The notes beneath the pieces are model-generated. The model was given only the letters and a program-made list of their open reading frames with translations, did no database searches and had not been told where the DNA came from. Of a DNA stretch of 64,000 bases, positions 1 to 64,000 are shown piece after piece; the stretch's first letter is position 1, and each line of letters opens with the position of its first letter. Source of the stretch: Beijerinckiaceae bacterium (GTDB lineage Bacteria > Pseudomonadota > Alphaproteobacteria > Rhizobiales > Beijerinckiaceae); assembly GCA_027533425.1 (NCBI GenBank), contig JAPZUD010000005.1, positions 186,001 to 250,000 on the forward strand, written 5' to 3'. Made by a program: the position numbers and the translations under genes.

Positions 1-1
1 C

Positions 2-310
2 GGCCTCTATTTCGAAGAGGGCACGAAGATCGGAAGACCCGGTCATTGCTGGATGGCGGTCAAGGCAGAGGGCGCACCACACCATTGGGATGTCTCGCAT
101 TTCCTGAAGTTCGGTTTGGGACCGACCCTGCCGGTGTACAATCCGAAACCCGGGATCCGGTATGCCATGGCGATCGGCCGCGACATCCTGGTCGAAGGAG
201 AAGCAGGGCCGGTGACCTTAGGTCGACTCTCCGGGTTTCATCTCCTGTCAGGGCCAGAATGCGGGCTGAAGCTCGCAACCCTTGCAGAACTCATCGAGAT
301 GTCCCCCTGA
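2..310 (+). CDS. C-terminal part of an unidentified protein (5' end outside window)
   Basis: An open frame enters from the left edge and stops at 308-310, giving about 102 residues. I do not recognise the family. The visible piece is hydrophilic, with a Pro/Gly/His-rich stretch (EGAPHHWDVSHFLKFGLGP) followed by an NPKPGIRY motif, and has no membrane segment. A start within the window (ATG at 53) is possible, but the frame stays open to the edge and the upstream residues look equally protein-like, so I treat it as truncated by the window. It is on the same strand as the ABC transporter genes that begin at 631, but 320 bp and a Pho-box-like site separate them, so it is probably a different transcription unit. 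Confidence 0.6.
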   Translation, partial: GLYFEEGTKIGRPGHCWMAVKAEGAPHHWDVSHFLKFGLGPTLPVYNPKPGIRYAMAIGRDILVEGEAGPVTLGRLSGFHLLSGPECGLKLATLAELIEMSP

Positions 311-630
311 AAACCCGACGCGTCGATGCAGCATCCCAGGTCATGAATCGAAGGCGTCAGGCATGTCTTCCGCCGGATCCTGAGGCTGACCACCAGAAGG
401 CACCTGGACCGCTCCGGGTTTGCAGGCGAACTGACCGGTGGATGCGCCGCAATTTGCCGAACACCTTCAATCATGGCGCATGCCATCGGGCGCAGTTCGG
501 CTGATCCCGCGCAAGAGTGGCTTCACCGGGACCCGCGGACGTCATGACCTTGTCATGGCGAGCCAATAACGACCACGTCCTGTGCGGTTCGCAGCGCATT
601 CGATCCCGCTCCTGACACTGGATTGGTCAG
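311..630. other. Intergenic region ahead of the first ABC module
   Basis: No convincing gene lies here. Short overlapping frames exist on both strands (for example 238-486 on the minus strand), but none resembles a known protein. The right half carries the Pho-box-like repeat at 539-556 and, a few bases further, an A/T-richer CAATAAC stretch at 564-570 that could act as the -10 element of a promoter for the permease gene at 631. Confidence 0.5.
539..556 (+). promoter_or_regulatory. Candidate Pho box upstream of the ABC permease/phosphoesterase operon
   Basis: The sequence ACGTCAT-GACC-TTGTCAT contains two GTCAT cores exactly 11 bp apart, matching the direct-repeat layout of PhoB sites (CTGTCAT-N4-CTGTCAT) at about 5/7 and 6/7 positions. 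It lies about 75 bp upstream of the first start codon at 631, a normal position for an activator site overlapping -35. A second such site stands upstream of the facing ABC operon. PhoB control is inferred from the motif and from the phosphoesterase content of both operons. Confidence 0.6.
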
Positions 631-1569
631 ATGACCCGCTATCTCGCAACCCGCTTCGTGAGAGCCCTTCTCACGCTCCTTCTTTGCGTGAGCGCCGCCT
701 TTGTTGTTCTGCGCCTGTCCGGGGACCCGACGGATATCCTGCTCCCCGAGGATGCATCGGCCGATACCCGCGCGGAATACCGCGCCCGCTGGGGGCTCGA
801 CCGGACAATTCCCGAACAGTATTTTCGCTATCTCGCCAGTGTGCTGCGAGGAGATTTGGGGCTCTCCTTCGCCGATGGTCGGCCGGCCATCACGGTCATC
901 CTCGAGGCCATCCCGAATACACTCATTCTCGGAAGCTCCGCGATTGTCCTGGCGCTGGCGGTGGGTATTCCACTGGGCGTTCTGGCGGCCCAGCACCGCA
1001 ACACGACCCTTGATCGCACAATCATGTCGTTTGCCGTCCTCGGCTTTTCGCTGCCGACTTTCTTTCTTGCCATCTTGCTCATCCTTCTTTTCGCACTGAC
1101 GCTGAGGTGGCTGCCCTCGTCCGGGACGGAAACCTGGCTTCACCTTCTTCTGCCAACAATCACCCTGGCGTCAGGTCTCCTCGGCAAGACCGCACGGTTT
1201 ACCCGAACATCGCTGCTCGAGGTGCTGAGCCAACCCTATATCCGGACGGCACGCGGGAAGGGCGTGCCTCGCCTCGGCGTCCTTCTGGGCCATGTGTTGC
1301 CGAATGCCGCTGTTCCACTCCTGATGTTTCTCGGGATCGAAATCGGCCTGGTTCTGGCTGGCGCCGTCGTCACGGAAACGATTTTCGCCTGGCCGGGTAT
1401 CGGGCGCCTGCTGGTCTCTGCTGCGGCGTCCCGTGATCTTCCGGTGGTCCAGGCAGCCATTCTTTTCGTTGCCGCGATCATCGTCCTGTCGAACCTGGCT
1501 GTCGATCTTGTCCACGCGATGGTTGACCCTCGGATCGATGCCTTCGGCACGAGGCATTCGCGCTCATGA
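631..1569 (+). CDS. ABC transporter permease, DppB/GsiC type (plus-strand module)
   Basis: This 312-residue inner-membrane protein matches the DppB/OppB family of family-5 importers. It has an N-terminal membrane segment followed by the typical LRLSGDPT motif, several further membrane helices, and the EAA-type cytoplasmic loop near residues 195-215 (RTARGKGVPRLGVLLGHVLP). It would form half of the membrane channel for a solute delivered by the binding protein at 2506. It overlaps the next permease by 4 bp, so the two are translationally coupled. Its sequence is strikingly like the permease at 7300-8247 (shared FVVLRLSGDP-type start and WGLD region), so the two modules are paralogous. The substrate cannot be read from the permease; a phosphoester is inferred from the context. 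Confidence 0.9.
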   Translation: MTRYLATRFVRALLTLLLCVSAAFVVLRLSGDPTDILLPEDASADTRAEYRARWGLDRTIPEQYFRYLASVLRGDLGLSFADGRPAITVILEAIPNTLILGSSAIVLALAVGIPLGVLAAQHRNTTLDRTIMSFAVLGFSLPTFFLAILLILLFALTLRWLPSSGTETWLHLLLPTITLASGLLGKTARFTRTSLLEVLSQPYIRTARGKGVPRLGVLLGHVLPNAAVPLLMFLGIEIGLVLAGAVVTETIFAWPGIGRLLVSAAASRDLPVVQAAILFVAAIIVLSNLAVDLVHAMVDPRIDAFGTRHSRS

Positions 1570-2432
1570 GCGTCCAGGCGGAGACATTTTCCCCGGCCCG
1601 GCGGTCGATGCCCCTATCCATCCGTCTCGCGTTGGTCTTTCTGGCCGGCATGGCCCTGATCGCCCTGATCGCGCCATTGATCGCCCCATACGATTTTGCC
1701 CAGCAGAACCTTCTCCGGCGGTTGCGACCTCCGGTCTTCTGGGGAGGCGATTGGGCCTATCCGCTTGGAACGGACAATCTTGGGCGGGATATTCTGAGCC
1801 GGCTCATTTATGGCATCCGGACATCCATCGCCGTCGCGATGGCAGGCACACTCATCGGGGCTGTCTTCGGTTCGCTGCTGGGTTATCTGGCAACCCGCCG
1901 GCGTGGTCTCGTCGAAGAAATCATCATGATGATGGTGGATGTGCAAGCGGCCCTGCCGGCCTTCTTCATCGCCATTGCCTGCATCGCGCTGATGGGATCG
2001 AACCTTCTGATCTTCATCGTCCTTGTAAGCCTGGAAGGCTGGGAACGGTATACCCGCCTCGTTCGGGGGCTCGTGCTCTCCCAGCAGGCATCGGGATACA
2101 TCCTGGCCGTGAAGGCCCTTGGAGCCAACGCGGCACGGGTCGATATCCTGCATGTCCTTCCGAACATCGCGGCATCCCTTGTTGTCCAGATGAGCATCAC
2201 CTTTCCGTGGGTCATCCTTCTCGAGACCTCGCTCTCCTTCCTCGGGCTCGGTATCCAACCGCCCGGCACATCGCTGGGGCAGATGCTTGGATCGGGTCGG
2301 AACTACCTTCTCCAGGCGTGGTGGATTGCCGTCCTGCCCGGCATGACGATCTTCCTCACCACGATGGCGATGAGCCTCGTTGGCGACTGGCTCAGGGACC
2401 AGCTGGATCCGACATTGGAAGAGCCTTCGTAA
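1566..2432 (+). CDS. ABC transporter permease, DppC/GsiD type (plus-strand module)
   Basis: The 288-residue protein is a DppC/OppC-type permease: an N-terminal membrane helix, the family motif LGTDNLGRDILSRLIYG near residues 62-78, and the EAA loop with an ALGAN...HVLPN pattern. It pairs with the permease encoded just upstream, whose stop overlaps this start as ATGA. It ends 73 bp before the binding-protein start. It is clearly related to the DppC protein at 6431-7303. No ATPase is encoded in this module, so it must borrow one, and the DppD/DppF pair of the facing operon is the obvious candidate (inference). Confidence 0.9.
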   Translation: MSVQAETFSPARRSMPLSIRLALVFLAGMALIALIAPLIAPYDFAQQNLLRRLRPPVFWGGDWAYPLGTDNLGRDILSRLIYGIRTSIAVAMAGTLIGAVFGSLLGYLATRRRGLVEEIIMMMVDVQAALPAFFIAIACIALMGSNLLIFIVLVSLEGWERYTRLVRGLVLSQQASGYILAVKALGANAARVDILHVLPNIAASLVVQMSITFPWVILLETSLSFLGLGIQPPGTSLGQMLGSGRNYLLQAWWIAVLPGMTIFLTTMAMSLVGDWLRDQLDPTLEEPS

Positions 2433-2505
2433 CGGCGCGCCGTTGTCACTCGCATGTTGCAACTCCTCCGTACGAACCGGGCAGCGCCAACTGGAGAATT
2501 GCCTC

Positions 2506-4065
2506 ATGTCTGTGACCCGCCGCCGGTTTTCACAAGGCCTTGTCGCCGCCCCCTTCGTTGTCACGACGCCCCATGCCTTTGCACAGACAGACCGTCGACC
2601 GACCTTGACGGTGGCCGTTGCGCAGCTGCCGAAGGTTCTCGAACCGGCACTCGAGTTGAACAATGTCGGGACGCGGGTCACCTATTCGGTGTTCGACACG
2701 GTCATCCGTCGTGACTTCAAGGGCTCGCCGGATGGCGGCGGGTCGGCCCTGCTGCCCCATCTGGCGACATCCTGGAAGCGCGAAGGCAGCCAATCCCTGC
2801 TGGTCAGTTTCCGTGACGACGTGATGTTTCACGATGGCGCGAAAATGACCGCCGAGGATGTTGCCTACACGTTCCGCAATGGCCGGCTCTGGGGCGAAAA
2901 GGCAGAGATCCCGGGGGGCCGCGCGTTCTTCGGAACGCTGTCGGAGGTTGAGGCCGTTGACCGGAACACCGTGCGCTTCAAGACCCGCATTCCCGATGTG
3001 CTCCTCGAGCAAAGACTGGCCTCCTGGTGCTCCTGGATCGTCAGCAAGCGCCATTACGAGCAGGTCGGCATCGAGGGCTTCGGGAGGAACCCGATCGGAA
3101 CGGGCCCCTTCCGGTTCTCGCGGGCCCGGGCCAACGAATTCATGGAATTCGAGGCGCATGACGCCTACTGGATGGGCCGCCCGAACGCGCGCCGCGTGAC
3201 ATTCCGCGAGGTACCGGAACTCTCGACCCGGATTGCCGGGCTGGTCTCCGGCGAGTTCGATCTGATCACCAACGTCCCGCCCGACCAGCTCACCGTGCTG
3301 CAGGGGTACAAGGATGTCGATGCCCGGTCGGTCGTTCTGGCGAACAGCCACCTCCTGACCTTCGACGCCCGCTCCCCGCAGACCAACGACAAGCGCATCC
3401 GGCAAGCCCTCGGCCTTGCCATCGATCGCAAGAAGCTTGTCGACTCGCTCTGGCTCGGCAAGGCTGCCATCCCGGCTTCACACAATTACCCCGAATTTGG
3501 CGACATGTTCTTGCCGGGACGCGCCTTGTCCTTTGACCCGGCAAAAGCGAAAGCGCTTCTGAAGGACGCCGGGTACAAGGGCGAACCGATCACCTATCGC
3601 ACGATGCCAAACTACTACACGGCCGCTCTTGATGCCGCCCAGATCATCGTGGAGATGTGGAAAGCCGTCGGCATCAACGCGCAGCTTCAGGTTGTTGAAA
3701 GCTTTGCGCAGATGCAGAGTGCGGGCCAGCAGGTCGGCAACACCTCGAATTCGACCCGCTTCCCCGATCCTCTCGGAGCGCTGTGGATTTCGTGGGGCCC
3801 GAATTCGGAGTTCCAGCGGTCGAAGGCCTTTGACCCTGGTGATGCTGCTGCCTTCAACACGCTTGGGAAGGCCCTCGAATCCGAGACCGATCCCGCCAAG
3901 CGGAAAGCCTTGTTCGCGAGCATGCTGGACGCCTGGGAAGATGCGTGTCCGGCCACGATTCTCTACCAGCCCTTCGAGAGCTATGGCGTGAAGAAGAAGA
4001 TCAGCTGGAAGCCGTACAGCTTCTTCTTCATGGACCTGCGGCCCGACAATCTTTCCTTTGCCTGA
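2506..4065 (+). CDS. Family-5 solute-binding protein (plus-strand module)
   Basis: This is a 519-residue periplasmic binding protein of the SBP_bac_5 (DppA/OppA) family. The start at 2506 is preferred over in-frame upstream codons because GGAG lies about 10 bp before it and because it begins a Tat-like signal (SVTRRRFSQG) with a hydrophobic core ending near AFAQ. The family signatures FHDGAKMTAEDVAYTF and FDARS...ALGLAIDRKKLVDSLW are present. It is a paralogue of the binding protein at 10245-11879: both share the NYYT and IVEMWKAVG region near residues 365-390. Family members usually bind peptides, nickel or sugars; here the neighbouring phosphoesterase and the Pho box suggest a phosphorylated organic compound, which the sequence alone cannot prove. 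Confidence 0.88.
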   Translation: MSVTRRRFSQGLVAAPFVVTTPHAFAQTDRRPTLTVAVAQLPKVLEPALELNNVGTRVTYSVFDTVIRRDFKGSPDGGGSALLPHLATSWKREGSQSLLVSFRDDVMFHDGAKMTAEDVAYTFRNGRLWGEKAEIPGGRAFFGTLSEVEAVDRNTVRFKTRIPDVLLEQRLASWCSWIVSKRHYEQVGIEGFGRNPIGTGPFRFSRARANEFMEFEAHDAYWMGRPNARRVTFREVPELSTRIAGLVSGEFDLITNVPPDQLTVLQGYKDVDARSVVLANSHLLTFDARSPQTNDKRIRQALGLAIDRKKLVDSLWLGKAAIPASHNYPEFGDMFLPGRALSFDPAKAKALLKDAGYKGEPITYRTMPNYYTAALDAAQIIVEMWKAVGINAQLQVVESFAQMQSAGQQVGNTSNSTRFPDPLGALWISWGPNSEFQRSKAFDPGDAAAFNTLGKALESETDPAKRKALFASMLDAWEDACPATILYQPFESYGVKKKISWKPYSFFFMDLRPDNLSFA

Positions 4066-4078
4066 TACGGGACAGTCC

Positions 4079-4945
4079 ATGACGCGTTCGATCACGATCG
4101 TGCAGGTTTCGGACACGCATCTGTCCGAAACCCACGCCTACTTCATTGATAACTATCGCGTATTCGAAGAGGAAATGGCGAGGCTGAAGCCTGATCTCAT
4201 TGTCCATACCGGGGATATTTCCTTCAATGGGCCTGCCCGCCCGGATGACCTGGTGTTTGCGGCGTCCCAGCTCCGGCGGCTGCACGCCCCGCTCCGCGTC
4301 CTCGCGGGGAACCATGATGTCGGTGAGGCCCCGGGCCATTCGCGCCTCGACCAGCCCCTGAATGACGCGCGCATCAAGGCGTGGCGCGATCATGTTGGTC
4401 CGCTTTGGTGGCATGAGGATATCGGTGCCTGGCGCCTGATCGGCCTCGATACAGCGCTGATGGGTTCCGGCAGACCAGAAGAAGACGAACAAAACGCTTT
4501 CCTCATGGGAGCACTGGCCTCGCGGGGGACTCGCCCGGCCATGGTATTCATGCATATGCCGCCTTTCTACCGCGATGCGGAAGACCCGGTCTTCACGACA
4601 TCCGCCGTTCCGTTCGACGTGCGCGGTGAATTGCTGTCTCGTTGCCGGGACGGAGGCGTGAAGGTCATGACCTGTGGCCACCTGCATGTCTATCGCACAC
4701 TCCGATACCAGGGGATGCAAATCGTCTGGGCACCGACGACGGCCATGGTCAATCTGAAACACCAGTGGATGCAATGGCGCCGGTGGACGCGGCCGGGCTA
4801 CCTTGTCTGGCATCTTGAGGGCAGCAGGATCCGTCACGAACTGGTTGAGCCGAGGCTCATGATCGGGCTGGATACGACGCGCTGGACCGAGATTGGCGGC
4901 ACAACAACGAACATGCCGCCACGTCCCCTGGTCCGGAATGCCTAG
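4079..4945 (+). CDS. Calcineurin-type metallophosphoesterase (CpdA/GpdQ-like), cytoplasmic
   Basis: The 288-residue protein shows the full dimetal phosphoesterase motif series: SDTH near the N-terminus, HTGDIS, AGNHD, a central MHMPP and GHLH near residue 200. This pattern is typical of the CpdA/GpdQ branch, which cleaves cyclic nucleotides or glycerophosphodiesters. The frame could start at 4058, but ATG 4079 places the catalytic core right at the N-terminus as in relatives. No signal peptide is visible, so it should act in the cytoplasm. It follows the binding-protein gene by 13 bp and is its operon partner, which implies that the ABC importer brings in an intact phosphoester that this enzyme then opens. 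Its gene converges with the phosphodiesterase at 4964-6427. Confidence 0.85.
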   Translation: MTRSITIVQVSDTHLSETHAYFIDNYRVFEEEMARLKPDLIVHTGDISFNGPARPDDLVFAASQLRRLHAPLRVLAGNHDVGEAPGHSRLDQPLNDARIKAWRDHVGPLWWHEDIGAWRLIGLDTALMGSGRPEEDEQNAFLMGALASRGTRPAMVFMHMPPFYRDAEDPVFTTSAVPFDVRGELLSRCRDGGVKVMTCGHLHVYRTLRYQGMQIVWAPTTAMVNLKHQWMQWRRWTRPGYLVWHLEGSRIRHELVEPRLMIGLDTTRWTEIGGTTTNMPPRPLVRNA

Positions 4946-4963
4946 CCATCACCGATGGCGGAG

Positions 4964-6427
4964 TCAGCCCTGACGCTCGCCATGCACAAGAAAGGTCGCC
5001 CCGCCCCGACGTGCGATGGCGAGGCTTTGCACAAAGCCGCCGGATGAAGCCGTGAACAAGTGCCGTTCGACAGTATGGTCGGCAGCACTCCGCAGCGTGT
5101 GACCCTGCATGCTGAGGGGCTGCGGAAGGCCGAGCAGATCGAGGATGGTTGGTCCGATATCGATGATCCCGGCGGGAACATCCGTCATCGCGCCGCCATT
5201 CGCTGCCGAACCGCCGAGAACAAGCATGGTATTCAACTCGTGCCGGTTGAGGCCACCATGCATGCCGCCGCCGACCGGCACGCTGCCTGTAATCAATCCG
5301 AGCCCGGGAAAGCCATGGGTGTCCCTGCTGGTGTCGGAGCGCAGGACATAGACAAGCTCCGGCGAGCGAGGATGGTGAAGCTCGACCAACCGCGTCGAAA
5401 AGGTTCCCGGGACACTGCCCAGAATGGGATCGTCGGATGGCGTGAAGACCATCCCGGTGAATTCCTGCGCCATCAGCCAGCGGGCCACGGCGTCTCGGCG
5501 ATCAAGATCCCCATCGAGAACGCGGATCTCGCCCATGTTGCCCCCGGTCACCGCGAGGGCTGCTCCATCAAGGGTCCGCGCGGATGCTTTCGCTGCCGGG
5601 TGACCGGCTCGGGTGAGGAGTTCGGCAATGTCAACCTGGCCTGAACTCGAGATCTGCCCGTGATCCGAGGCGATGATCAGGGCAATGTCCTGTGCGTCCG
5701 AGCGGGCGGCAATGGTGTCAAGAATACGCTGGAAGGCTGCATCGACATGGGCGAGTACAGCCAGCGTCTCTTCAGAACCCAGAAACTTGTAGTGGAAGGA
5801 CGTGTCAGGCTCATTGAACCAGATCAGCGCGACATCGGGGTTGATGTCCGGCAGAACATGCTCCGTCAGGACACGGGTTGCATAATCGATTTCCTCGAAC
5901 CGTGGCAGATTGCGCGGCGGCAAGGGGCCAAAGCGGGCCACCATTTCCCGGACGGCATGCGGCGTCTTCGTATGGGCTTCGCCCAATACCGAAAACGTCC
6001 AGTGGTTGTTGGTCGCAGCACCCGGATTGATGGCGTAGGTCGATCCCGGCGAACCGGAATGCACGACCGCGAGGTTCCTGCCGTGCGCAGCGAGGACATC
6101 CCCGAAGGTTGTTGCCGTGATGAACCGCCCGTTGAGGGCGGCTTCAGCGAGCGCGATATCGCTGGCAAGCGAGACGTCCAGCACGAAATCGCGGCTTACC
6201 TCCGGATAGTAGAAGGCGTTGCCGACAATGCCATGGATGACCGGCATCGCTCCCGTAGCCATGGAACTGGTTGCGACGCGTGTCATGGAAGGGAACACAG
6301 ACCGGGCTTCGCGGAACCAGGAATTTGCCACGGAATAGGCGTGCAGATTAGGCATGAGGGTCGGTGTGACCATATCGGGCCGCAATCCGTCAAACACGAC
6401 AACGACGATCTTCGATGTTTCTCGCAT
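4964..6427 (-). CDS. Type I phosphodiesterase / nucleotide pyrophosphatase family enzyme, cytoplasmic
   Basis: This 487-residue protein belongs to the alkaline-phosphatase superfamily, NPP branch. Visible features are an N-terminal metal-binding VVFDGLRPDMV, the Thr-nucleophile region FPSMTRVATSSMATG near residues 45-60, the second metal site IIASDHGQ near 258, and the late metal His in MHGGLNRHE near 390. Members hydrolyse phosphodiesters, pyrophosphates or phosphonate esters; phosphonoacetate hydrolase is a distant relative. The protein starts directly with the catalytic core and has no signal peptide. It is the last gene of the minus-strand ABC operon, 3 bp after the DppC permease, so it probably processes whatever that importer delivers. 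The exact substrate is unknown. Confidence 0.85.
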   Translation of the reverse strand: MRETSKIVVVVFDGLRPDMVTPTLMPNLHAYSVANSWFREARSVFPSMTRVATSSMATGAMPVIHGIVGNAFYYPEVSRDFVLDVSLASDIALAEAALNGRFITATTFGDVLAAHGRNLAVVHSGSPGSTYAINPGAATNNHWTFSVLGEAHTKTPHAVREMVARFGPLPPRNLPRFEEIDYATRVLTEHVLPDINPDVALIWFNEPDTSFHYKFLGSEETLAVLAHVDAAFQRILDTIAARSDAQDIALIIASDHGQISSSGQVDIAELLTRAGHPAAKASARTLDGAALAVTGGNMGEIRVLDGDLDRRDAVARWLMAQEFTGMVFTPSDDPILGSVPGTFSTRLVELHHPRSPELVYVLRSDTSRDTHGFPGLGLITGSVPVGGGMHGGLNRHELNTMLVLGGSAANGGAMTDVPAGIIDIGPTILDLLGLPQPLSMQGHTLRSAADHTVERHLFTASSGGFVQSLAIARRGGATFLVHGERQG

Positions 6428-6430
6428 GGT

Positions 6431-7303
6431 CTACCTCAAGGTGGGATCGAGCCGGTCGCGCAGCCAGTCGCCCAGAACCGAAACGGCAAGGGTTGTCAGG
6501 ATGATGGTCACCGCTGGAGCAAGCATGATCCAGGGAGCACGGGTGATGTATTCGCGGCCAAAACCCACCATGTTGCCAAGGCTGGTCATCGGGGGTTGTA
6601 CCCCAAGGCCAAGGAATGACAGCGAGCTTTCCAGCAGGATGACCTCCGGGAAAACCAGTGTCATCATCACGATCAGCGTCGAAGCGATGTTTGGAAGAAT
6701 GTGCCGGAGATAGACCCGGACGGGCCGTGCACCTAACTGATGGATTGCCGATGCGTATCCTTGCGCGCTGGCCGAAATGGCCAGGCCGCGCGCAATGCGC
6801 GCATAGCGTTCCCAGCCGAACAGTCCCATCAACCCGATCAGAAGCGGCAGGGAATTGCCGAAAAAGGCAAGAACCGACAATGCGAGGATCAGAAACGGCA
6901 TGCTGGCTTGAAAATCGGCCAGCATCAGGACGATCTGTTCAGCAAAACCACGATAATAGGCCGCCACGAACCCGAGGACGGTGCCCAGAAAGGCAGAAAT
7001 CAGGGCCGCGCCGAAGGCGATCAAAAGGGAAATCCGGATCGACACAAAGAGCCGCGAGAGCACATCACGGCCCAGTTCATCGGTGCCCAGCCAATGCAAC
7101 GGATTGCCCGGCGGTGAAAGGCGATTGCGCAAGTCAGGCGCGGTGAAGCGATAAGGCGAAAGGACATCGGCAAGCAGGGCAATGACAATCATCCCGATCA
7201 GCCAAGCCAGGGCAAGATAAACGGCAATCGGAACCGATCGCGATCGTGCGTGGTCCAAGGATCTGGGCGCCGGCTTTGACGATGCCAGGGCATGATCGGT
7301 CAT
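6431..7303 (-). CDS. ABC transporter permease, DppC type (minus-strand module)
   Basis: The 290-residue membrane protein has the DppC/OppC N-terminal helix, the signature LGTDELGRDVLSRLFVS near residues 72-88, and the EAA loop near 180-200. It overlaps the DppB gene by 4 bp and is followed 3 bp later by the phosphodiesterase gene. Its closest relative in the window is the permease at 1566-2432, which supports duplication of a whole transporter. It would form the second half of the membrane channel with the protein encoded at 7300-8247. Confidence 0.9.
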   Translation of the reverse strand: MTDHALASSKPAPRSLDHARSRSVPIAVYLALAWLIGMIVIALLADVLSPYRFTAPDLRNRLSPPGNPLHWLGTDELGRDVLSRLFVSIRISLLIAFGAALISAFLGTVLGFVAAYYRGFAEQIVLMLADFQASMPFLILALSVLAFFGNSLPLLIGLMGLFGWERYARIARGLAISASAQGYASAIHQLGARPVRVYLRHILPNIASTLIVMMTLVFPEVILLESSLSFLGLGVQPPMTSLGNMVGFGREYITRAPWIMLAPAVTIILTTLAVSVLGDWLRDRLDPTLR

Positions 7304-8247
7304 GGCTGCCCTCCCGCTGCCTTGTGACCCTTCGCACTGCGCAGTCGCGGGTCCAGAAAGCCGTAGAGGAAGTCAACGATCAGGTTTGAGATCACCATGG
7401 TTGCCGCAACCAGGAGCAGGATGCATTGCACGACCGCCAGGTCGCGGTTGGCCACGGCCACAACAAGCAGACGCCCGACACCGGGCCACGAGAACACGCT
7501 TTCGACAACCACTGCCCCCGCGATCAGGGTGCCAACCATGAAGCCAATGATCGTCACCGTCGGAATTGCCGCATTCGGCAAGGCGTGACGGGTGATCACA
7601 TCCCGCCAGGGTACACCCTTGGCGCTGGCGGCCCGGATGAAGGGCTGGCCGAGCACCTCAAGCATGGCCGATCGTGTGAAGCGGGCGAGGATCGCGGCGC
7701 CGCCGATCCCCAGCGTCAGGATCGGAAGAATGGCATGACGCCAGCTGTCCTGCCCACCCGAGGGGAGCCAGCCGAGCTGAACCGCGAAGACCAGCACCAG
7801 TGTCAGGCCAAGAACGAAGCTTGGGATCGTGAATCCGGCAACCGAAGCGATCATCACGATGCGGTCTGTGAGGCTGCCACGATGGAGGGCGGCATAGACC
7901 CCGGCCGGGATGCCAATGCCGAGCTTGAGGACCAAAGCAGGAACCGTCAGCGCCAGGGTGATCGGGATGCGTTCGGCGACAATCTCGATCGCCGACCGGC
8001 CATCGCGCATGGAGCGGCCCAGTTCCCCCTGCGCAATCGCCCCGAAATAGTGAAGGTACTGGAGCCATATCGGATCATCGAGCCCCCAGGCCCGACGAAA
8101 GGCGGCAAGCACTTCAGGTGGTGCTTCCGGCCCGAGGATGTTCTGGGCTGGATCTCCGGAAAGCCGTAGCACGATGAAGGCAAATGTCACGACGAGGGCG
8201 ATCGTGATCAGCGCCCGGCCAACGCGGAGAATGATGAAGCGCCCCAT
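7300..8247 (-). CDS. ABC transporter permease, DppB type (minus-strand module)
   Basis: This 315-residue permease of the DppB/OppB family has an N-terminal helix leading into LRLSGDPAQNILG, further membrane segments, and an EAA loop with RAASAKGVPW near residue 205. Its stop codon region overlaps the start of the DppC gene (4 bp), and its start touches the end of the DppF ATPase gene. The strong similarity to the permease at 631-1569 along the whole length (both with WGLD and RDGRSAI/ADGRPAI patterns) shows that the two modules share ancestry. Confidence 0.9.
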   Translation of the reverse strand: MGRFIILRVGRALITIALVVTFAFIVLRLSGDPAQNILGPEAPPEVLAAFRRAWGLDDPIWLQYLHYFGAIAQGELGRSMRDGRSAIEIVAERIPITLALTVPALVLKLGIGIPAGVYAALHRGSLTDRIVMIASVAGFTIPSFVLGLTLVLVFAVQLGWLPSGGQDSWRHAILPILTLGIGGAAILARFTRSAMLEVLGQPFIRAASAKGVPWRDVITRHALPNAAIPTVTIIGFMVGTLIAGAVVVESVFSWPGVGRLLVVAVANRDLAVVQCILLLVAATMVISNLIVDFLYGFLDPRLRSAKGHKAAGGQP

Positions 8248-9254
8248 CAGGCGGCCTGCGTCTGGTCAGAGGCTGCGGCAGGGTAGAGATGGCAGGCAAC
8301 GCGGCGCTGCCTCCCCACAGGAACGAGCGCCGGGGCCTCCTCCTTGCACCGGGCCATCGCGGCTCCGCATCGGGGATGAAACGCGCAGCCTGTCGGCCGG
8401 TTCGCCGGGTTGGGCGGCTCCCCGGTCAGGACGATGCGCTCATGGCGGTTGGTCGACCGGGCTTGCGGCGCGGCAGAGACAAGGGCCTTTGTATAGGGAT
8501 GGAGCGGCGATGCGAACAGATCATCCGCATCTCCCTCCTCGACGAAGCCTCCGAGATACATCACCGCCACACGTTTCGAAATCTGTCGAACCACCCGAAG
8601 ATCATGGCTGATGAACATCATCGCGAGACCCAGTTCGGTCTGCAGGTCTATCAGCAGATTGACCACCTGCGCCTGGATCGACACGTCGAGCGCCGAAACC
8701 GGCTCGTCACATACGAGGAAATCGGGGCCAGTCATCAGGGCCCGCGCAAGAACGACGCGCTGGCGCTGGCCGCCGGACAATTCATGCGGGTAGCGCGCGC
8801 CCTGTTCGCGGGAAAGCCCGACCCGCGCCAGCATCTCGGCCGCCTTGACCTGATTGCCGTGATGCTCCCGTGGCTGGTGGATATCCAGCGGTTCGCGGAT
8901 CTGCGTGAGCACCGGAAGGCGCCGGTCCAGCGCACCGAGCGGATCCTGGTAGATCATCTGCATCCGCCGCCGCAGCCCCCGCCACTCGACTGTGGACGGC
9001 ATCGGCATCGGGCTCCCGCGAAAGACAACCGATCCGAGGTCGGGGGCTTCGAGCCCGAGGGCAAGACGCCCCAATGTCGACTTGCCCGAACCGGACTCGC
9101 CGACGATGCCCAGGGTTTCTCCCGGCAGGATGTCGAAGCTGACATCATCAACCGCGCGAACAGGGCTCGAAGCTCCGAATATCCCACGACGAGATGTGTA
9201 AATCCGGCGGAGATTGCGGACGGACAGCAGCATGCCGGTCTTGGCCGACATCAT
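8247..9254 (-). CDS. ABC transporter ATP-binding protein, DppF/OppF type
   Basis: The 335-residue ATPase has Walker [10 protein letters not shown] near residue 50, signature LSGGQRQRV, Walker B and a D-loop (DEPVSALD), and the family-specific C-terminal extension with a Cys-bearing GCAFHPRCG motif typical of oligopeptide-type ATPases. ATG 9254 is chosen over the longer frame (9332) because it overlaps the stop of the upstream ATPase gene as ATGA and places the domain correctly. It should pair with the DppD-type ATPase to power the minus-strand importer, and may also serve the plus-strand module, which has no ATPase (inference). Confidence 0.9.
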   Translation of the reverse strand: MMSAKTGMLLSVRNLRRIYTSRRGIFGASSPVRAVDDVSFDILPGETLGIVGESGSGKSTLGRLALGLEAPDLGSVVFRGSPMPMPSTVEWRGLRRRMQMIYQDPLGALDRRLPVLTQIREPLDIHQPREHHGNQVKAAEMLARVGLSREQGARYPHELSGGQRQRVVLARALMTGPDFLVCDEPVSALDVSIQAQVVNLLIDLQTELGLAMMFISHDLRVVRQISKRVAVMYLGGFVEEGDADDLFASPLHPYTKALVSAAPQARSTNRHERIVLTGEPPNPANRPTGCAFHPRCGAAMARCKEEAPALVPVGRQRRVACHLYPAAASDQTQAA

Positions 9255-10252
9255 GCCGCGACTCCTTCGGAACGGGTCCGCTCCTGACCGACAGCGTCTT
9301 CCAAAAAGCAGGCCACCCGGTGTCCTGGCCATGTCACGGCGAGGGAGGGAACAGCTGAATCACAGGCTGGCATCCGTTTCGCACAGCGCGGGGCAAAGGC
9401 GCACCCGGCCGGAAGAAGTCTCGGATCGGGCACGACACCCGGAATGGACACGAGGCGACGGCGAGGCCCGGACAGGGGCGGCAGCGATCCCAGCAATCCC
9501 TGCGCATAAGGGTGGCGGGGGTCATCGAACAGGGCCCCGGTCGTTCCCTCCTCGACAATCCGTCCCGCATACATCACAGCAACGCGATCACATGTTTCGG
9601 CGATCACGCCGAGGTCATGGCTGATCAGGACCAGCGCCATGCCCAGCTCGCGGCGGATGGTCCGGATCAGGTCAAGGATCTGCGCCTGGATCGTCACATC
9701 CAAGGCGGTCGTCGGTTCATCTGCAACGAGCAGATCAGGCTGCCCGGCCAACGCCATGGCAATCATGACGCGCTGGTTCTGTCCGCCGGAAAACTCATGC
9801 GGATAGGCGTGGACACGACGGGCGGCATCGGGAATCCCAACGAGATCAAGAAGTCGGAGAGTCTCTGCCCGGCCAGCGGTCCCAGAAAGACCGCGATGCA
9901 GGGCAAGAGCCTCGCCGATCTGCTTGCCGATCGAGATCACCGGATTGAGCGCGCTTGCCGGATCCTGGCTGATCATGGCGATCCGCCCTCCCCGGACACG
10001 ATCGAGCGTGGAGGGCGAGGCTCCGACCAGTTCCACGCCCTCGAGCGATGCGGAGCCGCCAATTCGCGCCTTTCCAGGCAATAATCCGAGCGCCGCCAAC
10101 CATGTGACGGACTTCCCCGAACCGGACTCGCCAACCAGACCAAGGGCTTCGCCGCGTGAAACGGTCAGGTTGATGCCATGCAATACCCGCACGCCGTCGA
10201 AGCTGACGGTCAGGTCGTCGAGCGCGACAAAATGGCTCTCCCGATCAGACAT
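9251..10252 (-). CDS. ABC transporter ATP-binding protein, DppD/OppD type
   Basis: The 333-residue ATPase shows Walker [10 protein letters not shown] near residue 40, the Q-loop [11 protein letters not shown], the signature FSGGQNQRV, Walker B with DEPTTALD, and the OppD-type C-terminal GCAFAPRCA segment. Its start overlaps the end of the binding-protein gene (8 bp) and its end overlaps the DppF start, so the whole operon is translationally coupled. It is one of the two energy-coupling subunits of the minus-strand family-5 importer. Confidence 0.9.
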
Positions 10253-11879
10253 AGTTGCCAGGCCGGAAGTCCATCGCGAAGGCTGGCGAAGCCTGCCATT
10301 TCAGGGATTTTGGTTTGGCCGTGAACGTCGCATTCTGGTGCAGCACGGTATAGGCAGGGTCCTCGCGCTCGCAGATTTCCAGCATTCGACGAAACGCGAG
10401 CCGCCGCTTCGCCCGGTCGGTCGAGGTTTCAAGCACTTCACAGAGCTGGTTCATCTCGGGATTGGTCCATTCGCCGATCTGTTGCTGCTGGCCATTGGGA
10501 CCATGCTGGTTAACGATCGAGGAGACGGGATCAGAGAACGGCGCCGAATTCGACCAGTCCCGCACAGCGCGCTGGCTGCCCCTCTCCATGATCTGGGTCC
10601 AGTTTTCCTTCGAGTTGATCTCAACGTTCAGGCCAACGGCGCGCCACATCTCAACGAGGATCTGCGCAGTCGCGTTCTGATTTGTGTAGTAATTGTTGAG
10701 CAGGCGATACGGGATCGGGTCGCCCTTGTACCCAGCCTGCTTCAACAGATCCTGGGCCAGTTTCGGGTTATATTCCGGGACGCGCCAATCCGCGTGAAAC
10801 ATATCGCCGTAGTATTCCCACTGAAGGCCGGCCGGTACCTTGGTGCGCCCGGCCCAGAGGCTGTCGACGATAGCCTGGCGATCAATCGCATGAGTGAAGG
10901 CGCGGCGCACAAGCGGGTTCCGGAGTTGCGCATGGTTCTTGTCAAACGTGATCAGACGATGATTGAGGATCGTGCCGCCCTGCACTTCAAATGCGGCATT
11001 CCTCTCGATCTGGCTGATCTGGTCCGGCGGAATATCGCAGGCAAACTGGTATTGGCCGGAAAGGAGACCGGCGATCCGGCTCGGAACTTCCGGCACTTCG
11101 ATGAAGCGAATGCGCTTGATGGGAGGGCGTCCACCCCAATACTCGTCATGGGCTTCCAGAACGAGCATGTTGTCTGGGCGAAACTCCACAACCTTATAGG
11201 GGCCGGTCGTGATCGGCTTGCGGGCCCAGTCGAGGTAGGAAGCGGCGTCTTCCCACCCTTTTCGGCTCATGATGTCCGAGCCATAGCGCGCAAGGCGTCC
11301 CTCAAGGGTTACATCCGGTGTCGCATTGTAAAAGCGGACAGTGTACTTGTCGACGGCCTCAACCCGAAGCAGATCGGGCCAGGCCCGGCGCGCCACCGCA
11401 ATGATCTCGGGGGGCAGCTCCTTGCCAGGGCGGGGCGTCGGGATTTGCTCGAAAGCCTTGAGAGTCGTCCGGTTCTTGGCCTCGCTGTTGCCGAACATCC
11501 GTTCGCGCGAGAACGTGAAAACGACATCTTCCGCCGTCATTTCCGCGCCGTTATGAAACTTCACCCCCTGGCGCAGCTTCAGCTCAACCGTCTGGTCGTC
11601 GATGCGCTTCCACTCTGTCGCAAGACCCGGACGAGGGGACAGATTCCCAAGCCATTCCTTGGAGATCAGCGGCTCCCAGAGTGACGTGAAGAATACGCGC
11701 TCTCCCACGTTGGATTGTTCGCGCAACACATCAAGCGTGTTGGAGTTCACAACCTTTTGCACCGCGATCGTGATCGTTGGCCGGTTATCCGCCTGGCCAA
11801 TCGCAAATCGCGGAATGGCAGCAATGCCCAGCAGCGACGCCCCTGTGCCAAGAGCAGCACGTCGTGACAGATTGACCAC
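10245..11879 (-). CDS. Family-5 solute-binding protein (minus-strand module)
   Basis: This 544-residue SBP_bac_5 protein is the first gene of its operon. The start is read as GTG at 11879, because AAGGAG lies 6 bp before it and it opens a Tat-type signal (NLSRRAALG) with a hydrophobic core ending near FAIGQA. The longer frame to 12014 has no such support. Family motifs include KFHNGAEMTAEDVVFTF and the AIDRQAIVDSLW region. It aligns well with the binding protein at 2506-4065, including NNYYT and ILVEMWRAVG. A candidate Pho box lies about 110-125 bp upstream. A phosphorylated ligand is inferred from the phosphodiesterase at the end of the operon. Confidence 0.88.
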   Translation of the reverse strand: MVNLSRRAALGTGASLLGIAAIPRFAIGQADNRPTITIAVQKVVNSNTLDVLREQSNVGERVFFTSLWEPLISKEWLGNLSPRPGLATEWKRIDDQTVELKLRQGVKFHNGAEMTAEDVVFTFSRERMFGNSEAKNRTTLKAFEQIPTPRPGKELPPEIIAVARRAWPDLLRVEAVDKYTVRFYNATPDVTLEGRLARYGSDIMSRKGWEDAASYLDWARKPITTGPYKVVEFRPDNMLVLEAHDEYWGGRPPIKRIRFIEVPEVPSRIAGLLSGQYQFACDIPPDQISQIERNAAFEVQGGTILNHRLITFDKNHAQLRNPLVRRAFTHAIDRQAIVDSLWAGRTKVPAGLQWEYYGDMFHADWRVPEYNPKLAQDLLKQAGYKGDPIPYRLLNNYYTNQNATAQILVEMWRAVGLNVEINSKENWTQIMERGSQRAVRDWSNSAPFSDPVSSIVNQHGPNGQQQQIGEWTNPEMNQLCEVLETSTDRAKRRLAFRRMLEICEREDPAYTVLHQNATFTAKPKSLKWQASPAFAMDFRPGNYV

Positions 11880-12361
11880 AATGATCTCCTTTTCGGTACA
11901 AAAGCGACGATCCTGGAACATCCTGCGGCCTTTGCCTGCAGGGAGGATCAACCTTGCCCTCATGGTGAGTGTGAGTACGCTGTCCTGCTGACAGCCCTGT
12001 GACGCAGCCGGCAAAATTGACGATGTTTTTGCCCGAGACTCTCATCGATGATGGCAAGGATTCTTGTGTTGTCTGCCGCGACCTCTCCAGTAGGCACCTC
12101 TGCGGACAGAAAATCGTACCCCGATCACTTCGGCGCCTACGATCTGAAAAACTGGATTGCCCCTGATCTTGCCGTCGTATTGATCAGCCGCATCCGGACC
12201 TCCGGCTTTCCGGCAGGCCGTACAGAAATGCTGTCGTTGCGGTGACCGGGCCTTCACGGACTCGACTCCGCGCGTCGAGCTTGCTGTGATCGCGGATCGA
12301 ATCCGGGACCAGCAACCCAACGCCGCGAACGAACCGATGTTGAAACGGCTTCGCCCGCTCC
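11880..12361. other. Divergent intergenic region between the ABC operon and the hydroxylase gene
   Basis: This 482-bp stretch separates two divergent genes. It holds the Shine-Dalgarno AAGGAG of the binding-protein gene (around 11886-11891) and a Pho-box-like repeat at 11988-12005. Two overlapping open frames (12048-12245 plus, 12042-12425 minus) match no family I know and have no clear ribosome-binding sites, so I do not call them genes. The rest probably contains both promoters. Confidence 0.5.
11988..12005 (-). promoter_or_regulatory. Candidate Pho box upstream of the minus-strand ABC/phosphodiesterase operon
   Basis: Read on the minus strand the sequence is GCGTCAC-AGGG-CTGTCAG, with GTCA cores exactly 11 bp apart, as in PhoB-binding direct repeats; the second half matches CTGTCAT at 6 of 7 positions. 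It is about 110-125 bp before the GTG start of the binding protein. Together with the similar site at 539-556 it suggests that both facing modules respond to phosphate starvation. Confidence 0.55.
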
Positions 12362-13198
12362 ATGCCTCAGAGCAAAACCATGAGTGAACTCCTCCTTGCC
12401 CACGAACCCGCCATACGGCTGGCATTCTTTCTCACCATCCTGCTGGGGATGGCGATCTGGGAATTGGTGGCACCGCGTCGGCGCCTGGAGATTCCGCGAC
12501 TGTTCCGCTGGTCAAACAATCTCGGCATTGTCGTGATCGACACGCTCCTGGTCCGGATGGCATTTCCGGTCGCTGCGGTTGGCCTGGCCGTGCTTTGGGA
12601 TGAACGGGGCTGGGGGCTGCTCAACCTTCTTCCGCTTCCCGGATGGCTGGCCATCCCCCTGGCGATCCTGATCCTCGACTTCGCCATCTACCTTCAGCAT
12701 GTCCTGTTCCATGCTGTTCCAGCCCTTTGGCGGCTTCACAGGATGCATCATGCCGACCTCGACTTCGATGTCACGACAGGATTGCGCTTCCATCCGATCG
12801 AGATCCTGTTTTCCATGGCCATCAAGCTCGGCATCGTTGCGCTTCTTGGCCCGCCCGCGATCGCCGTGCTGATTTTCGAAATCCTGCTGAATGCGACCTC
12901 GATGTTCAATCACTCGAATATCCGGCTGCCGCTGGCAGCAGACCGCATCTTGCGCAGGATTATTGTCACGCCCGACATGCACAGGATCCATCACTCGGTA
13001 ATCCCAGCCGAAACCAACAGCAATTTCGGCTTCAGCCTGTCCTGGTGGGACCGGCTGCTGGGGACCTACAGGGCGGATCCGGCCAATGGTCATGCGCAAA
13101 TGGCGATTGGCCTGGACCAGTTCCGGTCCCGCAAGGACCTGCGCCTCGATCAGATGCTGCTGCAACCGTTCCGGAAGAAAACAGTCCCGGAGCCATAA
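12362..13198 (+). CDS. Fatty acid hydroxylase / sterol desaturase superfamily membrane protein
   Basis: This 278-residue protein has three or four membrane segments and the di-iron histidine clusters of the superfamily: HVLFH near residue 118, HRMHH near 128, and HRIHH near 207, with the intervening TGLRFHP and NHSN patterns. Such enzymes oxidise lipids or carotenoids using oxygen. Start 12362 is the first ATG; ATG 12380 is equally possible because neither has a clear Shine-Dalgarno sequence. It lies alone between the phosphoester importer and the phosphite operon. One member of the superfamily (OlsE) hydroxylates ornithine lipids, which replace phospholipids during phosphate shortage, so a role in lipid remodelling is conceivable but unproven. 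Confidence 0.8.
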   Translation: MPQSKTMSELLLAHEPAIRLAFFLTILLGMAIWELVAPRRRLEIPRLFRWSNNLGIVVIDTLLVRMAFPVAAVGLAVLWDERGWGLLNLLPLPGWLAIPLAILILDFAIYLQHVLFHAVPALWRLHRMHHADLDFDVTTGLRFHPIEILFSMAIKLGIVALLGPPAIAVLIFEILLNATSMFNHSNIRLPLAADRILRRIIVTPDMHRIHHSVIPAETNSNFGFSLSWWDRLLGTYRADPANGHAQMAIGLDQFRSRKDLRLDQMLLQPFRKKTVPEP

Positions 13199-13458
13199 GC
13201 CAGGGTGCCAATGACAGGGCGAGCCGAACACCCGAACCTGGCCCGGGCTCCCGGCAAGAGCGGACCAGGCCGCTTCGTTCCACTGTTCCTGAGGGAAATC
13301 AGTACGGCCTCCGGCCGATTGGCTCCTCAGGTGAACGTTTCGCCGGGCCTGCTTTGTCTCTGCCTGAGCCAGAAGCAGCGGCTCCGGTCGTATCATACGA
13401 TCACGGCAGGCTCGATTGCTTTCCTGCCCCCCCTCACCTCATGGGCAAGGCGGTCTCG

Positions 13459-14325
13459 TTAATCCAATGAGTGGGAAAATGCCGACAGGCATGCCGCAGC
13501 TGGCGCCGTCTTCGGCAGACGCTCATGCGTGACAAGCCAGATATCCTTGTATATTTTGGCGTGATTAATTCGTATTTCCACAAGACTACCTTGCTCTATT
13601 TCGTCAACTACAGACGATTTCATGACGATTGAAACACCACGACCGGCACGAACCGCCATTTTTACCGCCTCCGTGCTTCCAAGATTTTCGGAGACCCGCA
13701 ACTGATCCGCGATTGATCCAATCGCCTGCCGAAGCACGCGAGCCGTACCGCTTCCGCGCTCCCCTGCGAGAAGCGGCTCGGCCAACAGCTCCTGCACATC
13801 AATAGCCTCGCGCCCTGCCCATCGATGGGACGGCGATGTGATCACAACGAGATCCTCGCGACGCCAGGCGACGGCGTCGTAGCCGGGTCGATTATCCCAC
13901 CATTCCAAGGCCGCCAGATCTGCCTCGCCCCGCTCAAGCCGGTCAACGGCTTCATGATTGGGTCCGATCCAGGTCTCGACGCCGATCCCTGTTGCGCTTT
14001 CGAAGGCCGAGATCGGCCCCTGCAACATGTAGATGCCGATATTGCTCGCCGAGGCAATCTTCAGCCCGTCGGAGGAGACCGCGGCACAGGCGCGCCTTGC
14101 GGTTGCCAGAAGCGCGCGGCCGAGTGGCAAGAGCTTTTCACCTTGCCGTGTGGGGTGGGTTCTTGCGGATCTGCGTATGAGGAGCGGCGCCGCAACAGCC
14201 TCTTCCAGTTGGCGAACATGTTCGAGGATCGTCGAGGGGGAGACCCCAAGTTCCCGGCCTGCGGACCGGTAGCTGCCAAGGTCGCAGACGACGACGAAGG
14301 AGCGGACATGAATGAGGTTCAGCAT
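13459..14325 (-). CDS. ptxE: LysR-family regulator, PtxE-like
   Basis: The 288-residue protein has an N-terminal LysR helix-turn-helix (residues 1-60; GSYRSAGRELGVSPSTI) followed by a substrate-binding effector domain. Its start overlaps the end of the phosphite dehydrogenase gene by 7 bp, so it is the last gene of the ptx operon. In the described ptxABCDE cluster of Pseudomonas stutzeri, the fifth gene is also a LysR regulator, and the identical order is the main reason for the name. It probably senses an operon-related ligand and binds dyads such as those at 17835-17880 (inference). Confidence 0.8.
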   Translation of the reverse strand: MLNLIHVRSFVVVCDLGSYRSAGRELGVSPSTILEHVRQLEEAVAAPLLIRRSARTHPTRQGEKLLPLGRALLATARRACAAVSSDGLKIASASNIGIYMLQGPISAFESATGIGVETWIGPNHEAVDRLERGEADLAALEWWDNRPGYDAVAWRREDLVVITSPSHRWAGREAIDVQELLAEPLLAGERGSGTARVLRQAIGSIADQLRVSENLGSTEAVKMAVRAGRGVSIVMKSSVVDEIEQGSLVEIRINHAKIYKDIWLVTHERLPKTAPAAACLSAFSHSLD

Positions 14326-15326
14326 GTCTTGGCCGGTCGTTCGAGCGGTGTGACCAGCCCATCGGGGATTTCTCCAGCCAGAGCCTGGACAATGCTTCGT
14401 GCCGCGGCAGCCTCGATCATCCGTCGCGCTGATACCGTCGCCGATCCGATATGGGGGGTCAGGACGGTCCGTGCGCCCGGTCGGCTCAGGCGTTGGTCAA
14501 TCCGCAAGGGCCGATCGTCGCGTGCCCAATCTTCGAACGCAAAAACATCGGCAGCGTAACCGCCGAGATGTCCAGCTTCCAGCGCATCGGCAACTGCGCT
14601 TTCATCGACAAGCGATCCGCGCGCGGGATTGATCAGGAATGCGCCCGGTTTCATTCGCGCCAGATCCTTGGCGCCGATCATCCCGACTGTTGCGTCAGCA
14701 AGCGGAAGAGCGAGGAAAATGAAATCCGATAGTTCGAGCAAGCGCTCTGGCGTGACAAACTCGACCCTCGTGGTCACGGTGGCAACCGGGCTCACGTCAC
14801 TGGCAAGGATGCGACACCCAAACCCCGCAAGCTGCCGGGCGATAACCTGTCCGACCTTCCCGAAGCCGAGAATGCCAACGGTGGAGCCGTAAAACCCGGT
14901 GCCATAAAGGCGCGGGCGCCAGCCAGAAAAGGCGCCGCCACGGACCAGCGCATCGCCTTCCAGGACCCGGCGGCCCAGAGCAATCGCGAGGCCGATCGCG
15001 AGTTCGGCGGTCGGTTCGGTCAGGAGATCGGGAACGATCGTCACCATCACGCCGCGCTGCGCCGCAGCTTCCACGTCGATATTGTCGTATCCCTTGAGCG
15101 CCGCTCCAACGATGCGCAAATCCGGGCATGCATCCAGGAAATCCGCATCAATCCGTTCCGTCATGAATGCCATGAGACCCGCAGCTTCTCTTGCTTCTTC
15201 CAGAAGCCGGCTGCGCGGCCACGGTTCGATGCCATCATTGGCAACAACCTTGGCGCGGCCTTCGAACATCGCGCGCGTCTCGGGAAACGTCCGGTTCGTC
15301 AGAACAACCAGCGGCAAATCAGCCAT
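14319..15326 (-). CDS. ptxD: NAD-dependent phosphite dehydrogenase
   Basis: The 335-residue protein belongs to the D-2-hydroxyacid dehydrogenase family and follows known PtxD (336 residues) closely, for example DADFLDACPDLRIVG, ALKGYDN and VPDLLTEPTAELAIGLA. PtxD oxidises phosphite to phosphate with NAD. The residues known to be essential are conserved: Lys78 in ALKG, Arg236 in NPARGS, Glu265 in FEDWAR and His292 in TPHIGS. The nucleotide-binding GFGKVG lies at 154-159, and an acidic residue (Asp177) after the second strand points to NAD rather than NADP. I use ATG 15326 because it aligns with the PtxD N-terminus; GTG 15347 is an alternative. The gene sits between the ptxC-like permease and the LysR regulator. 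Confidence 0.9.
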   Translation of the reverse strand: MADLPLVVLTNRTFPETRAMFEGRAKVVANDGIEPWPRSRLLEEAREAAGLMAFMTERIDADFLDACPDLRIVGAALKGYDNIDVEAAAQRGVMVTIVPDLLTEPTAELAIGLAIALGRRVLEGDALVRGGAFSGWRPRLYGTGFYGSTVGILGFGKVGQVIARQLAGFGCRILASDVSPVATVTTRVEFVTPERLLELSDFIFLALPLADATVGMIGAKDLARMKPGAFLINPARGSLVDESAVADALEAGHLGGYAADVFAFEDWARDDRPLRIDQRLSRPGARTVLTPHIGSATVSARRMIEAAAARSIVQALAGEIPDGLVTPLERPAKTC

Positions 15327-15354
15327 CACGGCGGGTCCAAGGTCCACATGCCTA

Positions 15355-16158
15355 TCACTTCAGCGACTTGCGGAGGAATGCGCCGATTGAGTCCACGACA
15401 AGGACGCAGGCAAGGATCGAGAGCAGGATTGCGGAAACCTGATCGTAGTTGAGCAGGCGCAAGGCCGCCATCAGCTCGAAGCCGATCCCGCCAGCCCCGA
15501 CAATGCCCAGGACCGCCGAAGCCCGGAAATGATATTCCCACCGATAGATCGTCACGTCGGTCAATTGCGGCAGGACCTGCGGCAGCACAGCATGCGTGAT
15601 CACCTGGAACGGGCTGGCACCGGCTGCGCGCGCCGCTTCAAGCGGCTTCGGGTCGACATGCTCGATGGCTTCCGCATAGAATTTCCCGACCATTCCAACC
15701 GAATGCAACGCCAACGCCAGGACGCCAGGCAGCGCACCGAAGCCGACCGCAGCCACAAACAGGACACCGAGAATGATCTCCGGTACCGAACGCAAGAAGG
15801 CGAGCAGGGTCCGTGTGATGAAATAGACGGTGGCGTGCGGGCTCGTATTCGGCGCGGCAAGCAATGCCAGCGGCAGCGAGAGCATGACGGCGAGCACCGT
15901 ACCCGCGATCGACATGGCGAGCGTATCAAGCAATGGCCGCAGCCAGGATTGCCAGCGGCCGAAATCCGGCGGCACCATTTCAGAAGCAAGCTGCCGGATC
16001 GCCGGCCCCGCCTCGGCAAAGCGCTGGGCGTCGAAGAACCCGGTCGTCGCCAGCGCGGCGATCGAGGCGAGCAGGATCGCCCCGACAAGGACAGAGCTGC
16101 GCCGCGCCGCCTTGCGCTCGGAAACAAGAACCGTTTCGTAAAAAGCGGCGCGGTTCAT
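15355..16158 (-). CDS. ptxC: Phosphite/phosphonate ABC transporter permease, PtxC/PhnE type
   Basis: This 267-residue inner-membrane protein matches the PhnE/PtxC permease family: an N-terminal helix after a charged segment (SERKAARRSS), several further helices, and a cytoplasmic loop with EAARAAGASPFQVI near residue 180. Start 16158 is chosen since GGGTTG lies just before it and it is 4 bp downstream of the ptxB stop; the longer frame would overlap ptxB. It should form a homodimeric channel for phosphite, energised by the ATPase at 17057-17818. Confidence 0.85.
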   Translation of the reverse strand: MNRAAFYETVLVSERKAARRSSVLVGAILLASIAALATTGFFDAQRFAEAGPAIRQLASEMVPPDFGRWQSWLRPLLDTLAMSIAGTVLAVMLSLPLALLAAPNTSPHATVYFITRTLLAFLRSVPEIILGVLFVAAVGFGALPGVLALALHSVGMVGKFYAEAIEHVDPKPLEAARAAGASPFQVITHAVLPQVLPQLTDVTIYRWEYHFRASAVLGIVGAGGIGFELMAALRLLNYDQVSAILLSILACVLVVDSIGAFLRKSLK

Positions 16159-16162
16159 GGTA

Positions 16163-17032
16163 TCAACCCAGCTTTGCAATATCGAGTTCAAGGATCTTCG
16201 CCATATCGCGCAGCACGTCGTAATCCTTGTCCGTTGCGGCAGCGAGGCCATCGACACGGAACAGCTTCAGGATGACCGGATCCTTCATGTCGAGGAAAGC
16301 GCTTCGGATTGCAGCCTTGAGTTCGGGCTTGAGGTAGCCCTGCAAGGTCATGGGATAGTTCGGGATCGGTTCCGAAAGGCCGAGCTGGATGACCTTGGTG
16401 GCATCAACTTTGCTGCCATCGACGAGGGTTCGGAAAATCGGTTCGGACAAGGCACCAGCGGGCACCTGCCCGGCCGCAACCGCACGGGCAACAGCATCAT
16501 GCTTGCCGAGATGAACGACCTTGTAGTCCTTGTCTCCGATCAGACCCGCCTTGGCGAGAAATGCGCGCGGCGCAAGATGGCTCGAGGTCGAGGCCTGATC
16601 GCCGAACGCAAATGGCTTGCCCCGCACGTCGGCGATGGTCTTGACCGGCCCAGTGGCATTGGCGATCAGGATCGATTGATAATTCGGCTTGCCACGCTCC
16701 ACGCCCACCGCAAACGGTTCGATTTCCGGCGCTTTCGATTTGGCGAGAACATAGGAGAAAGGACCGAAATACGCGACCTCGATCCGCCCGAACCGCATGG
16801 CCTCGATCATCGAGGAGTAATCGGTGGTCACGATGATCTCGACGTTCTTTGCAAGGACCTTCTCGAGATGGGCCTTCAGCGGCTGCGCGTTCTGGATGAT
16901 TGTTGACGCGTTCTCATCCGGCAGGAGCGCAACACGAAGCTTGTCCGGATTGGTCTTGTCGGCGTGAGCGGGATGAATACCAGCCACCATGGCTGCACTG
17001 GCTGACGTGGCAAGGAAGGTGCGGCGGTCCAT
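16163..17032 (-). CDS. ptxB: Phosphite/phosphonate-binding periplasmic protein, PtxB/PhnD type
   Basis: The 289-residue protein is a PhnD-family binding protein with a Tat-like N-terminal signal (MDRRTFLATSASAAMV, cleavage near HAD). Typical motifs are LRVALLPDENAST, TTDYSSMIEAMRFG, a tyrosine/phenylalanine-rich AYFGPFSYV, and GDQASTSSH, the serine/threonine-rich site that binds the oxyanion in this family. It starts 24 bp after the ATPase gene ends. The neighbouring PtxD makes phosphite the likely ligand rather than a phosphonate. Confidence 0.87.
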   Translation of the reverse strand: MDRRTFLATSASAAMVAGIHPAHADKTNPDKLRVALLPDENASTIIQNAQPLKAHLEKVLAKNVEIIVTTDYSSMIEAMRFGRIEVAYFGPFSYVLAKSKAPEIEPFAVGVERGKPNYQSILIANATGPVKTIADVRGKPFAFGDQASTSSHLAPRAFLAKAGLIGDKDYKVVHLGKHDAVARAVAAGQVPAGALSEPIFRTLVDGSKVDATKVIQLGLSEPIPNYPMTLQGYLKPELKAAIRSAFLDMKDPVILKLFRVDGLAAATDKDYDVLRDMAKILELDIAKLG

Positions 17033-17056
17033 GGAAAGCTCCTCTGACAGTGGGAT

Positions 17057-17818
17057 TTATTCAGCGGCAACCGGAAGCGTTGCGCCTGGTTGGGCATAGA
17101 TCGTGTCGATTGACTCCGTCACGAGTTCGCCGGGCGCAGCGGAAAAGACGACGCGCCCGCCGGCGAGCCCGACAATCCGATCGGCGAAACGGCGAGCAAG
17201 ATCGAGTTGATGGAGGCTCACAACTGTCGTGATGCCGTCTTCCCGGCAGATCCTGTGCAGATCGCCGAGCACCTGGACAGCCGTGGCGGGATCAAGACTG
17301 GCCACGGGTTCATCCGCGAGCATCAGCGTCGGCTGCTGGGCCATGGCCCGCGCAATCCCGACGCGCTGCTGCTGCCCGCCGGACAGCTGATCCGCGCGCG
17401 CAAGCGCACGATCGGCGAGGCCGACCCGATCCAGTATCTCGAGGGCAGCGAGGCGGTCCGCACGGCCGAACGGCAGCAAAGTCCGCAATCCGCCATAGCG
17501 GGAGAGGCGGCCCATGAGGACATTCTCAAGCGCTGTGAGCCGACCAATCAGGTGGTGCTGTTGAAACACCATACCTGTCCGCCGGCGATGTTCCCGCAAC
17601 GTTGTGCTGCTCTCGAAGATGGACCCGAACGCCTCGACATGAATGTCGCCAGATGTTGGCCTGACAAGACCGTTGAAACATCTCAGCAGCGTCGATTTGC
17701 CGGCTCCGGACTTGCCAAGCAGAACAACAAACTGACCGCGCTGAATCTGGATGCTCGCCGAGTCCAGTGCCCGGAGGCTGTTCGCATAGACGACCGAAAC
17801 TTCGCGGGCAGACAGCAT
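17057..17818 (-). CDS. ptxA: Phosphite/phosphonate ABC transporter ATPase, PtxA/PhnC type
   Basis: This 253-residue ATPase has Walker A GKSGAGKST near residues 35-43, the PhnC-type FQQHHLIGRL Q-loop, the signature LSGGQQQRVGIARA, and Walker B LMLADEPVASLD. The start is ATG 17818 with GGGG before it; the longer frame (17893) begins with residues unlike the family and would cover the two dyads of the promoter. It is the first gene of the ptxABCDE-type operon. The same order (ATPase, binding protein, permease, dehydrogenase, LysR) is known from characterised phosphite oxidisers. Confidence 0.87.
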   Translation of the reverse strand: MLSAREVSVVYANSLRALDSASIQIQRGQFVVLLGKSGAGKSTLLRCFNGLVRPTSGDIHVEAFGSIFESSTTLREHRRRTGMVFQQHHLIGRLTALENVLMGRLSRYGGLRTLLPFGRADRLAALEILDRVGLADRALARADQLSGGQQQRVGIARAMAQQPTLMLADEPVASLDPATAVQVLGDLHRICREDGITTVVSLHQLDLARRFADRIVGLAGGRVVFSAAPGELVTESIDTIYAQPGATLPVAAE

Positions 17819-18183
17819 CCAGAACCCCACACCCGTTCGAAAACTTCGAACAAATATCCATAATGTTCGGTATCGGATACGATCTGACTGCAACGTTCGT
17901 GTGACAGCCGTTGCCTGGCGAGCCGGAAAGGCCGGACAAGCGGGACGGGCGGCTTCGATCCTCGGACAGGGACGACCATTGCCTTGCGAAGCGCCTCATG
18001 CGCGCCTGTGCCCGGCCCATCAGCGGCAACCGGGCTCCGGTACGGCTCGCTTTGTCGCCCATCTCCTTGCTTACCGGGCCACGCCCGAAAACTCAGCCTT
18101 CAGCATGCAACCGCGAAAAATCGACCTGCGTGCAAGAGGCCGCTTTCATGGCCTTGCGAACCGGAACGACCCTGCGCGCGTGA
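17819..18183. other. Upstream region of the ptx operon
   Basis: This 365-bp region separates the ptx operon from the hydrolase gene (which reads toward it). It contains the two dyads at 17835-17880 and a CTGTCAC half-site (minus strand, 17901-17907). No convincing gene is present; small frames in it (for example 17901-18227 plus) have no family resemblance. Confidence 0.5.
17835..17880 (-). promoter_or_regulatory. Two inverted repeats upstream of ptxA (possible regulator sites)
   Basis: GTTCGAA-AAC-TTCGAAC is a perfect 7-bp inverted repeat at 17835-17851, 17 bp before the ptxA start. A second, GTATC-G-GATAC at 17870-17880, is a perfect 5-bp arm dyad that can extend with one mismatch (TCGGTATC/GATACGA). 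The interval around them is A/T-richer than the surroundings. Dyads near the promoter fit binding by the PtxE-like LysR protein encoded in the same operon, but which protein binds is unknown. Confidence 0.5.
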
Positions 18184-19509
18184 TTACTCGCGCGGGTTCA
18201 CCCGTGCTGTCCATGGACCAGGCATGAAGCCGGGCATAAACAGGCACGTGCCGCCGTATCGGAGCCTGGCGGCCTCGCAATGCGCTTGGACCATGGCCTC
18301 GCCCGGACGGTTGCCCGTTTCAATCCAGCCCTGGAGCGCCTTCAGGATGGCGGGGTAATGCGGCGGGCTCGTCTTCGAGTGCTGGTGGTCATCCACAAAG
18401 GTCTGGAATAGTCGCTGCCCGTTGCCGGCGGCTTCAATGACCCGGCGATACTCATGCTGCTGTTCCACGAAAACGGTCGAATCGCGGACCTGATGCATGG
18501 TGATCACCGGGATGTCGATCCGGCCTGTTGGGTCGCTGTCGGCAGCCAGCGCGCGAACGGCTCCGGGGTCGGCGCGCACCCGCATCACCCGCCGGTTGAA
18601 GGCCTCGTCATCCGACGTGCCGCGATAGACGACCCTGTCATTTCCGAAAGGAGATTTCCCGTCGGTGATGAAATCCGCTATGTCCCGGAACACGAAGGTT
18701 GCCCACTGGATATGGGCGAGCAGGGCGCCCGGGGGGATGCGACTTGCAGCAGCCATGTCACGCAGGGCGCGTTGCTGGGCCTCGCTCCGCTCCTCCGGCT
18801 TCAGGTTGGCGCCGGTACAGTGATTGAACCATGTGGCAACCTGCTGTCTGGTGAGGCTGGATCCGGGCGTCAATCCTGTGCCAAGGGATTCCGGCGCCTC
18901 GCCCGGCGCGGGGTGTACATTGCAAATGGCCTGGAAGGCGGCACGCACGTCCATGCGCATATCGTAACCGCGGGTTCCTCCGGCAAGCACGCCGGAGGTG
19001 AGCATCGCGCCATCATAGGGACGCTTGCCCGAAGCATCGGGCGTGTTGAACTTCTCGATCAGGATCGCGCCGACATTCCCGCCCCAGGATTGGCCATGGA
19101 CGATCGTATATTTCGGCTGCCCGAAGGCCGCGATGTAGAGTTTGCGGGCATTGTCGGCATCCTCCGCGCCCTGCGTCACGCCGAAGCCGCCGCGACGGCG
19201 GCTTGTGGCGATCCAATCATAGCCCTCGCGCACCGTTTCAATGAAGCGTTCGAGATCCTCGTCGGTCATTGCGGCATCCGGCTTGCGCATGCGCGGCCCG
19301 CCATAGGTGTGGACGATCAGCGAGCCGTTGCCATTTTCGGGTCGCGCGATGAGGATGTGAGCGCCATTCGGGTCTTCCACCGTGTAACAGCGGATGCCGG
19401 AGCCAATCTTGTCCGGGCAAGATCGCGGTGTGGGCGTTTGCGCGAGAGATGGCAGGCAGGACAGGGCCAACACCAGGCAGCCCGGCACGACGCGGAAAAG
19501 GGACTTCAT
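18184..19509 (-). CDS. Exported alpha/beta hydrolase
   Basis: The 441-residue protein starts at ATG 19509 (AGAGG in front) with a signal peptide (MKSLFRVVPGCLVLALSCLPSLAQ). The mature part has the alpha/beta-hydrolase nucleophile elbow GQSWGG near residue 140, an oxyanion-type HTYGGPRM near 70, and a late DDHQHS with a probable catalytic His. This resembles exported peptidase-like or esterase-like hydrolases, but I cannot name the substrate. It lies downstream of tRNA-Gln on the same strand and upstream of the ptx operon, with 365 bp between them, so it need not belong to the phosphorus island. Confidence 0.75.
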   Translation of the reverse strand: MKSLFRVVPGCLVLALSCLPSLAQTPTPRSCPDKIGSGIRCYTVEDPNGAHILIARPENGNGSLIVHTYGGPRMRKPDAAMTDEDLERFIETVREGYDWIATSRRRGGFGVTQGAEDADNARKLYIAAFGQPKYTIVHGQSWGGNVGAILIEKFNTPDASGKRPYDGAMLTSGVLAGGTRGYDMRMDVRAAFQAICNVHPAPGEAPESLGTGLTPGSSLTRQQVATWFNHCTGANLKPEERSEAQQRALRDMAAASRIPPGALLAHIQWATFVFRDIADFITDGKSPFGNDRVVYRGTSDDEAFNRRVMRVRADPGAVRALAADSDPTGRIDIPVITMHQVRDSTVFVEQQHEYRRVIEAAGNGQRLFQTFVDDHQHSKTSPPHYPAILKALQGWIETGNRPGEAMVQAHCEAARLRYGGTCLFMPGFMPGPWTARVNPRE

Positions 19510-19953
19510 GGCGCGCCTCTTGGCATGGGTTCCTGCTGTCCGAGCCAATCGTCACCCGATCGGTCGTTCCCTTGAAATCCTAGTGCATTCAAGGCCTCGA
19601 CACCAGCGCGCGAGGCAGGCTCGCAAGATCGGTCATCCGTTGATGGGGAGCGGACCCGATGGGGCAGAGCCACATGGGCGCTTTCGGGGCCGCATTCCTT
19701 TCGATCGCCCGCGAGATCGCGCGGGCCGGTTCACGTTTGCGAAGACCGAATACACCAAGGAGGGTGGCGTTGGCCCGCAAGACGCCGATATCGAGGCCCG
19801 CACCATACCATTCCACGACGAAACAGGGGTGAACATCGTCTCGGCCTTCTGGCGCATGGCAGTCAGGCGCGCGAAGGACCGGGAGTCGAGGGATCGAAAA
19901 TCACGACGATTGATGAACCTTCCCGAGACGATCAGAGACGTGATCGAGAAAAC
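19510..19953. other. Gene-free interval between the hydrolase and tRNA-Gln
   Basis: The 444 bp hold the promoter side of the hydrolase gene. Small open frames on the minus strand (19589-19816, 19633-19857) lack ribosome-binding sites and family resemblance. I see no integrase remnant or clear terminal repeat, although the position next to a tRNA would suit one. Confidence 0.4.
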
Positions 19954-20028
19954 TGGCTGGGGCGCCAGGATTCGAACCTGGGCATGGCGGAATCAAAATC
20001 CACTGCCTTACCGCTTGGCTACGCCCCA
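19954..20028 (-). tRNA. tRNA-Gln (anticodon TTG)
   Basis: Read on the minus strand, a 75-nt cloverleaf starts with TGGGGCG and ends with CGCCCCA followed by an encoded GCCA end. The anticodon arm GTGGA-TTTTGAT-TCCGC gives anticodon TTG, and the T-arm carries GGTTCGAATCC. All acceptor pairs are intact. It lies at the right edge of the phosphorus-related region. Confidence 0.95.
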
Positions 20029-20231
20029 AGACCTGAGGGGTTCCGTTTAGCCGCTTCGTTCCCGGTCAGCAACTGCGGATTTGCCGGGCGGGGGCGCCTT
20101 TCTTGCCGCACGGGCCGTCGGACGGGGGAAAACGCGGCCCGCCAAAAATTCCGGCCATGCCCTCCTTTTTCCCGTCAATCACCCTTGCCCTGCCGGCGAG
20201 AGAGTTCTATACGGGCGCCTCCGCTGGTCTT

Positions 20232-20308
20232 CGGAGTGTAGCGCAGCCTGGTAGCGCACCTCGTTCGGGACGAGGGGGTCGCAGGTTCGAATCCTGCCAC
20301 TCCGACCA
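20232..20308 (+). tRNA. tRNA-Pro (anticodon CGG)
   Basis: A 77-nt tRNA with acceptor CGGAGTG/CACTCCG, D-arm AGCGCAGCCTGGTAGCGC, anticodon stem-loop CTCGT-TCGGG-ACGAG with anticodon CGG, and T-arm GGTTCGAATCC. The CCA end is encoded. It is divergent from tRNA-Gln and convergent with the epimerase gene at 20385-21566. Confidence 0.96.
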
Positions 20309-20384
20309 GCCGGTTTCCCGTTTCCCGCATCATCCGTCAGCGTTCCGGCCGCGAAAGCGGTCCGGCGGACCCTGCCGGCTATGC

Positions 20385-21566
20385 TCACGCCCCGTAGTAG
20401 CGCCGGGCCTCCTGTGCGACCAGGAAGATCTGGAAGAGCCCGCTCGCAGGCACGGTGTCGATCGAGATATCGCCGGAGCCGTTGAATTTCTCGTACCAGC
20501 CACCCCGGAACGGACCGGACAGATAGGTCGAGATGAGCGCCTCGATCATCGGATCGGCGGCTTCATCAGCCCGGTCGATCCCGGCTTCGGCCTGCGCCAG
20601 CCATGCCCGGATCAGTGCGGATTGCGAAGCGAGGCTGCGGGTGCCGGACACGACCGCCTGGCTGGTATTGATCGCATCGATCAGGAAGCCATGTTTCGGC
20701 TCGGCCGCGCGGAGCGCTGCTCCGAGGAAATGCGTCGCCAGCGGCGAGGCTGGCTGGCCATACAGGCGCTCGTAGCGCCGGATGATCGCGGTCCACTCTG
20801 CCATTTGCGCCGGAACAACGACCGAGGCATCGTTCTCGTCGCGGATCGGCCGCCAGGCATGGTCATAGGCCTCAGGAAGAAGGCCGGTCGTCTTGTCGAG
20901 CAGGGCCCGCTCGAGCAGGCGGCGATAGCGGGTCGCCCGCAGGGCCGCTTCGGGATGGCTGAGATGCTCCACGGCGCCCAGAAGCGCGGTCAGCATGGCG
21001 ATTGTCGTGGCCTGATGGCGGCGATCCGCATCGGGCAGGCCGTCACGCAGGTCTCCGGCGGCATCGGTCAGCGCCGTCTCGACAAAGCCCATCACCATGT
21101 CGAGCAAGGCACGGATCTTCGCATCGCCGGTCGCGCGGGCCAGGGCCGTGAGCGCCATGATCGCATAGGCATGATCGATCGTGTCGCGCTGCGGGTCCGC
21201 GACAGACCCATCCGGGGTGAGCATATGGACGAAACCTGGCTGGCCATCCGGCGCCCAGGCCTTCTCGATGATACGTTCAAGGCCACGGCAGGCGAGCCGG
21301 ATGCCATCACCCCAGCCGAGCTGCCAGGCCTGGGTGCAGACATAGATCTGCTGCCATTGCACGGCCGTGCTGCGCAGGACCAAGGTGTCCGGCGTGCCAT
21401 CGAAGAAGAAGGTCTCGTGAAAGCCGCCGCGTTTTGCGTCCCAGCCCTTCTCGAACCAGAAGGGCAGCGCATCGCGCTTGAGCCAGGTCACCAGTTGCTC
21501 GCTCGCGGTCGAGGGCAGGCGTCCTGGCCCTGCCTTGCGTTGAGCCATGCCCGTGGCTGCGGTCAT
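20385..21566 (-). CDS. AGE-family sugar isomerase/epimerase
   Basis: The 393-residue protein resembles the N-acylglucosamine 2-epimerase / mannose isomerase family, which fold as an (alpha/alpha)6 barrel. Recognisable parts are WFEKGWDAKRGGFHETFFFDG at the start, a central RDTIDHAYAIMAL, RHQATTIAMLTAL, and the C-terminal GGWYEKFNGSGD. Such enzymes interconvert mannose/fructose or their derivatives, and the precise sugar is not predictable here. ATG 21566 is the first start; ATG 21548 is also possible. It is separated from folP on the opposite strand by 173 bp. Confidence 0.8.
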   Translation of the reverse strand: MTAATGMAQRKAGPGRLPSTASEQLVTWLKRDALPFWFEKGWDAKRGGFHETFFFDGTPDTLVLRSTAVQWQQIYVCTQAWQLGWGDGIRLACRGLERIIEKAWAPDGQPGFVHMLTPDGSVADPQRDTIDHAYAIMALTALARATGDAKIRALLDMVMGFVETALTDAAGDLRDGLPDADRRHQATTIAMLTALLGAVEHLSHPEAALRATRYRRLLERALLDKTTGLLPEAYDHAWRPIRDENDASVVVPAQMAEWTAIIRRYERLYGQPASPLATHFLGAALRAAEPKHGFLIDAINTSQAVVSGTRSLASQSALIRAWLAQAEAGIDRADEAADPMIEALISTYLSGPFRGGWYEKFNGSGDISIDTVPASGLFQIFLVAQEARRYYGA

Positions 21567-21739
21567 GGGGCACCCCTTGTTTCATCCAGAGGTGATTCGT
21601 TTACCATGCCGTTCGTCCATTTTTGGTTACGATCCATCCCTTTTCAGCCGGATAGCGGCAGGGTCCGTTGTCACGATTCCAGTGAAGCGCTAAGAGCCTC
21701 GGCATCCTGTTCCGCGAGACAAGGGCTCCCGCCAGCGCC

Positions 21740-22693
21740 ATGATCGATTTGCCCCTGCCCAACGCCGCTCCGGTCCGGCTCGCGGCGCCCTGGCCGGCTT
21801 TGCCGGAGACGGGCCCGCTGATCATGGGCATCATCAACGTGACGCCGGATTCCTTCTCCGATGGCGGGCAATTCGGCACGCATGCCGAGGCGATCGCACA
21901 AGCGCGAAGGCTGGCAGCCGAAGGAGCGGACATTCTCGATATCGGCGGCGAGTCGACCCGCCCGGGCGCGGCAGCCATCGGGCTCGAGGAAGAGATCTCC
22001 CGCGTCGTGCCGGTCATCCGCGCGCTGGCGGCGGATACGGGCCTGCCGGTGATTTCGGTCGACAGCTACAAGGCCGGGACAACGCGGGAGGCGCTGGCGG
22101 CCGGCGCGCGCATCGCCAACGATGTCTGGGGGCTGCAGCGCGAGCCGGCGCTGGCGGATGTGGTGCAGGCGGCCGGCGCCGGACTCTGCCTGATGCATAA
22201 CCGCGACACGAAGGACCCTTCGATCGACATTGTCGAGGACATGAAAAGCTTCTTCGCGCGGTCATTGTCCATCGCCTCCCGCGCCGGCATTCCGGGAGAC
22301 AGGATCGTGCTCGATCCCGGGATCGGCTTCGGCAAGACCCTGGAGCAGAATCTCGCGGCCATCCGGGGCATCCCTGCGATCAAGGCGGAATTCGGCCATG
22401 CCATCCTGCTCGGCGTCTCGCGGAAATCCTTCCTCGGCCTGCTGACCGACCGCCCGGTGACGGAACGCCTGCCGGGTACGCTGGCGGCCGGGATCTACGG
22501 CCTCGCGGTCGGGGCCGATATCCTCCGCGTCCATGATGTGGCGCCCCACCGGGATGCCTTCCGTGTGCTGGCCGCCCTTGTGCAGGGGCACGCTTCTGCC
22601 CTTGGCATTTCTGGCAGGCCCGATCCCGTTTCTGGCAGGCCCGATCCCCTTTTTGCCACGCCCAAACCCCTTTCTGCCACGCCAAGGAGCTGA
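21740..22693 (+). CDS. folP: Dihydropteroate synthase
   Basis: This 317-residue enzyme joins para-aminobenzoate to 7,8-dihydropterin pyrophosphate in folate synthesis. The signatures MGIINVTPDSFSDGG near residues 35-50, DIGGESTRPGA near 75-86, SVDSYKA, NDVWGLQ, and the C-terminal LLGVSRKSFLG are all present. The last 28 residues are an odd tail made of short repeats (SGRPDP twice, then FATPKP and SATPR), encoded by four 21-bp units. The gene is followed 2 bp later by folB and then folK, forming a folate operon. Confidence 0.95.
   Translation: MIDLPLPNAAPVRLAAPWPALPETGPLIMGIINVTPDSFSDGGQFGTHAEAIAQARRLAAEGADILDIGGESTRPGAAAIGLEEEISRVVPVIRALAADTGLPVISVDSYKAGTTREALAAGARIANDVWGLQREPALADVVQAAGAGLCLMHNRDTKDPSIDIVEDMKSFFARSLSIASRAGIPGDRIVLDPGIGFGKTLEQNLAAIRGIPAIKAEFGHAILLGVSRKSFLGLLTDRPVTERLPGTLAAGIYGLAVGADILRVHDVAPHRDAFRVLAALVQGHASALGISGRPDPVSGRPDPLFATPKPLSATPRS
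22608..22691 (+). repeat. Four 21-bp imperfect tandem repeats at the end of folP
   Basis: Four consecutive 21-bp units (22608, 22629, 22650, 22671) all begin with TTTCTG or TTTTTG. The first two are nearly identical (TTTCTGGCAGGCCCGATCCC) and the last two share TGCCACGCC. The period is seven codons, so the FolP tail keeps its frame. The last unit also supplies AAGGAG, the ribosome-binding site of folB. It is a coding microsatellite rather than a CRISPR, having no spacers. Confidence 0.75.
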
Positions 22694-22695
22694 TC

Positions 22696-23082
22696 ATGGC
22701 CACCGGTCTTATCAGGGGCGATGTCATCCGCCTCAGCCGCATCGGCATTTTCGCCTATCACGGCGTGTACGAGGAAGAGGGTCGGCTTGGCCAGCGCTTC
22801 TACCTCACGCTTGAACTCGGGCTTGATCTCGGTCCGGCCGGGCGCAGCGACGACCTCAACCAGACCGTGTCCTATGCCGATATTGCGACGCGCGTGCAGG
22901 AGATCGCCGTCAGCCAGCGCTTCCAGATCATCGAGGCTCTGGCCGAGGCGATTGCCGGCGACCTGCTGGTCAATTTCCCGCGGCTGCGCGAAGTCGCCGT
23001 GACGGTCGAGAAGCCGCATGCGGCGGTGATGGCGATCCTCGAGACGCTGTCGGTGACGATCCACCGCGTCCGGGGTGCCTGA
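22696..23082 (+). CDS. folB: Dihydroneopterin aldolase
   Basis: The 128-residue protein has the FolB pattern: an N-terminal IFAYHGVYEEEGRLGQRF segment with the catalytic Tyr and Glu, the tetrahydropterin-binding LNQTVSYADI, and a late VTVEKPHA. It cleaves dihydroneopterin to hydroxymethyl-dihydropterin, one step before FolK. It begins with AAGGAG about 8 bp upstream, inside the last repeat unit of folP, and ends one base before the folK ATG. Confidence 0.93.
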   Translation: MATGLIRGDVIRLSRIGIFAYHGVYEEEGRLGQRFYLTLELGLDLGPAGRSDDLNQTVSYADIATRVQEIAVSQRFQIIEALAEAIAGDLLVNFPRLREVAVTVEKPHAAVMAILETLSVTIHRVRGA

Positions 23083-23083
23083 C

Positions 23084-23605
23084 ATGGTGGTGACTGAATT
23101 GGCGGAGGGCGCCTCCGGCGTGACCGCCTGTCTCGCCCTCGGCAGCAATCTCGGCGACAAGGTCGGGCATCTGCGTCAGGCGGCGGCTGCGATCGCACAG
23201 CTTCCGCAGACGCGGATCCTCGCGCAATCCTCGATCTACCGCACACCGCCCTGGGGCAAGACCGATCAGGACTGGTTTGCCAATGCGGCCCTGAGCGTGG
23301 AAACCGCATTATCTCCCCACGCCCTGCTGGAAGCGGTGCTGGAGATCGAACGCCGGCTCGGCCGCATCCGTCGCGAACGCTGGGGCCCGCGCATCATCGA
23401 TATCGATGTGCTGGCGCACGGCGATGTCGTGCTGGCTACCGACACGCTCACCCTGCCCCATCCGGCGATGACCGAGCGCGCTTTCGTGCTGGTCCCCCTG
23501 AACGAAATTGCCCCGGATCTGGTGATCCGGGGCAAGACAGTCAGGCACTGGCTCGCCGCGCTGGATGCCACCGGCATCACGCCGATGGTGCCGCTGGCAG
23601 CCTGA
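23084..23605 (+). CDS. folK: 2-amino-4-hydroxy-6-hydroxymethyldihydropteridine pyrophosphokinase
   Basis: This 173-residue enzyme pyrophosphorylates hydroxymethyl-dihydropterin, feeding FolP. It has the HPPK signatures LALGSNLGDKVGHL near the N-terminus, the YRTPPWGKTDQDWF region, and the metal-binding RWGPRIIDIDVL near residue 100, plus LPHPAMTERAFVLVPL. ATG 23084 follows the folB stop by one base; a GTG at 23075 is an alternative start. It completes the folP-folB-folK operon. Confidence 0.94.
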   Translation: MVVTELAEGASGVTACLALGSNLGDKVGHLRQAAAAIAQLPQTRILAQSSIYRTPPWGKTDQDWFANAALSVETALSPHALLEAVLEIERRLGRIRRERWGPRIIDIDVLAHGDVVLATDTLTLPHPAMTERAFVLVPLNEIAPDLVIRGKTVRHWLAALDATGITPMVPLAA

Positions 23606-23632
23606 GAGGGCCTCAGCCCCTGGGCCTGTTCC

Positions 23633-24211
23633 TCAGCCCTGTCGCCAGCTGCGAACGGCCCACCAGCTCGCCGGGAGCAGCGCAGCACCGAGGCCGACCT
23701 TCAGCAGCGTGGCATAGCCGAAGGGCGCGACGCCCTTGGCGAAGGCAAGTTCCGGGCCGATCAGCGTGGCAAGCCAGGCATAACCGGGCACGAAGTTGAT
23801 CACATGGCCCAGCGAGAGCACCGCCAGCGCGCCGACAACCGAATGCGTGTAGCCCCGCTCGGCCAGATAGCCCGTGGCCATGGCGGCGAGCAGGAAGCCG
23901 ACGAGATAGCCGCCAGTCGGGCCCATCATGTAGGCAAGGCCGGCGCCCGAGGCGAAGACCGGCAGGCCGAGAGCACCTTCCGCCAGATAGGCGAGGATGG
24001 TGAGGCCGCCCAGCCTCCAGCCATAGGCCGCGCCGATCATCATCACGACGAGCGACTGCATGGTCATCGGCACGGGATAGAACGGAATCTGGATTTTCGC
24101 CGAAAGGGCGAGCAGCATCGTGCCGACCAGCACGAGCATGCCATCGCGCAGAATATTGCGCTCGCGGGAACCGAGGGCCTGCTGGATCAGGGTTGCGGTG
24201 GCAACACGCAT
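23633..24211 (-). CDS. bioY: Biotin transporter BioY
   Basis: The 192-residue membrane protein is a BioY-type S component. It has about six hydrophobic segments and the family motifs IPFYPVPMTMQSL, GWRLGGLTILAYLAEGALGLPVF and MGPTGGYLVGFLLAA. It binds biotin in the membrane and works alone or with an ECF module. ATG 24211 is preferred because AAGGAG stands 7 bp upstream. No bioM or bioN lies nearby. It converges with folK. Confidence 0.92.
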   Translation of the reverse strand: MRVATATLIQQALGSRERNILRDGMLVLVGTMLLALSAKIQIPFYPVPMTMQSLVVMMIGAAYGWRLGGLTILAYLAEGALGLPVFASGAGLAYMMGPTGGYLVGFLLAAMATGYLAERGYTHSVVGALAVLSLGHVINFVPGYAWLATLIGPELAFAKGVAPFGYATLLKVGLGAALLPASWWAVRSWRQG

Positions 24212-24437
24212 AAAGCATCTCCTTATCAACCTGAATGACGCCGCCGCTCAGGGCCGACGAAACTGGTGGCCACCCTTCCCGCAGCGGAAACGGGTTTCCG
24301 GGCGGAACAAGCTGCCGTCGGCTTCACGATTCCCAACGCGGCTTCCCTCGTATAAGCAACTCCGGGCCAAAGGTAAAATGCACCGAAGCGCATGTTTTGC
24401 TGCCGAGGAGTCATTTTCCGAACAAGGAGTCGTGGCG

Positions 24438-25346
24438 TTGGACCCCGCTTTCGATCGATCCCCCCCTGCCCAGTCGGGCATCCTGCTGCCCGTTGCCGAG
24501 GGAATCCGCCGGATCATCGCCAATAATCCCGGGCCTTTTACCTTCACAGGCACCTGTACCTATGTGGTCGGGACCGGGGAAGTCAGTGTCATTGATCCGG
24601 GCCCCGAGGATGCCGCCCATATCGAGGCGCTGCTGCTGGCGCTCCGCCATGAACGCATTGCCCGCATTCTCGTAACGCATACCCATCGCGACCATTCCCC
24701 GGGCGCGCGGCTGCTTGCCGAGCGGACGGGGGCTGCCATCCTCGGCTGCGCACCGCACCGGGCCTCCCGCGCGGCTCTCGACAGCGAGGCGCCGCGGCTC
24801 GATGCCAGCGCCGATCTCGACCATGCTCCCGACCGGGTGCTGGCCGAGGGCGAGCGCGTTGAAGGCGATGACCATGCCTTCACCGTCATCGAGACGCCCG
24901 GCCACACGGCCAACCATCTCGCCTTTGCACTGGAAGGCACCGGCATGATGTTTTCCGGCGATCATGTGATGGGGTGGTCGACCTCGATCGTCGCGCCGCC
25001 GGACGGGGCCATGTCCGCCTATCTCGCCAGCCTGGACAAGCTCGCTTCCCGCGAGGATGACCGCGCCTACTGGCCCGGCCATGGTGGCCCGGTTGCGGAT
25101 CCGCGGCGATTCACGCGGGCGCTGCTCGGCCACCGGCGGCAGCGGGAATTGCAGATTCTCGATGTGCTGGGCCGCGGGCCGGCGCGGATTCCGCAGCTTG
25201 TCGCCGCGAATTACCAGGGCCTTGATCCACGCCTTGTCGGGGCGGCTGGCCTTTCCACCTTCGCGCATCTCGAGGATCTCGTGGCCCGCGGGCTGGTCAT
25301 GGCGGATGGCGCGGTAACGCTGGACGCGCTCTACAGCCGGACCTAG
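24438..25346 (+). CDS. MBL-fold metallo-hydrolase (LACTB2-like)
   Basis: The protein has the metallo-beta-lactamase motifs THTHRDHSPGA, GHTANH, SGDHVMG and PGHGGP, followed by a C-terminal winged-helix domain (QLVAANYQG...LVARGLVMADG), the layout of LACTB2-like enzymes. The start is uncertain: TTG 24438 has AAGGAG 8 bp upstream and gives 302 residues starting at the conserved part; ATG 24378 would add 20 residues. LACTB2 relatives are RNases or thioesterases, and the substrate here is unknown. Confidence 0.82.
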   Translation: MDPAFDRSPPAQSGILLPVAEGIRRIIANNPGPFTFTGTCTYVVGTGEVSVIDPGPEDAAHIEALLLALRHERIARILVTHTHRDHSPGARLLAERTGAAILGCAPHRASRAALDSEAPRLDASADLDHAPDRVLAEGERVEGDDHAFTVIETPGHTANHLAFALEGTGMMFSGDHVMGWSTSIVAPPDGAMSAYLASLDKLASREDDRAYWPGHGGPVADPRRFTRALLGHRRQRELQILDVLGRGPARIPQLVAANYQGLDPRLVGAAGLSTFAHLEDLVARGLVMADGAVTLDALYSRT

Positions 25347-25348
25347 GC

Positions 25349-25369
25349 AGGACGGCGCAGGCCCGTCCT
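25349..25369. terminator. Hairpin between two converging genes
   Basis: AGGACGG (25349-25355) pairs with CCGTCCT (25363-25369) around a 7-nt loop. It lies at the shared 3' ends of the MBL-fold and DUF1499 genes, where a bidirectional terminator is expected. There is no clear T-run, so it may depend on other factors. Confidence 0.4.
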
Positions 25370-26141
25370 ACCCCTCGGGATTGTTGATCTCCTCGACAAG
25401 GCGGAGAATGCGCTTCGCATTGGCGCCGAAATCGTGCCGGCCGACGCGCGAAGCCGAGCGGATATCGATCCGGGTCTGGCTGCCGGTCCAGCGTAGGCGG
25501 ATGGTGACGTCATCCCGGAAGCGCATCAGGAAGGTTTCCGCCACGGCATCGATCCGGCCGATGCCGCGGCGCTCATCCGGGGGGGTCTCCTCGATGACGC
25601 GCCATTTCAGCGTCTTCACGGCCCGCTGGACCAGCTGGAAGGCCTCGGCGGGCTCATTGTCCAGCACCAGGGTGCGGACTTGCGGATAGGCCAGGCGCTG
25701 GCGTTCGCGCAGGGCACGGTCAACCGCCGGCGGGATATGGCCCTCGCGGGCGCTGAAGGCCGCCTGCGAACGCGAGAAGAGCGGCGGATCCTCGATATTC
25801 GTGCTGATGTCGTTCAGCACCGGCAGGCGCACGGCCTGAAGCGCGAGATAGCCAGGCCAGGCCAGAACCAGCGTGGCCACCAGCAGGGCGCGGGCCAGCG
25901 GAGCGAGCCCCACGCGCCCCTTCTGCCAGATCTCGAGGGCTGCCACCACGGCGACAGCCAGCGCCGCTGCCGCGAGGATCACCGATCCCAGGAAGACCAG
26001 CATGCCGATCTCGGCCGTCAGGGTCCGGGCGCGGAAGATCAGGATTGCCGCAAGAATGACCGGCACTGAAGCCCAGGCGAGGCGCTCGGCCCAGCGGGCG
26101 AGGCGCGATTGAGGCCGTGGCGGGAGGGCAAAGAGCATCAC
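25368..26141 (-). CDS. DUF1499 membrane protein
   Basis: The 257-residue protein has three membrane segments near residues 22-38, 45-70 and 80-105, then a soluble DUF1499 domain from about 140, with the characteristic TLKWRVIEETPP, GRIDAVAETFLMRFRDDV and RIDIRSASRVGRHDFGANA. The family has no fixed biochemical role; members are often attached to the cell envelope. It is the last of three genes (DUF898, M48, DUF1499) spaced by 3-6 bp, which suggests joint work in the envelope. Confidence 0.8.
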   Translation of the reverse strand: MMLFALPPRPQSRLARWAERLAWASVPVILAAILIFRARTLTAEIGMLVFLGSVILAAAALAVAVVAALEIWQKGRVGLAPLARALLVATLVLAWPGYLALQAVRLPVLNDISTNIEDPPLFSRSQAAFSAREGHIPPAVDRALRERQRLAYPQVRTLVLDNEPAEAFQLVQRAVKTLKWRVIEETPPDERRGIGRIDAVAETFLMRFRDDVTIRLRWTGSQTRIDIRSASRVGRHDFGANAKRILRLVEEINNPEG

Positions 26142-26147
26142 CTGTTC

Positions 26148-27272
26148 TCACGGTTTGCGGGCGGGGCCGCAGATCGACTTCAGGGCCTGCCATTCGCCCG
26201 TGTCAAGAATCGGGCGGTGGGCCGAACCGGCACTGCCGGCCGCAAGCCGCTCCACTTCGGCGATCCGGTCCTCGGTGACCGGGTGGGCCGCCAGCAGATC
26301 GGTGATCGATCGATTGGCCTGCCCGAACGGACTGATCCGGCGGAAGAACAGGTTGATCGCGCGCGGATCCGCGCCGGCCTTCTGCATCAGCTCGACGCTG
26401 ACCCGGTCTGCCTCGGATTCGTTCTCGCGGGAATAGGCCTGCCCGGCCAGCACCTTGCCCATGATGGCCAGCGTCGAGCCGCCGGTCACATCGCCGATGA
26501 CGAGCCCGATGACCAGCGAGAGCGCGCCGCCATGGATGATCGCGCGGAGGGAATCACGGTTGAGCACATGGCCGATCTCGTGGGCCAGCACGCCGGCCAC
26601 CTCGTCGGGCCCTTCGGCCTTGTCGAGAATGGGGCGAAACAGGTAGATCCGCCCGCCCGGCATGGCAAAGGCATTGACGAGCGGGATGTCGACGACATCC
26701 ACGACAAGCGGCCCGCGCAAGGCCGTGCCAGCGGTCAGCCGGGAGACCATGGCATCGAGGGCCAGCCGGCCGGCCGGGTTGTCGCGACCGCAAAAGCGGA
26801 TGGACTGACCCGAGCGTTCGGCAAGGAATTCCACCACCTGCGGCTCGACGCTGCGGCCGATCGCCTCCTCCCAGCGCCAAGGCACCAGTGGCACGGCCAG
26901 CCGCGCGAAGAGCGGCAGCCCGACCAGCAGGAGGAAGACAACCGAGCCAATGGCGGCCACGCTCCAGACCAGGATGCGGCGGTTGCTGGCCTCACCGGCC
27001 CGGCCCTTCGACAGGCTGGCCAGGGCCGGCCCCATCATGAGCTCGAATGCCGCACGCGGCAGGGTCAGCCGCTCGCCGGTATCACGATCCGCGACGACGC
27101 GGTGAAGATGGGCCTCGGCACCATGAGGTTCGAGCCGTATCTCGCCCAAGGGCCAGACCAGGGACGGGCCCTCGCCTTCCGGCCGGAGCTCGAGGGCGTT
27201 CGCCATCCGCCGCACGGTGACCGTTCGGGGAACCGGGCGCTGGCCGTCGAAATAGCGACCGGGACTTTCCAT
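26148..27272 (-). CDS. M48-family membrane metallopeptidase
   Basis: This 374-residue protein has an N-terminal cytoplasmic part, a membrane helix near residues 102-125, and an M48 peptidase domain. The zinc site is LAHEIGHVLNRD near residues 230-241, and the third ligand lies in ENESEADRVS near 286. Such enzymes (HtpX, BepA and relatives) degrade or refold envelope proteins. The gene begins 3 bp after DUF898 and 6 bp before DUF1499, so the three are one operon. Confidence 0.85.
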   Translation of the reverse strand: MESPGRYFDGQRPVPRTVTVRRMANALELRPEGEGPSLVWPLGEIRLEPHGAEAHLHRVVADRDTGERLTLPRAAFELMMGPALASLSKGRAGEASNRRILVWSVAAIGSVVFLLLVGLPLFARLAVPLVPWRWEEAIGRSVEPQVVEFLAERSGQSIRFCGRDNPAGRLALDAMVSRLTAGTALRGPLVVDVVDIPLVNAFAMPGGRIYLFRPILDKAEGPDEVAGVLAHEIGHVLNRDSLRAIIHGGALSLVIGLVIGDVTGGSTLAIMGKVLAGQAYSRENESEADRVSVELMQKAGADPRAINLFFRRISPFGQANRSITDLLAAHPVTEDRIAEVERLAAGSAGSAHRPILDTGEWQALKSICGPARKP

Positions 27273-27275
27273 GGC

Positions 27276-28499
27276 TCAGCCCGCCACGTCGAAGCCGGTA
27301 TCGAAAGCCTCGCCGATGCCGGTGGCATTGAGGCCGGCCTGCTGCACCACCGCGTCCAGCGCGTCGAGGCGGTTGACGGTGACCGAGCGGACACGCAGGG
27401 CCCAGAGCGGACGGCGGAAGACAAGCTCGGTCACAAGGGCGAGCGCGACAAGGAACCCGGCGGCGGCAATCAACAGGACAGGCGCAAGCCCCAGCAATAC
27501 GAGCGGGTTTGCCCCGGCGGCAAGGATGGGCAGACCGCCGGTGACGGCCATGAGCCCGCCGAAGGCCAGCATCAGCCCGAACAGGGCAAGGTAGTAGCGG
27601 ATCCAGATCCAGGTGACGGCGCCGGTCGTGAGGGTCGAGGCGAAGGTGATCACCCCGAAGCGTGTTCCGGCGGTGAAGGTGCGGAATTCATGCACTCGGT
27701 ACCGGATCCAGAGGAAGGGCAGCACAAAGAAGGTGAGAATCAAGGCGAGCAGCGCCCCAAACATGGCGCCGATGCCGTCGGACATCGCGTCGGTTGTAAT
27801 CCCGCCAAACAGGACAACAACAACAAGCCCCACGACCCAGAAGGCCATCCAGGCACCGAGCAAGGGCCTCGCTTCCGATTCGAAGCTGCCCTGCGCCGAG
27901 CCGAACCAGGTGTTCTCGATCTTGTAGCGCTCCAGCGCCCGGCGGAAGAACGGGAAGGCGATGCCGAGCGTGACAATGCTCAGCACCAGCCACCAGACAG
28001 TCCGGAGCAGATAGGCCGTGCCGCTGCCCGACTGGTGGAACTGGACACCGCGATAGCGCGTGCGGGTCAGCCGGTAGCGGCGGGCACGATAGGTCAGGAT
28101 CTGGACCACAGCCGGCATGATCAGCAGGCCGAGGATGCCGGCGAGCGTCGGTCCGAGCACCTGCCCGCCGAACAGGCTGACCAGCGTACCGGCGAGATAG
28201 ATCGGGACGACGATGGCCAGCGCGATCAGGAAGCCGACAAACAGCTCGCGCCCGGTGCCGGTATATTCGAAACCGTCGCCGGCCAGCCGTGTGTTGCGCC
28301 AGTAATAGCGGCGCAGGGCGGTCTTGTACCAGAAACGGTAGATGCCAAACGTGATGACGGTAAGCAGCGTGCCGGCGACGACCTGCCCGGCGAGCGGCGC
28401 GGTGACAGCGTCGAGCGAATCAGACTGTTCCCCCGGAGAAGACGGTGCCGGCCCCCAGGGAGACGACTCGGCGGTCCGCTGGATCGTGGGAACATGCAT
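27276..28499 (-). CDS. DUF898 (YjgN-like) membrane protein
   Basis: The 407-residue protein has about eight membrane segments and the DUF898 hallmark patterns FGIYRFWYKTALRRYYW, TRYRGVQF, LERYKIENTWFG and a second repeat of the domain further on. The function of the family is unknown; Escherichia coli YjgN is a member. It begins the DUF898-M48-DUF1499 operon and is divergent from the MarR gene at 28667, with 167 bp for both promoters. Confidence 0.82.
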   Translation of the reverse strand: MHVPTIQRTAESSPWGPAPSSPGEQSDSLDAVTAPLAGQVVAGTLLTVITFGIYRFWYKTALRRYYWRNTRLAGDGFEYTGTGRELFVGFLIALAIVVPIYLAGTLVSLFGGQVLGPTLAGILGLLIMPAVVQILTYRARRYRLTRTRYRGVQFHQSGSGTAYLLRTVWWLVLSIVTLGIAFPFFRRALERYKIENTWFGSAQGSFESEARPLLGAWMAFWVVGLVVVVLFGGITTDAMSDGIGAMFGALLALILTFFVLPFLWIRYRVHEFRTFTAGTRFGVITFASTLTTGAVTWIWIRYYLALFGLMLAFGGLMAVTGGLPILAAGANPLVLLGLAPVLLIAAAGFLVALALVTELVFRRPLWALRVRSVTVNRLDALDAVVQQAGLNATGIGEAFDTGFDVAG

Positions 28500-28666
28500 A
28501 AGCGGATTCCGTCATTCATCCGGGCAACCGGAGACGATTGTGTCAGAACCGGTGAGGTAACCGATTTGCAACAAGCGGCGTGTTTATGGCATGGGGCACA
28601 GGGAATGAAAAGATCCCAGCGGTTTGCGCCCCGGTGCCGGGGCGTACGCCGCGCATGGAATGAACG

Positions 28667-29146
28667 ATGACCGATCGCCAGCCTGTCACACCCGCCCGGA
28701 TCTGGTTCCGGTTTCTCCGCCTGCACCAGCGCGGCCATGGCGCCATCGCCCAGCGTCTGCGCCAGCTGGGGCTCTCGGTTGCCCAGTTCGACCTGCTTTC
28801 CACGCTGACGGAGGCCGAGGGCATCACCCAGCGTGATCTCGCCGAACGGCTCTACGTCACCAAGGGCAATGTTTCGGGCCTTGTCGACCGGCTTGTCGAG
28901 GCGGGCATGGTCGATCGGCGCGCCATCCCGGGGGACCGCCGCTCCTATGCGCTGCATCTGACCGAGGCCGGCAGGAAAGCCGCGCAGGCCGGCATGGAAA
29001 CGCAGCAGCTCTTCGTCAACGAGACGGTGGGGCAATTGTCTCAGCGCGATCTCGAGATGCTGGACCAGGTGATTACCCGCTGGCGGGATACGTTCCGGGC
29101 ACTGGAGCAATCCGGTCCTGACGGCAACAGCAGCGGGCAGGGTTAA
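28667..29146 (+). CDS. MarR-family transcriptional regulator
   Basis: The 159-residue protein has the winged helix-turn-helix of MarR regulators, with LSVAQFDLLSTL, ITQRDLAERLYVTKGNVSGLVDRL and the wing DRRSYALHLTEAG. It is divergent from the DUF898 operon, which is the natural first candidate for its target. Its ligand is not predictable. Confidence 0.87.
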   Translation: MTDRQPVTPARIWFRFLRLHQRGHGAIAQRLRQLGLSVAQFDLLSTLTEAEGITQRDLAERLYVTKGNVSGLVDRLVEAGMVDRRAIPGDRRSYALHLTEAGRKAAQAGMETQQLFVNETVGQLSQRDLEMLDQVITRWRDTFRALEQSGPDGNSSGQG

Positions 29147-29268
29147 CGGGTTCCTGTTCACCCTGCCCCGATTTCTCCTCTTTTTGGTCAAACGGCCCCC
29201 AGAAAGGGCCGCCATATCCCTGCGCAGAGCAGCCAATCAAGGCTGACGATGCAACCAAGGGGATGACA

Positions 29269-29499
29269 ATGATTCCGGCCTCGATTGATCGAGCCTCCAT
29301 TCTTGCCGAAGCTGTCCGGAATGCGGAAGAAATCCATGTGACACGCGAACGCCTGGCCTCGCGCGACCATGTGTCCCGGAACTACCGGGCCATCGCATTG
29401 CCGGCCCTCGCCGCGGCAACCCGCCGGATCGCCGAACAGCGCAAGCGCCTTGCCACCCTGCGTCAGGCCGAGATGCTGCCGGATCACGCGGCGCCATAA
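29269..29499 (+). CDS. Small hypothetical protein (76 aa)
   Basis: This 76-residue frame is preceded by AAGGGG six bases before ATG 29269, which supports translation. It is alanine- and arginine-rich, helical in composition, with no membrane segment or known domain. It follows the MarR gene by about 120 bp. I do not recognise a family and the gene itself is only moderately certain. Confidence 0.5.
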   Translation: MIPASIDRASILAEAVRNAEEIHVTRERLASRDHVSRNYRAIALPALAAATRRIAEQRKRLATLRQAEMLPDHAAP

Positions 29500-29570
29500 G
29501 GCGCCGTCCTCCCCGACCTCCAGAGGCCTTCCCGGACCCCCCAGCGAAGCGCTTTCCCGAACACCAAACG

Positions 29571-29596
29571 AAAAAGGCGGCCCGCAAGGCCGCCTT
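29571..29596 (-). terminator. Rho-independent terminator of the L,D-transpeptidase gene
   Basis: On the minus strand a perfect 9-bp stem (AAGGCGGCC/GGCCGCCTT, 5-nt loop) is followed by a T-run. It lies 27 bp downstream of the transpeptidase stop codon. The stem may also stop plus-strand transcription from the small gene at 29269-29499. Confidence 0.8.
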
Positions 29597-29622
29597 GATG
29601 CTGTCCGGAGGAGCGCCCTGCT

Positions 29623-30246
29623 TCAGCGGACGACGACCTTCGCCCCGACCTTGATACGGTTGTAGAGGTCGATCGCATCGATATTGTGCATCCGGATGCA
29701 GCCGAGCGAGACCGGCATGCCGATCATTTCCGGCTCGTTCGTGCCATGGATCCGGTACTCCGTATCGCGGCCGCGTTCGTCATGCAGATAGATGCCGCGC
29801 GCGCCGAGTGGATTGTTCGGGCCACCCGGCACCGTAGCCGGCAGCGAGGGCACCATCTGGCGGGCTGTATTGCCGGGCGTCCAGGACGGCCATTCGACCT
29901 TGCGGCCGACATAGGCCACGCCCGACCATTGATGGGCTTCCATCCCCGGCGAGATCTCGTAGCGGAGCGCCGTACCCCCTTCCTCGATGAAATAGAGGAA
30001 GCGGGCATCCGAATCGACGACCACCGTTCCGGGAACCTTCTCGTTCGTCGGATTCGGCATGCGGAAACGAGCCCGCGAAGGATCGAGATCCCGATTGAGG
30101 GATTGCGGCGCCAGCGCCAGCAATTGCACATCCCGTGCCGACAGGGTCGGGTCCGGGAAGGACGAATATTGCGTGCAGGCGGCTGCCATCAGGCAAAGCC
30201 CGAGGGCGACGAACGGGCGGAGGAATCGATAAAAATCCGTGTGCAT
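29623..30246 (-). CDS. L,D-transpeptidase lipoprotein
   Basis: The 207-residue protein starts with a lipoprotein signal (LCLMAAAC, Cys24) and carries a YkuD L,D-transpeptidase domain with the catalytic motif HGTNEPEMIGMP...SLGCIRMHN, near residues 170-195. Such enzymes cross-link peptidoglycan or attach lipoproteins. The start 30246 is chosen for the signal sequence; the longer frame to 30453 has no signal. It is followed by a strong terminator, so it is probably a single-gene unit. Confidence 0.9.
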   Translation of the reverse strand: MHTDFYRFLRPFVALGLCLMAAACTQYSSFPDPTLSARDVQLLALAPQSLNRDLDPSRARFRMPNPTNEKVPGTVVVDSDARFLYFIEEGGTALRYEISPGMEAHQWSGVAYVGRKVEWPSWTPGNTARQMVPSLPATVPGGPNNPLGARGIYLHDERGRDTEYRIHGTNEPEMIGMPVSLGCIRMHNIDAIDLYNRIKVGAKVVVR

Positions 30247-30406
30247 GGCCGAACTAAAGCAAGGGAAGGTTGCGGTTTGCTTAATGGCATGTGAATCAGC
30301 GGCATAGTGCTGCAAAGACACAGTGCTTCCAAGCCTTGATTTTTCTTGACCCGGACGTGCGCTATCGCACAGCCTGAACCATTCCTCGCCAGAACCGAGC
30401 CGCCCC

Positions 30407-31333
30407 TTGCCCACGCTGCTGATCTCAGACCCCGTGTTTCTCGGCCATGCCATGCCGGCCGGCCATCCCGAACGCCCAGACCGGCTGCGTGCCGTCGAGG
30501 ACGCGCTGGCGGATCTGCGATTCGCAGGTCTGCTGCGCGAAGGGGCGGCGACCGGCCGGATCGAGCTTGCAGAACTCGTGCACCCGGCTAGCTATGTCGA
30601 GGATATTGCCGGGTTTTCTCCGCAAACGGGCTTTGCCTATCTCGATGGCGACACCTCGATGTCCCCGGGATCTCTGCCTGCGGTTCTGGCCGCGATGGGG
30701 TCGGCCGAGCGCGCGGTCACGGCCGTCATGGGCGGCGAGGTCAGCAATGCCTTCGTCGCCGCGCGGCCGCCGGGCCACCATGCCGAACGCGAGACGGCGA
30801 TGGGGTTCTGCCTGTTCAACACGGTCGCGGTGGCGGCGCGGATTGCCCAGAAAAACGGTGCCGAACGGGTGGTGATCGTCGACTGGGATGTCCATCATGG
30901 CAATGGCACGCAGGATATCTTCTGGGCCGACCGCGACGTGATGTTCATCTCGAGCCACGAGATGCCGCTCTATCCGGGCACCGGTGCGGCGAACGAGCGC
31001 GGCGAGAATGACACGATCGTCAATGTGCCGTTGCGGGCCGGCGATGACGGCGCGGTCTTTCGCGAGGCCTACCGCAATGCCGTCTTCCCGCGGATCCGGG
31101 CGCATCGGCCGGACCTGATCCTGATCTCGGCCGGATTCGACGCCCATCGGCGCGATCCGCTGGCCAATCTCCGGCTGGAGGCGGCGGATTTCGCCTGGGC
31201 GACGGCCGAGCTGATGACCCTGGCCGGAAGCCTCTGCGGTGGGCGCATCGTCAGCCTGCTGGAGGGCGGCTACGATCTGGAGGGGCTGTCCACCTCCGTC
31301 GCCGCCCATGTCGAGACCCTGATGGGCGCCTGA
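30407..31333 (+). CDS. Histone-deacetylase-family (AcuC/acetylpolyamine-type) deacetylase
   Basis: The 308-residue protein has all class II-type HDAC motifs: HPERPDRL, RPPGHHAE, VDWDVHHGNGTQ with the zinc ligands, SSHEMPLYPGTG, ISAGFDAHRRDPL and SLLEGGYD. It would deacetylate acetylated polyamines or lysines. The start is a TTG at 30407, just where homologues begin (PTLLISDP); no better ATG is in frame upstream. It converges with ribBX, with a hairpin between. Confidence 0.88.
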   Translation: MPTLLISDPVFLGHAMPAGHPERPDRLRAVEDALADLRFAGLLREGAATGRIELAELVHPASYVEDIAGFSPQTGFAYLDGDTSMSPGSLPAVLAAMGSAERAVTAVMGGEVSNAFVAARPPGHHAERETAMGFCLFNTVAVAARIAQKNGAERVVIVDWDVHHGNGTQDIFWADRDVMFISSHEMPLYPGTGAANERGENDTIVNVPLRAGDDGAVFREAYRNAVFPRIRAHRPDLILISAGFDAHRRDPLANLRLEAADFAWATAELMTLAGSLCGGRIVSLLEGGYDLEGLSTSVAAHVETLMGA

Positions 31334-31341
31334 CGGCGCCC
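31324..31341. terminator. Hairpin between the deacetylase and ribBX genes
   Basis: GGGCGCC (31324-31330) and GGCGCCC (31335-31341) form a 7-bp stem with a TGAC loop that includes the deacetylase stop codon. It lies where the two converging genes meet. No T-run follows, so termination is only probable. Confidence 0.4.
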
Positions 31342-31343
31342 GG

Positions 31344-32639
31344 TCACAGCGCCTCGGTCTTCTCGATCTCGATGCCGAAGGCCGCAAGGCCGATAAAGGC
31401 CCGGCTGCCGCTGGTCGAGAGGTTGCGGATCGACGATACACCCAGATCCCGCAGGATCTGCGCACCGAGCCCGACCTCGCGCCAGGCCTTCTGGCGCAGG
31501 GCATCCGAACTGGCAGGCGCCTCGAACCCGGCCGAGGGCACGCCGGCGGTGCCGTCCCGCAGATAGACCAGCACGCCGCGCCCCTCGGCCTTGAAGGTCT
31601 GCAGGGCCTTCTCGATCGTCTTGCCGCCGCCGAACACATCCGTCAGCGCATTGGCGCGATGCAGGCGCGTCAGGACGCCGCGGCCATCGCCGATCTGGCC
31701 ATGGACAAGCGCGAGGTGCTGGACCTCGTCGAACGGCGTGGAGAAGGCATAGCCCGTCAGCCGGCCGATGGTGGTTTCCACCGGGAAAGTGGCAACACGG
31801 TCGATGAGTTTTTCACGGGCCTGCCGATAGGCGATGAGATCGGCGATGGTGAGGATCCGCAGGCCATGCTTTGCCGCAAAATCGGTAACCTGCTTCCCTT
31901 TGGTGACCGTACCGTCGTCATTGACCAGCTCGGAAATCACCCCGACCGGAGGCAGGCCGGCAAGCCGGCAGAGATCGACGGCCGCCTCGGTATGGCCGGA
32001 ACGCATCAACACACCGCCATCGCGGGCGATCAGAGGGAAGATATGGCCGGGGCGGACGAAGTCATTCGCCTGCACATTGCCATTGGTCAGGGCACGCACC
32101 GTGGCGGTGCGTTCATCGGCGGAGATGCCGGTGGTCAGCCCTTCGCGGTAATCGATCGAGACGGTGAACGCGGTGGTATGCGCGCTGTCATTGACCGCGA
32201 CCATCGGGTCGAGACGCAAGCGGCGCGCCTCGGCCACGGTGATCGGGGCGCAGACAATGCCGGAGGTGTGGCGGACGATGAAGGCCATTTTCTCCGCCGT
32301 GCAGAGTGACGCGGCGACGATCAGATCGCCCTCGCCTTCGCGGTCATCATCATCGGTGACGACGACAATCTCGCCGCGGGCATAGGCCGCAATGGCCTCC
32401 TCGATCCGCTGGGTCGTGTCCTGCATGGGAAATCCTCTCGAATTGGGCGCGAGGCCGAGAAAATCATTGGGCGTCACGGTCCCGGCGGTCTCGCGGGCGA
32501 TGGCCTCGGCCGTCTCGCGGGAGATCCAGGGGGCATTCTCGCGGCAGAGCTGGGTGATCGTGGCCGGGGATACGCCGATGCGCGCGGCAAAATCGACGCG
32601 CTTGGTCCCGGTCCGTTGCAGCCATTCCGCGAGCTTCAT
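31344..32639 (-). CDS. ribB: 3,4-dihydroxy-2-butanone 4-phosphate synthase, RibBX type, with N-terminal HTH
   Basis: The 431-residue protein has three parts. Residues 1-65 form a YdaS/XRE-like helix-turn-helix (KRVDFAARIGVSPATITQL). Residues 75-280 are the RibB synthase, with DDDDREGEGDL and HTSGIVCAP and the late GHTEAAVDLCRLAG. The C-terminal part resembles GTP cyclohydrolase II but lacks its three zinc cysteines (the RVHSEC-type stretch reads RLHRANALTDV), as in RibBX proteins. So it likely makes the four-carbon riboflavin precursor but cannot open GTP. An in-frame ATG at 32426 with AGAGG before it could start a form without the HTH. No FMN riboswitch is seen. Confidence 0.88.
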   Translation of the reverse strand: MKLAEWLQRTGTKRVDFAARIGVSPATITQLCRENAPWISRETAEAIARETAGTVTPNDFLGLAPNSRGFPMQDTTQRIEEAIAAYARGEIVVVTDDDDREGEGDLIVAASLCTAEKMAFIVRHTSGIVCAPITVAEARRLRLDPMVAVNDSAHTTAFTVSIDYREGLTTGISADERTATVRALTNGNVQANDFVRPGHIFPLIARDGGVLMRSGHTEAAVDLCRLAGLPPVGVISELVNDDGTVTKGKQVTDFAAKHGLRILTIADLIAYRQAREKLIDRVATFPVETTIGRLTGYAFSTPFDEVQHLALVHGQIGDGRGVLTRLHRANALTDVFGGGKTIEKALQTFKAEGRGVLVYLRDGTAGVPSAGFEAPASSDALRQKAWREVGLGAQILRDLGVSSIRNLSTSGSRAFIGLAAFGIEIEKTEAL

Positions 32640-32755
32640 GACGGTGATGTGGCGGCTCGATGCGCAGGCGTCAATGAAATTTGTGCCGCGCCATAATAAT
32701 TTTTAATCTGGATAAAATTTTTGAAAGTCCCCTCGCCTTCCCATGCTTTGCATCG

Positions 32756-32784
32756 CCCGCCTCTCCCGGGCGGGGAGAGGCGGG
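32756..32784. repeat. 12-bp perfect inverted repeat between aroC and ribBX
   Basis: CCCGCCTCTCCC (32756-32767) pairs with GGGAGAGGCGGG (32773-32784) around a 5-nt loop. It lies about 35 bp past the aroC stop codon on the minus strand and could end aroC transcription, but no T-run follows. It also looks like a dispersed G/C-rich palindrome (REP-like). Its function is unproven. Confidence 0.5.
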
Positions 32785-32819
32785 AGCCGGGCTGGAGGAG
32801 CGAAGCCGACGCCTGCGTC

Positions 32820-33905
32820 TCAGCCCACCTGGCCACGATGGCGGAGATAATGATCGGCCAGCACGATGGCCATCATCGCCTCCCCGACCGGAACAGCGCG
32901 GATGCCGACGCAGGGATCATGCCGGCCCTTGGTGAGGATCTCCGTTTCGTTGCCGAAGCGGTCCACCGTGTCGCGCGGGGTCAGGATCGATGAGGTCGGC
33001 TTCACCGCGAATCGCACCACGATGGGCTGGCCGGTGGAAATGCCGCCGAGGATGCCGCCGGCATGGTTGGCCATGAAAACCGGCTTGCCGTCATTGCCGA
33101 TCCGCATCGTATCGGCGTTTTCCTCGCCGGTCAGTTCCGCCGCGCCGAAGCCGGCCCCGATCTCGACACCCTTGACCGCGTTGATCGACATCATGGCCGA
33201 GGCGAGATCGGCATCGAGCTTGCCATAAATCGGCGCGCCAAGGCCGGCCGGCACGCCCTCGGCGACGATTTCCAGCACCGCGCCGATGGAGGAGCCACTT
33301 TTCCGGACGCCATCAAGATACTCGGCATAGAAGGCGGCCATTTCGGCATCGGGGCAGAAGAAGGGGTTTTTGCCGACCTCGTCCCAGTTCCAGCGGCTGC
33401 GATCGATCGTGTGCGGCCCCATCTGGACGAGGGCGCCGCGCACGCGCATGCCCGGCACGATCTTGCGGGCGATGGCCCCGGCGGCGACGCGCATTGCGGT
33501 CTCGCGGGCGGAAGAGCGCCCGCCGCCGCGCGGATCGCGGATGCCGTATTTCGCGTCATAGGTGAAATCGGCATGGCCGGGGCGATAGGCCGAGGCGATG
33601 GCCGAATAATCCTTCGAGCGCTGGTCGACATTCTGGATGAGCAGGCCGATCGAGGTGCCGGTCGTGCGCTGGATGCCATCCGCCTCGGTGAAGACGCCCG
33701 AGAGGATCTTCACCTCGTCCGGTTCCTGGCGCTGGGTGGTATAGCGGCTCTGGCCCGGGCGCCGTCGGTCGAGATCGGCCTGGATATCGGCCTCGACCAG
33801 CGGGATCATCGGCGGGCAACCATCGACCACGCAGCCGATGGCCGGGCCGTGACTTTCGCCGAAGGTGGTGAAACGGAAGAGATGACCGAAGGAATTGTGC
33901 GACAT
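32820..33905 (-). CDS. aroC: Chorismate synthase
   Basis: The 361-residue enzyme turns EPSP into chorismate using reduced FMN, the final common step of aromatic synthesis. Family signatures are [16 protein letters not shown] at the N-terminus, [29 protein letters not shown] near residues 108-136, and [12 protein letters not shown] near 285. Its dependence on FMN makes the neighbouring riboflavin gene a sensible companion, though 180 bp separate them. Confidence 0.97.
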
Positions 33906-33962
33906 GCGCGCGATCTAGCGCGAATGCAGCGTGTTGTCCAAGGCCGGAATCAGGACCCGGCC

Positions 33963-34358
33963 CTACCGGACCTCCACGCGGATGGTGTAGCGGCGGCTGG
34001 TCTTGCGCGGAGCTTCGACCGTCGGATTGAACTCGAATTCGACCACGAGCTCATCAGTCCCGCGATAGCCGCCCCGCGAGGTGTAGTAGACCTGCTGGCT
34101 CAGGGCCAGGAGCGTGCCGCATTGCCCCGCAACCCGGGCCTGCTCGGCCCGGAATTCGACACGGCCATGCGCCGGTTGCGTGATGAGCCGGGCCTCGGCA
34201 AGCCCGCCCGCATAACAGGTATCCGTGTTGTACAGGGCGAAGTTGAGCACCGGTGTCCGCTGGCCGCTGCGGGCCTGGCGATCAATGGTCTCGGCAGCAA
34301 CCGGTCCGGCGGCAAGGCCGGTCAGGACAGCAACAAGCAAAGCGGATTTGCGGATCAT
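33963..34358 (-). CDS. Small secreted protein, family member 1
   Basis: The 131-residue protein has a signal peptide (MIRKSALLVAVLTGLAAGPVAAE). The mature part contains two cysteines, a YNTDTCYAGG region, and a C-terminal pattern YYTSRGGYRGTDELVVEFEF. The same layout is found in the adjacent 34366-34770 protein and, more loosely, at 39714-40229. The alternating hydrophobic pattern and the G-x-D near the end suggest an Ig- or cadherin-like beta sandwich. The function is unknown. Confidence 0.65.
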   Translation of the reverse strand: MIRKSALLVAVLTGLAAGPVAAETIDRQARSGQRTPVLNFALYNTDTCYAGGLAEARLITQPAHGRVEFRAEQARVAGQCGTLLALSQQVYYTSRGGYRGTDELVVEFEFNPTVEAPRKTSRRYTIRVEVR

Positions 34359-34365
34359 GGTGCCC

Positions 34366-34770
34366 TCACTGGACCTGCAGGGTAATGGACCGCGTGACTG
34401 CAGTCAGGCCGGGCGCGTCGGACCATTTATTGTAGTGAAAATCGACGCGTATCGCATCCGTGCCCCGGAAGCCGCGGGATGGCGTGAAATAGACGTTGCG
34501 GGCCCAGCCCTCGATACGACCGCACCGGCCGCCATCGAGGACACGGCGCTCCTGCAGGATCTCGACGCGGCCATGCTGCGGCGGCGTGACAAGCTTACCC
34601 TCGGGCACCGCCCCGAAGGTACACGCATCTGTATCGTAGAGCGCGAATGTTGCGACGAGAATGCGCTTTCCCGCAGGAACACGCACGGAATAACTCTCCG
34701 CGATGGCGGAACTCGCAAACAACGTTACTGTCAATAGCAGAACCAAACGCCGGATGAATTGTGTAGCCAT
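34366..34770 (-). CDS. Small secreted protein, family member 2
   Basis: This 134-residue protein starts at ATG 34770 with a signal sequence ending near SSAIAES. It shares LYDTDACTFG, GRVEI and the C-terminal VYFTPSRGFRGTDAIRVDFHY with the downstream paralogue, 7 bp away, so the pair is a tandem duplication. Two cysteines recur in equivalent places, suggesting a disulfide. A binding or envelope role is possible but nothing specific is known. Confidence 0.65.
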   Translation of the reverse strand: MATQFIRRLVLLLTVTLFASSAIAESYSVRVPAGKRILVATFALYDTDACTFGAVPEGKLVTPPQHGRVEILQERRVLDGGRCGRIEGWARNVYFTPSRGFRGTDAIRVDFHYNKWSDAPGLTAVTRSITLQVQ

Positions 34771-34895
34771 GAAACTTTCCTTCCGCCCGCGAGCATAAAT
34801 TGAGTTCATGACAAAAGACAACAGCCGAAAGGGATTGCCCACATCCTGCGGACAATCGAGACCAGAGGTGTTCCACCTCTACCTTGTTGAAGCGA

Positions 34896-37800
34896 TCAAT
34901 GCGTGCTGGCAACCGGAACCGCAGGCGCGCCACCCCATACCGTGCTGGCGGGGATCTGCTCGCCTTTCATTACCAGCGTCAGCGGATTGAGGCGGGCGTA
35001 ATCGCCAACACGGGTGTCGTAGAGCACCGTGGCGAAGGAGCCGATGGTCACGCCGTCGCCGATCTCGACCCGGCCGACTTTCATGACGCGGTCCTCGTAG
35101 AGATGCGTCTGCAGGCAGGAGAGATCGTTCATGGCGACATGGTTGCCGACCTTGACGCAGTCGAACTCCGTGATGTCGGTCGTGTCCATGTAGACGCCCT
35201 CGCCGATCTTCGCACCGAAGAGGCGGAGGAACATCGGCAGGAAGGGCGTGCCCCGGAGATGCTCGAGCAGGACCTTGCCGCCCAGGCCCCAGTACAGCAC
35301 GGCCACCGCTTCGGTCTTCATTGCCCACCACGACCACATCGGCTTGGCCACGGGCTTGTAGACACCCATCAGCATCCATTTGATGGCGCAGACGCAGAGG
35401 ACCATGATGATCGGCATGACGAGGCTGGCCGCCACGAACCAGCCGAGGGCGGCCGCATAGGCCACACGCTCATAGGCCGGGTAGATGAAGAAATAGACCG
35501 CGATCGAGCCGAGCGTCAGGAACAGCATCGTCGGGAAGGTGGTGTGCATGGCCTCGAAAACCGCCCGCCAGAGCTTCATGCGCAGGGGTGGCTCGTAGGT
35601 CCAGTTCGCGGCGATGTCGCCGAATTTCTGACGGACCGGGAACTTGATCGGCGGGGAGCCGAACCAGGTCTCCTCCTTTTCCGCCAGGCCGGATTCCGGC
35701 GCGCGGGATTTGACGCCGATCAGCGCGCCTTCCTTCAGATGCGTGCCATGCGCGATAACCGCGTTGTTGCCGACGAAGACACGGTCCTCGATCACCGTCT
35801 TGCGGAAGGTGACCCAGCCGCGATGGTTGTCCTCGTCGCCAAGGACGCATTCATCGGCCATGAAGGAGCCTTCGCCGATCGAGATCAGATCGTAGCGCGC
35901 GCCGATATTGGTCGAGATTTCCGCGCCCTTGCCGATGCGCGCGCCCATCAGGCGATACCAGTTGCGCATGTAGATCGTCGCATAGAGCGAGGAGAGCGTG
36001 TCGAGCGAGACCTCGGTGGCGAGGTTCACCATCCATTGCCGGAGGTAGAAGAAGGAATGGATCGAATGCGTGCCTTCCTCTATGCGGCGAGGCAGAAGGA
36101 TCCAGCGGATGGCGATGACGAAGGCCAGGGTGAAGACCACCAGGGCCGCCCCCATCAGCCAGGCCACGAAGGGCAGCACATGGTACCATTCAAGGCCCGG
36201 GATCAAATTCACCAGTGCGGTTTCCGCCGTATCGAGGACGAAAAACGCGGGAAAAAGCGGGATCAGCCCGATGGCCGAGAAGGCCAGGATCAGCGTGCCA
36301 TAGACCCAGTATTGCAGACGGGCCCAGATGCGGCCCGGCAGGGATTTGGGCGGCAGCGCCGCCAGATCGACCATGCCGATCTTCCGGGCGGGTGAGCCGT
36401 CCCAGATCTCGGCAGGGGCAACCCGGGTGCCCTCGGCGAGGGCTGTCATATCCTCGATCCGGGCATCCGCCCCGATGACGCAGCCGGCTGGCACGATCGA
36501 CTGGTTGCCGATATAGGCATCGCGGTCGATCTGCACGCGGCCGATAATCAGCTCGCCGGCAACGATCTCGGCATTCGCGATGTTCGCCTTGTGCCCGATC
36601 GAAGCGCCCGCTCCGATCGTCACCAGGTCGGCAGCCCCGAACGAAGCATGGGCGATCAGCACGCCGGAGCCGATCTTCGCGCCCATCAGGCGCAGATAGA
36701 GCCGCATGATCGGCGAATTGGCGAGGTAGCTCGGATGGACCAGCGCATTGAGGCGCTGCACGAACCACCAGCGATAGAAATAGGCGCCCCAGAGCGGGTA
36801 GCGGCCCGGCCGCGTGCGGCCGAGAACCAGCCATTTCAGCGCGACAACCAGTGCCAGCGTGCCGAATTTGATGCACATATAGGCCGAGCAGAGCACGGCG
36901 ACCGTCATGCCGAAGCTCAGATCGCGCTCGCTGATGAACATGAAGGTGATGAACACCCCCAGCCATTGCAGGGTCGAGACCGAGAGAATGACCGGCATGG
37001 CGAAGGCCTGGGCGAGGCCGCAGGCAAAGCGTCTCATCCGGCTGGGCGGCACGAAGGAGAGATCGGGCGGCGGCGCCGAGAGCATGGCGCCGAAGCGCTC
37101 GTCCAGCATGGCGCCGATCTGGCGGAGGGTGCGCAGCTGATAGATGTCCTGCAGCGTGATACCGGCAAAGGCTGGCGTCTCCCGCACGAGTGAAATGAAC
37201 TGCGCGGCGATCAGCGAATGCCCGCCGAGATCGAGGAAGAAATCCGCTTCGAAGGTGATGGCGCGGCCCGGCAGCACCTTGCGGGCCGCATTCAGCAGCA
37301 AAGCCTCGGTCTCGGTGCGCGGGGGCTCCTCGTCATTCGCGGCGACAATCTGCTCCGAGAGCGTCATCGCCTTCAGCGCCTTGCGGTCGGTCTTGCCGGA
37401 AATCAGACGCGGCAGGCTTTCCACCGGCTCGAACCGTTCCGGGATCATGTAGGGCGGCAAGCGACGGCGCAGTTCCTCACGCAGTGTCGTCGGGACAACG
37501 ATGCTCTCGGCCTCGGGAACGACGAAGGCGACGAGGCGATCCATGCCGCTGTCGCTGCGCACCACCACGGCGGCCTGCGCGATATCGTCGCAATCGACCA
37601 GCGCATTCTCGATCTCGCCGAGTTCGACGCGGAAGCCGCGGATCTTCACCTGGTCGTCGATACGGCCATGGAAGACGATATTGCCGTCAGTATTGAGGCT
37701 GACGGCATCGCCCGAGCGATAGAGGATCGGATCCGGCCCGTCGGTGACGAAGGGATTGGCAATGAACTTCTCGGCGGTCAGTTCCGGCCGGGCCAGATAG

Positions 37801-38909
37801 CCCTGCGCGACGCCGGGGCCGCCGATCAGCAATTCGCCCTCGCGGCCCGGCGGGCAGAGGGCGAGCGACTCGTCGACGATATAGCAGGTATAATTCGGGA
37901 TCGGCTTGCCGATCGTGACCGGGCGGCCGGGCATCACCTCGTCCACCGTGGCGACGACGGTCGCCTCGGTCGGGCCGTAGGTATTGAGGATCCGGCGGCC
38001 AGGGCGAGACCAGCGTTCGACCAGAGCGGGCGGCAGCGCCTCGCCTCCGAGCAGGATGAGCCGCAGGCCTGGAATGTCCTTGGGAATGACGGAGAGCAGG
38101 GTCGGCACCGTGTCGATGACGGTCACGCCTTCCTGGTCGAGCAGCTGCGGCAGCTTCTCGAGATCGGCCATGGTGTCCGGCGTGGCGACGACAAGGGTCG
38201 CGCCGGCCAGATACGGCACCCAGATCTCCTCCATCGAGAGATCGAAAGCGACAGAGGCGCTCTGGAAGACAACATCATCGCGCGTGATGCCGTAGACAGC
38301 ATTCGCCGAGCGCAGGAAGTGGCAGATATTCTGCTGGCTGATGACGATGCCCTTGGGCACGCCGGTCGAGCCGGAGGTGTAGATCAGATAGGCCGGATCG
38401 GCCGGCGAGGCGGCGGTGACCGGCGCTTCGGGCAGTTCGCCCTCCGAGAGAAGCGCAGGAGCCGAAAGCAGGGGCTGCGTAATCTCACGGGCTTTCGCGA
38501 GGCCGGCTTCGTCGGTAATCAGGGCAATACCGGAAGCATCGGCAAGGCAGGTGGCGATCCGGTCGACGGGGGCATCCGCGTCGAAAGGCAGGAAGGCGGC
38601 ACCGCTTTTTGCAACCGCCACCTGCGCGAGAAGCAGGTCGATGCCACGCGGCATCCAGAGGCCGATCACGGCGCCGGGAACGGCACCGGATGCGGCAAGG
38701 CGCGATGCAGCACGGTCGGTCAGGGCTTCGGCCTCGGCCCAGGTGACCTTGCGGTCGCCGGAACGGTAGAGAATGCGCGCGCCCTCCCGGGCTGCGCTGG
38801 CCCGGAACAGATCCGCCAGGGTTTCGGGACGGAGAAGACTGGCATCGCGCATGCCATGCAGCGCCGCGTGGCGCTCGGCTTCCGCAAGCCGCGAAGCTTC
38901 CGCGATCAT
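34896..38909 (-). CDS. Pls/PosA-type non-ribosomal poly(amino acid) synthetase
   Basis: The 1337-residue protein starts with an adenylation domain (residues 25-520), with YTSGSTGVPKG near 178, FDLSMEEIW near 222, TYGPTEATV, YRSGDAV and GKTDRKAL near 505-515. A carrier domain follows with DLGGHSLIAAQF near 570. There is no condensation or thioesterase domain. The second half has several membrane segments alternating with hexapeptide-repeat (left-handed beta-helix) domains. This layout, and the length, match the Pls family that makes homopoly-amino acids such as epsilon-poly-lysine. FDLS keeps the Asp that grips the amino group of an amino acid. The actual monomer is not readable. Small secreted proteins flank the gene. 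Confidence 0.85.
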   Translation of the reverse strand: MIAEASRLAEAERHAALHGMRDASLLRPETLADLFRASAAREGARILYRSGDRKVTWAEAEALTDRAASRLAASGAVPGAVIGLWMPRGIDLLLAQVAVAKSGAAFLPFDADAPVDRIATCLADASGIALITDEAGLAKAREITQPLLSAPALLSEGELPEAPVTAASPADPAYLIYTSGSTGVPKGIVISQQNICHFLRSANAVYGITRDDVVFQSASVAFDLSMEEIWVPYLAGATLVVATPDTMADLEKLPQLLDQEGVTVIDTVPTLLSVIPKDIPGLRLILLGGEALPPALVERWSRPGRRILNTYGPTEATVVATVDEVMPGRPVTIGKPIPNYTCYIVDESLALCPPGREGELLIGGPGVAQGYLARPELTAEKFIANPFVTDGPDPILYRSGDAVSLNTDGNIVFHGRIDDQVKIRGFRVELGEIENALVDCDDIAQAAVVVRSDSGMDRLVAFVVPEAESIVVPTTLREELRRRLPPYMIPERFEPVESLPRLISGKTDRKALKAMTLSEQIVAANDEEPPRTETEALLLNAARKVLPGRAITFEADFFLDLGGHSLIAAQFISLVRETPAFAGITLQDIYQLRTLRQIGAMLDERFGAMLSAPPPDLSFVPPSRMRRFACGLAQAFAMPVILSVSTLQWLGVFITFMFISERDLSFGMTVAVLCSAYMCIKFGTLALVVALKWLVLGRTRPGRYPLWGAYFYRWWFVQRLNALVHPSYLANSPIMRLYLRLMGAKIGSGVLIAHASFGAADLVTIGAGASIGHKANIANAEIVAGELIIGRVQIDRDAYIGNQSIVPAGCVIGADARIEDMTALAEGTRVAPAEIWDGSPARKIGMVDLAALPPKSLPGRIWARLQYWVYGTLILAFSAIGLIPLFPAFFVLDTAETALVNLIPGLEWYHVLPFVAWLMGAALVVFTLAFVIAIRWILLPRRIEEGTHSIHSFFYLRQWMVNLATEVSLDTLSSLYATIYMRNWYRLMGARIGKGAEISTNIGARYDLISIGEGSFMADECVLGDEDNHRGWVTFRKTVIEDRVFVGNNAVIAHGTHLKEGALIGVKSRAPESGLAEKEETWFGSPPIKFPVRQKFGDIAANWTYEPPLRMKLWRAVFEAMHTTFPTMLFLTLGSIAVYFFIYPAYERVAYAAALGWFVAASLVMPIIMVLCVCAIKWMLMGVYKPVAKPMWSWWAMKTEAVAVLYWGLGGKVLLEHLRGTPFLPMFLRLFGAKIGEGVYMDTTDITEFDCVKVGNHVAMNDLSCLQTHLYEDRVMKVGRVEIGDGVTIGSFATVLYDTRVGDYARLNPLTLVMKGEQIPASTVWGGAPAVPVASTH

Positions 38910-39094
38910 CGTCTATCCCCCGCTGGCCCTTCCGGGCATTATCTTCAGGCGGCAGAACCACAGCCGGATCGACAGCATTAGTCAATCCGGATGCACTCCG
39001 ACTCGACGATCCTGCCTCCGCCGGCTACCCATCTCCTGGTTCCGATCGGCCCTGCGTATTATCCCCTGCAACTGAATTGGGGCTGAACGGCGAT

Positions 39095-39709
39095 TCAGGC
39101 GTGGCCCGTATGCGGAAGCCACGCCATCTGCCCTGCGGCGAAACGAAGCACGCGCCCCTGCCAGATCTCGGCATGGAGCACCTGCTCGGCCGGCAGATCA
39201 GCCAGCAGATGCATCATGACACGGGCAACCCCGCCATGCGAGACAACGCAGCAGGGCCGCTCCGATTCCGCGAGAAACCCGCCGACGCGTTCCGCTACAC
39301 CGGCATAGCTCTCCCCGCCCGGCGGGGCGAAACCCCAGCGATCCCGCTCGCGGTCGCGGTGGTTGATCGGGTCCCGCGTGCGGATTTCCGGCCAGGTCCG
39401 GCCTTCCCAATGGCCAAAGCCGATCTCGGCGAGGCGCGGCTCCAGCCCGATGGCAAGATCCGGCAGGGCCAGAGCCTCAAGCAGAAGATCGGCCGTCTGC
39501 CGCGTCCTCTTCAGCGGACTGGCATAGACCGGCAGATCCTTCAGGGCGCCGGCGCCAAAATCCGCCTCGACGGCGCGGCGCAGTGTTTCCGCCACGGCCC
39601 TCGCCTGCGAACGCCCGCGGGAATTGAGATCGGTATCGGTCTTTCCCTGCAACCGACCCTGGCGATTCCAGTCCGTCTCGCCATGGCGCACGAAGTAGAT
39701 CGTTGTCAT
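39095..39709 (-). CDS. Histidine phosphatase family protein (phosphoglycerate-mutase-like)
   Basis: The 204-residue protein has the phosphohistidine motif FVRHGETDWN at residues 6-15, the LQGKTDTDLNSRG segment, a central Arg/Glu pair, and a late VVSHGGVARVMM holding the second catalytic His. Members dephosphorylate metabolites such as phosphoglycerate, alpha-ribazole phosphate or sugar phosphates. It is 4 bp upstream of the small secreted protein gene (39714-40229), in the same direction. Confidence 0.87.
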   Translation of the reverse strand: MTTIYFVRHGETDWNRQGRLQGKTDTDLNSRGRSQARAVAETLRRAVEADFGAGALKDLPVYASPLKRTRQTADLLLEALALPDLAIGLEPRLAEIGFGHWEGRTWPEIRTRDPINHRDRERDRWGFAPPGGESYAGVAERVGGFLAESERPCCVVSHGGVARVMMHLLADLPAEQVLHAEIWQGRVLRFAAGQMAWLPHTGHA

Positions 39710-39713
39710 CGCC

Positions 39714-40229
39714 TTACTCGACGATCACCTTCGCGGAAACCTCGCGGATGTCGCCGTCGGGATAGACGATCCTGAACTGGAAGGTCTCCTCGCCCTTGAA
39801 CCGGCGTTCGGGGCGGTAGAACACGCCCAGCCCGTAGGGCGAGGTGCCGATGCAATTGGTGCGCGGCGCGCCGGGCACGGCCCGCAGGTTGATCGCATTC
39901 GGCCGGGTGTAGAGCTTGCCGTTCTTCGGCGGCTCCGGCGTTTCAAGCCGCGGATTCGGGCCGACCTTGCAGTCGCGCGACAGCGTCAGGTAGGTGCTGA
40001 TGAAGATCTCGCGACCGACCTTGCCTTTCCGCTCGACCTCCGTTTTCACGATCTTGGGCTCGGGCTTCGGCTGGTTGGCCGGGGTGGCCTGAGAGAGCGG
40101 CTGGAGGCCAGGCACCTGCGGCGCGACAGCCTGGGCCGAGGCTATCGCCGGTGCGAGCAAAAGGCCGGCTGCGAGAAGCCCGGCAAGGTACCGTGCAGGA
40201 ACAAGGCGCTTGTCGATGGCGGCCGGCAT
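39714..40229 (-). CDS. Small secreted protein, family member 3 (Pro-rich)
   Basis: This 171-residue protein has a signal sequence (LAGLLAAGLLLAPAIASAQA) and then a proline-rich linker (about 15 residues around NQPKPEPKIVK). The C-terminal part resembles the pair at 33963-34770: GKLYT..., a cysteine pair, and GVFYRPERRFKGEETFQFRI near residue 145. It begins 11 bp downstream of fabI on the same strand. The function is unknown. Confidence 0.65.
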   Translation of the reverse strand: MPAAIDKRLVPARYLAGLLAAGLLLAPAIASAQAVAPQVPGLQPLSQATPANQPKPEPKIVKTEVERKGKVGREIFISTYLTLSRDCKVGPNPRLETPEPPKNGKLYTRPNAINLRAVPGAPRTNCIGTSPYGLGVFYRPERRFKGEETFQFRIVYPDGDIREVSAKVIVE

Positions 40230-40240
40230 GATGGATTCCC

Positions 40241-41077
40241 TCAATCCTTGTCGAGCGAGAGATCCGGCGCGTCCGGGTTCTTCATGCCGACGATATGGTA
40301 CCCGGCATCCACATGGCTGACCTCGCCGGTCACCCCGCGTGACATGTCCGACAGAAAATAGACAGCGCTCTGGCCGACTTCCTCGGTCGTCACGGTCCGG
40401 CGCAATGGCGCGTTGTATTCGTTCCATTTCAGGATGTAGCGGAAATCGCCGATGCCGGAAGCCGCAAGTGTCTTGATCGGGCCGGCGGAGATCGCGTTGA
40501 CGCGGATCGCCTTGGGGCCGAGATCAGCCGCGAGATAGCGGACAGAGGCCTCGAGCGCGGCCTTGGCCACGCCCATCACGTTGTAATGCGGCATCCATTT
40601 CTCGGCGCCGTAATAGGTCAGAGTGAGGATGGAACCGCCCTCGGTCATCAGCTTCTCCGCCCGCTGGGCCACTGCCGTCAGCGAGTAGCAGGAGATCAGC
40701 ATTGTCTTGGTGAAATTGGCTTCCGAGGTCTCGACATAGCGGCCGGTCAACTCGTCCTTGTCCGAGAAGGCGATGGCATGGACCACGAAATCCAGCTTGC
40801 CCCAGGCCTTCTCGACCTCGGCGAAGACGGCGTCGATGGTGGCGCTTTCGGTGACATCGCAATGGCCGACCACGAGGGCGCCAAGTTCGGCGGCCAGCGG
40901 CTCGACGCGTTTCTTCAACGCATCGCCCTGGTAGGTGAAAGCCAGTTCCGCGCCGGCAGCATGGGCTGCCTTGGCGATGCCCCAGGCGATCGACATCTTG
41001 TTGGCAACGCCCATGATGAGGCCGCGCTTGCCGCGCATCACACCGCTGATCGGGTTTGCTTCCTGCGTCGTGGTCAT
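40241..41077 (-). CDS. fabI: Enoyl-[acyl-carrier-protein] reductase (NADH)
   Basis: The 278-residue enzyme performs the last reduction of each fatty-acid elongation cycle. It shows the FabI dinucleotide site GVANKMSIAWGIA near residues 23-35, HCDVTE, VHAIAFSDKDEL, and the catalytic Tyr-x6-Lys pair HYNVMGVAK near 165-173. The C-terminal sequence matches other FabI proteins. It is the first of three closely spaced genes that continue with the secreted protein and the histidine phosphatase. Confidence 0.94.
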   Translation of the reverse strand: MTTTQEANPISGVMRGKRGLIMGVANKMSIAWGIAKAAHAAGAELAFTYQGDALKKRVEPLAAELGALVVGHCDVTESATIDAVFAEVEKAWGKLDFVVHAIAFSDKDELTGRYVETSEANFTKTMLISCYSLTAVAQRAEKLMTEGGSILTLTYYGAEKWMPHYNVMGVAKAALEASVRYLAADLGPKAIRVNAISAGPIKTLAASGIGDFRYILKWNEYNAPLRRTVTTEEVGQSAVYFLSDMSRGVTGEVSHVDAGYHIVGMKNPDAPDLSLDKD

Positions 41078-41199
41078 CCGTCCTCGATCCTCGGTCTCAT
41101 ACGAAATTCGCCGCGACGCGCGAAGCAGCCCGGCTTTCTGCCTTCCTTACCCGGTTCCGGCGAAGGTTCAAGCCTCGGCGACCGGCCCTGCACCGGCTT

Positions 41200-42102
41200 T
41201 CAGGCCCGCCGACGCCGGAAGAATCCTTCCATCTCGGGATCGGGCGGGCCGAGATCGATATCGAGCGAGACGAAGAGGTCACCGGCATTGTCCTTGCCGG
41301 GCAAGCCCTTGCCGCGCAGGCGCAGGGTCTTCCCGCCGCTCGTCCAGGCCGGGACAGTCACCTCGACCTCGCCCTGCAAGGTGGGCACACGGATCGTCCC
41401 GCCGAGCACGGCATCGCGGATCGGGACCGCCACAGAGAGGCGGAGATCCTGCCCGTCAACCACGAAGCGGGGATGGCGCTGGTAACGCAACGTCACGCGC
41501 ACATCGCCATTCGGCCCGCCGAACGGCGAGGGATAGCCCTGCCCGCGCAACCGCAATGTCGCGCCGTTGGCCGCGCCCCGGGGGATATTCACCTCGACCG
41601 CGCGCCCATCCGGAAGGGTGATGCGACGTGATCCTCCCGCAACCACATCCTCGAGCGTAATGGCGGCCTCGAGTTCGATATCCTCGCCCGAGGGAATAGG
41701 CGATGTGCGGCTGGCGCGCGGTTCATCGCGCCCCGGCGTCTCGAACTGGCGGAACAGATCGGAAAACATGTCGCGCGGATCGGCGCGGCCGCCGCCCGTG
41801 CCGAAATCAAACCGGAAGCCGCCCGGCCCGCCTGCGCCGCCGGCGGGGTCAAAGCCCATGCCCGCGCCGGCCCGGGGGCGACCCTCGGCATCGATCTCGC
41901 CGCGGTCATAGGCGCGCTTCTTGCCGGCATCGCCGAGGATCTCGTAGGCGGCGTTGACCTCGGCGAAACGTTCCTTGGCTTTCGGATCGTCCTTGTTGTG
42001 ATCGGGATGATGGGTCTTGGCGAGGCGGCGGAAGGCGCGCTTGATGTCCTCGGCGCCGGCGTCCCGCTTCACTCCCAGAACGGTATAAGGATCGCGCATC
42101 AT
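41200..42102 (-). CDS. DnaJ/CbpA-like co-chaperone
   Basis: The 300-residue protein has a J domain (residues 1-70) with the essential HPD (THHPDHN) and YEILGDAGKKRAYD. A Gly-rich linker follows, then two beta-rich substrate-binding domains (DJ-C), with VNIPRGAANGATLRLRGQGY and PAWTSGGKTLRLRGKGLPG. There is no CXXCXGXG zinc region, so it is the CbpA/DnaJ-class II type. It would deliver clients to DnaK. Confidence 0.88.
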   Translation of the reverse strand: MMRDPYTVLGVKRDAGAEDIKRAFRRLAKTHHPDHNKDDPKAKERFAEVNAAYEILGDAGKKRAYDRGEIDAEGRPRAGAGMGFDPAGGAGGPGGFRFDFGTGGGRADPRDMFSDLFRQFETPGRDEPRASRTSPIPSGEDIELEAAITLEDVVAGGSRRITLPDGRAVEVNIPRGAANGATLRLRGQGYPSPFGGPNGDVRVTLRYQRHPRFVVDGQDLRLSVAVPIRDAVLGGTIRVPTLQGEVEVTVPAWTSGGKTLRLRGKGLPGKDNAGDLFVSLDIDLGPPDPEMEGFFRRRRA

Positions 42103-42206
42103 GTCCTCAGCTCTGCCGGCGGCCGGTCATCGGGCCCGGGGGGAAAGACCCATTCGCCATGGAGATGGGCATGGCGCAGCATTTTTGCAACAGTTGAAGC
42201 GATCGT

Positions 42207-42776
42207 CTAGGGGCGCCGGACGGTGTTGCCCACCGCTTCCAGCATTGAGGTGGAAGGGGCCGGGAAGGGCTGGTTGCGGTCGGCCGAGGCCGCAGCGGCG
42301 GCGGGCGCCCCTGCACGGGACGAGGCTGTGGTTTCGGCGCCGGCCGGCTGAACCTGCCGCAAGGCCCATTCGCCCGGCCCGATCCGGCAGGCCTGACCCT
42401 GATGGCGGATTTCGCGGGATGTGATGCCCGCCTGCTGGATCGTCGCGGTAAAGGGCCGGCAGATCGTGTTGTCGATCAGCACGAGATTGCCCGATGCTGC
42501 GAACGTGCCCTTGCGCTTGCTGGCGGGGTTGTCCCAGTTGACCGGCTGGCCGGAGCCTTGCGGATCGACCGCCAGCGACAGGGCGGCCTGGGCCCGTCGC
42601 CAATCCTCCTCGTCAAGGGAGGGGTCGAGCGGCGAGACCGGGCGTGTGATCGAGGCGGTCGTTTCCGGATCCTCCTGGAGGGAAGCAAGATGCATGGTGA
42701 GGCTGCAGCCGCCGAGCGTGGCGGGCAGGCCGGAAGCGAGGATCAGCAGCAGCCCCAGCGCACGCGGATTGCGCAT
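42207..42776 (-). CDS. RT0821/Lpp0805-type surface lipoprotein
   Basis: The 189-residue protein has a lipoprotein signal (LLLILASGLPATLGGCS, Cys24). The domain near residues 80-150 follows the RT0821/Lpp0805 pattern: VNWDNPASKRKGTF, a central CRPFTAT, and QACRIGPGEWALR. The last 45 residues are Ala/Ser-rich. Such proteins are found in outer membranes of alphaproteobacteria with no defined role. It is divergent from pdxH. Confidence 0.78.
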   Translation of the reverse strand: MRNPRALGLLLILASGLPATLGGCSLTMHLASLQEDPETTASITRPVSPLDPSLDEEDWRRAQAALSLAVDPQGSGQPVNWDNPASKRKGTFAASGNLVLIDNTICRPFTATIQQAGITSREIRHQGQACRIGPGEWALRQVQPAGAETTASSRAGAPAAAAASADRNQPFPAPSTSMLEAVGNTVRRP

Positions 42777-42929
42777 TGCCGCAGCCACCCTATATCCAAG
42801 GGTGGCGCGCCGGCCGATTCCGGTGCGCAAGAGGCCAGGATCGGTGATCCCGCCTGGAATGAACTTGGTGCAACGCAGCACGACGCGACCCCAGAGATAC
42901 TCGCGCCCTATTAGAGAACGGAAGCGTTA

Positions 42930-43532
42930 ATGACCGGTGAGTCCCCAGAAATGCCGGACCCGTTTCGGCTGTTCGAATCGTGGTTTGCGGAGGCCCGCGC
43001 CAGCGAGCCGAATGATCCGAATGCCATGGCGCTGGCCACGGCGGATGCGGAAGGCCTGCCGAATGTCCGGATGGTCCTCATGAAGGGGATCGATCCGGCG
43101 GGCGTGGTCTTCTACACCAACACGCAGAGCCAGAAGGGCCAGGAAATCACCGCCAATGCCCAGGCGGCTGTGGTGTTCCACTGGAAGAGCCTGCGCCGGC
43201 AGGTGCGGTTCCGCGGCGCGCTCGAGCGCGTCAGCGAGGCCGAGGCCGACGCCTATTTCGCCTCGCGCCCGAGGGACAGCCGGATCGGCGCCTGGGCCTC
43301 GCAGCAATCACGGCCGCTGGAGAGCCGCTTCGCCCTCGAGAAGGCGGTCGCGCGGGAAGCCGCTCGATTCGGCCTCGGCGAGGTGCCGCGTCCGCCGCAC
43401 TGGACAGGGTTCCGACTGGTCCCTGTCTACATCGAATTCTGGCAGGACAAGCCGTTCCGCCTGCATGACCGGCTGGTCTTCCGGCGGCAGGGGCCGGACG
43501 CGCCGTTCCGGACCGAGCATCTCTACCCGTGA
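42930..43532 (+). CDS. pdxH: Pyridoxamine 5'-phosphate oxidase
   Basis: The 200-residue enzyme makes pyridoxal phosphate from pyridoxine or pyridoxamine phosphate using FMN. Signature parts are [35 protein letters not shown], the FMN-binding [13 protein letters not shown], and the C-terminal [11 protein letters not shown]...[12 protein letters not shown] and the final HLYP. Length and architecture are normal. Confidence 0.96.
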
Positions 43533-43715
43533 ATTCCGGAAGGCGGAGATTTCAGCAATCCTCGTTCTCCGCCGCTTTTTCGTCTATCACCCTGTCACTG
43601 ACCGATTGGACAATGCGCCAGGACTCATGCTGGAAATCGGGGATCACTCCCCGCCGCCTCGCCCCGTCCGCATTGCCCCTTCCGGCGTCAGTCCCACACC
43701 CCTGGAGTCGCGATC

Positions 43716-44474
43716 ATGGAAAGCCAGCGCAGCAATTCTTCCGGCGAACGCCGTATTCTCGTGCTGACCGGCGCCTCGCGCGGGATCGGCCACGCCACCG
43801 TGAAGCGATTCGGCTCTGCGGGCTGGCGCGTCATTGCCTGTTCCCGGCAGCCCTTCCCCGAGAATTGTCCCTGGGAAGGCGGCCGTGACGACCATGTCCA
43901 GGTCGATCTCGCCGACCCGCAGGACACCCTCCGCGCGATCGAGGAAATCAAGAGCCGCCTGCCGGACGGCAAGCTGCACGCGCTCGTCAACAATGCCGGG
44001 ATCTCGCCCAAGGGCGAGGGCGGCGCGCGGCTCTCCTCGATCGATACCGCGCTCACCGACTGGCAGAAGGTCTTCCAGGTCAACTTCTTCGCGCCGATCA
44101 TGCTGGCGCGCGGCCTCAAGGAGCAATTGCACGCGACCAAGGGCGCCGTGGTCAACGTGACCTCCATCGCCGGCAGCCGTGTCCACCCCTTTGCCGGCGC
44201 GGCCTATGCGACGTCCAAGGCGGCGCTCGCCTCGCTGACGCGGGAGATGGCCGCGGATTTCGGTCCGATGGATGTACGCGTCAACGCCATCTCGCCGGGC
44301 GAGATCGACACCTCGATCCTCTCGCCAGGCACCGATAAGATTGTCGAGACGCTGCCGATGCGCCGTCTCGGCACGCCGGAAGAGGTGGCCAAGGCCATCT
44401 ATTTCCTGTGCACGGAAGCCTCGTCCTACGTGACGGGCGCGGAGTTGCACATCAATGGCGGCCAGCATGTGTGA
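43716..44474 (+). CDS. Short-chain dehydrogenase/reductase
   Basis: This 252-residue SDR has the cofactor site TGASRGIGHA, LVNNAGISP, the catalytic Ser/Tyr/Lys (VTSIAGS and YATSKAALA) and the C-terminal SSYVTGAELHINGG. It is of the classic type and would reduce a carbonyl or oxidise an alcohol. It precedes the Nudix gene by 9 bp. Confidence 0.88.
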   Translation: MESQRSNSSGERRILVLTGASRGIGHATVKRFGSAGWRVIACSRQPFPENCPWEGGRDDHVQVDLADPQDTLRAIEEIKSRLPDGKLHALVNNAGISPKGEGGARLSSIDTALTDWQKVFQVNFFAPIMLARGLKEQLHATKGAVVNVTSIAGSRVHPFAGAAYATSKAALASLTREMAADFGPMDVRVNAISPGEIDTSILSPGTDKIVETLPMRRLGTPEEVAKAIYFLCTEASSYVTGAELHINGGQHV

Positions 44475-44483
44475 CGGCGCCGG

Positions 44484-44909
44484 ATGAGTGTCGTCTCGCG
44501 TCCGGTCCTCGCGGCCTCGATCGCGGTGTTCCGCGCCGGCAAGGTGCTGCTGATCCAGCGCGCCCGGGCCCCGGCTCTCGGGCTGTATTCGCTGCCCGGC
44601 GGCCGGATCGAGGCCGGCGAGACGTTGCGGGACGGTGTCTTGCGCGAATTGCAGGAAGAACTGGCGCTGGAGGCGGAACTGGTCGGCTTTGTCGACCATG
44701 TCGAGCATATCGAGGCGGATGAGACGGGCGGTATCCGCGCCCATGCCGTGATCGCGGCCTTCTGTGGTCATTGGCGTTCCGGCGAGCCGGTTCCCTCGGA
44801 TGAGGTCAGCGACTGGCTCTGGGTTGACCCGCATGCGCCGGGTGACCTGCCGATGACCCGCCGCCTGCCGGAAATCCTCGCCCGGGCCGCGGCCATGGTG
44901 ACGCGATGA
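44484..44909 (+). CDS. Nudix hydrolase
   Basis: The 141-residue protein has the Nudix box GRIEAGETLRDGVLRELQEE. The motif normally continues with x-G-U, but here it reads LAL, so the usual Gly is replaced. The preceding GLYSLPGG is typical. It would hydrolyse a nucleoside diphosphate linked to another group, or a sanitation substrate. Its end overlaps the TIGR02301 gene as ATGA. Confidence 0.85.
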   Translation: MSVVSRPVLAASIAVFRAGKVLLIQRARAPALGLYSLPGGRIEAGETLRDGVLRELQEELALEAELVGFVDHVEHIEADETGGIRAHAVIAAFCGHWRSGEPVPSDEVSDWLWVDPHAPGDLPMTRRLPEILARAAAMVTR

Positions 44910-45427
44910 CGGGCCGCGCCCTGCCCGCTGCGCTGGCGGCGCTGGTCCTGATGGCCCTGGCCGGACCCGGCCCGCGCGCGCAGGAAGCGCCGCCCTCGCG
45001 CATCATCCAGACGCCCTCCGCCCCGAGCCAGGCGGCCCCGGCCGCACCGCTCCGGGCGCGCCCCTCCATCCGCCGGCCGCAGGGCGAAGCCCCCGCGGCC
45101 AGCCGGGTACTGCCGCCGGTCTCGACCGCGCAGGAAAAGCCGCTGGTCGACCTGTCGGAGGTTGTGGGCGCCCTCGCCTTTCTCAGCCAGCTCTGCCAGC
45201 CCGGCGCCATGCCCAATCCGTGGCGGGCCCGGATGGAAGTGCTGCTGGAGGCCGAGGGCGAGCCCTCCGGCGCGCGTGAGAAGATGGCAGGTGCCTTCAA
45301 TACCGGCTTTTCGGATTACGCCACCACCTACCGGCAATGCACGCCAGCGGCGGAAGCGGCCCGTCTGGCCCTGACGCGGGAGGCCGCACGGCTGGCCCGT
45401 GAACTGGAACGCCGTTTCGGCAGCTGA
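44906..45427 (+). CDS. TIGR02301-family secreted protein
   Basis: The 173-residue protein has an N-terminal signal (LPAALAALVLMALAGPGPRAQ), a proline/alanine-rich linker, and a C-terminal domain of the TIGR02301 pattern: LAFLSQLCQPGAMPNPWRARM, EKMAGAFNTGFSDYATTYRQC with two cysteines. The family is restricted to alphaproteobacteria and uncharacterised. The gene is translationally coupled to the Nudix gene. Confidence 0.78.
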   Translation: MTGRALPAALAALVLMALAGPGPRAQEAPPSRIIQTPSAPSQAAPAAPLRARPSIRRPQGEAPAASRVLPPVSTAQEKPLVDLSEVVGALAFLSQLCQPGAMPNPWRARMEVLLEAEGEPSGAREKMAGAFNTGFSDYATTYRQCTPAAEAARLALTREAARLARELERRFGS

Positions 45428-45636
45428 TGCAAAGCGGCCACTTTCCACAAACGCCAATCGCCGCGTTAACGAAATCTCAACAGAAGGCTCGCGTTCCCCT
45501 GCCGGGCAGTCTAGGGTCCTCCTGCCCGCTCCGGTGGGACTGATGGCGGTGGGGACCGCTTCCGGAACCGGCATCAAGCCGGGACGCATGACAAGCCAGC
45601 CGGCAACGCCGGGGGCGAGAAGACAGGAAGGCGACC
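45428..45636 (+). other. G/C-rich leader ahead of the 86-aa gene
   Basis: This 209-bp gap has several potential stems, such as CCGGAACCGG and the GCCGG/CCGGC pairs near 45600. A CTAGGG element lies near 45510. I tested it by eye against known riboswitch consensus patterns and found no convincing match, so it may simply be a long 5' untranslated region. Confidence 0.25.
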
Positions 45637-45897
45637 GTGCAAACGAGTGACGAGCTTGGCCAATCCCGGGATTCCGTTTACGCCGACCAGCGTCGCGCGG
45701 CCTACACCTATGTGAGCGAGGCGTTTGCGGAAGGGCGCTATGACGGCATTGACGGCGACTGCCTTGCCCATGCTGCCCTGTTCGCCGCCTTTGTCGAACT
45801 GGTGGCCAGCTATGGCGAGGATGCCGTGGCGAAATTCGCCGAGAAGCTTCCGGACCGGATCAAGGCCGGCGAGTATTCGCTGACGACGAAGAACTGA
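45637..45897 (+). CDS. Hypothetical protein (86 aa)
   Basis: The 86-residue protein begins with GTG 45637, preceded by AGGAAGG. It is acidic and helical in character (DSVYADQRRAAYTYVSEAFAEGRYD), with no membrane segment, and a C-terminal AVAKFAEKLPDRI. I do not recognise the family. A strong terminator follows 26 bp later, so it is a single-gene unit. Confidence 0.65.
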   Translation: MQTSDELGQSRDSVYADQRRAAYTYVSEAFAEGRYDGIDGDCLAHAALFAAFVELVASYGEDAVAKFAEKLPDRIKAGEYSLTTKN

Positions 45898-45922
45898 AAG
45901 CCGGTCATCACCCGGATGCGTC

Positions 45923-45947
45923 AAGGGCCGGTCTTCCGGCCCTTTTT
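45923..45947 (+). terminator. Rho-independent terminator after the 86-aa gene
   Basis: AAGGGCCGG and CCGGCCCTT form a perfect 9-bp stem with a TCTT loop, followed by further T residues. It lies 26 bp after the stop codon on the plus strand and ends that transcript. Confidence 0.85.
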
Positions 45948-46003
45948 CATGTCAGCGTCCCTTTCTGCCGATTGTTTGTCGATCCCTGCTGGTTCCCGTC
46001 CGG

Positions 46004-46327
46004 TCAGGCCAGCATCATCCGCGTCAGCGCGGCCGGGTTCTTCACCTCGATCTCGACAAAGGCGATCGGGTGGTCGGAGCCATTCATCACATCATGGGTG
46101 ATGCCTGCGGCGCGCATGTAGGATTGGCCCTGCTTCAACGGCACGTCACTGATCTCGCTGCCATTATGGATGCGCAGGATGCCATCCGTCAGCATGATCA
46201 CGAAATAGGGCCAGCCATGCTGGTGCCATCCGGTGACGGCGCCGGGAACAAAATCGTACCGGGTGATACGGATCGCATCATCATCCTGCTGGAGGGTCGG
46301 TACGGCGGGGATGTCGCACTGGAACAT
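46004..46327 (-). CDS. Cupin-domain protein
   Basis: The 107-residue protein is a single small cupin barrel with metal-ligand motif GAVTGWHQHGWPYFVIMLTDG near residues 30-50 and a second IAFVEIEVK strand. ATG 46327 has GAGGAG in front and gives the full domain; the longer frame adds no recognised part. It follows the dihydroorotase gene by 10 bp and could be an operon partner. The ligand is unknown. Confidence 0.8.
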   Translation of the reverse strand: MFQCDIPAVPTLQQDDDAIRITRYDFVPGAVTGWHQHGWPYFVIMLTDGILRIHNGSEISDVPLKQGQSYMRAAGITHDVMNGSDHPIAFVEIEVKNPAALTRMMLA

Positions 46328-46337
46328 CGCTTTCTCC

Positions 46338-47672
46338 TCAGGCAGGCAGCGCATCGCCGAAGACAACCGGCTCGCCACGGGAGGGGCCTGTCAATTCGCC
46401 CTGCCACATGACGCGATGCCCGCGGACGAAAGTGCCCACCGGCCAGCCGGTCACGACCTTGCCGTCATAGGGCGTCCAGCCGCATTTCGAGGCAATCCAG
46501 GCATTGGTGATCGTCTCGCGGCGCTTGAGATCGACGATGGTGAAATCGGCATCGTAGCCGACGACCAACCGGCCCTTGCGGGCAATGTTGAACAGCCGCG
46601 CCGGGCCATGGGCAGCGAGATCGACGAAGCGTTCGAGGCTGAGCCGGCCGGCATTCACATGGTCGAGCATGGTCGGCACCAGCGTCTGCACACCGGTCAT
46701 GCCGGAATGCGAGGCCGGATAGGCATGGTGCTTTTCCTCATGCGTATGCGGCGCATGGTCCGAGCCGAGAATATCGACGACGCCATTGGCGATGCCCCAC
46801 CAGAGGACGTCCTGATGCGCCTTGTCACGCACCGGCGGGTTCATCTGGGCGTAGGTTCCGAGGCGCTCGTAGCATTCCGGCGCCGTGAGTGTGAGATGAT
46901 GCGGCGTAACCTCGATCGAGGCGACATCCTTGTGATCGACCAGCCAGCGGATTTCGTCACCGGTCGAGACATGCAGCACATGGACGCGCTTGCCGAGGCG
47001 GCGGGCCAGCGTCACCAGCCGCTTCGTTGCCAGCAGGGCGGCCTCGACATCGCGCCAGACCGGATGCGAGGCCGGATTGCCGGGCTCGCGCAGGTTCATC
47101 CGGGCGCGCAGCCGGGGCTCGTCCTCGCAATGGAAGGAGGCGCGGCGGGTGATCTTGCGCAGGATGCGGGCGAGGTTCTCATCATCCTCGACCAGCAGGT
47201 TGCCGGTGGAGGATCCGATGAAGACCTTGATGCCGGCTGCCCCGGGGAGCTTCTCCAGCTCCGGGATCGCGTCGATATTCTCCGCCGTACCGCCGACAAA
47301 GAAGGCATGGTCGCAATGCATGCGGTGATGCGCCGCCGCGAGCTTCGCGGCCAGCGTTTCCGGGTCGGTGGTGTTGGGATTGGTGTTCGGCATTTCGAAA
47401 ACCGCCGTCACCCCGCCGAGGACCGCCGCGCGGGAGCCTGTCTCGAGGTCTTCCTTGTGCGTGAGGCCGGGCTCGCGGAAATGGACCTGCGTGTCGATCA
47501 CGCCGGGCAGGATGGTGAGGCCGCGGCAGTCGAGATCCGTCGCTGCCTGGCCGGTGCCGATGGCGCCGATCGCGGTGATCACGCCGCCGACAATGCCGAT
47601 ATCGGCCTGGCCGCGACCCGCCGGCGTGACGAGCTCACCCCCGTGGAGAACCGTATCGAACCTGCTGACCAT
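46338..47672 (-). CDS. pyrC: Dihydroorotase-family amidohydrolase
   Basis: This 444-residue enzyme belongs to the class I dihydroorotase family, which closes carbamoyl-aspartate into dihydroorotate in pyrimidine synthesis. The metal motif DTQVHFREPG near residue 60 has Gln where most family members have the first His. Other typical parts are EMPNTNPNT, the HVLHVST and VTPHHLTLT His motifs, and GSDHAPHT near 310. The start 47672 has GGGAGGG upstream. It is divergent from ygfZ. The family name is safe; the exact amidohydrolase reaction is likely but not certain. Confidence 0.85.
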   Translation of the reverse strand: MVSRFDTVLHGGELVTPAGRGQADIGIVGGVITAIGAIGTGQAATDLDCRGLTILPGVIDTQVHFREPGLTHKEDLETGSRAAVLGGVTAVFEMPNTNPNTTDPETLAAKLAAAHHRMHCDHAFFVGGTAENIDAIPELEKLPGAAGIKVFIGSSTGNLLVEDDENLARILRKITRRASFHCEDEPRLRARMNLREPGNPASHPVWRDVEAALLATKRLVTLARRLGKRVHVLHVSTGDEIRWLVDHKDVASIEVTPHHLTLTAPECYERLGTYAQMNPPVRDKAHQDVLWWGIANGVVDILGSDHAPHTHEEKHHAYPASHSGMTGVQTLVPTMLDHVNAGRLSLERFVDLAAHGPARLFNIARKGRLVVGYDADFTIVDLKRRETITNAWIASKCGWTPYDGKVVTGWPVGTFVRGHRVMWQGELTGPSRGEPVVFGDALPA

Positions 47673-47736
47673 GGCTTTTCCCTCCCGCATGACGACAGGG
47701 CTTGCCCGCCCTGCCAACCGGACTTATCTGGCTCGC

Positions 47737-48645
47737 ATGAGTGAAACAAGCCCTGTGCGGGAACCCGCGATTCGCCTTGCCTGCCTGCTCTCCGACCGGG
47801 CCGTGCTGGCCGTGTCCGGAGCCGAGGCCGCGCATTTCCTGCACAACCTGCTGACCGCCGAGATCGAGGGCCTCGCTATTGGCACAGGTGTGCCCGCGGC
47901 CTTGCTGACGCCGCAGGGCAAGATCATCGCCGACATGCTGGTTTTCAATGCGAGCGATGACGAGCCGCTTTTTCTTGTCGATGTCGCGGCCGGGCTGGCG
48001 GATGATCTCGCCCGACGGCTGACCCTCTACCGGCTGCGGAGCGCGGTGGCGATCGACCGGCTGGGCCCGGAAATCGGCGTCGCCGTCATGGCCGGGGTGC
48101 CGGCCCCGGAAGGCGAGACGCATTACCGTTTCGATGACCCGCGTAGTGGAAATCTGGGTGCCCGCCTTATCGGCCCGCGCGAGGCGCTGGCGGCGCTTCT
48201 GCCGGCGGGCGCCGCAACCGGCGAGGAAGCCTATCATGCGGCACGAATCAGCCTTGGCCTGCCCGAATGCGGCAAGGATTACCTCGCGCAGGCCGCATTC
48301 CCGCACGAGGTCAATCTCGACCAGGTCGGCGGCGTGGCCTTCCGCAAGGGGTGCTATATCGGACAGGAAGTGGTGAGCCGGATGGAGCATCGCGGCACGG
48401 CACGCACGCGCACGATGATTGTCGAGATGCTCAACGGCTTGAATGTCATGGGCGGCGCGGAATGCCGGGCCGGCGAGCGCCTGCTCGGCATTGGCGGCGA
48501 ATGTTTCGGTGCCCGCGGCCTCGTGCCAATGCGGATCGACCGACTGGAGGACGCGCTGAAGGCCGGCGAGGCGATTGCACTCGGCGGGGTTCCCGTCCGT
48601 GTGATCCGGCCCGGTTATGCCCGTTTTCCGGTCGAAATGGGATAA
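47737..48645 (+). CDS. ygfZ: YgfZ-type tRNA-modification GTPase/folate-binding protein
   Basis: The 302-residue protein is related to the aminomethyltransferase GcvT fold. The family motif KGCYIGQEVVSRMEH near residues 205-220 contains the signature Cys. YgfZ proteins help in iron-sulfur cluster handling and tRNA modification. ATG 47737 is close to the divergent dihydroorotase start, and the longer frame to 47368 covers an antisense region without family resemblance. Confidence 0.88.
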   Translation: MSETSPVREPAIRLACLLSDRAVLAVSGAEAAHFLHNLLTAEIEGLAIGTGVPAALLTPQGKIIADMLVFNASDDEPLFLVDVAAGLADDLARRLTLYRLRSAVAIDRLGPEIGVAVMAGVPAPEGETHYRFDDPRSGNLGARLIGPREALAALLPAGAATGEEAYHAARISLGLPECGKDYLAQAAFPHEVNLDQVGGVAFRKGCYIGQEVVSRMEHRGTARTRTMIVEMLNGLNVMGGAECRAGERLLGIGGECFGARGLVPMRIDRLEDALKAGEAIALGGVPVRVIRPGYARFPVEMG

Positions 48646-48658
48646 ATTTCCTCGACCC

Positions 48659-48686
48659 TTGATGCCTTCTGAATTCGTGATATAAC
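48659..48686 (+). promoter_or_regulatory. Candidate sigma-70-type promoter of the ArsR gene
   Basis: TTGATG (48659-48664) and TATAAC (48681-48686) are separated by 16 bp and lie just before the AGGAG of the ArsR gene at 48711. The region is A/T-rich compared with its surroundings. This fits a housekeeping promoter. Confidence 0.5.
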
Positions 48687-48710
48687 CCGCCTGTTTTCAG
48701 GAGTTGTATT

Positions 48711-49061
48711 ATGAATGTTTCATCATTGCTTGATTTTCTGACCCACCATGGCGAAGACGCAGAAGGGCTGCTGGCGATCCTCGCCAACCGCCGCCGCCTC
48801 GTAATTCTCTACAATCTTGTTCTCGAAGGCGAACTTGCCGTCGGAGAGCTTGTGCGCAGGCTGAACATCGCCCAGTCGGCGCTGTCGCAGCATCTCGCAC
48901 TCATGCGGGCCGCCGGCATCGTCAGCACGCGTCGCGAGGGCACCACGATCTTCTATTCCCTCACCGACGAGCGGACGCGGGCCATGTTGTCCGCCATCCG
49001 CGATGTGCTGGGGCCCCGGGAAACCGGCCGTCCCTCCGACGAGGTCCGGCTCGCCAGCTGA
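48711..49061 (+). CDS. ArsR-family transcriptional regulator
   Basis: The 116-residue protein has the ArsR winged helix-turn-helix: GLLAILANRRRLVILYNL, LAVGELVRRLNIAQSALSQHLALMR and a beta wing (REGTTIFYSLTDERT). No CxC metal-binding motif is seen, so it may sense something other than metals. It begins a run of genes (HD-domain, phosphatase, NrtR-like) in the same direction. Confidence 0.87.
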   Translation: MNVSSLLDFLTHHGEDAEGLLAILANRRRLVILYNLVLEGELAVGELVRRLNIAQSALSQHLALMRAAGIVSTRREGTTIFYSLTDERTRAMLSAIRDVLGPRETGRPSDEVRLAS

Positions 49062-49107
49062 GCACGATACCCTTGCCAGTTCGGAGGGAGCGCGGCACAT
49101 CAGGAGC

Positions 49108-49761
49108 ATGACAGCTTCTTCTGCGCCGCGTCGCTCTCCCCGCGCTCCCGTCGCCCCCCGGGCCTGGCAACGCATGTTGTCCGGACGGCGGCTCGATCTG
49201 CTCGATCCCTCGCCGCTCGATATCGAGATCGAGGATATCGCGCATGGGCTCGCCCGGGTTGCCCGCTGGAACGGGCAGACGCTTGGCCCGGAAATCTTCT
49301 CCGTGGCCCAGCATTCGCTGCTCGTCGATCACCTGGCCGGCCGGCTTGCGCCACAGGCCGGGCGGCGGACGCGTCTGGCTGTGCTTCTGCATGATGCGGC
49401 GGAGTATGTGATCGGTGACATGATCTCGCCCTTCAAGGCGGTGATCGGCGATGCCTATCGCGAGACGGAGCGCCTCGTGCTGGAGGCAGTGATGCGGCGC
49501 TTCGGGTTGCCCGCGCCGATGACCAAGCTGGCGCAGGACCTCGCCAAACGGGCCGACCGCGCCGCCGCCTATCACGAGGCGACGGGGCTGGCCGGTTTCG
49601 AACCGGGCGAGGCGCAGCAATTCTTCGGTGCGCCGCTGCCGCTGGATTCGCAGGCGCGGGCATTGCTCGAACCCTGGCCGGTCGGGCGGGCCGAGGACGC
49701 CTTCCTGGCACGGTTCCGCAGGCTCGACCTGCCGGATGCGATGCCTGAGGGAGCGGTCTGA
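49108..49761 (+). CDS. HD-domain phosphohydrolase (YfbR-like)
   Basis: The 217-residue protein has a metal-dependent HD domain, with FSVAQHSLLVDHLA near residue 68, the HD pair in LLHDAAEYVIGDM near 93-105, and a late AKRADRAAAYHEA. Family members are 5'-nucleotidases or other phosphohydrolases. It ends with a 1-bp overlap with the phosphatase gene, so the two are translated together. Confidence 0.82.
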   Translation: MTASSAPRRSPRAPVAPRAWQRMLSGRRLDLLDPSPLDIEIEDIAHGLARVARWNGQTLGPEIFSVAQHSLLVDHLAGRLAPQAGRRTRLAVLLHDAAEYVIGDMISPFKAVIGDAYRETERLVLEAVMRRFGLPAPMTKLAQDLAKRADRAAAYHEATGLAGFEPGEAQQFFGAPLPLDSQARALLEPWPVGRAEDAFLARFRRLDLPDAMPEGAV

Positions 49762-50285
49762 TGCCGGTGATCCATGTCTGTGCCTGGCGCCTGCTGAACC
49801 GGAAGGTCGCCGAGACCGGCGCCACCGGGGTCGTGACGCTGATCAAGAATATCGGCCAGGTGGAGCGGCCGCCCGGTATTGCGCCGGAGCGGCATCTCAA
49901 ACTGGATTTCGCCGACATTACCGAGCCGCGTGAAGGCGAGGTGATGCCGGGCACGGAGCATGTCGAGCAATTGCTCGGCTATTTCGACGCGTGGGACCGC
50001 TCGGCACCGCTCATCGTGCATTGCTATGCAGGGGTGAGCCGCTCGACCGCAGGCGCCTTCATCGCGGCCTGCCAGCTGCGCCCGGACCGGGACGAGGCGG
50101 AATGGGCCGGCGAGATCCGCCGCCTGTCACCTACGGCGACGCCGAATGCCCGGCTCGTCGCCCTTGCCGATGCGGCGCTTGGCCGGAACGGGCGGATGAT
50201 CCGCGCGCTGGAAACGATCGGGCGCGGCGAGGATTGCTTCGACGGTGTTCCCTTCGCCCTCGACCTGTCACCTCGCCAGCCATGA
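49761..50285 (+). CDS. Protein tyrosine phosphatase family protein
   Basis: The 174-residue protein holds the CX5R phosphatase signature in HCYAGVSRSTAG near residues 93-104 (Cys and Arg present). An acid residue upstream (DFADITEPREG) may be the general acid. The family includes dual-specificity-like enzymes acting on proteins or small phosphates. It overlaps both neighbouring genes, which links it to the HD hydrolase and the NrtR-like protein. Confidence 0.83.
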   Translation: MPVIHVCAWRLLNRKVAETGATGVVTLIKNIGQVERPPGIAPERHLKLDFADITEPREGEVMPGTEHVEQLLGYFDAWDRSAPLIVHCYAGVSRSTAGAFIAACQLRPDRDEAEWAGEIRRLSPTATPNARLVALADAALGRNGRMIRALETIGRGEDCFDGVPFALDLSPRQP

Positions 50286-51262
50286 TCGCGACAGGGGGCG
50301 GCGGCATCGAGATCAACCTGACGGCGGTGATCCTCGCCATGCGCGGGGACGAGCCTGTCGTCTATGCCTCGAGCCTCGGCGCGGCCATGCCGCCGGGCCT
50401 GCCGTCCGGGCCATTCGATCCCGGCCGGCACCGCACGCTGGAACTCGGGCTGCGCAGTTTCGCGCAGGAACAGGCCGGGCTCACGCTCGGCTATGTCGAA
50501 CAGCTCTACACGTTCGGCGATCGTGGCCGGTTACTGCCGGAAGGATCCGGTGAGGTAGCGGCGCCCCATCTCGTCTCGATCGGGTATCTTGCCTTGACGC
50601 GCATGGCGTCCGGCGCCGCCCAGCGCGAGAATTTCCTGCCGCTCTACACATTCTTCCCCTGGGAAGACTGGCGCGGCGGGCGGCCGGACATTCTCGACCG
50701 GGTACTGCTGCCGGCGCTCGAACGCTGGGCCAGCGAAGCGGAGGCCGGCGGTGATGCCGAGGGGCGCGGCCTGACGCGGCGGGAGCGGCTGGCCTTGTCC
50801 TTCGGCGTCGATGGCACGCCTTTCGACGAGGAAAAAGTGCTGGAGCGCTACGAACTGCTGTATTCGGCCGGCCTTGTCGACGAGGCCCGGCGGGACCGGC
50901 GGCAGCCTGCGATGCCGGATCGCCTCCGGCTCGGGCAGGTCATGCCCTTCGACCACCGCCGGATTGTCGCGACCGCGCTCGGCCGACTGCGGGGCAAGCT
51001 GAAATACCGGCCTGTCGTGTTCGAGCTGATGGCCGACCAGTTCACCCTGACAGACCTCCAGCGGAAGGTGGAGGCGATTTCCGGCCATCATCTGCACAAG
51101 CAGAATTTCCGTCGTCTCGTCGAGACCGGTGGCCTGGTCGAGCCGACCGGCGAACAGACGACGACGAAGGGCCGGCCGGCGGCGCTGTTCCGGTTCCGGC
51201 GTGAGGTCCTGCGTGAGCGGCCTGCGCCGGGACTGCGCCTCAGCGCGCGGAGCAGCGGGTGA
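50282..51262 (+). CDS. NrtR-like regulator (Nudix-type domain with winged helix)
   Basis: The 326-residue protein starts at ATG 50282, overlapping the phosphatase gene as ATGA. The N-terminal part resembles a Nudix fold (EINLTAVILAM, RHRTLELGLRSFAQEQAG), but the metal-binding Nudix box is absent. The C-terminal part has a winged helix, with FELMADQFTLTDLQRKVEAISGHHLHKQNFRRLVE. This layout matches NrtR, an ADP-ribose-sensing repressor of NAD synthesis. No NAD gene is adjacent, so its target is unknown. Confidence 0.78.
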   Translation: MIATGGGGIEINLTAVILAMRGDEPVVYASSLGAAMPPGLPSGPFDPGRHRTLELGLRSFAQEQAGLTLGYVEQLYTFGDRGRLLPEGSGEVAAPHLVSIGYLALTRMASGAAQRENFLPLYTFFPWEDWRGGRPDILDRVLLPALERWASEAEAGGDAEGRGLTRRERLALSFGVDGTPFDEEKVLERYELLYSAGLVDEARRDRRQPAMPDRLRLGQVMPFDHRRIVATALGRLRGKLKYRPVVFELMADQFTLTDLQRKVEAISGHHLHKQNFRRLVETGGLVEPTGEQTTTKGRPAALFRFRREVLRERPAPGLRLSARSSG

Positions 51263-51323
51263 GTCTGGTGGAAAAACGCGGTCGAGAGTTGCCTCGCCCG
51301 GGGGATGGACTAGGGTGACGCTC

Positions 51324-51578
51324 ATGAATCAGGATCTGCCCGCCGATATTGCCGCCCTGCCTTTCGAGAAGGCGATGACCGAGCTCGAAGCCATTGTCGG
51401 CGAGCTTGAACGCGGCGATGTGAGCCTCGAAGCCTCGATCGCGAAATACGAGCGCGGCGAGTTGCTGAAAAAGCGCTGCGAGGCGCTGCTGCGCGAAGCG
51501 GAGATGCGGATTTCCAAGATCCAGCTCGGACCGGATGGCAAGCCTGCCGGTGCTGCGCCGCTCGACCCCGAACGCTGA
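51324..51578 (+). CDS. xseB: Exodeoxyribonuclease VII small subunit
   Basis: The 84-residue XseB protein has the conserved helix LPFEKAMTELEAIVGELERGD and SLEASIAKYERG...LKKRCEALL. It joins XseA to form the single-strand-specific nuclease. It lies in the usual alphaproteobacterial neighbourhood of dxs and tlyA, here with a pirin and other genes inserted. No xseA is present in the window. Confidence 0.93.
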   Translation: MNQDLPADIAALPFEKAMTELEAIVGELERGDVSLEASIAKYERGELLKKRCEALLREAEMRISKIQLGPDGKPAGAAPLDPER

Positions 51579-51680
51579 GGCCGGTGGCGCGCCCGCGTCA
51601 CAAGCGTGTCATCGGCCCTTTCCAGACAGGTGGCCGGCCATCATCTTCCCCCGGTCAGGACCCAGCCGAGGAGACCCGCC

Positions 51681-52601
51681 ATGTCCCATCTGCCGAGTGA
51701 CGATCCCGAGCCCGGCGATGCCCTGGCCTGCGCGGCCATCGAGCAGGTCATCGTTCCGCGCGTGAGCGATCTCGGCGGCTTCCAGGTGCGACGGGCCCTG
51801 CCCTCGATCGGCAAGAAGATGATCGGTCCCTTCGTGTTCTTCGACCAGATGGGCCCGTCGGAATTCCTGCTCGGCCAGGGCCTCGATGTGCGCCCGCACC
51901 CGCATATCGGTCTTTCGACCGTCACCTACCTGTTCGATGGTTCGATCCGGCATCGCGACAGCCTCGGTGTCGTGAAGGACATCACGCCCGGCGCGCTGAA
52001 CCTGATGACGGCGGGGCGCGGCGTGGTGCATTCCGAGCGGAGCAGCCCGGAAGCGCGGCAGGCCGAGACACGACGGCTGTTCGGCATCCAGCTCTGGGCC
52101 GCCCTGCCGGCGGCCCTCGAAGAAACCGACCCGGCCTTCATCCATCATACCGAATCGGAATTGCCGCGCATTCTCGGCGAGGGCAAGCGCGTGCGGCTGA
52201 TCATGGGCTCGGCCTATGGCGAGGAATCGCCGGTGCAGTTCCCGCATCCTGCGCTCTATGCCGAAGCGATGCTGGCGCCGGGCGCCATCCTGCCGCTGGA
52301 TGACGATTACCCCGAACGGGCGATCTACATCGTCTCCGGCGAGATCGACATTGCCGGCGATGTATTCCGCCCCGGCCAGCTGCTGGTCTTCAAGCCGGGC
52401 GACCGGATCTCCATCCTCGGGCTCAGCCATGCCCGGCTGATGATCCTCGGCGGCGATGCCATGGACGGGCGCCGGCATATCTGGTGGAATTTCGTCTCTT
52501 CGCGCAAGGAACGGATCGACCAGGCCAAGGCCGACTGGGCGGCCGGCCGCTTCGACAGCGTGCCCGGCGAGAGCGAATTCATCCCGCTGCCAAAGGCTTG
52601 A
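51681..52601 (+). CDS. Pirin-family protein
   Basis: The 306-residue protein has the pirin bicupin fold, with FVFFDQMGPSEF near residue 55, RPHPHIGLSTVTYLFDG with the metal-binding His residues, AGRGVVHSERS, and the second cupin with AIYIVSGEIDIAG. ATG 51681 with GAGGAG upstream is better than the longer frame. Pirins are non-heme iron proteins, some of which are quercetinases or regulators. Confidence 0.88.
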   Translation: MSHLPSDDPEPGDALACAAIEQVIVPRVSDLGGFQVRRALPSIGKKMIGPFVFFDQMGPSEFLLGQGLDVRPHPHIGLSTVTYLFDGSIRHRDSLGVVKDITPGALNLMTAGRGVVHSERSSPEARQAETRRLFGIQLWAALPAALEETDPAFIHHTESELPRILGEGKRVRLIMGSAYGEESPVQFPHPALYAEAMLAPGAILPLDDDYPERAIYIVSGEIDIAGDVFRPGQLLVFKPGDRISILGLSHARLMILGGDAMDGRRHIWWNFVSSRKERIDQAKADWAAGRFDSVPGESEFIPLPKA

Positions 52602-52668
52602 TGCCTCTGCACATTGACGTTCGGCCGCAACCCGATAGATGAGGCGGCTGACAAACGGAGGCTTTCCC

Positions 52669-54582
52669 TTGGCGGTTGACACCCCCCTGCTGGACACGAT
52701 CGTGACGCCCGAGGACCTGCGGAGGCTGGACCAGAGCCAGCTGCGGCAGGTGGCTGACGAGTTGCGTGCGGAAACGATCGATGCCGTGTCGGTGACCGGC
52801 GGCCATCTTGGCGCGGGGCTCGGCGTGGTCGAGCTGACGGTGGCGCTCCACCATGTGTTCGACACGCCGCGCGACCGGCTGATCTGGGATGTCGGCCATC
52901 AGGCCTATCCGCACAAGATCCTGACCGGCCGGCGTGACCGCATCCGCACCTTGCGGCAGGGCGGAGGCCTTTCCGGCTTCACCAAGCGCAGCGAGAGCGA
53001 GTATGATCCGTTCGGCGCGGCCCATTCCTCGACCTCGATCTCGGCCGGCCTCGGCATGGCGGTCGCGCGGGACCTTGCCGGCAGGGATACCCATGTGATC
53101 GCGGTGATCGGCGATGGCGCGATGTCCGCCGGCATGGCCTATGAGGCGATGAACAATGCCGGGGCGATGCATTCGCGGCTGATCGTCATCCTCAACGACA
53201 ATGACATGTCGATCGCGCCACCGGTGGGGGCGATGTCTGCCTATCTTGCGCGCCTGGTTTCCGGCCGGACCTACCGCTCGCTGCGGGAAGTGGCGAAGCA
53301 GCTCGCGCAGAGGCTGCCGAAATTCTTCTATGACAAGGCCCGCAAGACCGAGGAATTCGGTCGCGGCTTCTGGACCGGCGGCACCCTGTTCGAGGAGCTC
53401 GGCTTCTATTATGTCGGGCCGATCGACGGGCATAATCTCGATCACCTTCTCCCCGTCCTGAGGAATGTCCGCGACAGCGATACCGGGCCGGTGCTGATCC
53501 ATGTCGTGACGCAGAAGGGCAAAGGCTATGCCCCGGCCGAGGCCAGCGCCGACAAGTATCACGGCGTGGTCAAGTTCGACGTCATTACCGGCAAGCAGGC
53601 GAAGCCGCCCTCCAACGCGCCGAGCTACACGAAAGTCTTCGCGCAGAGCCTGATCCGCGAGGCGGAGCGGGACGACAAGGTCGTCGCGATCACGGCGGCC
53701 ATGCCGTCCGGCACCGGGCTCGACCTCTTTGGCGAGGCTTTCCCGCAACGGACCTTCGATGTCGGGATTGCCGAGCAGCATGCGGTGACCTTCGCCGCCG
53801 GGCTGGCAACCGAGGGCTACAAGCCGTTCTGCGCCATCTATTCCACCTTCCTGCAGCGCGGCTATGACCAGCTGGTCCATGACGTGGCGATCCAGAACCT
53901 GCCGGTGCGGTTCGCGATGGACCGGGCCGGGCTGGTGGGCGCGGATGGGCCCACCCATGCCGGGGCCTTCGATCTTGCCTATCTGTGCTGCCTGCCGAAC
54001 ATGGTGGTGATGGCCGCGGCGGACGAGGCCGAACTCTGCCATATGGTGGCGACGGCGGTGGCGCATGATTCCGGGCCGATCGCCTTCCGCTATCCGCGCG
54101 GCGAGGGTGTGGGCGTGGAAATGCCGGAACGCGGCGAGATCCTGCCCATCGGCAAGGGCCGGATGGTCAGGAAGGGCAGCCAGATCGCGCTGCTCTCGCT
54201 GGGAACGCGCCTGCAGGAAGCGTTGCTGGCCGCGGACGAGCTGGAAAAGCTCGGGCTTTCGACCACGGTCGCGGATGCGCGCTTCGCCAAACCGATCGAT
54301 ACCGCGCTGGTGCGCGACCTGGCGCTCGGCCATGCCGTGCTGGTCACGGTGGAGGAAGGCTCGGTCGGCGGGTTCGGGGCGCAGGTCGCGCAGTTCCTCT
54401 CGGATGAGGGACTGCTCGACGGCCCGTTGCGGTTCCGCTCGCTGGTGCTGCCGGACGTTTACCAGGATCACGACAAGCCGGAAAAGATGTATGCCGAGGC
54501 GGGGCTCGATGCGAAGGGCATCGTGGCCAAGGTGCGCGCGGCTCTGGGCCAGGAAGGTGCCGGCGCGGCCGTGCGTGCCTGA
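52669..54582 (+). CDS. dxs: 1-deoxy-D-xylulose-5-phosphate synthase
   Basis: The 637-residue enzyme starts the non-mevalonate isoprenoid pathway by joining pyruvate and glyceraldehyde 3-phosphate with thiamine pyrophosphate. The TPP motif [17 protein letters not shown] and the [17 protein letters not shown] and [12 protein letters not shown] signatures are present, as is [14 protein letters not shown] in the second half. TTG 52669 is the likely start, having GGAGG 7 bp before it. ATG 52639 lies upstream in the same frame. Confidence 0.96.
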
Positions 54583-54628
54583 GGCCGGCCGGCTTTCTCG
54601 AATCAGTGCAAAAGGTTAGGTCTGGGCC

Positions 54629-55309
54629 ATGGCCGAGACCGATCTCTATCGCCCGATCAAGCTGTTTCTCGAACGGCAGGGTTATGCCGTGAAGGGCGAG
54701 GTCCGCGATTGCGATATTGTTGCGGTGCGCGGCGACGAGGCACCCGTCATTGTCGAGATGAAGACAGGCTTCTCGCTGCCACTGCTCCTGCAGGGTGTCG
54801 ACCGGCAGGCCATGAGTGATGCGGTCTATCTCGCCTTCGGCCCGCCGAAGCGGCGCCAGCAGAGCGATATTGTGAAGCTGTGCAAGCGGCTCGGCCTCGG
54901 CGTGCTGGTGGTCACGGGCGATTTCGTCGAGCCTCTGGCTGACCCCCTGCCCTACCAGCCGCGCCGCAATACCCGCCGCACGACGCTGCTGCTCAAGGAA
55001 TTTGCCCATCGCGTCGGCGATCCCAATATTGGCGGAAGCACCCGCCGGCCCCGCATGACAGCCTATCGGCAGGATGCGCTGCGGATTGCCGGGCTGCTGG
55101 CCCGCGAGGGCGCGAGCAGGGTTGCGCAACTGCGCGAGGGCACCGGCGTGGGGCGGGCAGCGGCCATCCTGCAGGATGATGTCTATGGCTGGTTCCAGCG
55201 CGAGAGCCGGGGCATCTATGCGCTCTCGCCGAAGGGGCTCGGGGCGCTTGAGCAGTTCGCCGAGGCGCTCGCGGCCTTGGTTGGCCCGGACGCGGCACGG
55301 CGGGAATAG
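54629..55309 (+). CDS. DUF2161 PD-(D/E)XK-type protein
   Basis: The 226-residue protein shows the DUF2161 layout: an N-terminal KLFLERQGYAVKGEV, the nuclease-like CDIVAVRG...VIVEMKTGF (Asp and Glu-x-Lys of PD-(D/E)XK folds), and a C-terminal DNA-binding-like part (ALRIAGLLAREGASRVAQL). The catalytic pattern is intact, but its cellular role is unknown. It lies between dxs and the converging superoxide dismutase gene. Confidence 0.8.
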   Translation: MAETDLYRPIKLFLERQGYAVKGEVRDCDIVAVRGDEAPVIVEMKTGFSLPLLLQGVDRQAMSDAVYLAFGPPKRRQQSDIVKLCKRLGLGVLVVTGDFVEPLADPLPYQPRRNTRRTTLLLKEFAHRVGDPNIGGSTRRPRMTAYRQDALRIAGLLAREGASRVAQLREGTGVGRAAAILQDDVYGWFQRESRGIYALSPKGLGALEQFAEALAALVGPDAARRE

Positions 55310-55331
55310 GGCCTGCCCGACGGGCAGGCCC
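55309..55331. terminator. Hairpin between the DUF2161 and superoxide dismutase genes
   Basis: GGGCCTGCC and GGCAGGCCC can form a 9-bp stem around a 5-nt loop at the 3' end of the DUF2161 gene and close to the end of the converging sod gene. No T-run is evident on either strand. It is a plausible bidirectional terminator. Confidence 0.45.
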
Positions 55332-55341
55332 CTCGGGCGCC

Positions 55342-56076
55342 TCAGATCGCCAGCGTGCCGGCCTTGGCGGCGGCATAGCGCTCGCCGATCTTGGTCCAGT
55401 TGGCGACGTTCCACCACGTGTTGAGATAGTCGGCGCGGCGGTTCTGATACTTCAGGTAGTAGGCATGTTCCCAGACATCATTGCCGAAGAGCGGCATCAG
55501 GCCGTCCATCATCGGATTGTCCTGGCCGGGCTTGGTGGTGAGGGCCAGTTTGCCGTCCTTGTTGACCGTGACGAAAACCCAGCCCGACCCGAAGACGCGG
55601 CCACCGGCGCCGTTGAAATCGGCCTTCAGCTTGTCGAAGCCGCCGAGATCGCGGTCGATCGCCGCCTTGAGGTCGCCTGTCGGTTCCTTGGCGCCACCCG
55701 GGGTCATGACTTCCCAGAACATGGTGTGGTTGGCATGACCGCCGAGGCTGTTCTTCGCGCCCATGCGAATGGCTTCCGGCAGTTCCTGCCATTTCGCCAG
55801 GAGCTGGCTGACCGGCGTGGAGCCGATCACCGCGTGATCCTTGGCGAACGTGTTGAGATTGGTGATGAAGGCGCCGTGATGGCGCTGCGAATGGATCTCC
55901 ATCGTCATCGCGTCGATATGGGGCTCGAGCGCGTTATAGGCATAGCCGAGCTTCGGCGTGGCGAACGGGCCGGCCGGTGGCGTGGCGGCCTGGGCATAGA
56001 CGCGATGCGTGGCCGGCAGCGTGAGCGCGACGGCGGAACCAGCGAGGAAGACGCGGCGGGAAAGGGTCGAATTCAT
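55342..56076 (-). CDS. Superoxide dismutase (Fe/Mn family), exported
   Basis: The 244-residue protein has an N-terminal Tat-type signal (SRRVFLAGSAVALTLPATHRVYAQA). The mature enzyme carries all metal ligands: His in EIHSQRHHGAF, His in GGHANHTMFW, and DVWEHAYYLKYQNRRADYL with the last Asp and His. GQDNPMM holds a Gln typical of manganese types. Exporting a folded metalloenzyme by Tat would place it in the periplasm, where it removes superoxide. Most Fe/Mn dismutases lack a signal, so this is a periplasmic form. Confidence 0.88.
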   Translation of the reverse strand: MNSTLSRRVFLAGSAVALTLPATHRVYAQAATPPAGPFATPKLGYAYNALEPHIDAMTMEIHSQRHHGAFITNLNTFAKDHAVIGSTPVSQLLAKWQELPEAIRMGAKNSLGGHANHTMFWEVMTPGGAKEPTGDLKAAIDRDLGGFDKLKADFNGAGGRVFGSGWVFVTVNKDGKLALTTKPGQDNPMMDGLMPLFGNDVWEHAYYLKYQNRRADYLNTWWNVANWTKIGERYAAAKAGTLAI

Positions 56077-56195
56077 TGTGTCTCTCCAGAAAATGGACCG
56101 GAGAATTCGCGGTCGGCGCAAAGCCGTTCCCGAATTCCCTTGTTCTGTTACCCATCGGGCCGCATATCGGATGCCGAACGAGGCAACGTTTTTTC

Positions 56196-56927
56196 ATGAC
56201 CCGGCAGCGGATCGATCATTTGCTTGTTGAAAAGGGATTTTTCGCCACCCGGAGCCTGGCCCGCGCGGCCATCGAGGCCGGGCTGGTGGTCGCGGATGGC
56301 AAGCGTGTCGACAAACCCTCCCGGCTGTTCGAGGGCTCGGTCAGCCTTTCCGCCGAGCCTCCCTTTGCTACCGTATCTCGCGCCGGAGAGAAACTCCGCG
56401 CAGCCCTCGATGCCGCTCCCTTTGATCCGGCGGGCCTGGTCGCGCTCGATCTCGGCGCCTCGACAGGGGGATTCACCGACCTGCTGCTCCAGCGCGGCGC
56501 CCGCCGGGTCTATGCTGTCGATGTCGGTCACGGACAATTGCACCCGCGCCTGCTGGCGGATCCCCGCGTCATCAATCTCGAGGGGCTGGATGCGCGGCAG
56601 GTCAGCGAGGCCGAGATTCCGGAGCAAATCGACCTGCTGGTGGCGGATCTGTCCTTCATCGGGCTGGCCAAGGCGATCCCTGCCGGGCTGGCGCGGCTGC
56701 GGCCCGGCGGCGGGCTGATCGTGCTGGTCAAGCCGCAATTCGAGGCGGGCCCCGGCGCCGGCAAAAATGGCGTGATTCGCGATGCGGCCGTCCACCAGCG
56801 CGTGCTGGCCGAGGTGGAGGCCGCCCTGACCGGGCTCGGCATCGCCGTGCTCACCACCCTGCCCTCGCCGATCACCGGCGGGGACGGGAACCAGGAATTC
56901 CTGCTCATCGGACGGAAATCGGCATGA
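56196..56927 (+). CDS. tlyA: TlyA-family rRNA (cytidine-2'-O)-methyltransferase
   Basis: The 243-residue protein has an S4 RNA-binding domain (residues 1-60, RIDHLLVEKGFFATRSLARAAIEAG) and a FtsJ-like methyltransferase domain with the SAM-binding ALDLGASTGGFTDLLLQ near 87-103. The known TlyA catalytic residues (Lys, Asp) can be placed, including KPQFE near 190. It methylates ribose of ribosomal RNA cytidine. It overlaps the following methyltransferase gene by 4 bp. Confidence 0.93.
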   Translation: MTRQRIDHLLVEKGFFATRSLARAAIEAGLVVADGKRVDKPSRLFEGSVSLSAEPPFATVSRAGEKLRAALDAAPFDPAGLVALDLGASTGGFTDLLLQRGARRVYAVDVGHGQLHPRLLADPRVINLEGLDARQVSEAEIPEQIDLLVADLSFIGLAKAIPAGLARLRPGGGLIVLVKPQFEAGPGAGKNGVIRDAAVHQRVLAEVEAALTGLGIAVLTTLPSPITGGDGNQEFLLIGRKSA

Positions 56928-58174
56928 AGGAAGCCCGCCTCACCGTGGAGCGGATCGGCAATCGCGGCGACGGTATCGCCGTCCATGACGGCGTAAGCTA
57001 CCCGCTGCCCTACACCCTGCCGGGCGAGGCCGTCCGCGCGATGGTGGGGGAAGGCCGTGCGGATATGCTCAGCCTGGATCCGTCCAGCCCCGAACGGGTG
57101 GCCCCGCATTGCCGGCATTTCGGCCAATGCGGCGGCTGCGCCCTGCAGCATTGGGCGCCGGCGCCGGTTTCGCTCTGGAAGCGCGAGCGCATCCGCCATG
57201 CGCTGGAGCGGGTCCGGATCGAGACGGCCATCGCGCCGACGCGGGATGCGCATGGCGCCGGGCGGCGCCGCGTGACGCTCCATATCCGCCGGCAGGACGG
57301 ACCGGACGGGCTTGTCATCCAGGCCGGGTTCATGAAGGCGCGGAGCCACCAGCTGGTCGATCTCGATGCCTGCCCGCTGCTGGTGCCGGCACTCGCCCCG
57401 GTGCCCGACCTCGCGCGGCGAATCGGCCATGTTCTGCGCGGGTTCAACAAGCCGCTCGACCTGCAGGCCACGGCCAGCCTCGACGGACTCGATCTCGACC
57501 TGCGCGGCTCCGGCCCGCTGCCGGAGGCGTTACGCCAGAAACTGGTGGGACTTGCCATGGAGACCGGGCTCGCCCGGTTGACCCTGCATGGCGAGAGACT
57601 GATCGAGCCACGCCCGCCCCGCGTGGCGATGGTCGACCAGCCCGGCCTGACAATGTTTGTGCCGCCGGGCTCGTTCCTGCAGGCAACGGCAGAAGCCGAA
57701 GCCGAACTGGCGGGCCTTGCCGGCGGCATTCTCGCAGGAACCAAGCATCTCGCGGAACTGTTCTGCGGGCTCGGCCCGTTCGGCCTGCGGCTGGCCCGGA
57801 CAATGAAGGTCACCGCTTTCGATTCCGACCGCTCCGCCATCGAGGCTTTCCAGCGCTCGATCCGGGCCAATCCCGGCGGCAAGCCGGCTGTGGCCGAGGC
57901 GCGGGACCTGTTCCGGCGGCCGCTTTTTGCACCGGAATTGAAGCCCTTCGATGCGGTGCTACTCGATCCGCCCCGGCAGGGCGCCGAAGCCCAGATCCGC
58001 GAGATCGCCAAGTCCCGGATCGGGCGGGTGGCCTATGTCTCCTGCGATCCGGAGAGTTTCGCCCGCGATGCACAGGTGCTGGTGGCGGCGGGGTTCCGGC
58101 TCGACAGCATCACCCCGGTCGACCAGTTCCGGCATTCGCCGCATGTGGAGCTGGTGGCGGGTTTCACGCGGTAG
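56924..58174 (+). CDS. TrmA/RumA-type 5-methyluridine RNA methyltransferase with iron-sulfur cluster
   Basis: The 416-residue protein has an N-terminal TRAM-like part, the four-cysteine cluster CRHFGQCGGCALQH near residues 62-75 with a later DACPLL, and a SAM-binding ELFCGLGPFG near 283. The catalytic segment is LLDPPRQGAE and VSCDPESFARD. It methylates uracil C5 in 23S rRNA (RlmD/RumA type) or tRNA. It overlaps tlyA, which is also an RNA methyltransferase. Confidence 0.9.
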   Translation: MKEARLTVERIGNRGDGIAVHDGVSYPLPYTLPGEAVRAMVGEGRADMLSLDPSSPERVAPHCRHFGQCGGCALQHWAPAPVSLWKRERIRHALERVRIETAIAPTRDAHGAGRRRVTLHIRRQDGPDGLVIQAGFMKARSHQLVDLDACPLLVPALAPVPDLARRIGHVLRGFNKPLDLQATASLDGLDLDLRGSGPLPEALRQKLVGLAMETGLARLTLHGERLIEPRPPRVAMVDQPGLTMFVPPGSFLQATAEAEAELAGLAGGILAGTKHLAELFCGLGPFGLRLARTMKVTAFDSDRSAIEAFQRSIRANPGGKPAVAEARDLFRRPLFAPELKPFDAVLLDPPRQGAEAQIREIAKSRIGRVAYVSCDPESFARDAQVLVAAGFRLDSITPVDQFRHSPHVELVAGFTR

Positions 58175-58182
58175 CAAGCGGC

Positions 58183-58383
58183 TCAATCCCCGCCGCCGCC
58201 ACCGCCATCGCCGCCGGAATCCCCGCTGCTGCTCTCGAACCACCCCCCGTTAGAGGAGGAAGAACTGTCGTCACGATTCTTCCGTTCCTTCCGGCGCCGG
58301 ATCATTGTCCACGCGGTGTAGATGGCCCCTATGAGCACGGTCATGAAAGCGATCGTGAAAACGAAGATCATGACGCTGTTCAT
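58183..58383 (-). CDS. Small membrane protein (66 aa) with Ser/Gly-rich tail
   Basis: The 66-residue frame has one membrane helix (MIFVFTIAFMTVLIGAIYTAW), a charged RRRKERK stretch, and a Ser/Gly/Asp-rich tail ending in a run of glycines. Such tails occur in small envelope proteins. It ends 9 bp from the converging methyltransferase gene. No family is recognised. Confidence 0.55.
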   Translation of the reverse strand: MNSVMIFVFTIAFMTVLIGAIYTAWTMIRRRKERKNRDDSSSSSNGGWFESSSGDSGGDGGGGGGD

Positions 58384-58407
58384 GCTGTCATCTCCCTAGC
58401 CCCGGCA

Positions 58408-59061
58408 TCAAAGCAGCGTGCCGCCCGGCTCCTCCGCGCCGACCTTCGCAACCGGCACCAGTTCCAGCGCGTCATCGGCCAGCGGCCGCATCATCGATTC
58501 GACCGCCTCGCGCGGGGTCTCGGCGGACAGCCAGGCCTCGAAGGCGGCGGGTTCCAGAATGACCGGCATCCGGTCATGGATCGCCGCGATCGTGGCATTG
58601 GCGGAGATGGTGAGGATGGCGGCCGTTTCGAGCTCGGACCCGTTGGGGCTCTGCCAGCTCTCCCAGATGCCGCCCAGGGCCAGCGGGCCCTGCATCGGGC
58701 GGCGGATCAGATAGGGCTGCTTCTTCCGCCCCCTCTCGTCCAGCGTGTGCCATTCATAGAAAGCATCGGCAAGGAAAACACAGCGCCGGCGGCGGATGGC
58801 GTTGCGGAAAGAGGGCTTCTCGAAGGCCGTTTCGCCGCGCGCATTGATCAGCAGCGGGAAATCCTTCTCGTCCTTGACGAAGCCGGGAATGAAGCCCCAG
58901 CGCACGAGGGCAAAGCGTCGCTCGCCCTGATCGAGCCGCAGGATCGCCACCGGCTGGGTGGGGCGGATATCGGTGCGGGGCGGGAAGTTCGGCTGGTCGC
59001 GATAGCCGAAATAGGCCCGGACAGCTTCCGGCGGCAGCGTCAGGGCGAAGCGGCCACACAT
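58408..59061 (-). CDS. SOS response-associated peptidase (SRAP/YedK/HMCES)
   Basis: The 217-residue protein begins with MCGRF, whose Cys2 forms the thiazolidine link to abasic sites in single-stranded DNA. The other SRAP residues are present: INARGET (Asn), FYEW (Glu near 105) and HDRMPV (His near 160). It protects abasic sites at replication forks. It is 10 bp downstream of the corA gene on the same strand. Confidence 0.92.
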   Translation of the reverse strand: MCGRFALTLPPEAVRAYFGYRDQPNFPPRTDIRPTQPVAILRLDQGERRFALVRWGFIPGFVKDEKDFPLLINARGETAFEKPSFRNAIRRRRCVFLADAFYEWHTLDERGRKKQPYLIRRPMQGPLALGGIWESWQSPNGSELETAAILTISANATIAAIHDRMPVILEPAAFEAWLSAETPREAVESMMRPLADDALELVPVAKVGAEEPGGTLL

Positions 59062-59071
59062 GGCGGGAGCC

Positions 59072-60085
59072 TCAGAGCCAGCGCTTGATCTTGAAGAAGA
59101 AATAGGTGCAGACGGCCGAGAGCACCATCAGCCCGAGGGCCATCGGATAGCCGAGCTGCCAATCCAGTTCCGGCATGTTCCTGAAGTTCATGCCATAGGA
59201 CGAGGCGATCAGCGTCGGCGGCAGGAAGACGACCGCCGCCACCGAGAAGATCTTGATGATCTTGTTCTGCTCGAGGCTGACAAGGCCCAGCACGGCATCC
59301 AGCAGGAACTGGATCTTGTTCGAGAGGAAGGTGGCGTGATCCTCGAGCGACTGAAGGTCGCGCAAGGTGGTGCGGACCTCGGCGCGGAGGCCGTCCGGCA
59401 GGGTGGCGCCGGCCGTGTTCGCGCTGAGGAAGAGCAGCATCCGCTCGATGGAGACGAGGCTCTCCCGCACCTTGGAAATGCGGGTGCCCTCCATCCCCAT
59501 CGTCTGGAGGGTGGCGCGGAAGGTCTCGACATCGGCACGGCGCGTCGCATTCGCATCGAAAACGGCCGAAGAGGCCTCGTCGATCCGCTCGCCGGTAAGG
59601 CGGAGGATCTCGGCGGCGCGGTCGATCACCGTCTCGAACAGGGCGATCAGCACATGATCGCCCGAGGGCGTGCCTGCACCGGGGCGGGCCATCCGGTTGA
59701 TGAACATCTGGAAGGAGCGCGGCTCGTCATAGCGGACAGTAACGAGCGTGTGGTCCTTGAGGATGAAGGAGATCGGCGCAAGGGTCGGGCTTTCGGTGCC
59801 GGACTGGCAGAGAATGCGCGCGGACATGTAACGCACGCCATTCTCGACATAGAGCACCTCGGAGGGCTCGATATTGCGGGTTTCCTCGCGTGTCGGGATC
59901 TCGATACCGAGGGCAAGCTCCACGCGCCGGTCTTCCTCGCGCGTCGGCTCGACCATGTCGATCCAGACCGCTTCAGCCGGCACCGGATCACCGGTTCCGA
60001 GCGCCCGGCGCTCGAAGCTGCAGCGCTCCTCGCGGCGGCGGACCGGATCGGTTTCGGCTCCCTGGGGGAGATGGACGATGATCAT
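59072..60085 (-). CDS. corA: CorA-type divalent cation transporter
   Basis: The 337-residue protein has a long cytoplasmic N-terminus and two C-terminal membrane helices. The first ends with the CorA signature YGMNFRNMPELDW near residue 302, whose GMN motif forms the selectivity filter. The preceding region is helical. It imports magnesium, and often cobalt or nickel. It lies between the SRAP gene and an SDR gene on the same strand. Confidence 0.93.
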   Translation of the reverse strand: MIIVHLPQGAETDPVRRREERCSFERRALGTGDPVPAEAVWIDMVEPTREEDRRVELALGIEIPTREETRNIEPSEVLYVENGVRYMSARILCQSGTESPTLAPISFILKDHTLVTVRYDEPRSFQMFINRMARPGAGTPSGDHVLIALFETVIDRAAEILRLTGERIDEASSAVFDANATRRADVETFRATLQTMGMEGTRISKVRESLVSIERMLLFLSANTAGATLPDGLRAEVRTTLRDLQSLEDHATFLSNKIQFLLDAVLGLVSLEQNKIIKIFSVAAVVFLPPTLIASSYGMNFRNMPELDWQLGYPMALGLMVLSAVCTYFFFKIKRWL

Positions 60086-60172
60086 TCCGGCCCCCGCCTC
60101 ATGCTGCCGTTTCCGCCGCTATCCAGCCGATCCGGACGCAGGAGGCAAGGGGGAATCGTGCGCCGTTCCCGC

Positions 60173-61063
60173 TTATTTCAACGGGCCATAGGTGGCACCG
60201 GCGGGCGGCGGGATATCGTCCGGGACGAAGAAATCCGGCGCCAGGGGCTGGGTCGGATCGACGCGGTAGCGGTCGAAATCCGTGACGCCCTCGCCGGCCA
60301 GGAACGTGTCATCGATGATGAAATTCCCGGTGAAGCTTCGGGCATCCTTGGTGAGGATGACATGGGCCGCATCGGCCAGGATGGACGGGGAGCGGCTGGA
60401 GCGCATCAGCGCATCGCCGCCGAGGATGTTCTTCACCGCCGCGGTGGCGATGGTGGTGCGCGGCCAGAGCGCGTTGACGCCGATCTTGCCGCGCGTCTCG
60501 CCGGCGAGGCCAAGCACGACGAGGCTCATGCCGAATTTGGCCATCGAGTAGCCGGTATGGCCGGCAAACCATTTCGTCTTCATGTCCAGCGGCGGCGAGA
60601 GCATGAGAATATGCGGGTTCGCCGCCTTGGCGAGATAGGGGAGCGCCGAGCGCGACACGAGATAGGTGCCGCGCGCATTGATCTGATGCATCAGATCGAA
60701 GCGCTTCATCTCCAGCGCCGCAACCGGGGCGAGATTGATGGCGCTGGCATTGTTGATGACGATGTCGATGCCGCCGAAATGCTGCGCGGCCGTGGCCATC
60801 GCGGCCTCGACCGCCGCATCCTCGCGGATGTCGAGCTGGAGCGGAAGGGCCTTGCCGCCGGCCTTCTCGATCTCCTCCGCCGCGGTGAAGATCGTGCCTT
60901 CGAGCTTCGGATGCGCTTCCGCCGTCTTGGCGGCAACGACGATATTGGCACCATCTGCCGCCGCGCGCAGCGCGATGGCGAGGCCGATGCCGCGGGAGGC
61001 GCCGGTGATGAACAGGGTCTTGCCCTGCAGGCTGGTGGTAGAGGTCATGGCGTCGGTTTTCAC
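60173..61063 (-). CDS. SDR oxidoreductase (HSDL2-like)
   Basis: The 296-residue protein has the SDR cofactor motif TGASRGIGLAIA, INNASAINLAP, and YSMAKFGMS with Tyr and Lys. The insertion KTAEAHPKLEGTIFTAAEEI and the C-terminal FIIDDTFLAGEGV match the HSDL2-like branch, which is tied to lipid metabolism. It starts with GTG 61063 (GGGGA in front), or ATG 61048. It is the last gene of an operon with the enoyl-CoA hydratase and the acyl-CoA dehydrogenase. Confidence 0.85.
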   Translation of the reverse strand: MKTDAMTSTTSLQGKTLFITGASRGIGLAIALRAAADGANIVVAAKTAEAHPKLEGTIFTAAEEIEKAGGKALPLQLDIREDAAVEAAMATAAQHFGGIDIVINNASAINLAPVAALEMKRFDLMHQINARGTYLVSRSALPYLAKAANPHILMLSPPLDMKTKWFAGHTGYSMAKFGMSLVVLGLAGETRGKIGVNALWPRTTIATAAVKNILGGDALMRSSRSPSILADAAHVILTKDARSFTGNFIIDDTFLAGEGVTDFDRYRVDPTQPLAPDFFVPDDIPPPAGATYGPLK

Positions 61064-61077
61064 GGCGATCCCCGCTT

Positions 61078-61830
61078 TCAGGATTTCGGTTTGGACAGGA
61101 AGGCCTCGAAGGCGGCACGCGCCTCGGCCGAGCGGAGGCGTTCGGCAAAGGCTGCCGCCTCCTCGTCGATCCGGGCCAGCAACGCCGCGGGATCGCCGCG
61201 CATCAGGCGCCGGGAAATGGCCACGGCCTCACGCGGCTTGGCGGCGATCCGGGCGGCCACGGCCAGGGCCTCGGCCTCGAGATCGCCGCTGGCGACAACC
61301 GTGTTGACGAGCCCGGTCTCGCGGGCGCGGGCCGCGTCGAAGCGTTCGCCCATGACCAGCATCTCGAAAGCGAGGCGCTGGCCCATCAGCTGCGGCACGA
61401 TCAGGCTCGACCCGGCCTCGGGGACAAGAGCGAGGTCGACGAAGGGCGTCGCGAAAACCGCACGCTCGGAGGCAAGGGCATAGTCGCAATGGAGGATCAT
61501 CGTGGTGCCAATGCCGATGGCACCGCCATCGACCGCCGCGACGAGAGGCTTCTGGTTGGCAACCAGCGCGCGCAGGAAGCCGAGGATCGGACCGCCGAGG
61601 CTGCCACTCATCGCGAAGCCGATGAAATCCTTGATGTCGTTACCGGCACAGAAAATGCCGGGCTGACCGAGGATCAGGATCGCGCCGAGACCGGCATCCG
61701 CATTGGCGGATTCGATCGCCTCGGTCAGGGCCGTATACATCGCGCCGGTCAGCGCATTCTTCTTCTCGGCCCGGTTGAGGGTGAGCACGAGGACGGCGCC
61801 CTCGCGGCGCAAAAGCACGGGATCGGACAT
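61078..61830 (-). CDS. Enoyl-CoA hydratase/isomerase family protein
   Basis: The 250-residue crotonase-family protein has AEKKNALTGAMYTAL, the oxyanion-forming GIFCAGNDIKDF near residue 60, and GGAIGIGTTMILHCDYALASERAVFATPF near 105. The catalytic pattern PEAGSS differs from the classic hydratase Glu pair, so it may be an isomerase or an unusual hydratase. It lies 9 bp downstream of the acyl-CoA dehydrogenase gene and 14 bp upstream of the SDR gene, as part of a beta-oxidation operon. Confidence 0.88.
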   Translation of the reverse strand: MSDPVLLRREGAVLVLTLNRAEKKNALTGAMYTALTEAIESANADAGLGAILILGQPGIFCAGNDIKDFIGFAMSGSLGGPILGFLRALVANQKPLVAAVDGGAIGIGTTMILHCDYALASERAVFATPFVDLALVPEAGSSLIVPQLMGQRLAFEMLVMGERFDAARARETGLVNTVVASGDLEAEALAVAARIAAKPREAVAISRRLMRGDPAALLARIDEEAAAFAERLRSAEARAAFEAFLSKPKS

Positions 61831-61839
61831 GACGAACTC

Positions 61840-63627
61840 CTATTCGGCAGCGCTGGCAAAGGCCGAGGTGATCGATTCGCCCCCCTCGACCACCGTGGTC
61901 TCGAGGCCTTCGGCGCCGACCGCGAGATTTTCGGCGAAGAAGCGGGCATCGCGGATGCGCGAGTCATGGCGCGGATCCGTCTCGCCGGCATGGCGTGCGG
62001 AAGCGGCTGCCATGGCCTCATCGGCAAGGTAAGCCCCGCCGGCCGCGAGGGCGAAGAGGCGCAGATAGGGGGTCGCACCGGCCAGGGCCGCGTTCGGATT
62101 GCCCTTGAGCGCGGCGAGCATGAAGCCGGTGGCGCGTTCCAGTGCATCGACCGCACGGCCGATCCGCGTGCCGATGGCGTTCAGCGCCGGATCGTTGACG
62201 GCGCGGGCACGCTCGGCCGAGGCGCGGTAGCCGGCAATCATCGCGGCGACGCGTTGCCCATCCGAGAGCGGCAGCTTGCGGGTGGCGAGGTCGATGGCCT
62301 GGATGCCGTTGGTACCCTCGTAGATCGCGAGGATCCGGGCATCACGGTAATGCTGGGCCGCGCCGGTTTCCTCGACGAAACCCATGCCGCCATGGATCTG
62401 GACGCCGAGCGAAGCGACCTCGATCCCGATATCGGTCGCGAAGGCCTTGGCCACCGGGGTGAGCATCGAGGCTTCCTCATGCGCGATGCGGCGGGCCTCC
62501 GCATCCTCCAGCCGGTGATGCCGGTCGAGGCCGGAAGCCGTGGCGAAGCACAAGGCGCGGGCGGCGGCGATCTTGGCGCGCATCTCCATCAGCATGCGCT
62601 TGATGTCCGGGTGTTCGATGATCGGCGAGGCGGAGGGCGCCCCGACGGCGCGGCCCTGCTTGCGGTCACGGGCATAGGAGAGGGCCTGCTGATAGGCCCG
62701 GTCGGCAATGGCGACGCCCTGCACGCCGACACCGAGGCGCGCATTGTTCATCATCGTGAACATGCAGGCGAGGCCCTTGTTCTCCTCGCCGATGAGATAA
62801 CCGATGGCCCCGCCGGCATCGCCGAAGATCATCGTGGCCGTGGGCGAGGCATGGATGCCGAGCTTGTGCTCCAGAGCGTGGCAGCGCAGGTCATTGCGGG
62901 CGCCGAGGCTACCATCCGGATTGACAAGGAATTTTGGTACGAGGAACAGCGAGATGCCGCGCGTGCCGGCCGGCGCATCCGGCAGGCGGGCGAGGACGAG
63001 ATGGATGATGTTCTCCGTCATCTCGTGATCGCCATAGGTGATGAAGATCTTCTGCCCGAAGATCCGGTAGCTGCCATCGGCCGCACGCTCGGCGCGGCTG
63101 GTCAGCAGGTTGAGGTCCGAGCCGGCCTGCGGCTCGGTCAGGTTCATCGTGCCGGTCCATTCGCCGGCAATGAGCTTGGGCAGATAGGTTTGCTTGAGAT
63201 GGTCCGTTCCGTGCGCGGTCAGGGCCTCGACCGCGCCGACCGTCAGCAGCGGGTTGAGCGCGAAGGCCATGTTGGCCGCGTTCCAGATCTCGCTGCAGGC
63301 GACGCTGAGCAGGGTCGGAAGGCCCTGCCCGCCATATTCCGGATCGGCCGCGAGGCTGGCCCAGCCGCCGGCGGCCCAATCGGCATAGGCCTCGGCAAAG
63401 CCGGCCGGCATCCGCACGGTGCCATCGACCAGACGGGCCATTTCCTTGTCGCCGATGCGGTTGAGCGGCGCGAGCCGGCCCTCGGCGAATTTGGCGGCCT
63501 CGTCGAGGATGGCCTCCGCGACACCATCGGCCAGATCGGCGTAGAGACCCGAGGCGATGCCCTGCTCCAGCCCGGCGACATGCCGCATGGCGAACAGGAT
63601 ATCCTCGACTGGCGCGCGATAGGTCAT
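61840..63627 (-). CDS. Acyl-CoA dehydrogenase (FadE12-like)
   Basis: The 595-residue flavoprotein has the long acyl-CoA dehydrogenase layout: MNLTEPQAGSDLNLL, HKLGIHASPTATM, MMNNARLGVGVQGV and the C-terminal YRDARILAIYEGTNGIQAIDL with the catalytic Glu. An extra C-terminal domain is typical of the AidB/FadE12-like group. ATG 63627 with GGAGAGAGG upstream is preferred over the longer frame. It starts the beta-oxidation operon. A palindrome about 100 bp upstream may be its operator. Confidence 0.9.
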   Translation of the reverse strand: MTYRAPVEDILFAMRHVAGLEQGIASGLYADLADGVAEAILDEAAKFAEGRLAPLNRIGDKEMARLVDGTVRMPAGFAEAYADWAAGGWASLAADPEYGGQGLPTLLSVACSEIWNAANMAFALNPLLTVGAVEALTAHGTDHLKQTYLPKLIAGEWTGTMNLTEPQAGSDLNLLTSRAERAADGSYRIFGQKIFITYGDHEMTENIIHLVLARLPDAPAGTRGISLFLVPKFLVNPDGSLGARNDLRCHALEHKLGIHASPTATMIFGDAGGAIGYLIGEENKGLACMFTMMNNARLGVGVQGVAIADRAYQQALSYARDRKQGRAVGAPSASPIIEHPDIKRMLMEMRAKIAAARALCFATASGLDRHHRLEDAEARRIAHEEASMLTPVAKAFATDIGIEVASLGVQIHGGMGFVEETGAAQHYRDARILAIYEGTNGIQAIDLATRKLPLSDGQRVAAMIAGYRASAERARAVNDPALNAIGTRIGRAVDALERATGFMLAALKGNPNAALAGATPYLRLFALAAGGAYLADEAMAAASARHAGETDPRHDSRIRDARFFAENLAVGAEGLETTVVEGGESITSAFASAAE

Positions 63628-63723
63628 GGCCTCTCTCCCCGGATGCGGGCCGTTCGCCGGCCCCTGTCTGATCATCAAGGTCTACCAAGCCCTTCCCCCG
63701 GAAGGAAGCAGGCGACCCCGATT

Positions 63724-63741
63724 TAGTTCATATATAAACTA
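63724..63741. promoter_or_regulatory. Near-perfect 18-bp palindrome, possible operator for the beta-oxidation operon
   Basis: TAGTTCATATATAAACTA has 5-bp arms (TAGTT/AACTA) and an ATATAT centre, with a single mismatch in the 18-bp dyad. It lies in an A/T-rich stretch between the acyl-CoA dehydrogenase gene and the tsaC gene, which start on opposite strands. TetR-type regulators of fatty-acid genes use such sites, but no regulator gene is next to it. Confidence 0.55.
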
Positions 63742-63873
63742 TCTGGTTTCAACCGGCATGGCAAGCGCTTCCTGCCACCCTGCCCCGCCATAGTCGGTCA
63801 GGAACGGCCGCGCAGTCAGGTGGCCGACAAAGAGATGTTGCAGATCCGGGGCAATTTGCCCCAAAGATGTCCC

Positions 63874-64000
63874 ATGCTCTCGCCAACCCAGACGACAGTC
63901 CTGACCGACCGGCCGGAAGACCTGGCCCGCGCGGGCGCCCTGCTGGCTGCCGGGGCGCTGGTGGCGTTCCCGACCGAAACAGTCTACGGGCTCGGCGCGG
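63874..64000 (+). CDS. Start of L-threonylcarbamoyladenylate synthase (TsaC/YwlC family)
   Basis: A frame from ATG 63874 runs to the window edge (42 residues shown). It ends in FPTETVYGLGA, the hallmark of the Sua5/YrdC/YwlC family that builds threonylcarbamoyl-AMP for the t6A tRNA modification. The start fits the usual N-terminus, with a short tail and DLARAGALLAAGALVAFP. The rest lies outside the window. Confidence 0.85.
   Translation, partial: MLSPTQTTVLTDRPEDLARAGALLAAGALVAFPTETVYGLGA

Follow-up and report, generated by a model that had tools for sequence, protein, structure and literature searches.

The window, the whole 64,000-nucleotide stretch of Beijerinckiaceae DNA analysed here, includes two family-5 ABC transporter modules that converge, one on the plus strand (631–4945) and one on the minus strand (4964–11879), separated by a gap of 18 bp (open reading frames, Pfam and NCBIfam). 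The plus module consists of two inner-membrane permeases, B (631–1569, BPD_transp_1) and C (1566–2432, BPD_transp_1 and OppC_N), a binding protein designated SBP+ (2506–4065, SBP_bac_5) and a calcineurin-like metallophosphoesterase, MPE (4082–4945, Metallophos), for which an alternative TTG start at 4058 is possible. In the minus module, a binding protein with a GTG start, SBP- (10245–11879, SBP_bac_5), is followed by an OppD-type ATPase (9251–10252) and an OppF-type ATPase (8247–9332), both with ABC_tran and oligo_HPY domains, then by inner-membrane permeases B (7300–8247) and C (6431–7303), both BPD_transp_1, and finally by an NPP-like type I phosphodiesterase, PDE (4964–6427, PF01663). The start codon of the OppF-type gene is uncertain, as the listed open reading frame overlaps the preceding gene.

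The plus and minus permeases match one another at 49% (B, E 6e-102) and 51% (C, E 2e-95), and the two binding proteins at 37% (E 6e-109). For all six proteins, the facing module scored higher than the best match from any of the genome's 14 other family-5 loci. Judged from the protein sequences, the similarity between the modules is far above chance. The description in the earlier note of two facing paralogous modules that share LRLSGDP and NYYT/EMW-AVG, found here in both, was borne out, as was its observation that they end in unrelated phosphoesterases, since MPE and PDE have no similarity to each other.

Comparison with the PDB identified AccA (chain 4ra1) as the best match of both receptors, with E values of 1.5e-115 for SBP+ and 1.4e-83 for SBP-, against 2.1e-32 and 7.9e-34, respectively, for the best non-AccA chain. 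The E-value lead of AccA over the top-scoring solved family-5 chain outside AccA is thus approximately 83 (SBP+) and 50 (SBP-) orders of magnitude. The top seven PDB sequences were identical for the two receptors, and six of them are named agrocinopine or AccA while 8cke carries only a generic name. On these matches, both SBP+ and SBP- are assigned to the AccA family. A peptide or nickel importer was ruled out because AccA is a far better PDB match for both receptors. That these are ordinary peptide or nickel importers adjoined by esterases through chance is therefore hardly credible: the best NCBIfam models were of the Opp/Nik or dipeptide type, but all were below their cut-offs, and the strong conserved esterase adjacency described below also argues against it.

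The solved AccA binds agrocinopine, a sugar phosphodiester, and its residues Asn54, Asn284, Tyr375, Tyr376 and Ser419 grip the phosphate, the adjacent OH1 or both, as described in the part of PMC4526662 available to us. These five clamp residues are kept in SBP+ and SBP-, and the NYYT motif includes the two phosphate-binding tyrosines. All five were present in 96 of 110 AccA-like proteins (loci L071, L089 and L126 and matches below 250 bits or 1000 bases were left out) versus none of 16 other family-5 proteins, which came from 14 loci and covered all 16 non-AccA family-5 matches of the genome. Because several of the 110 represent one locus taken twice, the count was repeated without near-copies, and the full clamp was found in 69 of 83. 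Four further AccA pocket residues, Trp423 (the gate), Thr430, Glu434 and Glu510, are not kept in either receptor, making agrocinopine itself less likely as the substrate. However, this argument is weak, as the protein annotated as accA on pAtK84b also lacks all four. Glu504, given for AccA in the available text of PMC4526662, was unmatched; position 504 is Trp in the numbering used here. SBP+ and SBP- each have a twin-arginine-like leader (by eye).

A receptor tree was built from 79 of the 110 AccA-like proteins retained after near-copy removal, AccA and six of the 16 controls. SBP+ and SBP- were found in two deep clades with supports of 91 and 99. A recent duplication of the modules was ruled out on the basis of this placement; the tree was a rapid one, and its control branches are long.

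The only PDB matches of MPE with E≤0.001 were 2dxl and 2zo9 (E 3e-7), both named 'Phosphohydrolase', which we take to be GpdQ. The metal-binding motifs DxH, GD, GNHD, H and GHxH were invariant in six sequences, and the predicted model had a pLDDT of only 63.7. As candidates for MPE, cAMP phosphodiesterase and SpdA were ruled out, both models falling below cut-off. The predicted PDE model (pLDDT 94.7) had NPP3/NPP1 and Xac NPP as its best fold matches. Residues D13, T49, D208, H212, D255, H256 and H390, corresponding to the two-metal catalytic set with a threonine nucleophile, were invariant in 12 sequences, and H212 was only nearly invariant in a larger set of 36. By predicted fold and residues, PDE qualifies as an NPP-type phosphodiesterase of the alkaline phosphatase superfamily. 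The phosphonoacetate hydrolase fold is similar to the PDE model but ranked below the NPPs (rank 49), and PhnA was ruled out using TIGR02335 (28.3 bits against a cut-off of 407.55). Both MPE and PDE begin at the first core strand and, as the earlier note had remarked, neither has a visible signal peptide (by eye).

The earlier note had named conserved adjacency of the phosphoesterases to these transporters, in advance, as a check that could refute its proposal. When relatives of PDE were examined, an AccA-like binding protein was present in 52 of 80 PDE loci and in 49 of the 64 with at least 42% PDE identity (both among the matches listed, 80 of 202 confirmed relatives), identity being the better of two queries, the window PDE or its Sinorhizobium meliloti relative. 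None of the four esterase types was found in the genome's own 14 other family-5 loci, and the proposal was not refuted by this comparison (49/64 versus 0/14). Missing neighbours are partly due to contig ends, because 28 of the 80 PDE loci are shorter than 20 kb. The PDE relatives with AccA-like receptors come from many genera outside Agrobacterium. Among the same 80 matches listed, a relative of a PF01261 TIM-barrel protein was found in 15 loci, 13 of them with an AccA-like receptor; going by family assignment, these neighbours would count for a sugar link. PDE was beside a Ugp-type importer with no AccA-like receptor in six of the 80 matches listed.

Neighbourhoods in this survey and at the PDE loci were searched with a panel of gene families (E 1e-8, panel families only). 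Of 20 surveyed regions, two were chosen as MPE matches and 18 from part of the SBP matches, and of the latter L094 and L095 were known beforehand to match MPE as well. Among 13 AccA-like loci scoring at least 390 bits, four were without any panel esterase, and none of five more distant AccA-like loci had an esterase within 5 kb, with one GDPD at 6.3 kb. In many relatives an AccF-like GDPD stands in place of MPE, and the partner enzymes (NPP-like PDE, MPE, GDPD and PehA) are exchangeable across relatives.

No ATPases for the plus module were found in its part of the window or in the 14 kb that precede the window (L089). Nineteen named loci hold the plus module. Sixteen of these lack SBP-, and there the ATPases stand with the facing PDE; in 14 of the 16, no other family-5 permease is on the ATPase strand. 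The two modules are co-directional, with one ATPase pair, at three loci: L130 and L142 of Bosea and L072 of G084. A distant family-5 permease pair (35–37%) was found directly before the ATPases in one of the 16 loci (L157), and the same arrangement in four of nine survey loci (L079, L081, L082 and L083), L079 and L157 being from the same genome. This suggests that the ATPases of some relatives may serve another importer.

The single ATPase pair, and the 16 of 19 plus-module loci that face PDE and the ATPases without SBP-, argue for one system rather than two, and the modules probably share the pair. Where the earlier note had described two importers, the two modules are real but probably form one system. 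We consider it unlikely that two independent importers, each paired with a separate esterase, handle different phosphoesters and that the plus permeases use ATPases from another locus. The two deep receptor clades, the separate esterase at the end of each module, the occurrence of SBP+ type receptors with MPE but no nearby permeases (L094 and L095) and the other permease pairs before the ATPases are consistent with such an arrangement, but the ATPase-less plus module, the 16 facing loci and the co-directional modules in Bosea argue against it.

A Pho-box-like site was detected 74 bp before the plus module (539–556, plus strand, three mismatches to the Pho-box consensus) and another 108 bp before the minus module (11988–12005, minus strand, four mismatches). 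Sites as good were found in two of 200 shuffles of the 300-bp stretch for the first and in 32 of 200 for the second, and the window-wide count, reached by seven of 100 shuffles, was not clearly above chance. In four relatives (L072, L127, L130 and L142) the best such site was 106–117 bp before the SBP- match. Pho-box support is weak.

Several observations point towards phosphonates. A PhnCDE and PtxD-like cluster is located 2.4–6 kb beyond SBP- in the window. In L093, an AccA-like receptor gene directly follows phnH, phnK, phnL and a gene for a phosphonate-type hexapeptide transferase, and the gene order in L105 is similar. C-P lyase-type genes were found near PDE in L186, L200, L201 and on a plasmid (L018), and PehA, annotated as a phosphoric/sulfuric ester hydrolase, is beside close relatives of SBP-. 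These would fit receptors that import phosphonate mono- or diesters, from which the esterases free a phosphonate for C-P bond enzymes encoded elsewhere. However, phosphonate genes were near eight of the 80 PDE loci among the matches listed, not above the small control set from the same genome under the same rule (1/14), and PDE fails the phosphonoacetate hydrolase model, so that phosphonate-ester scavenging is improbable. In the open-licence literature, we found no paper that could be used to connect AccA with C-P lyase, PehA or Bosea.

The reading we favour, with somewhat better than even confidence, is one modular, AccA-type system for the import and cleavage of organophosphoesters. SBP+ and SBP- would each grip the phosphate and neighbouring hydroxyl of a phosphodiester-type compound in the periplasm and hand it to two related permease pairs powered by the single ATPase pair. 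The compound would enter the cytoplasm intact and be cut there by the NPP-like PDE and the GpdQ-like MPE, releasing phosphate or a phosphomonoester together with an alcohol that is probably glycerol or a sugar. Receptors and enzymes may be exchangeable modules around one shared core of transporter genes, and the system probably serves to supply phosphorus. Import of an intact phosphoester with cleavage inside the cell, as the earlier note had proposed, is favoured because the receptors are of the AccA family with the clamp kept and esterases are conserved beside them; the shared ATPases, the substrate class, the site of cleavage and the use for phosphorus are inferences. Against this reading stand the absence of an esterase in some AccA-like relatives, the occurrence of PDE beside Ugp-type importers, the other permease pairs before the ATPases in some relatives, the lack of phosphonate-gene enrichment around PDE and the weak Pho-box support.

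The proposed substrate class is not new, since AccA/AccF, a published cluster C, family-5 type receptor with a cytoplasmic phosphodiesterase, imports a sugar phosphodiester (PMC4526662). As far as that system is described in the available text, AccA-AccBCDE-AccF of Ti plasmids has the same receptor family gripping phosphate and an adjacent sugar hydroxyl, and resembles the system proposed here in importing an intact phosphodiester and in having the phosphodiesterase encoded beside the transporter (PMC4526662). The import principle is therefore known from Agrobacterium, but the cutting enzymes differ. Acc-like plasmid operons have a GDPD (AccF) together with an IMPase, while the window has the NPP-like PDE and GpdQ-like MPE, a single ATPase pair alongside two receptors and two pairs of permeases, and differences at other pocket residues. 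No match to a GDPD, IMPase or AccR-like (DeoR) gene was found in the window using Pfam and the gene panel; GDPD is present in some relatives. This, the absence of the four C58 AccA pocket residues and the many non-Agrobacterium genera make it very unlikely that the genes form a genuine opine system of the agrocinopine type serving chiefly as a carbon source, even though the AccA-family receptors, the replacement of MPE by an AccF-like GDPD in many relatives and the pocket of the pAtK84b protein are in its favour.

There is about an even chance that the AccA family serves organophosphoester uptake generally in Alphaproteobacteria and is assembled from exchangeable parts, the Agrobacterium opine system being one specialised branch of a phosphorus-scavenging family. 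Such a system would combine a single ATPase pair with at least one receptor, one permease pair or two, and an interchangeable neighbour, either a phosphoesterase (NPP-like, GpdQ-like, GDPD or PehA) or C-P lyase, and the window would be its two-receptor, two-permease-pair form. If so, AccA would shift from a Ti-plasmid curiosity to a widespread nutrient route, which would hint at the origin of the opine receptor. Genes annotated only as 'alkaline phosphatase family protein' or ABC transporter parts would gain a substrate class, and uptake of AccA-type compounds, agrocin 84 among them, may become easier to predict for soil bacteria.

In the xanthosan system (AvrBs2-XanT-XanP), a sugar phosphodiester likewise enters intact, and a dedicated phosphodiesterase cleaves it, but uptake is by a putative TonB-dependent outer-membrane route, the enzyme is a 2H phosphoesterase and no AccA-type ABC importer is described in the available part of the source (PMC12807533). 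Another related system is the AccA-like importer on pRL9 of Rhizobium johnstonii 3841 (L014), which has the same five-gene transporter core and a receptor with 71–72% identity to SBP-. Its partner is PehA, of the sulfatase type, and no match to PDE, MPE or the plus module was found in the 25.6 kb covered. Relatives of MPE and PDE also adjoin genes for UgpBAEC-type importers, sugar-type transporters presumably with Ugp function, which belong to a different ABC family rather than to family 5.

The plus module (631-4945, plus strand) consists of two permeases, a family-5 binding protein (SBP+) and a calcineurin-like metallophosphoesterase (MPE), in that order. It converges, across a gap of 18 bp, on the minus module (4964-11879, minus strand), made up of a second family-5 binding protein (SBP-), two ATPases, two permeases and a type I phosphodiesterase (PDE, PF01663). 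The gene set reported in an earlier note on this DNA is therefore present at the coordinates given there. Among the genomes found, the closest one with a name is Rhabdaerophilum sp. SD176 (L126), in which the same ten genes occur with 90-99% identity. The proposed paralogy also holds. The permeases of the two modules are 49% and 51% identical and the binding proteins 37%. In each case the counterpart in the facing module is a better match than anything in the genome's 14 further family-5 loci, indicating true paralogues. As claimed, the two esterases are unrelated and have no visible signal peptide when examined by eye, because both begin directly at the first core strand. Both binding proteins start with a twin-arginine-like leader (by eye).

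When the sequences of all solved structures were searched, the best matches distinguished AccA, the agrocinopine receptor of Agrobacterium, from all other chains (SBP+, E 1.5e-115 against 2.1e-32 for the best non-AccA chain; SBP-, 1.4e-83 against 7.9e-34). On this sequence evidence both window receptors are classed as AccA-type. According to the sections of PMC4526662 consulted, agrocinopine is a sugar phosphodiester that enters whole and is cut inside the cell by AccF, a cytoplasmic phosphodiesterase. As import of a phosphodiester by an AccA-type receptor is already documented there, the new substrate class suggested earlier is not borne out. The same sections list Asn54, Glu510, Asn284 and Ser419 as contacts of the pyranose OH1, and Asn54, Ser419, Tyr375 and Tyr376 as contacts of the phosphate; Glu504 of that paper has no match in the residue numbering used here and was left out of the comparison. 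Asn54, Asn284, Tyr375, Tyr376 and Ser419 are all conserved in SBP+ and SBP-, with the two tyrosines falling within the NYYT motif that the earlier note had recognized in both. All five of these clamp residues were found in 96 of 110 AccA-like proteins and at least four in 107 (69 and 80 of 83, respectively, after removal of near-copies), compared with at least four in 0/16 further family-5 proteins that this genome encodes. None of Trp423, Thr430, Glu434 and Glu510 is conserved in either window receptor, so the ligand may differ from agrocinopine. This argument is weak because the annotated accA protein of pAtK84b also lacks all four.

The structure model of the PDE is confident (pLDDT 94.7) and its best fold matches are NPP3, NPP1 and the Xanthomonas NPP; phosphonoacetate hydrolase comes 49th in the ranking. 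All seven positions of the catalytic set are invariant across 12 sequences, and six of them across 36. The model of the MPE is poor. Its metal motifs are all conserved (six sequences). Among solved structures, a search at E 0.001 relates it to 2dxl and 2zo9 only, two GpdQ sequences that are named Phosphohydrolase in their entries.

Adjacency of receptor and phosphoesterase in other genomes was examined using a PDE alignment scan of one genome from each of 84,980 species, in which 80 of 202 confirmed loci were kept. An AccA-like receptor was present in 52 of these 80 listed loci, while PDE, MPE and two further enzyme types, GDPD and PehA, were absent from all 14 control loci holding the other family-5 receptors of the window's own genome, confirming that the pairing is conserved. 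One control locus had a match to a further enzyme type, IMPase, about 10 kb away. Among the 64 listed loci with PDE identity of at least 42%, 49 included the receptor, five only the permease/ATPase part, four a Ugp-type importer and six none of these; the corresponding numbers for the remaining 16 were three, zero, two and 11. From the receptor side, MPE, GDPD or PehA was found within 7.5 kb in nine of 13 loci scoring at least 390 bits and not in four; these loci were fetched for their AccA-like receptor, and two were already known to have MPE. None was found within 5 kb in five more distant AccA-like receptor loci. The distribution is patchy across 199 genomes from the window's own family: MPE occurs in 25 and PDE in 18 (both at E 1e-30), and 21 have AccA-like receptors (E 1e-60). 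The gene set of the alphaproteobacterial loci also appears on a contig labelled Mycobacterium sp. KBS0706 (L155), which is possibly from a mislabelled or mixed genome. In a Halomonas plasmid (L012, 9001-10432) the AccA-like receptor is annotated in pieces, and GDPD and PDE-family genes adjoin it. Two loci with a Ugp-type importer and a more distant PDE (L019, L086) include divergent PEP-mutase-family and PLP aminotransferase genes, perhaps a phosphonate pathway.

The esterase partner varies inside well-supported receptor clades of a quick tree. Within the SBP+ clade, which has 16 rows and a support of 100, the partner is MPE in the window, Bosea vaviloviae, the relative genome G084 and Pseudoroseomonas, an AccF-like GDPD in Bosea, Chelatococcus and others, and both together in Allorhizobium pseudoryzae. 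Partners within the SBP- clade, with 27 rows and likewise a support of 100, are PDE, PehA, GDPD or mixtures. Over nine groups the partner label changes 27 times on this tree compared with a shuffled mean of 49, and partner type is therefore clustered, yet not fixed. At least two AccA-like receptors occur in 12 of the 80 listed PDE loci (of 202 confirmed), nine of which (L135-L139, L175, L179, L200, L201) bear them on a single core. A relative of the xylose-isomerase-like TIM barrel (type protein PF01261) was found in 15 of the same 80, suggesting that the substrate includes a sugar moiety.

No ATPases belonging to the plus module were found in the window or in the 14 kb upstream (L089). In 16 of 19 named plus-module loci SBP- is absent and the ATPases lie beside a facing PDE on the opposite strand, and in 14 of those 16 there is no other family-5 permease on the ATPase strand. 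In two Bosea loci (L130, L142) and in G084 both modules lie on one strand, and there is just one ATPase pair. In L157 and four of nine survey loci (L079, L081, L082, L083; L079 and L157 are the same genome), a more distant permease pair directly precedes the ATPases, which could serve that pair instead. The simplest reading is that one ATPase pair is common to both modules. Thus, the description of two facing paralogous importers stands as to orientation and paralogy but probably not as to separateness, as the plus module has no ATPases of its own and we infer a common pair. Overall, these are probably AccA-type receptors working with different, exchangeable phosphoesterases, here as two receptors, two permease pairs and one ATPase pair, and the earlier proposal of intact phosphoester import with cleavage inside the cell is probably right. 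More widely, AccA may be a member of a general family for organophosphoester uptake, with the opine system as one of its branches; no description of such a family was seen in search listings of an open-licence library, and one may well exist.

Evidence for the Pho boxes proposed earlier is weak. A Pho-box-like site with three mismatches (539-556) lies 74 bp upstream of the plus module, but the seven sites window-wide, against 3.3 expected, are not clearly above chance (7/100 shuffles gave as many) and the site upstream of SBP- is poor (four mismatches). In four relatives the best site is at nearly the same distance before the SBP- match, measured to the protein match and not to a known start codon (G084 matches 12/14); in L129, L165, L179, L135 and L137 the best matches are at other places. 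For Pho control of the modules these sites are suggestive only. Beyond SBP- is a phosphite-type cluster (13459-17893, minus strand) of a LysR regulator, PhnC, PhnD, PhnE and a phosphite-dehydrogenase-like gene closely related to PtxD (E 3.6e-95); in Rhabdaerophilum sp. SD176, where L126 begins in PhnD, relatives of PhnD, PhnE, PtxD and LysR are found at the corresponding position. Between importer and cluster is a fatty-acid-hydroxylase-family gene (PF04116, 12362-13198), whose match to the ornithine lipid hydroxylase OlsE is far below the cut-off and which is possibly involved in membrane-lipid change under phosphorus shortage. With these neighbours the surroundings fit phosphorus supply. Phosphonate-type genes were found near 8 of the 80 listed PDE loci (of 202), not above the own-genome control (1/14) under the same rule. 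In L093 (8420-14860), an AccA-like receptor and its transporter genes come directly after C-P lyase-type genes, namely phnH, phnK, phnL and a hexapeptide transferase of the phosphonate type. The receptor and transporter genes of L105 likewise come after C-P lyase-type genes, in a similar order, and neither locus includes an esterase of the searched gene panel.

Over roughly the first 20 kb of the window the G+C content is 0.59-0.65; after that it is mostly 0.65-0.68, apart from one stretch of 0.62. The shift falls at two tRNA genes, tRNA-Gln (19954-20028) and tRNA-Pro (20232-20308), a pattern like that of a genomic island. Upstream of the window the 0.59-0.65 range continues, and a weak transposase-domain match was found there.
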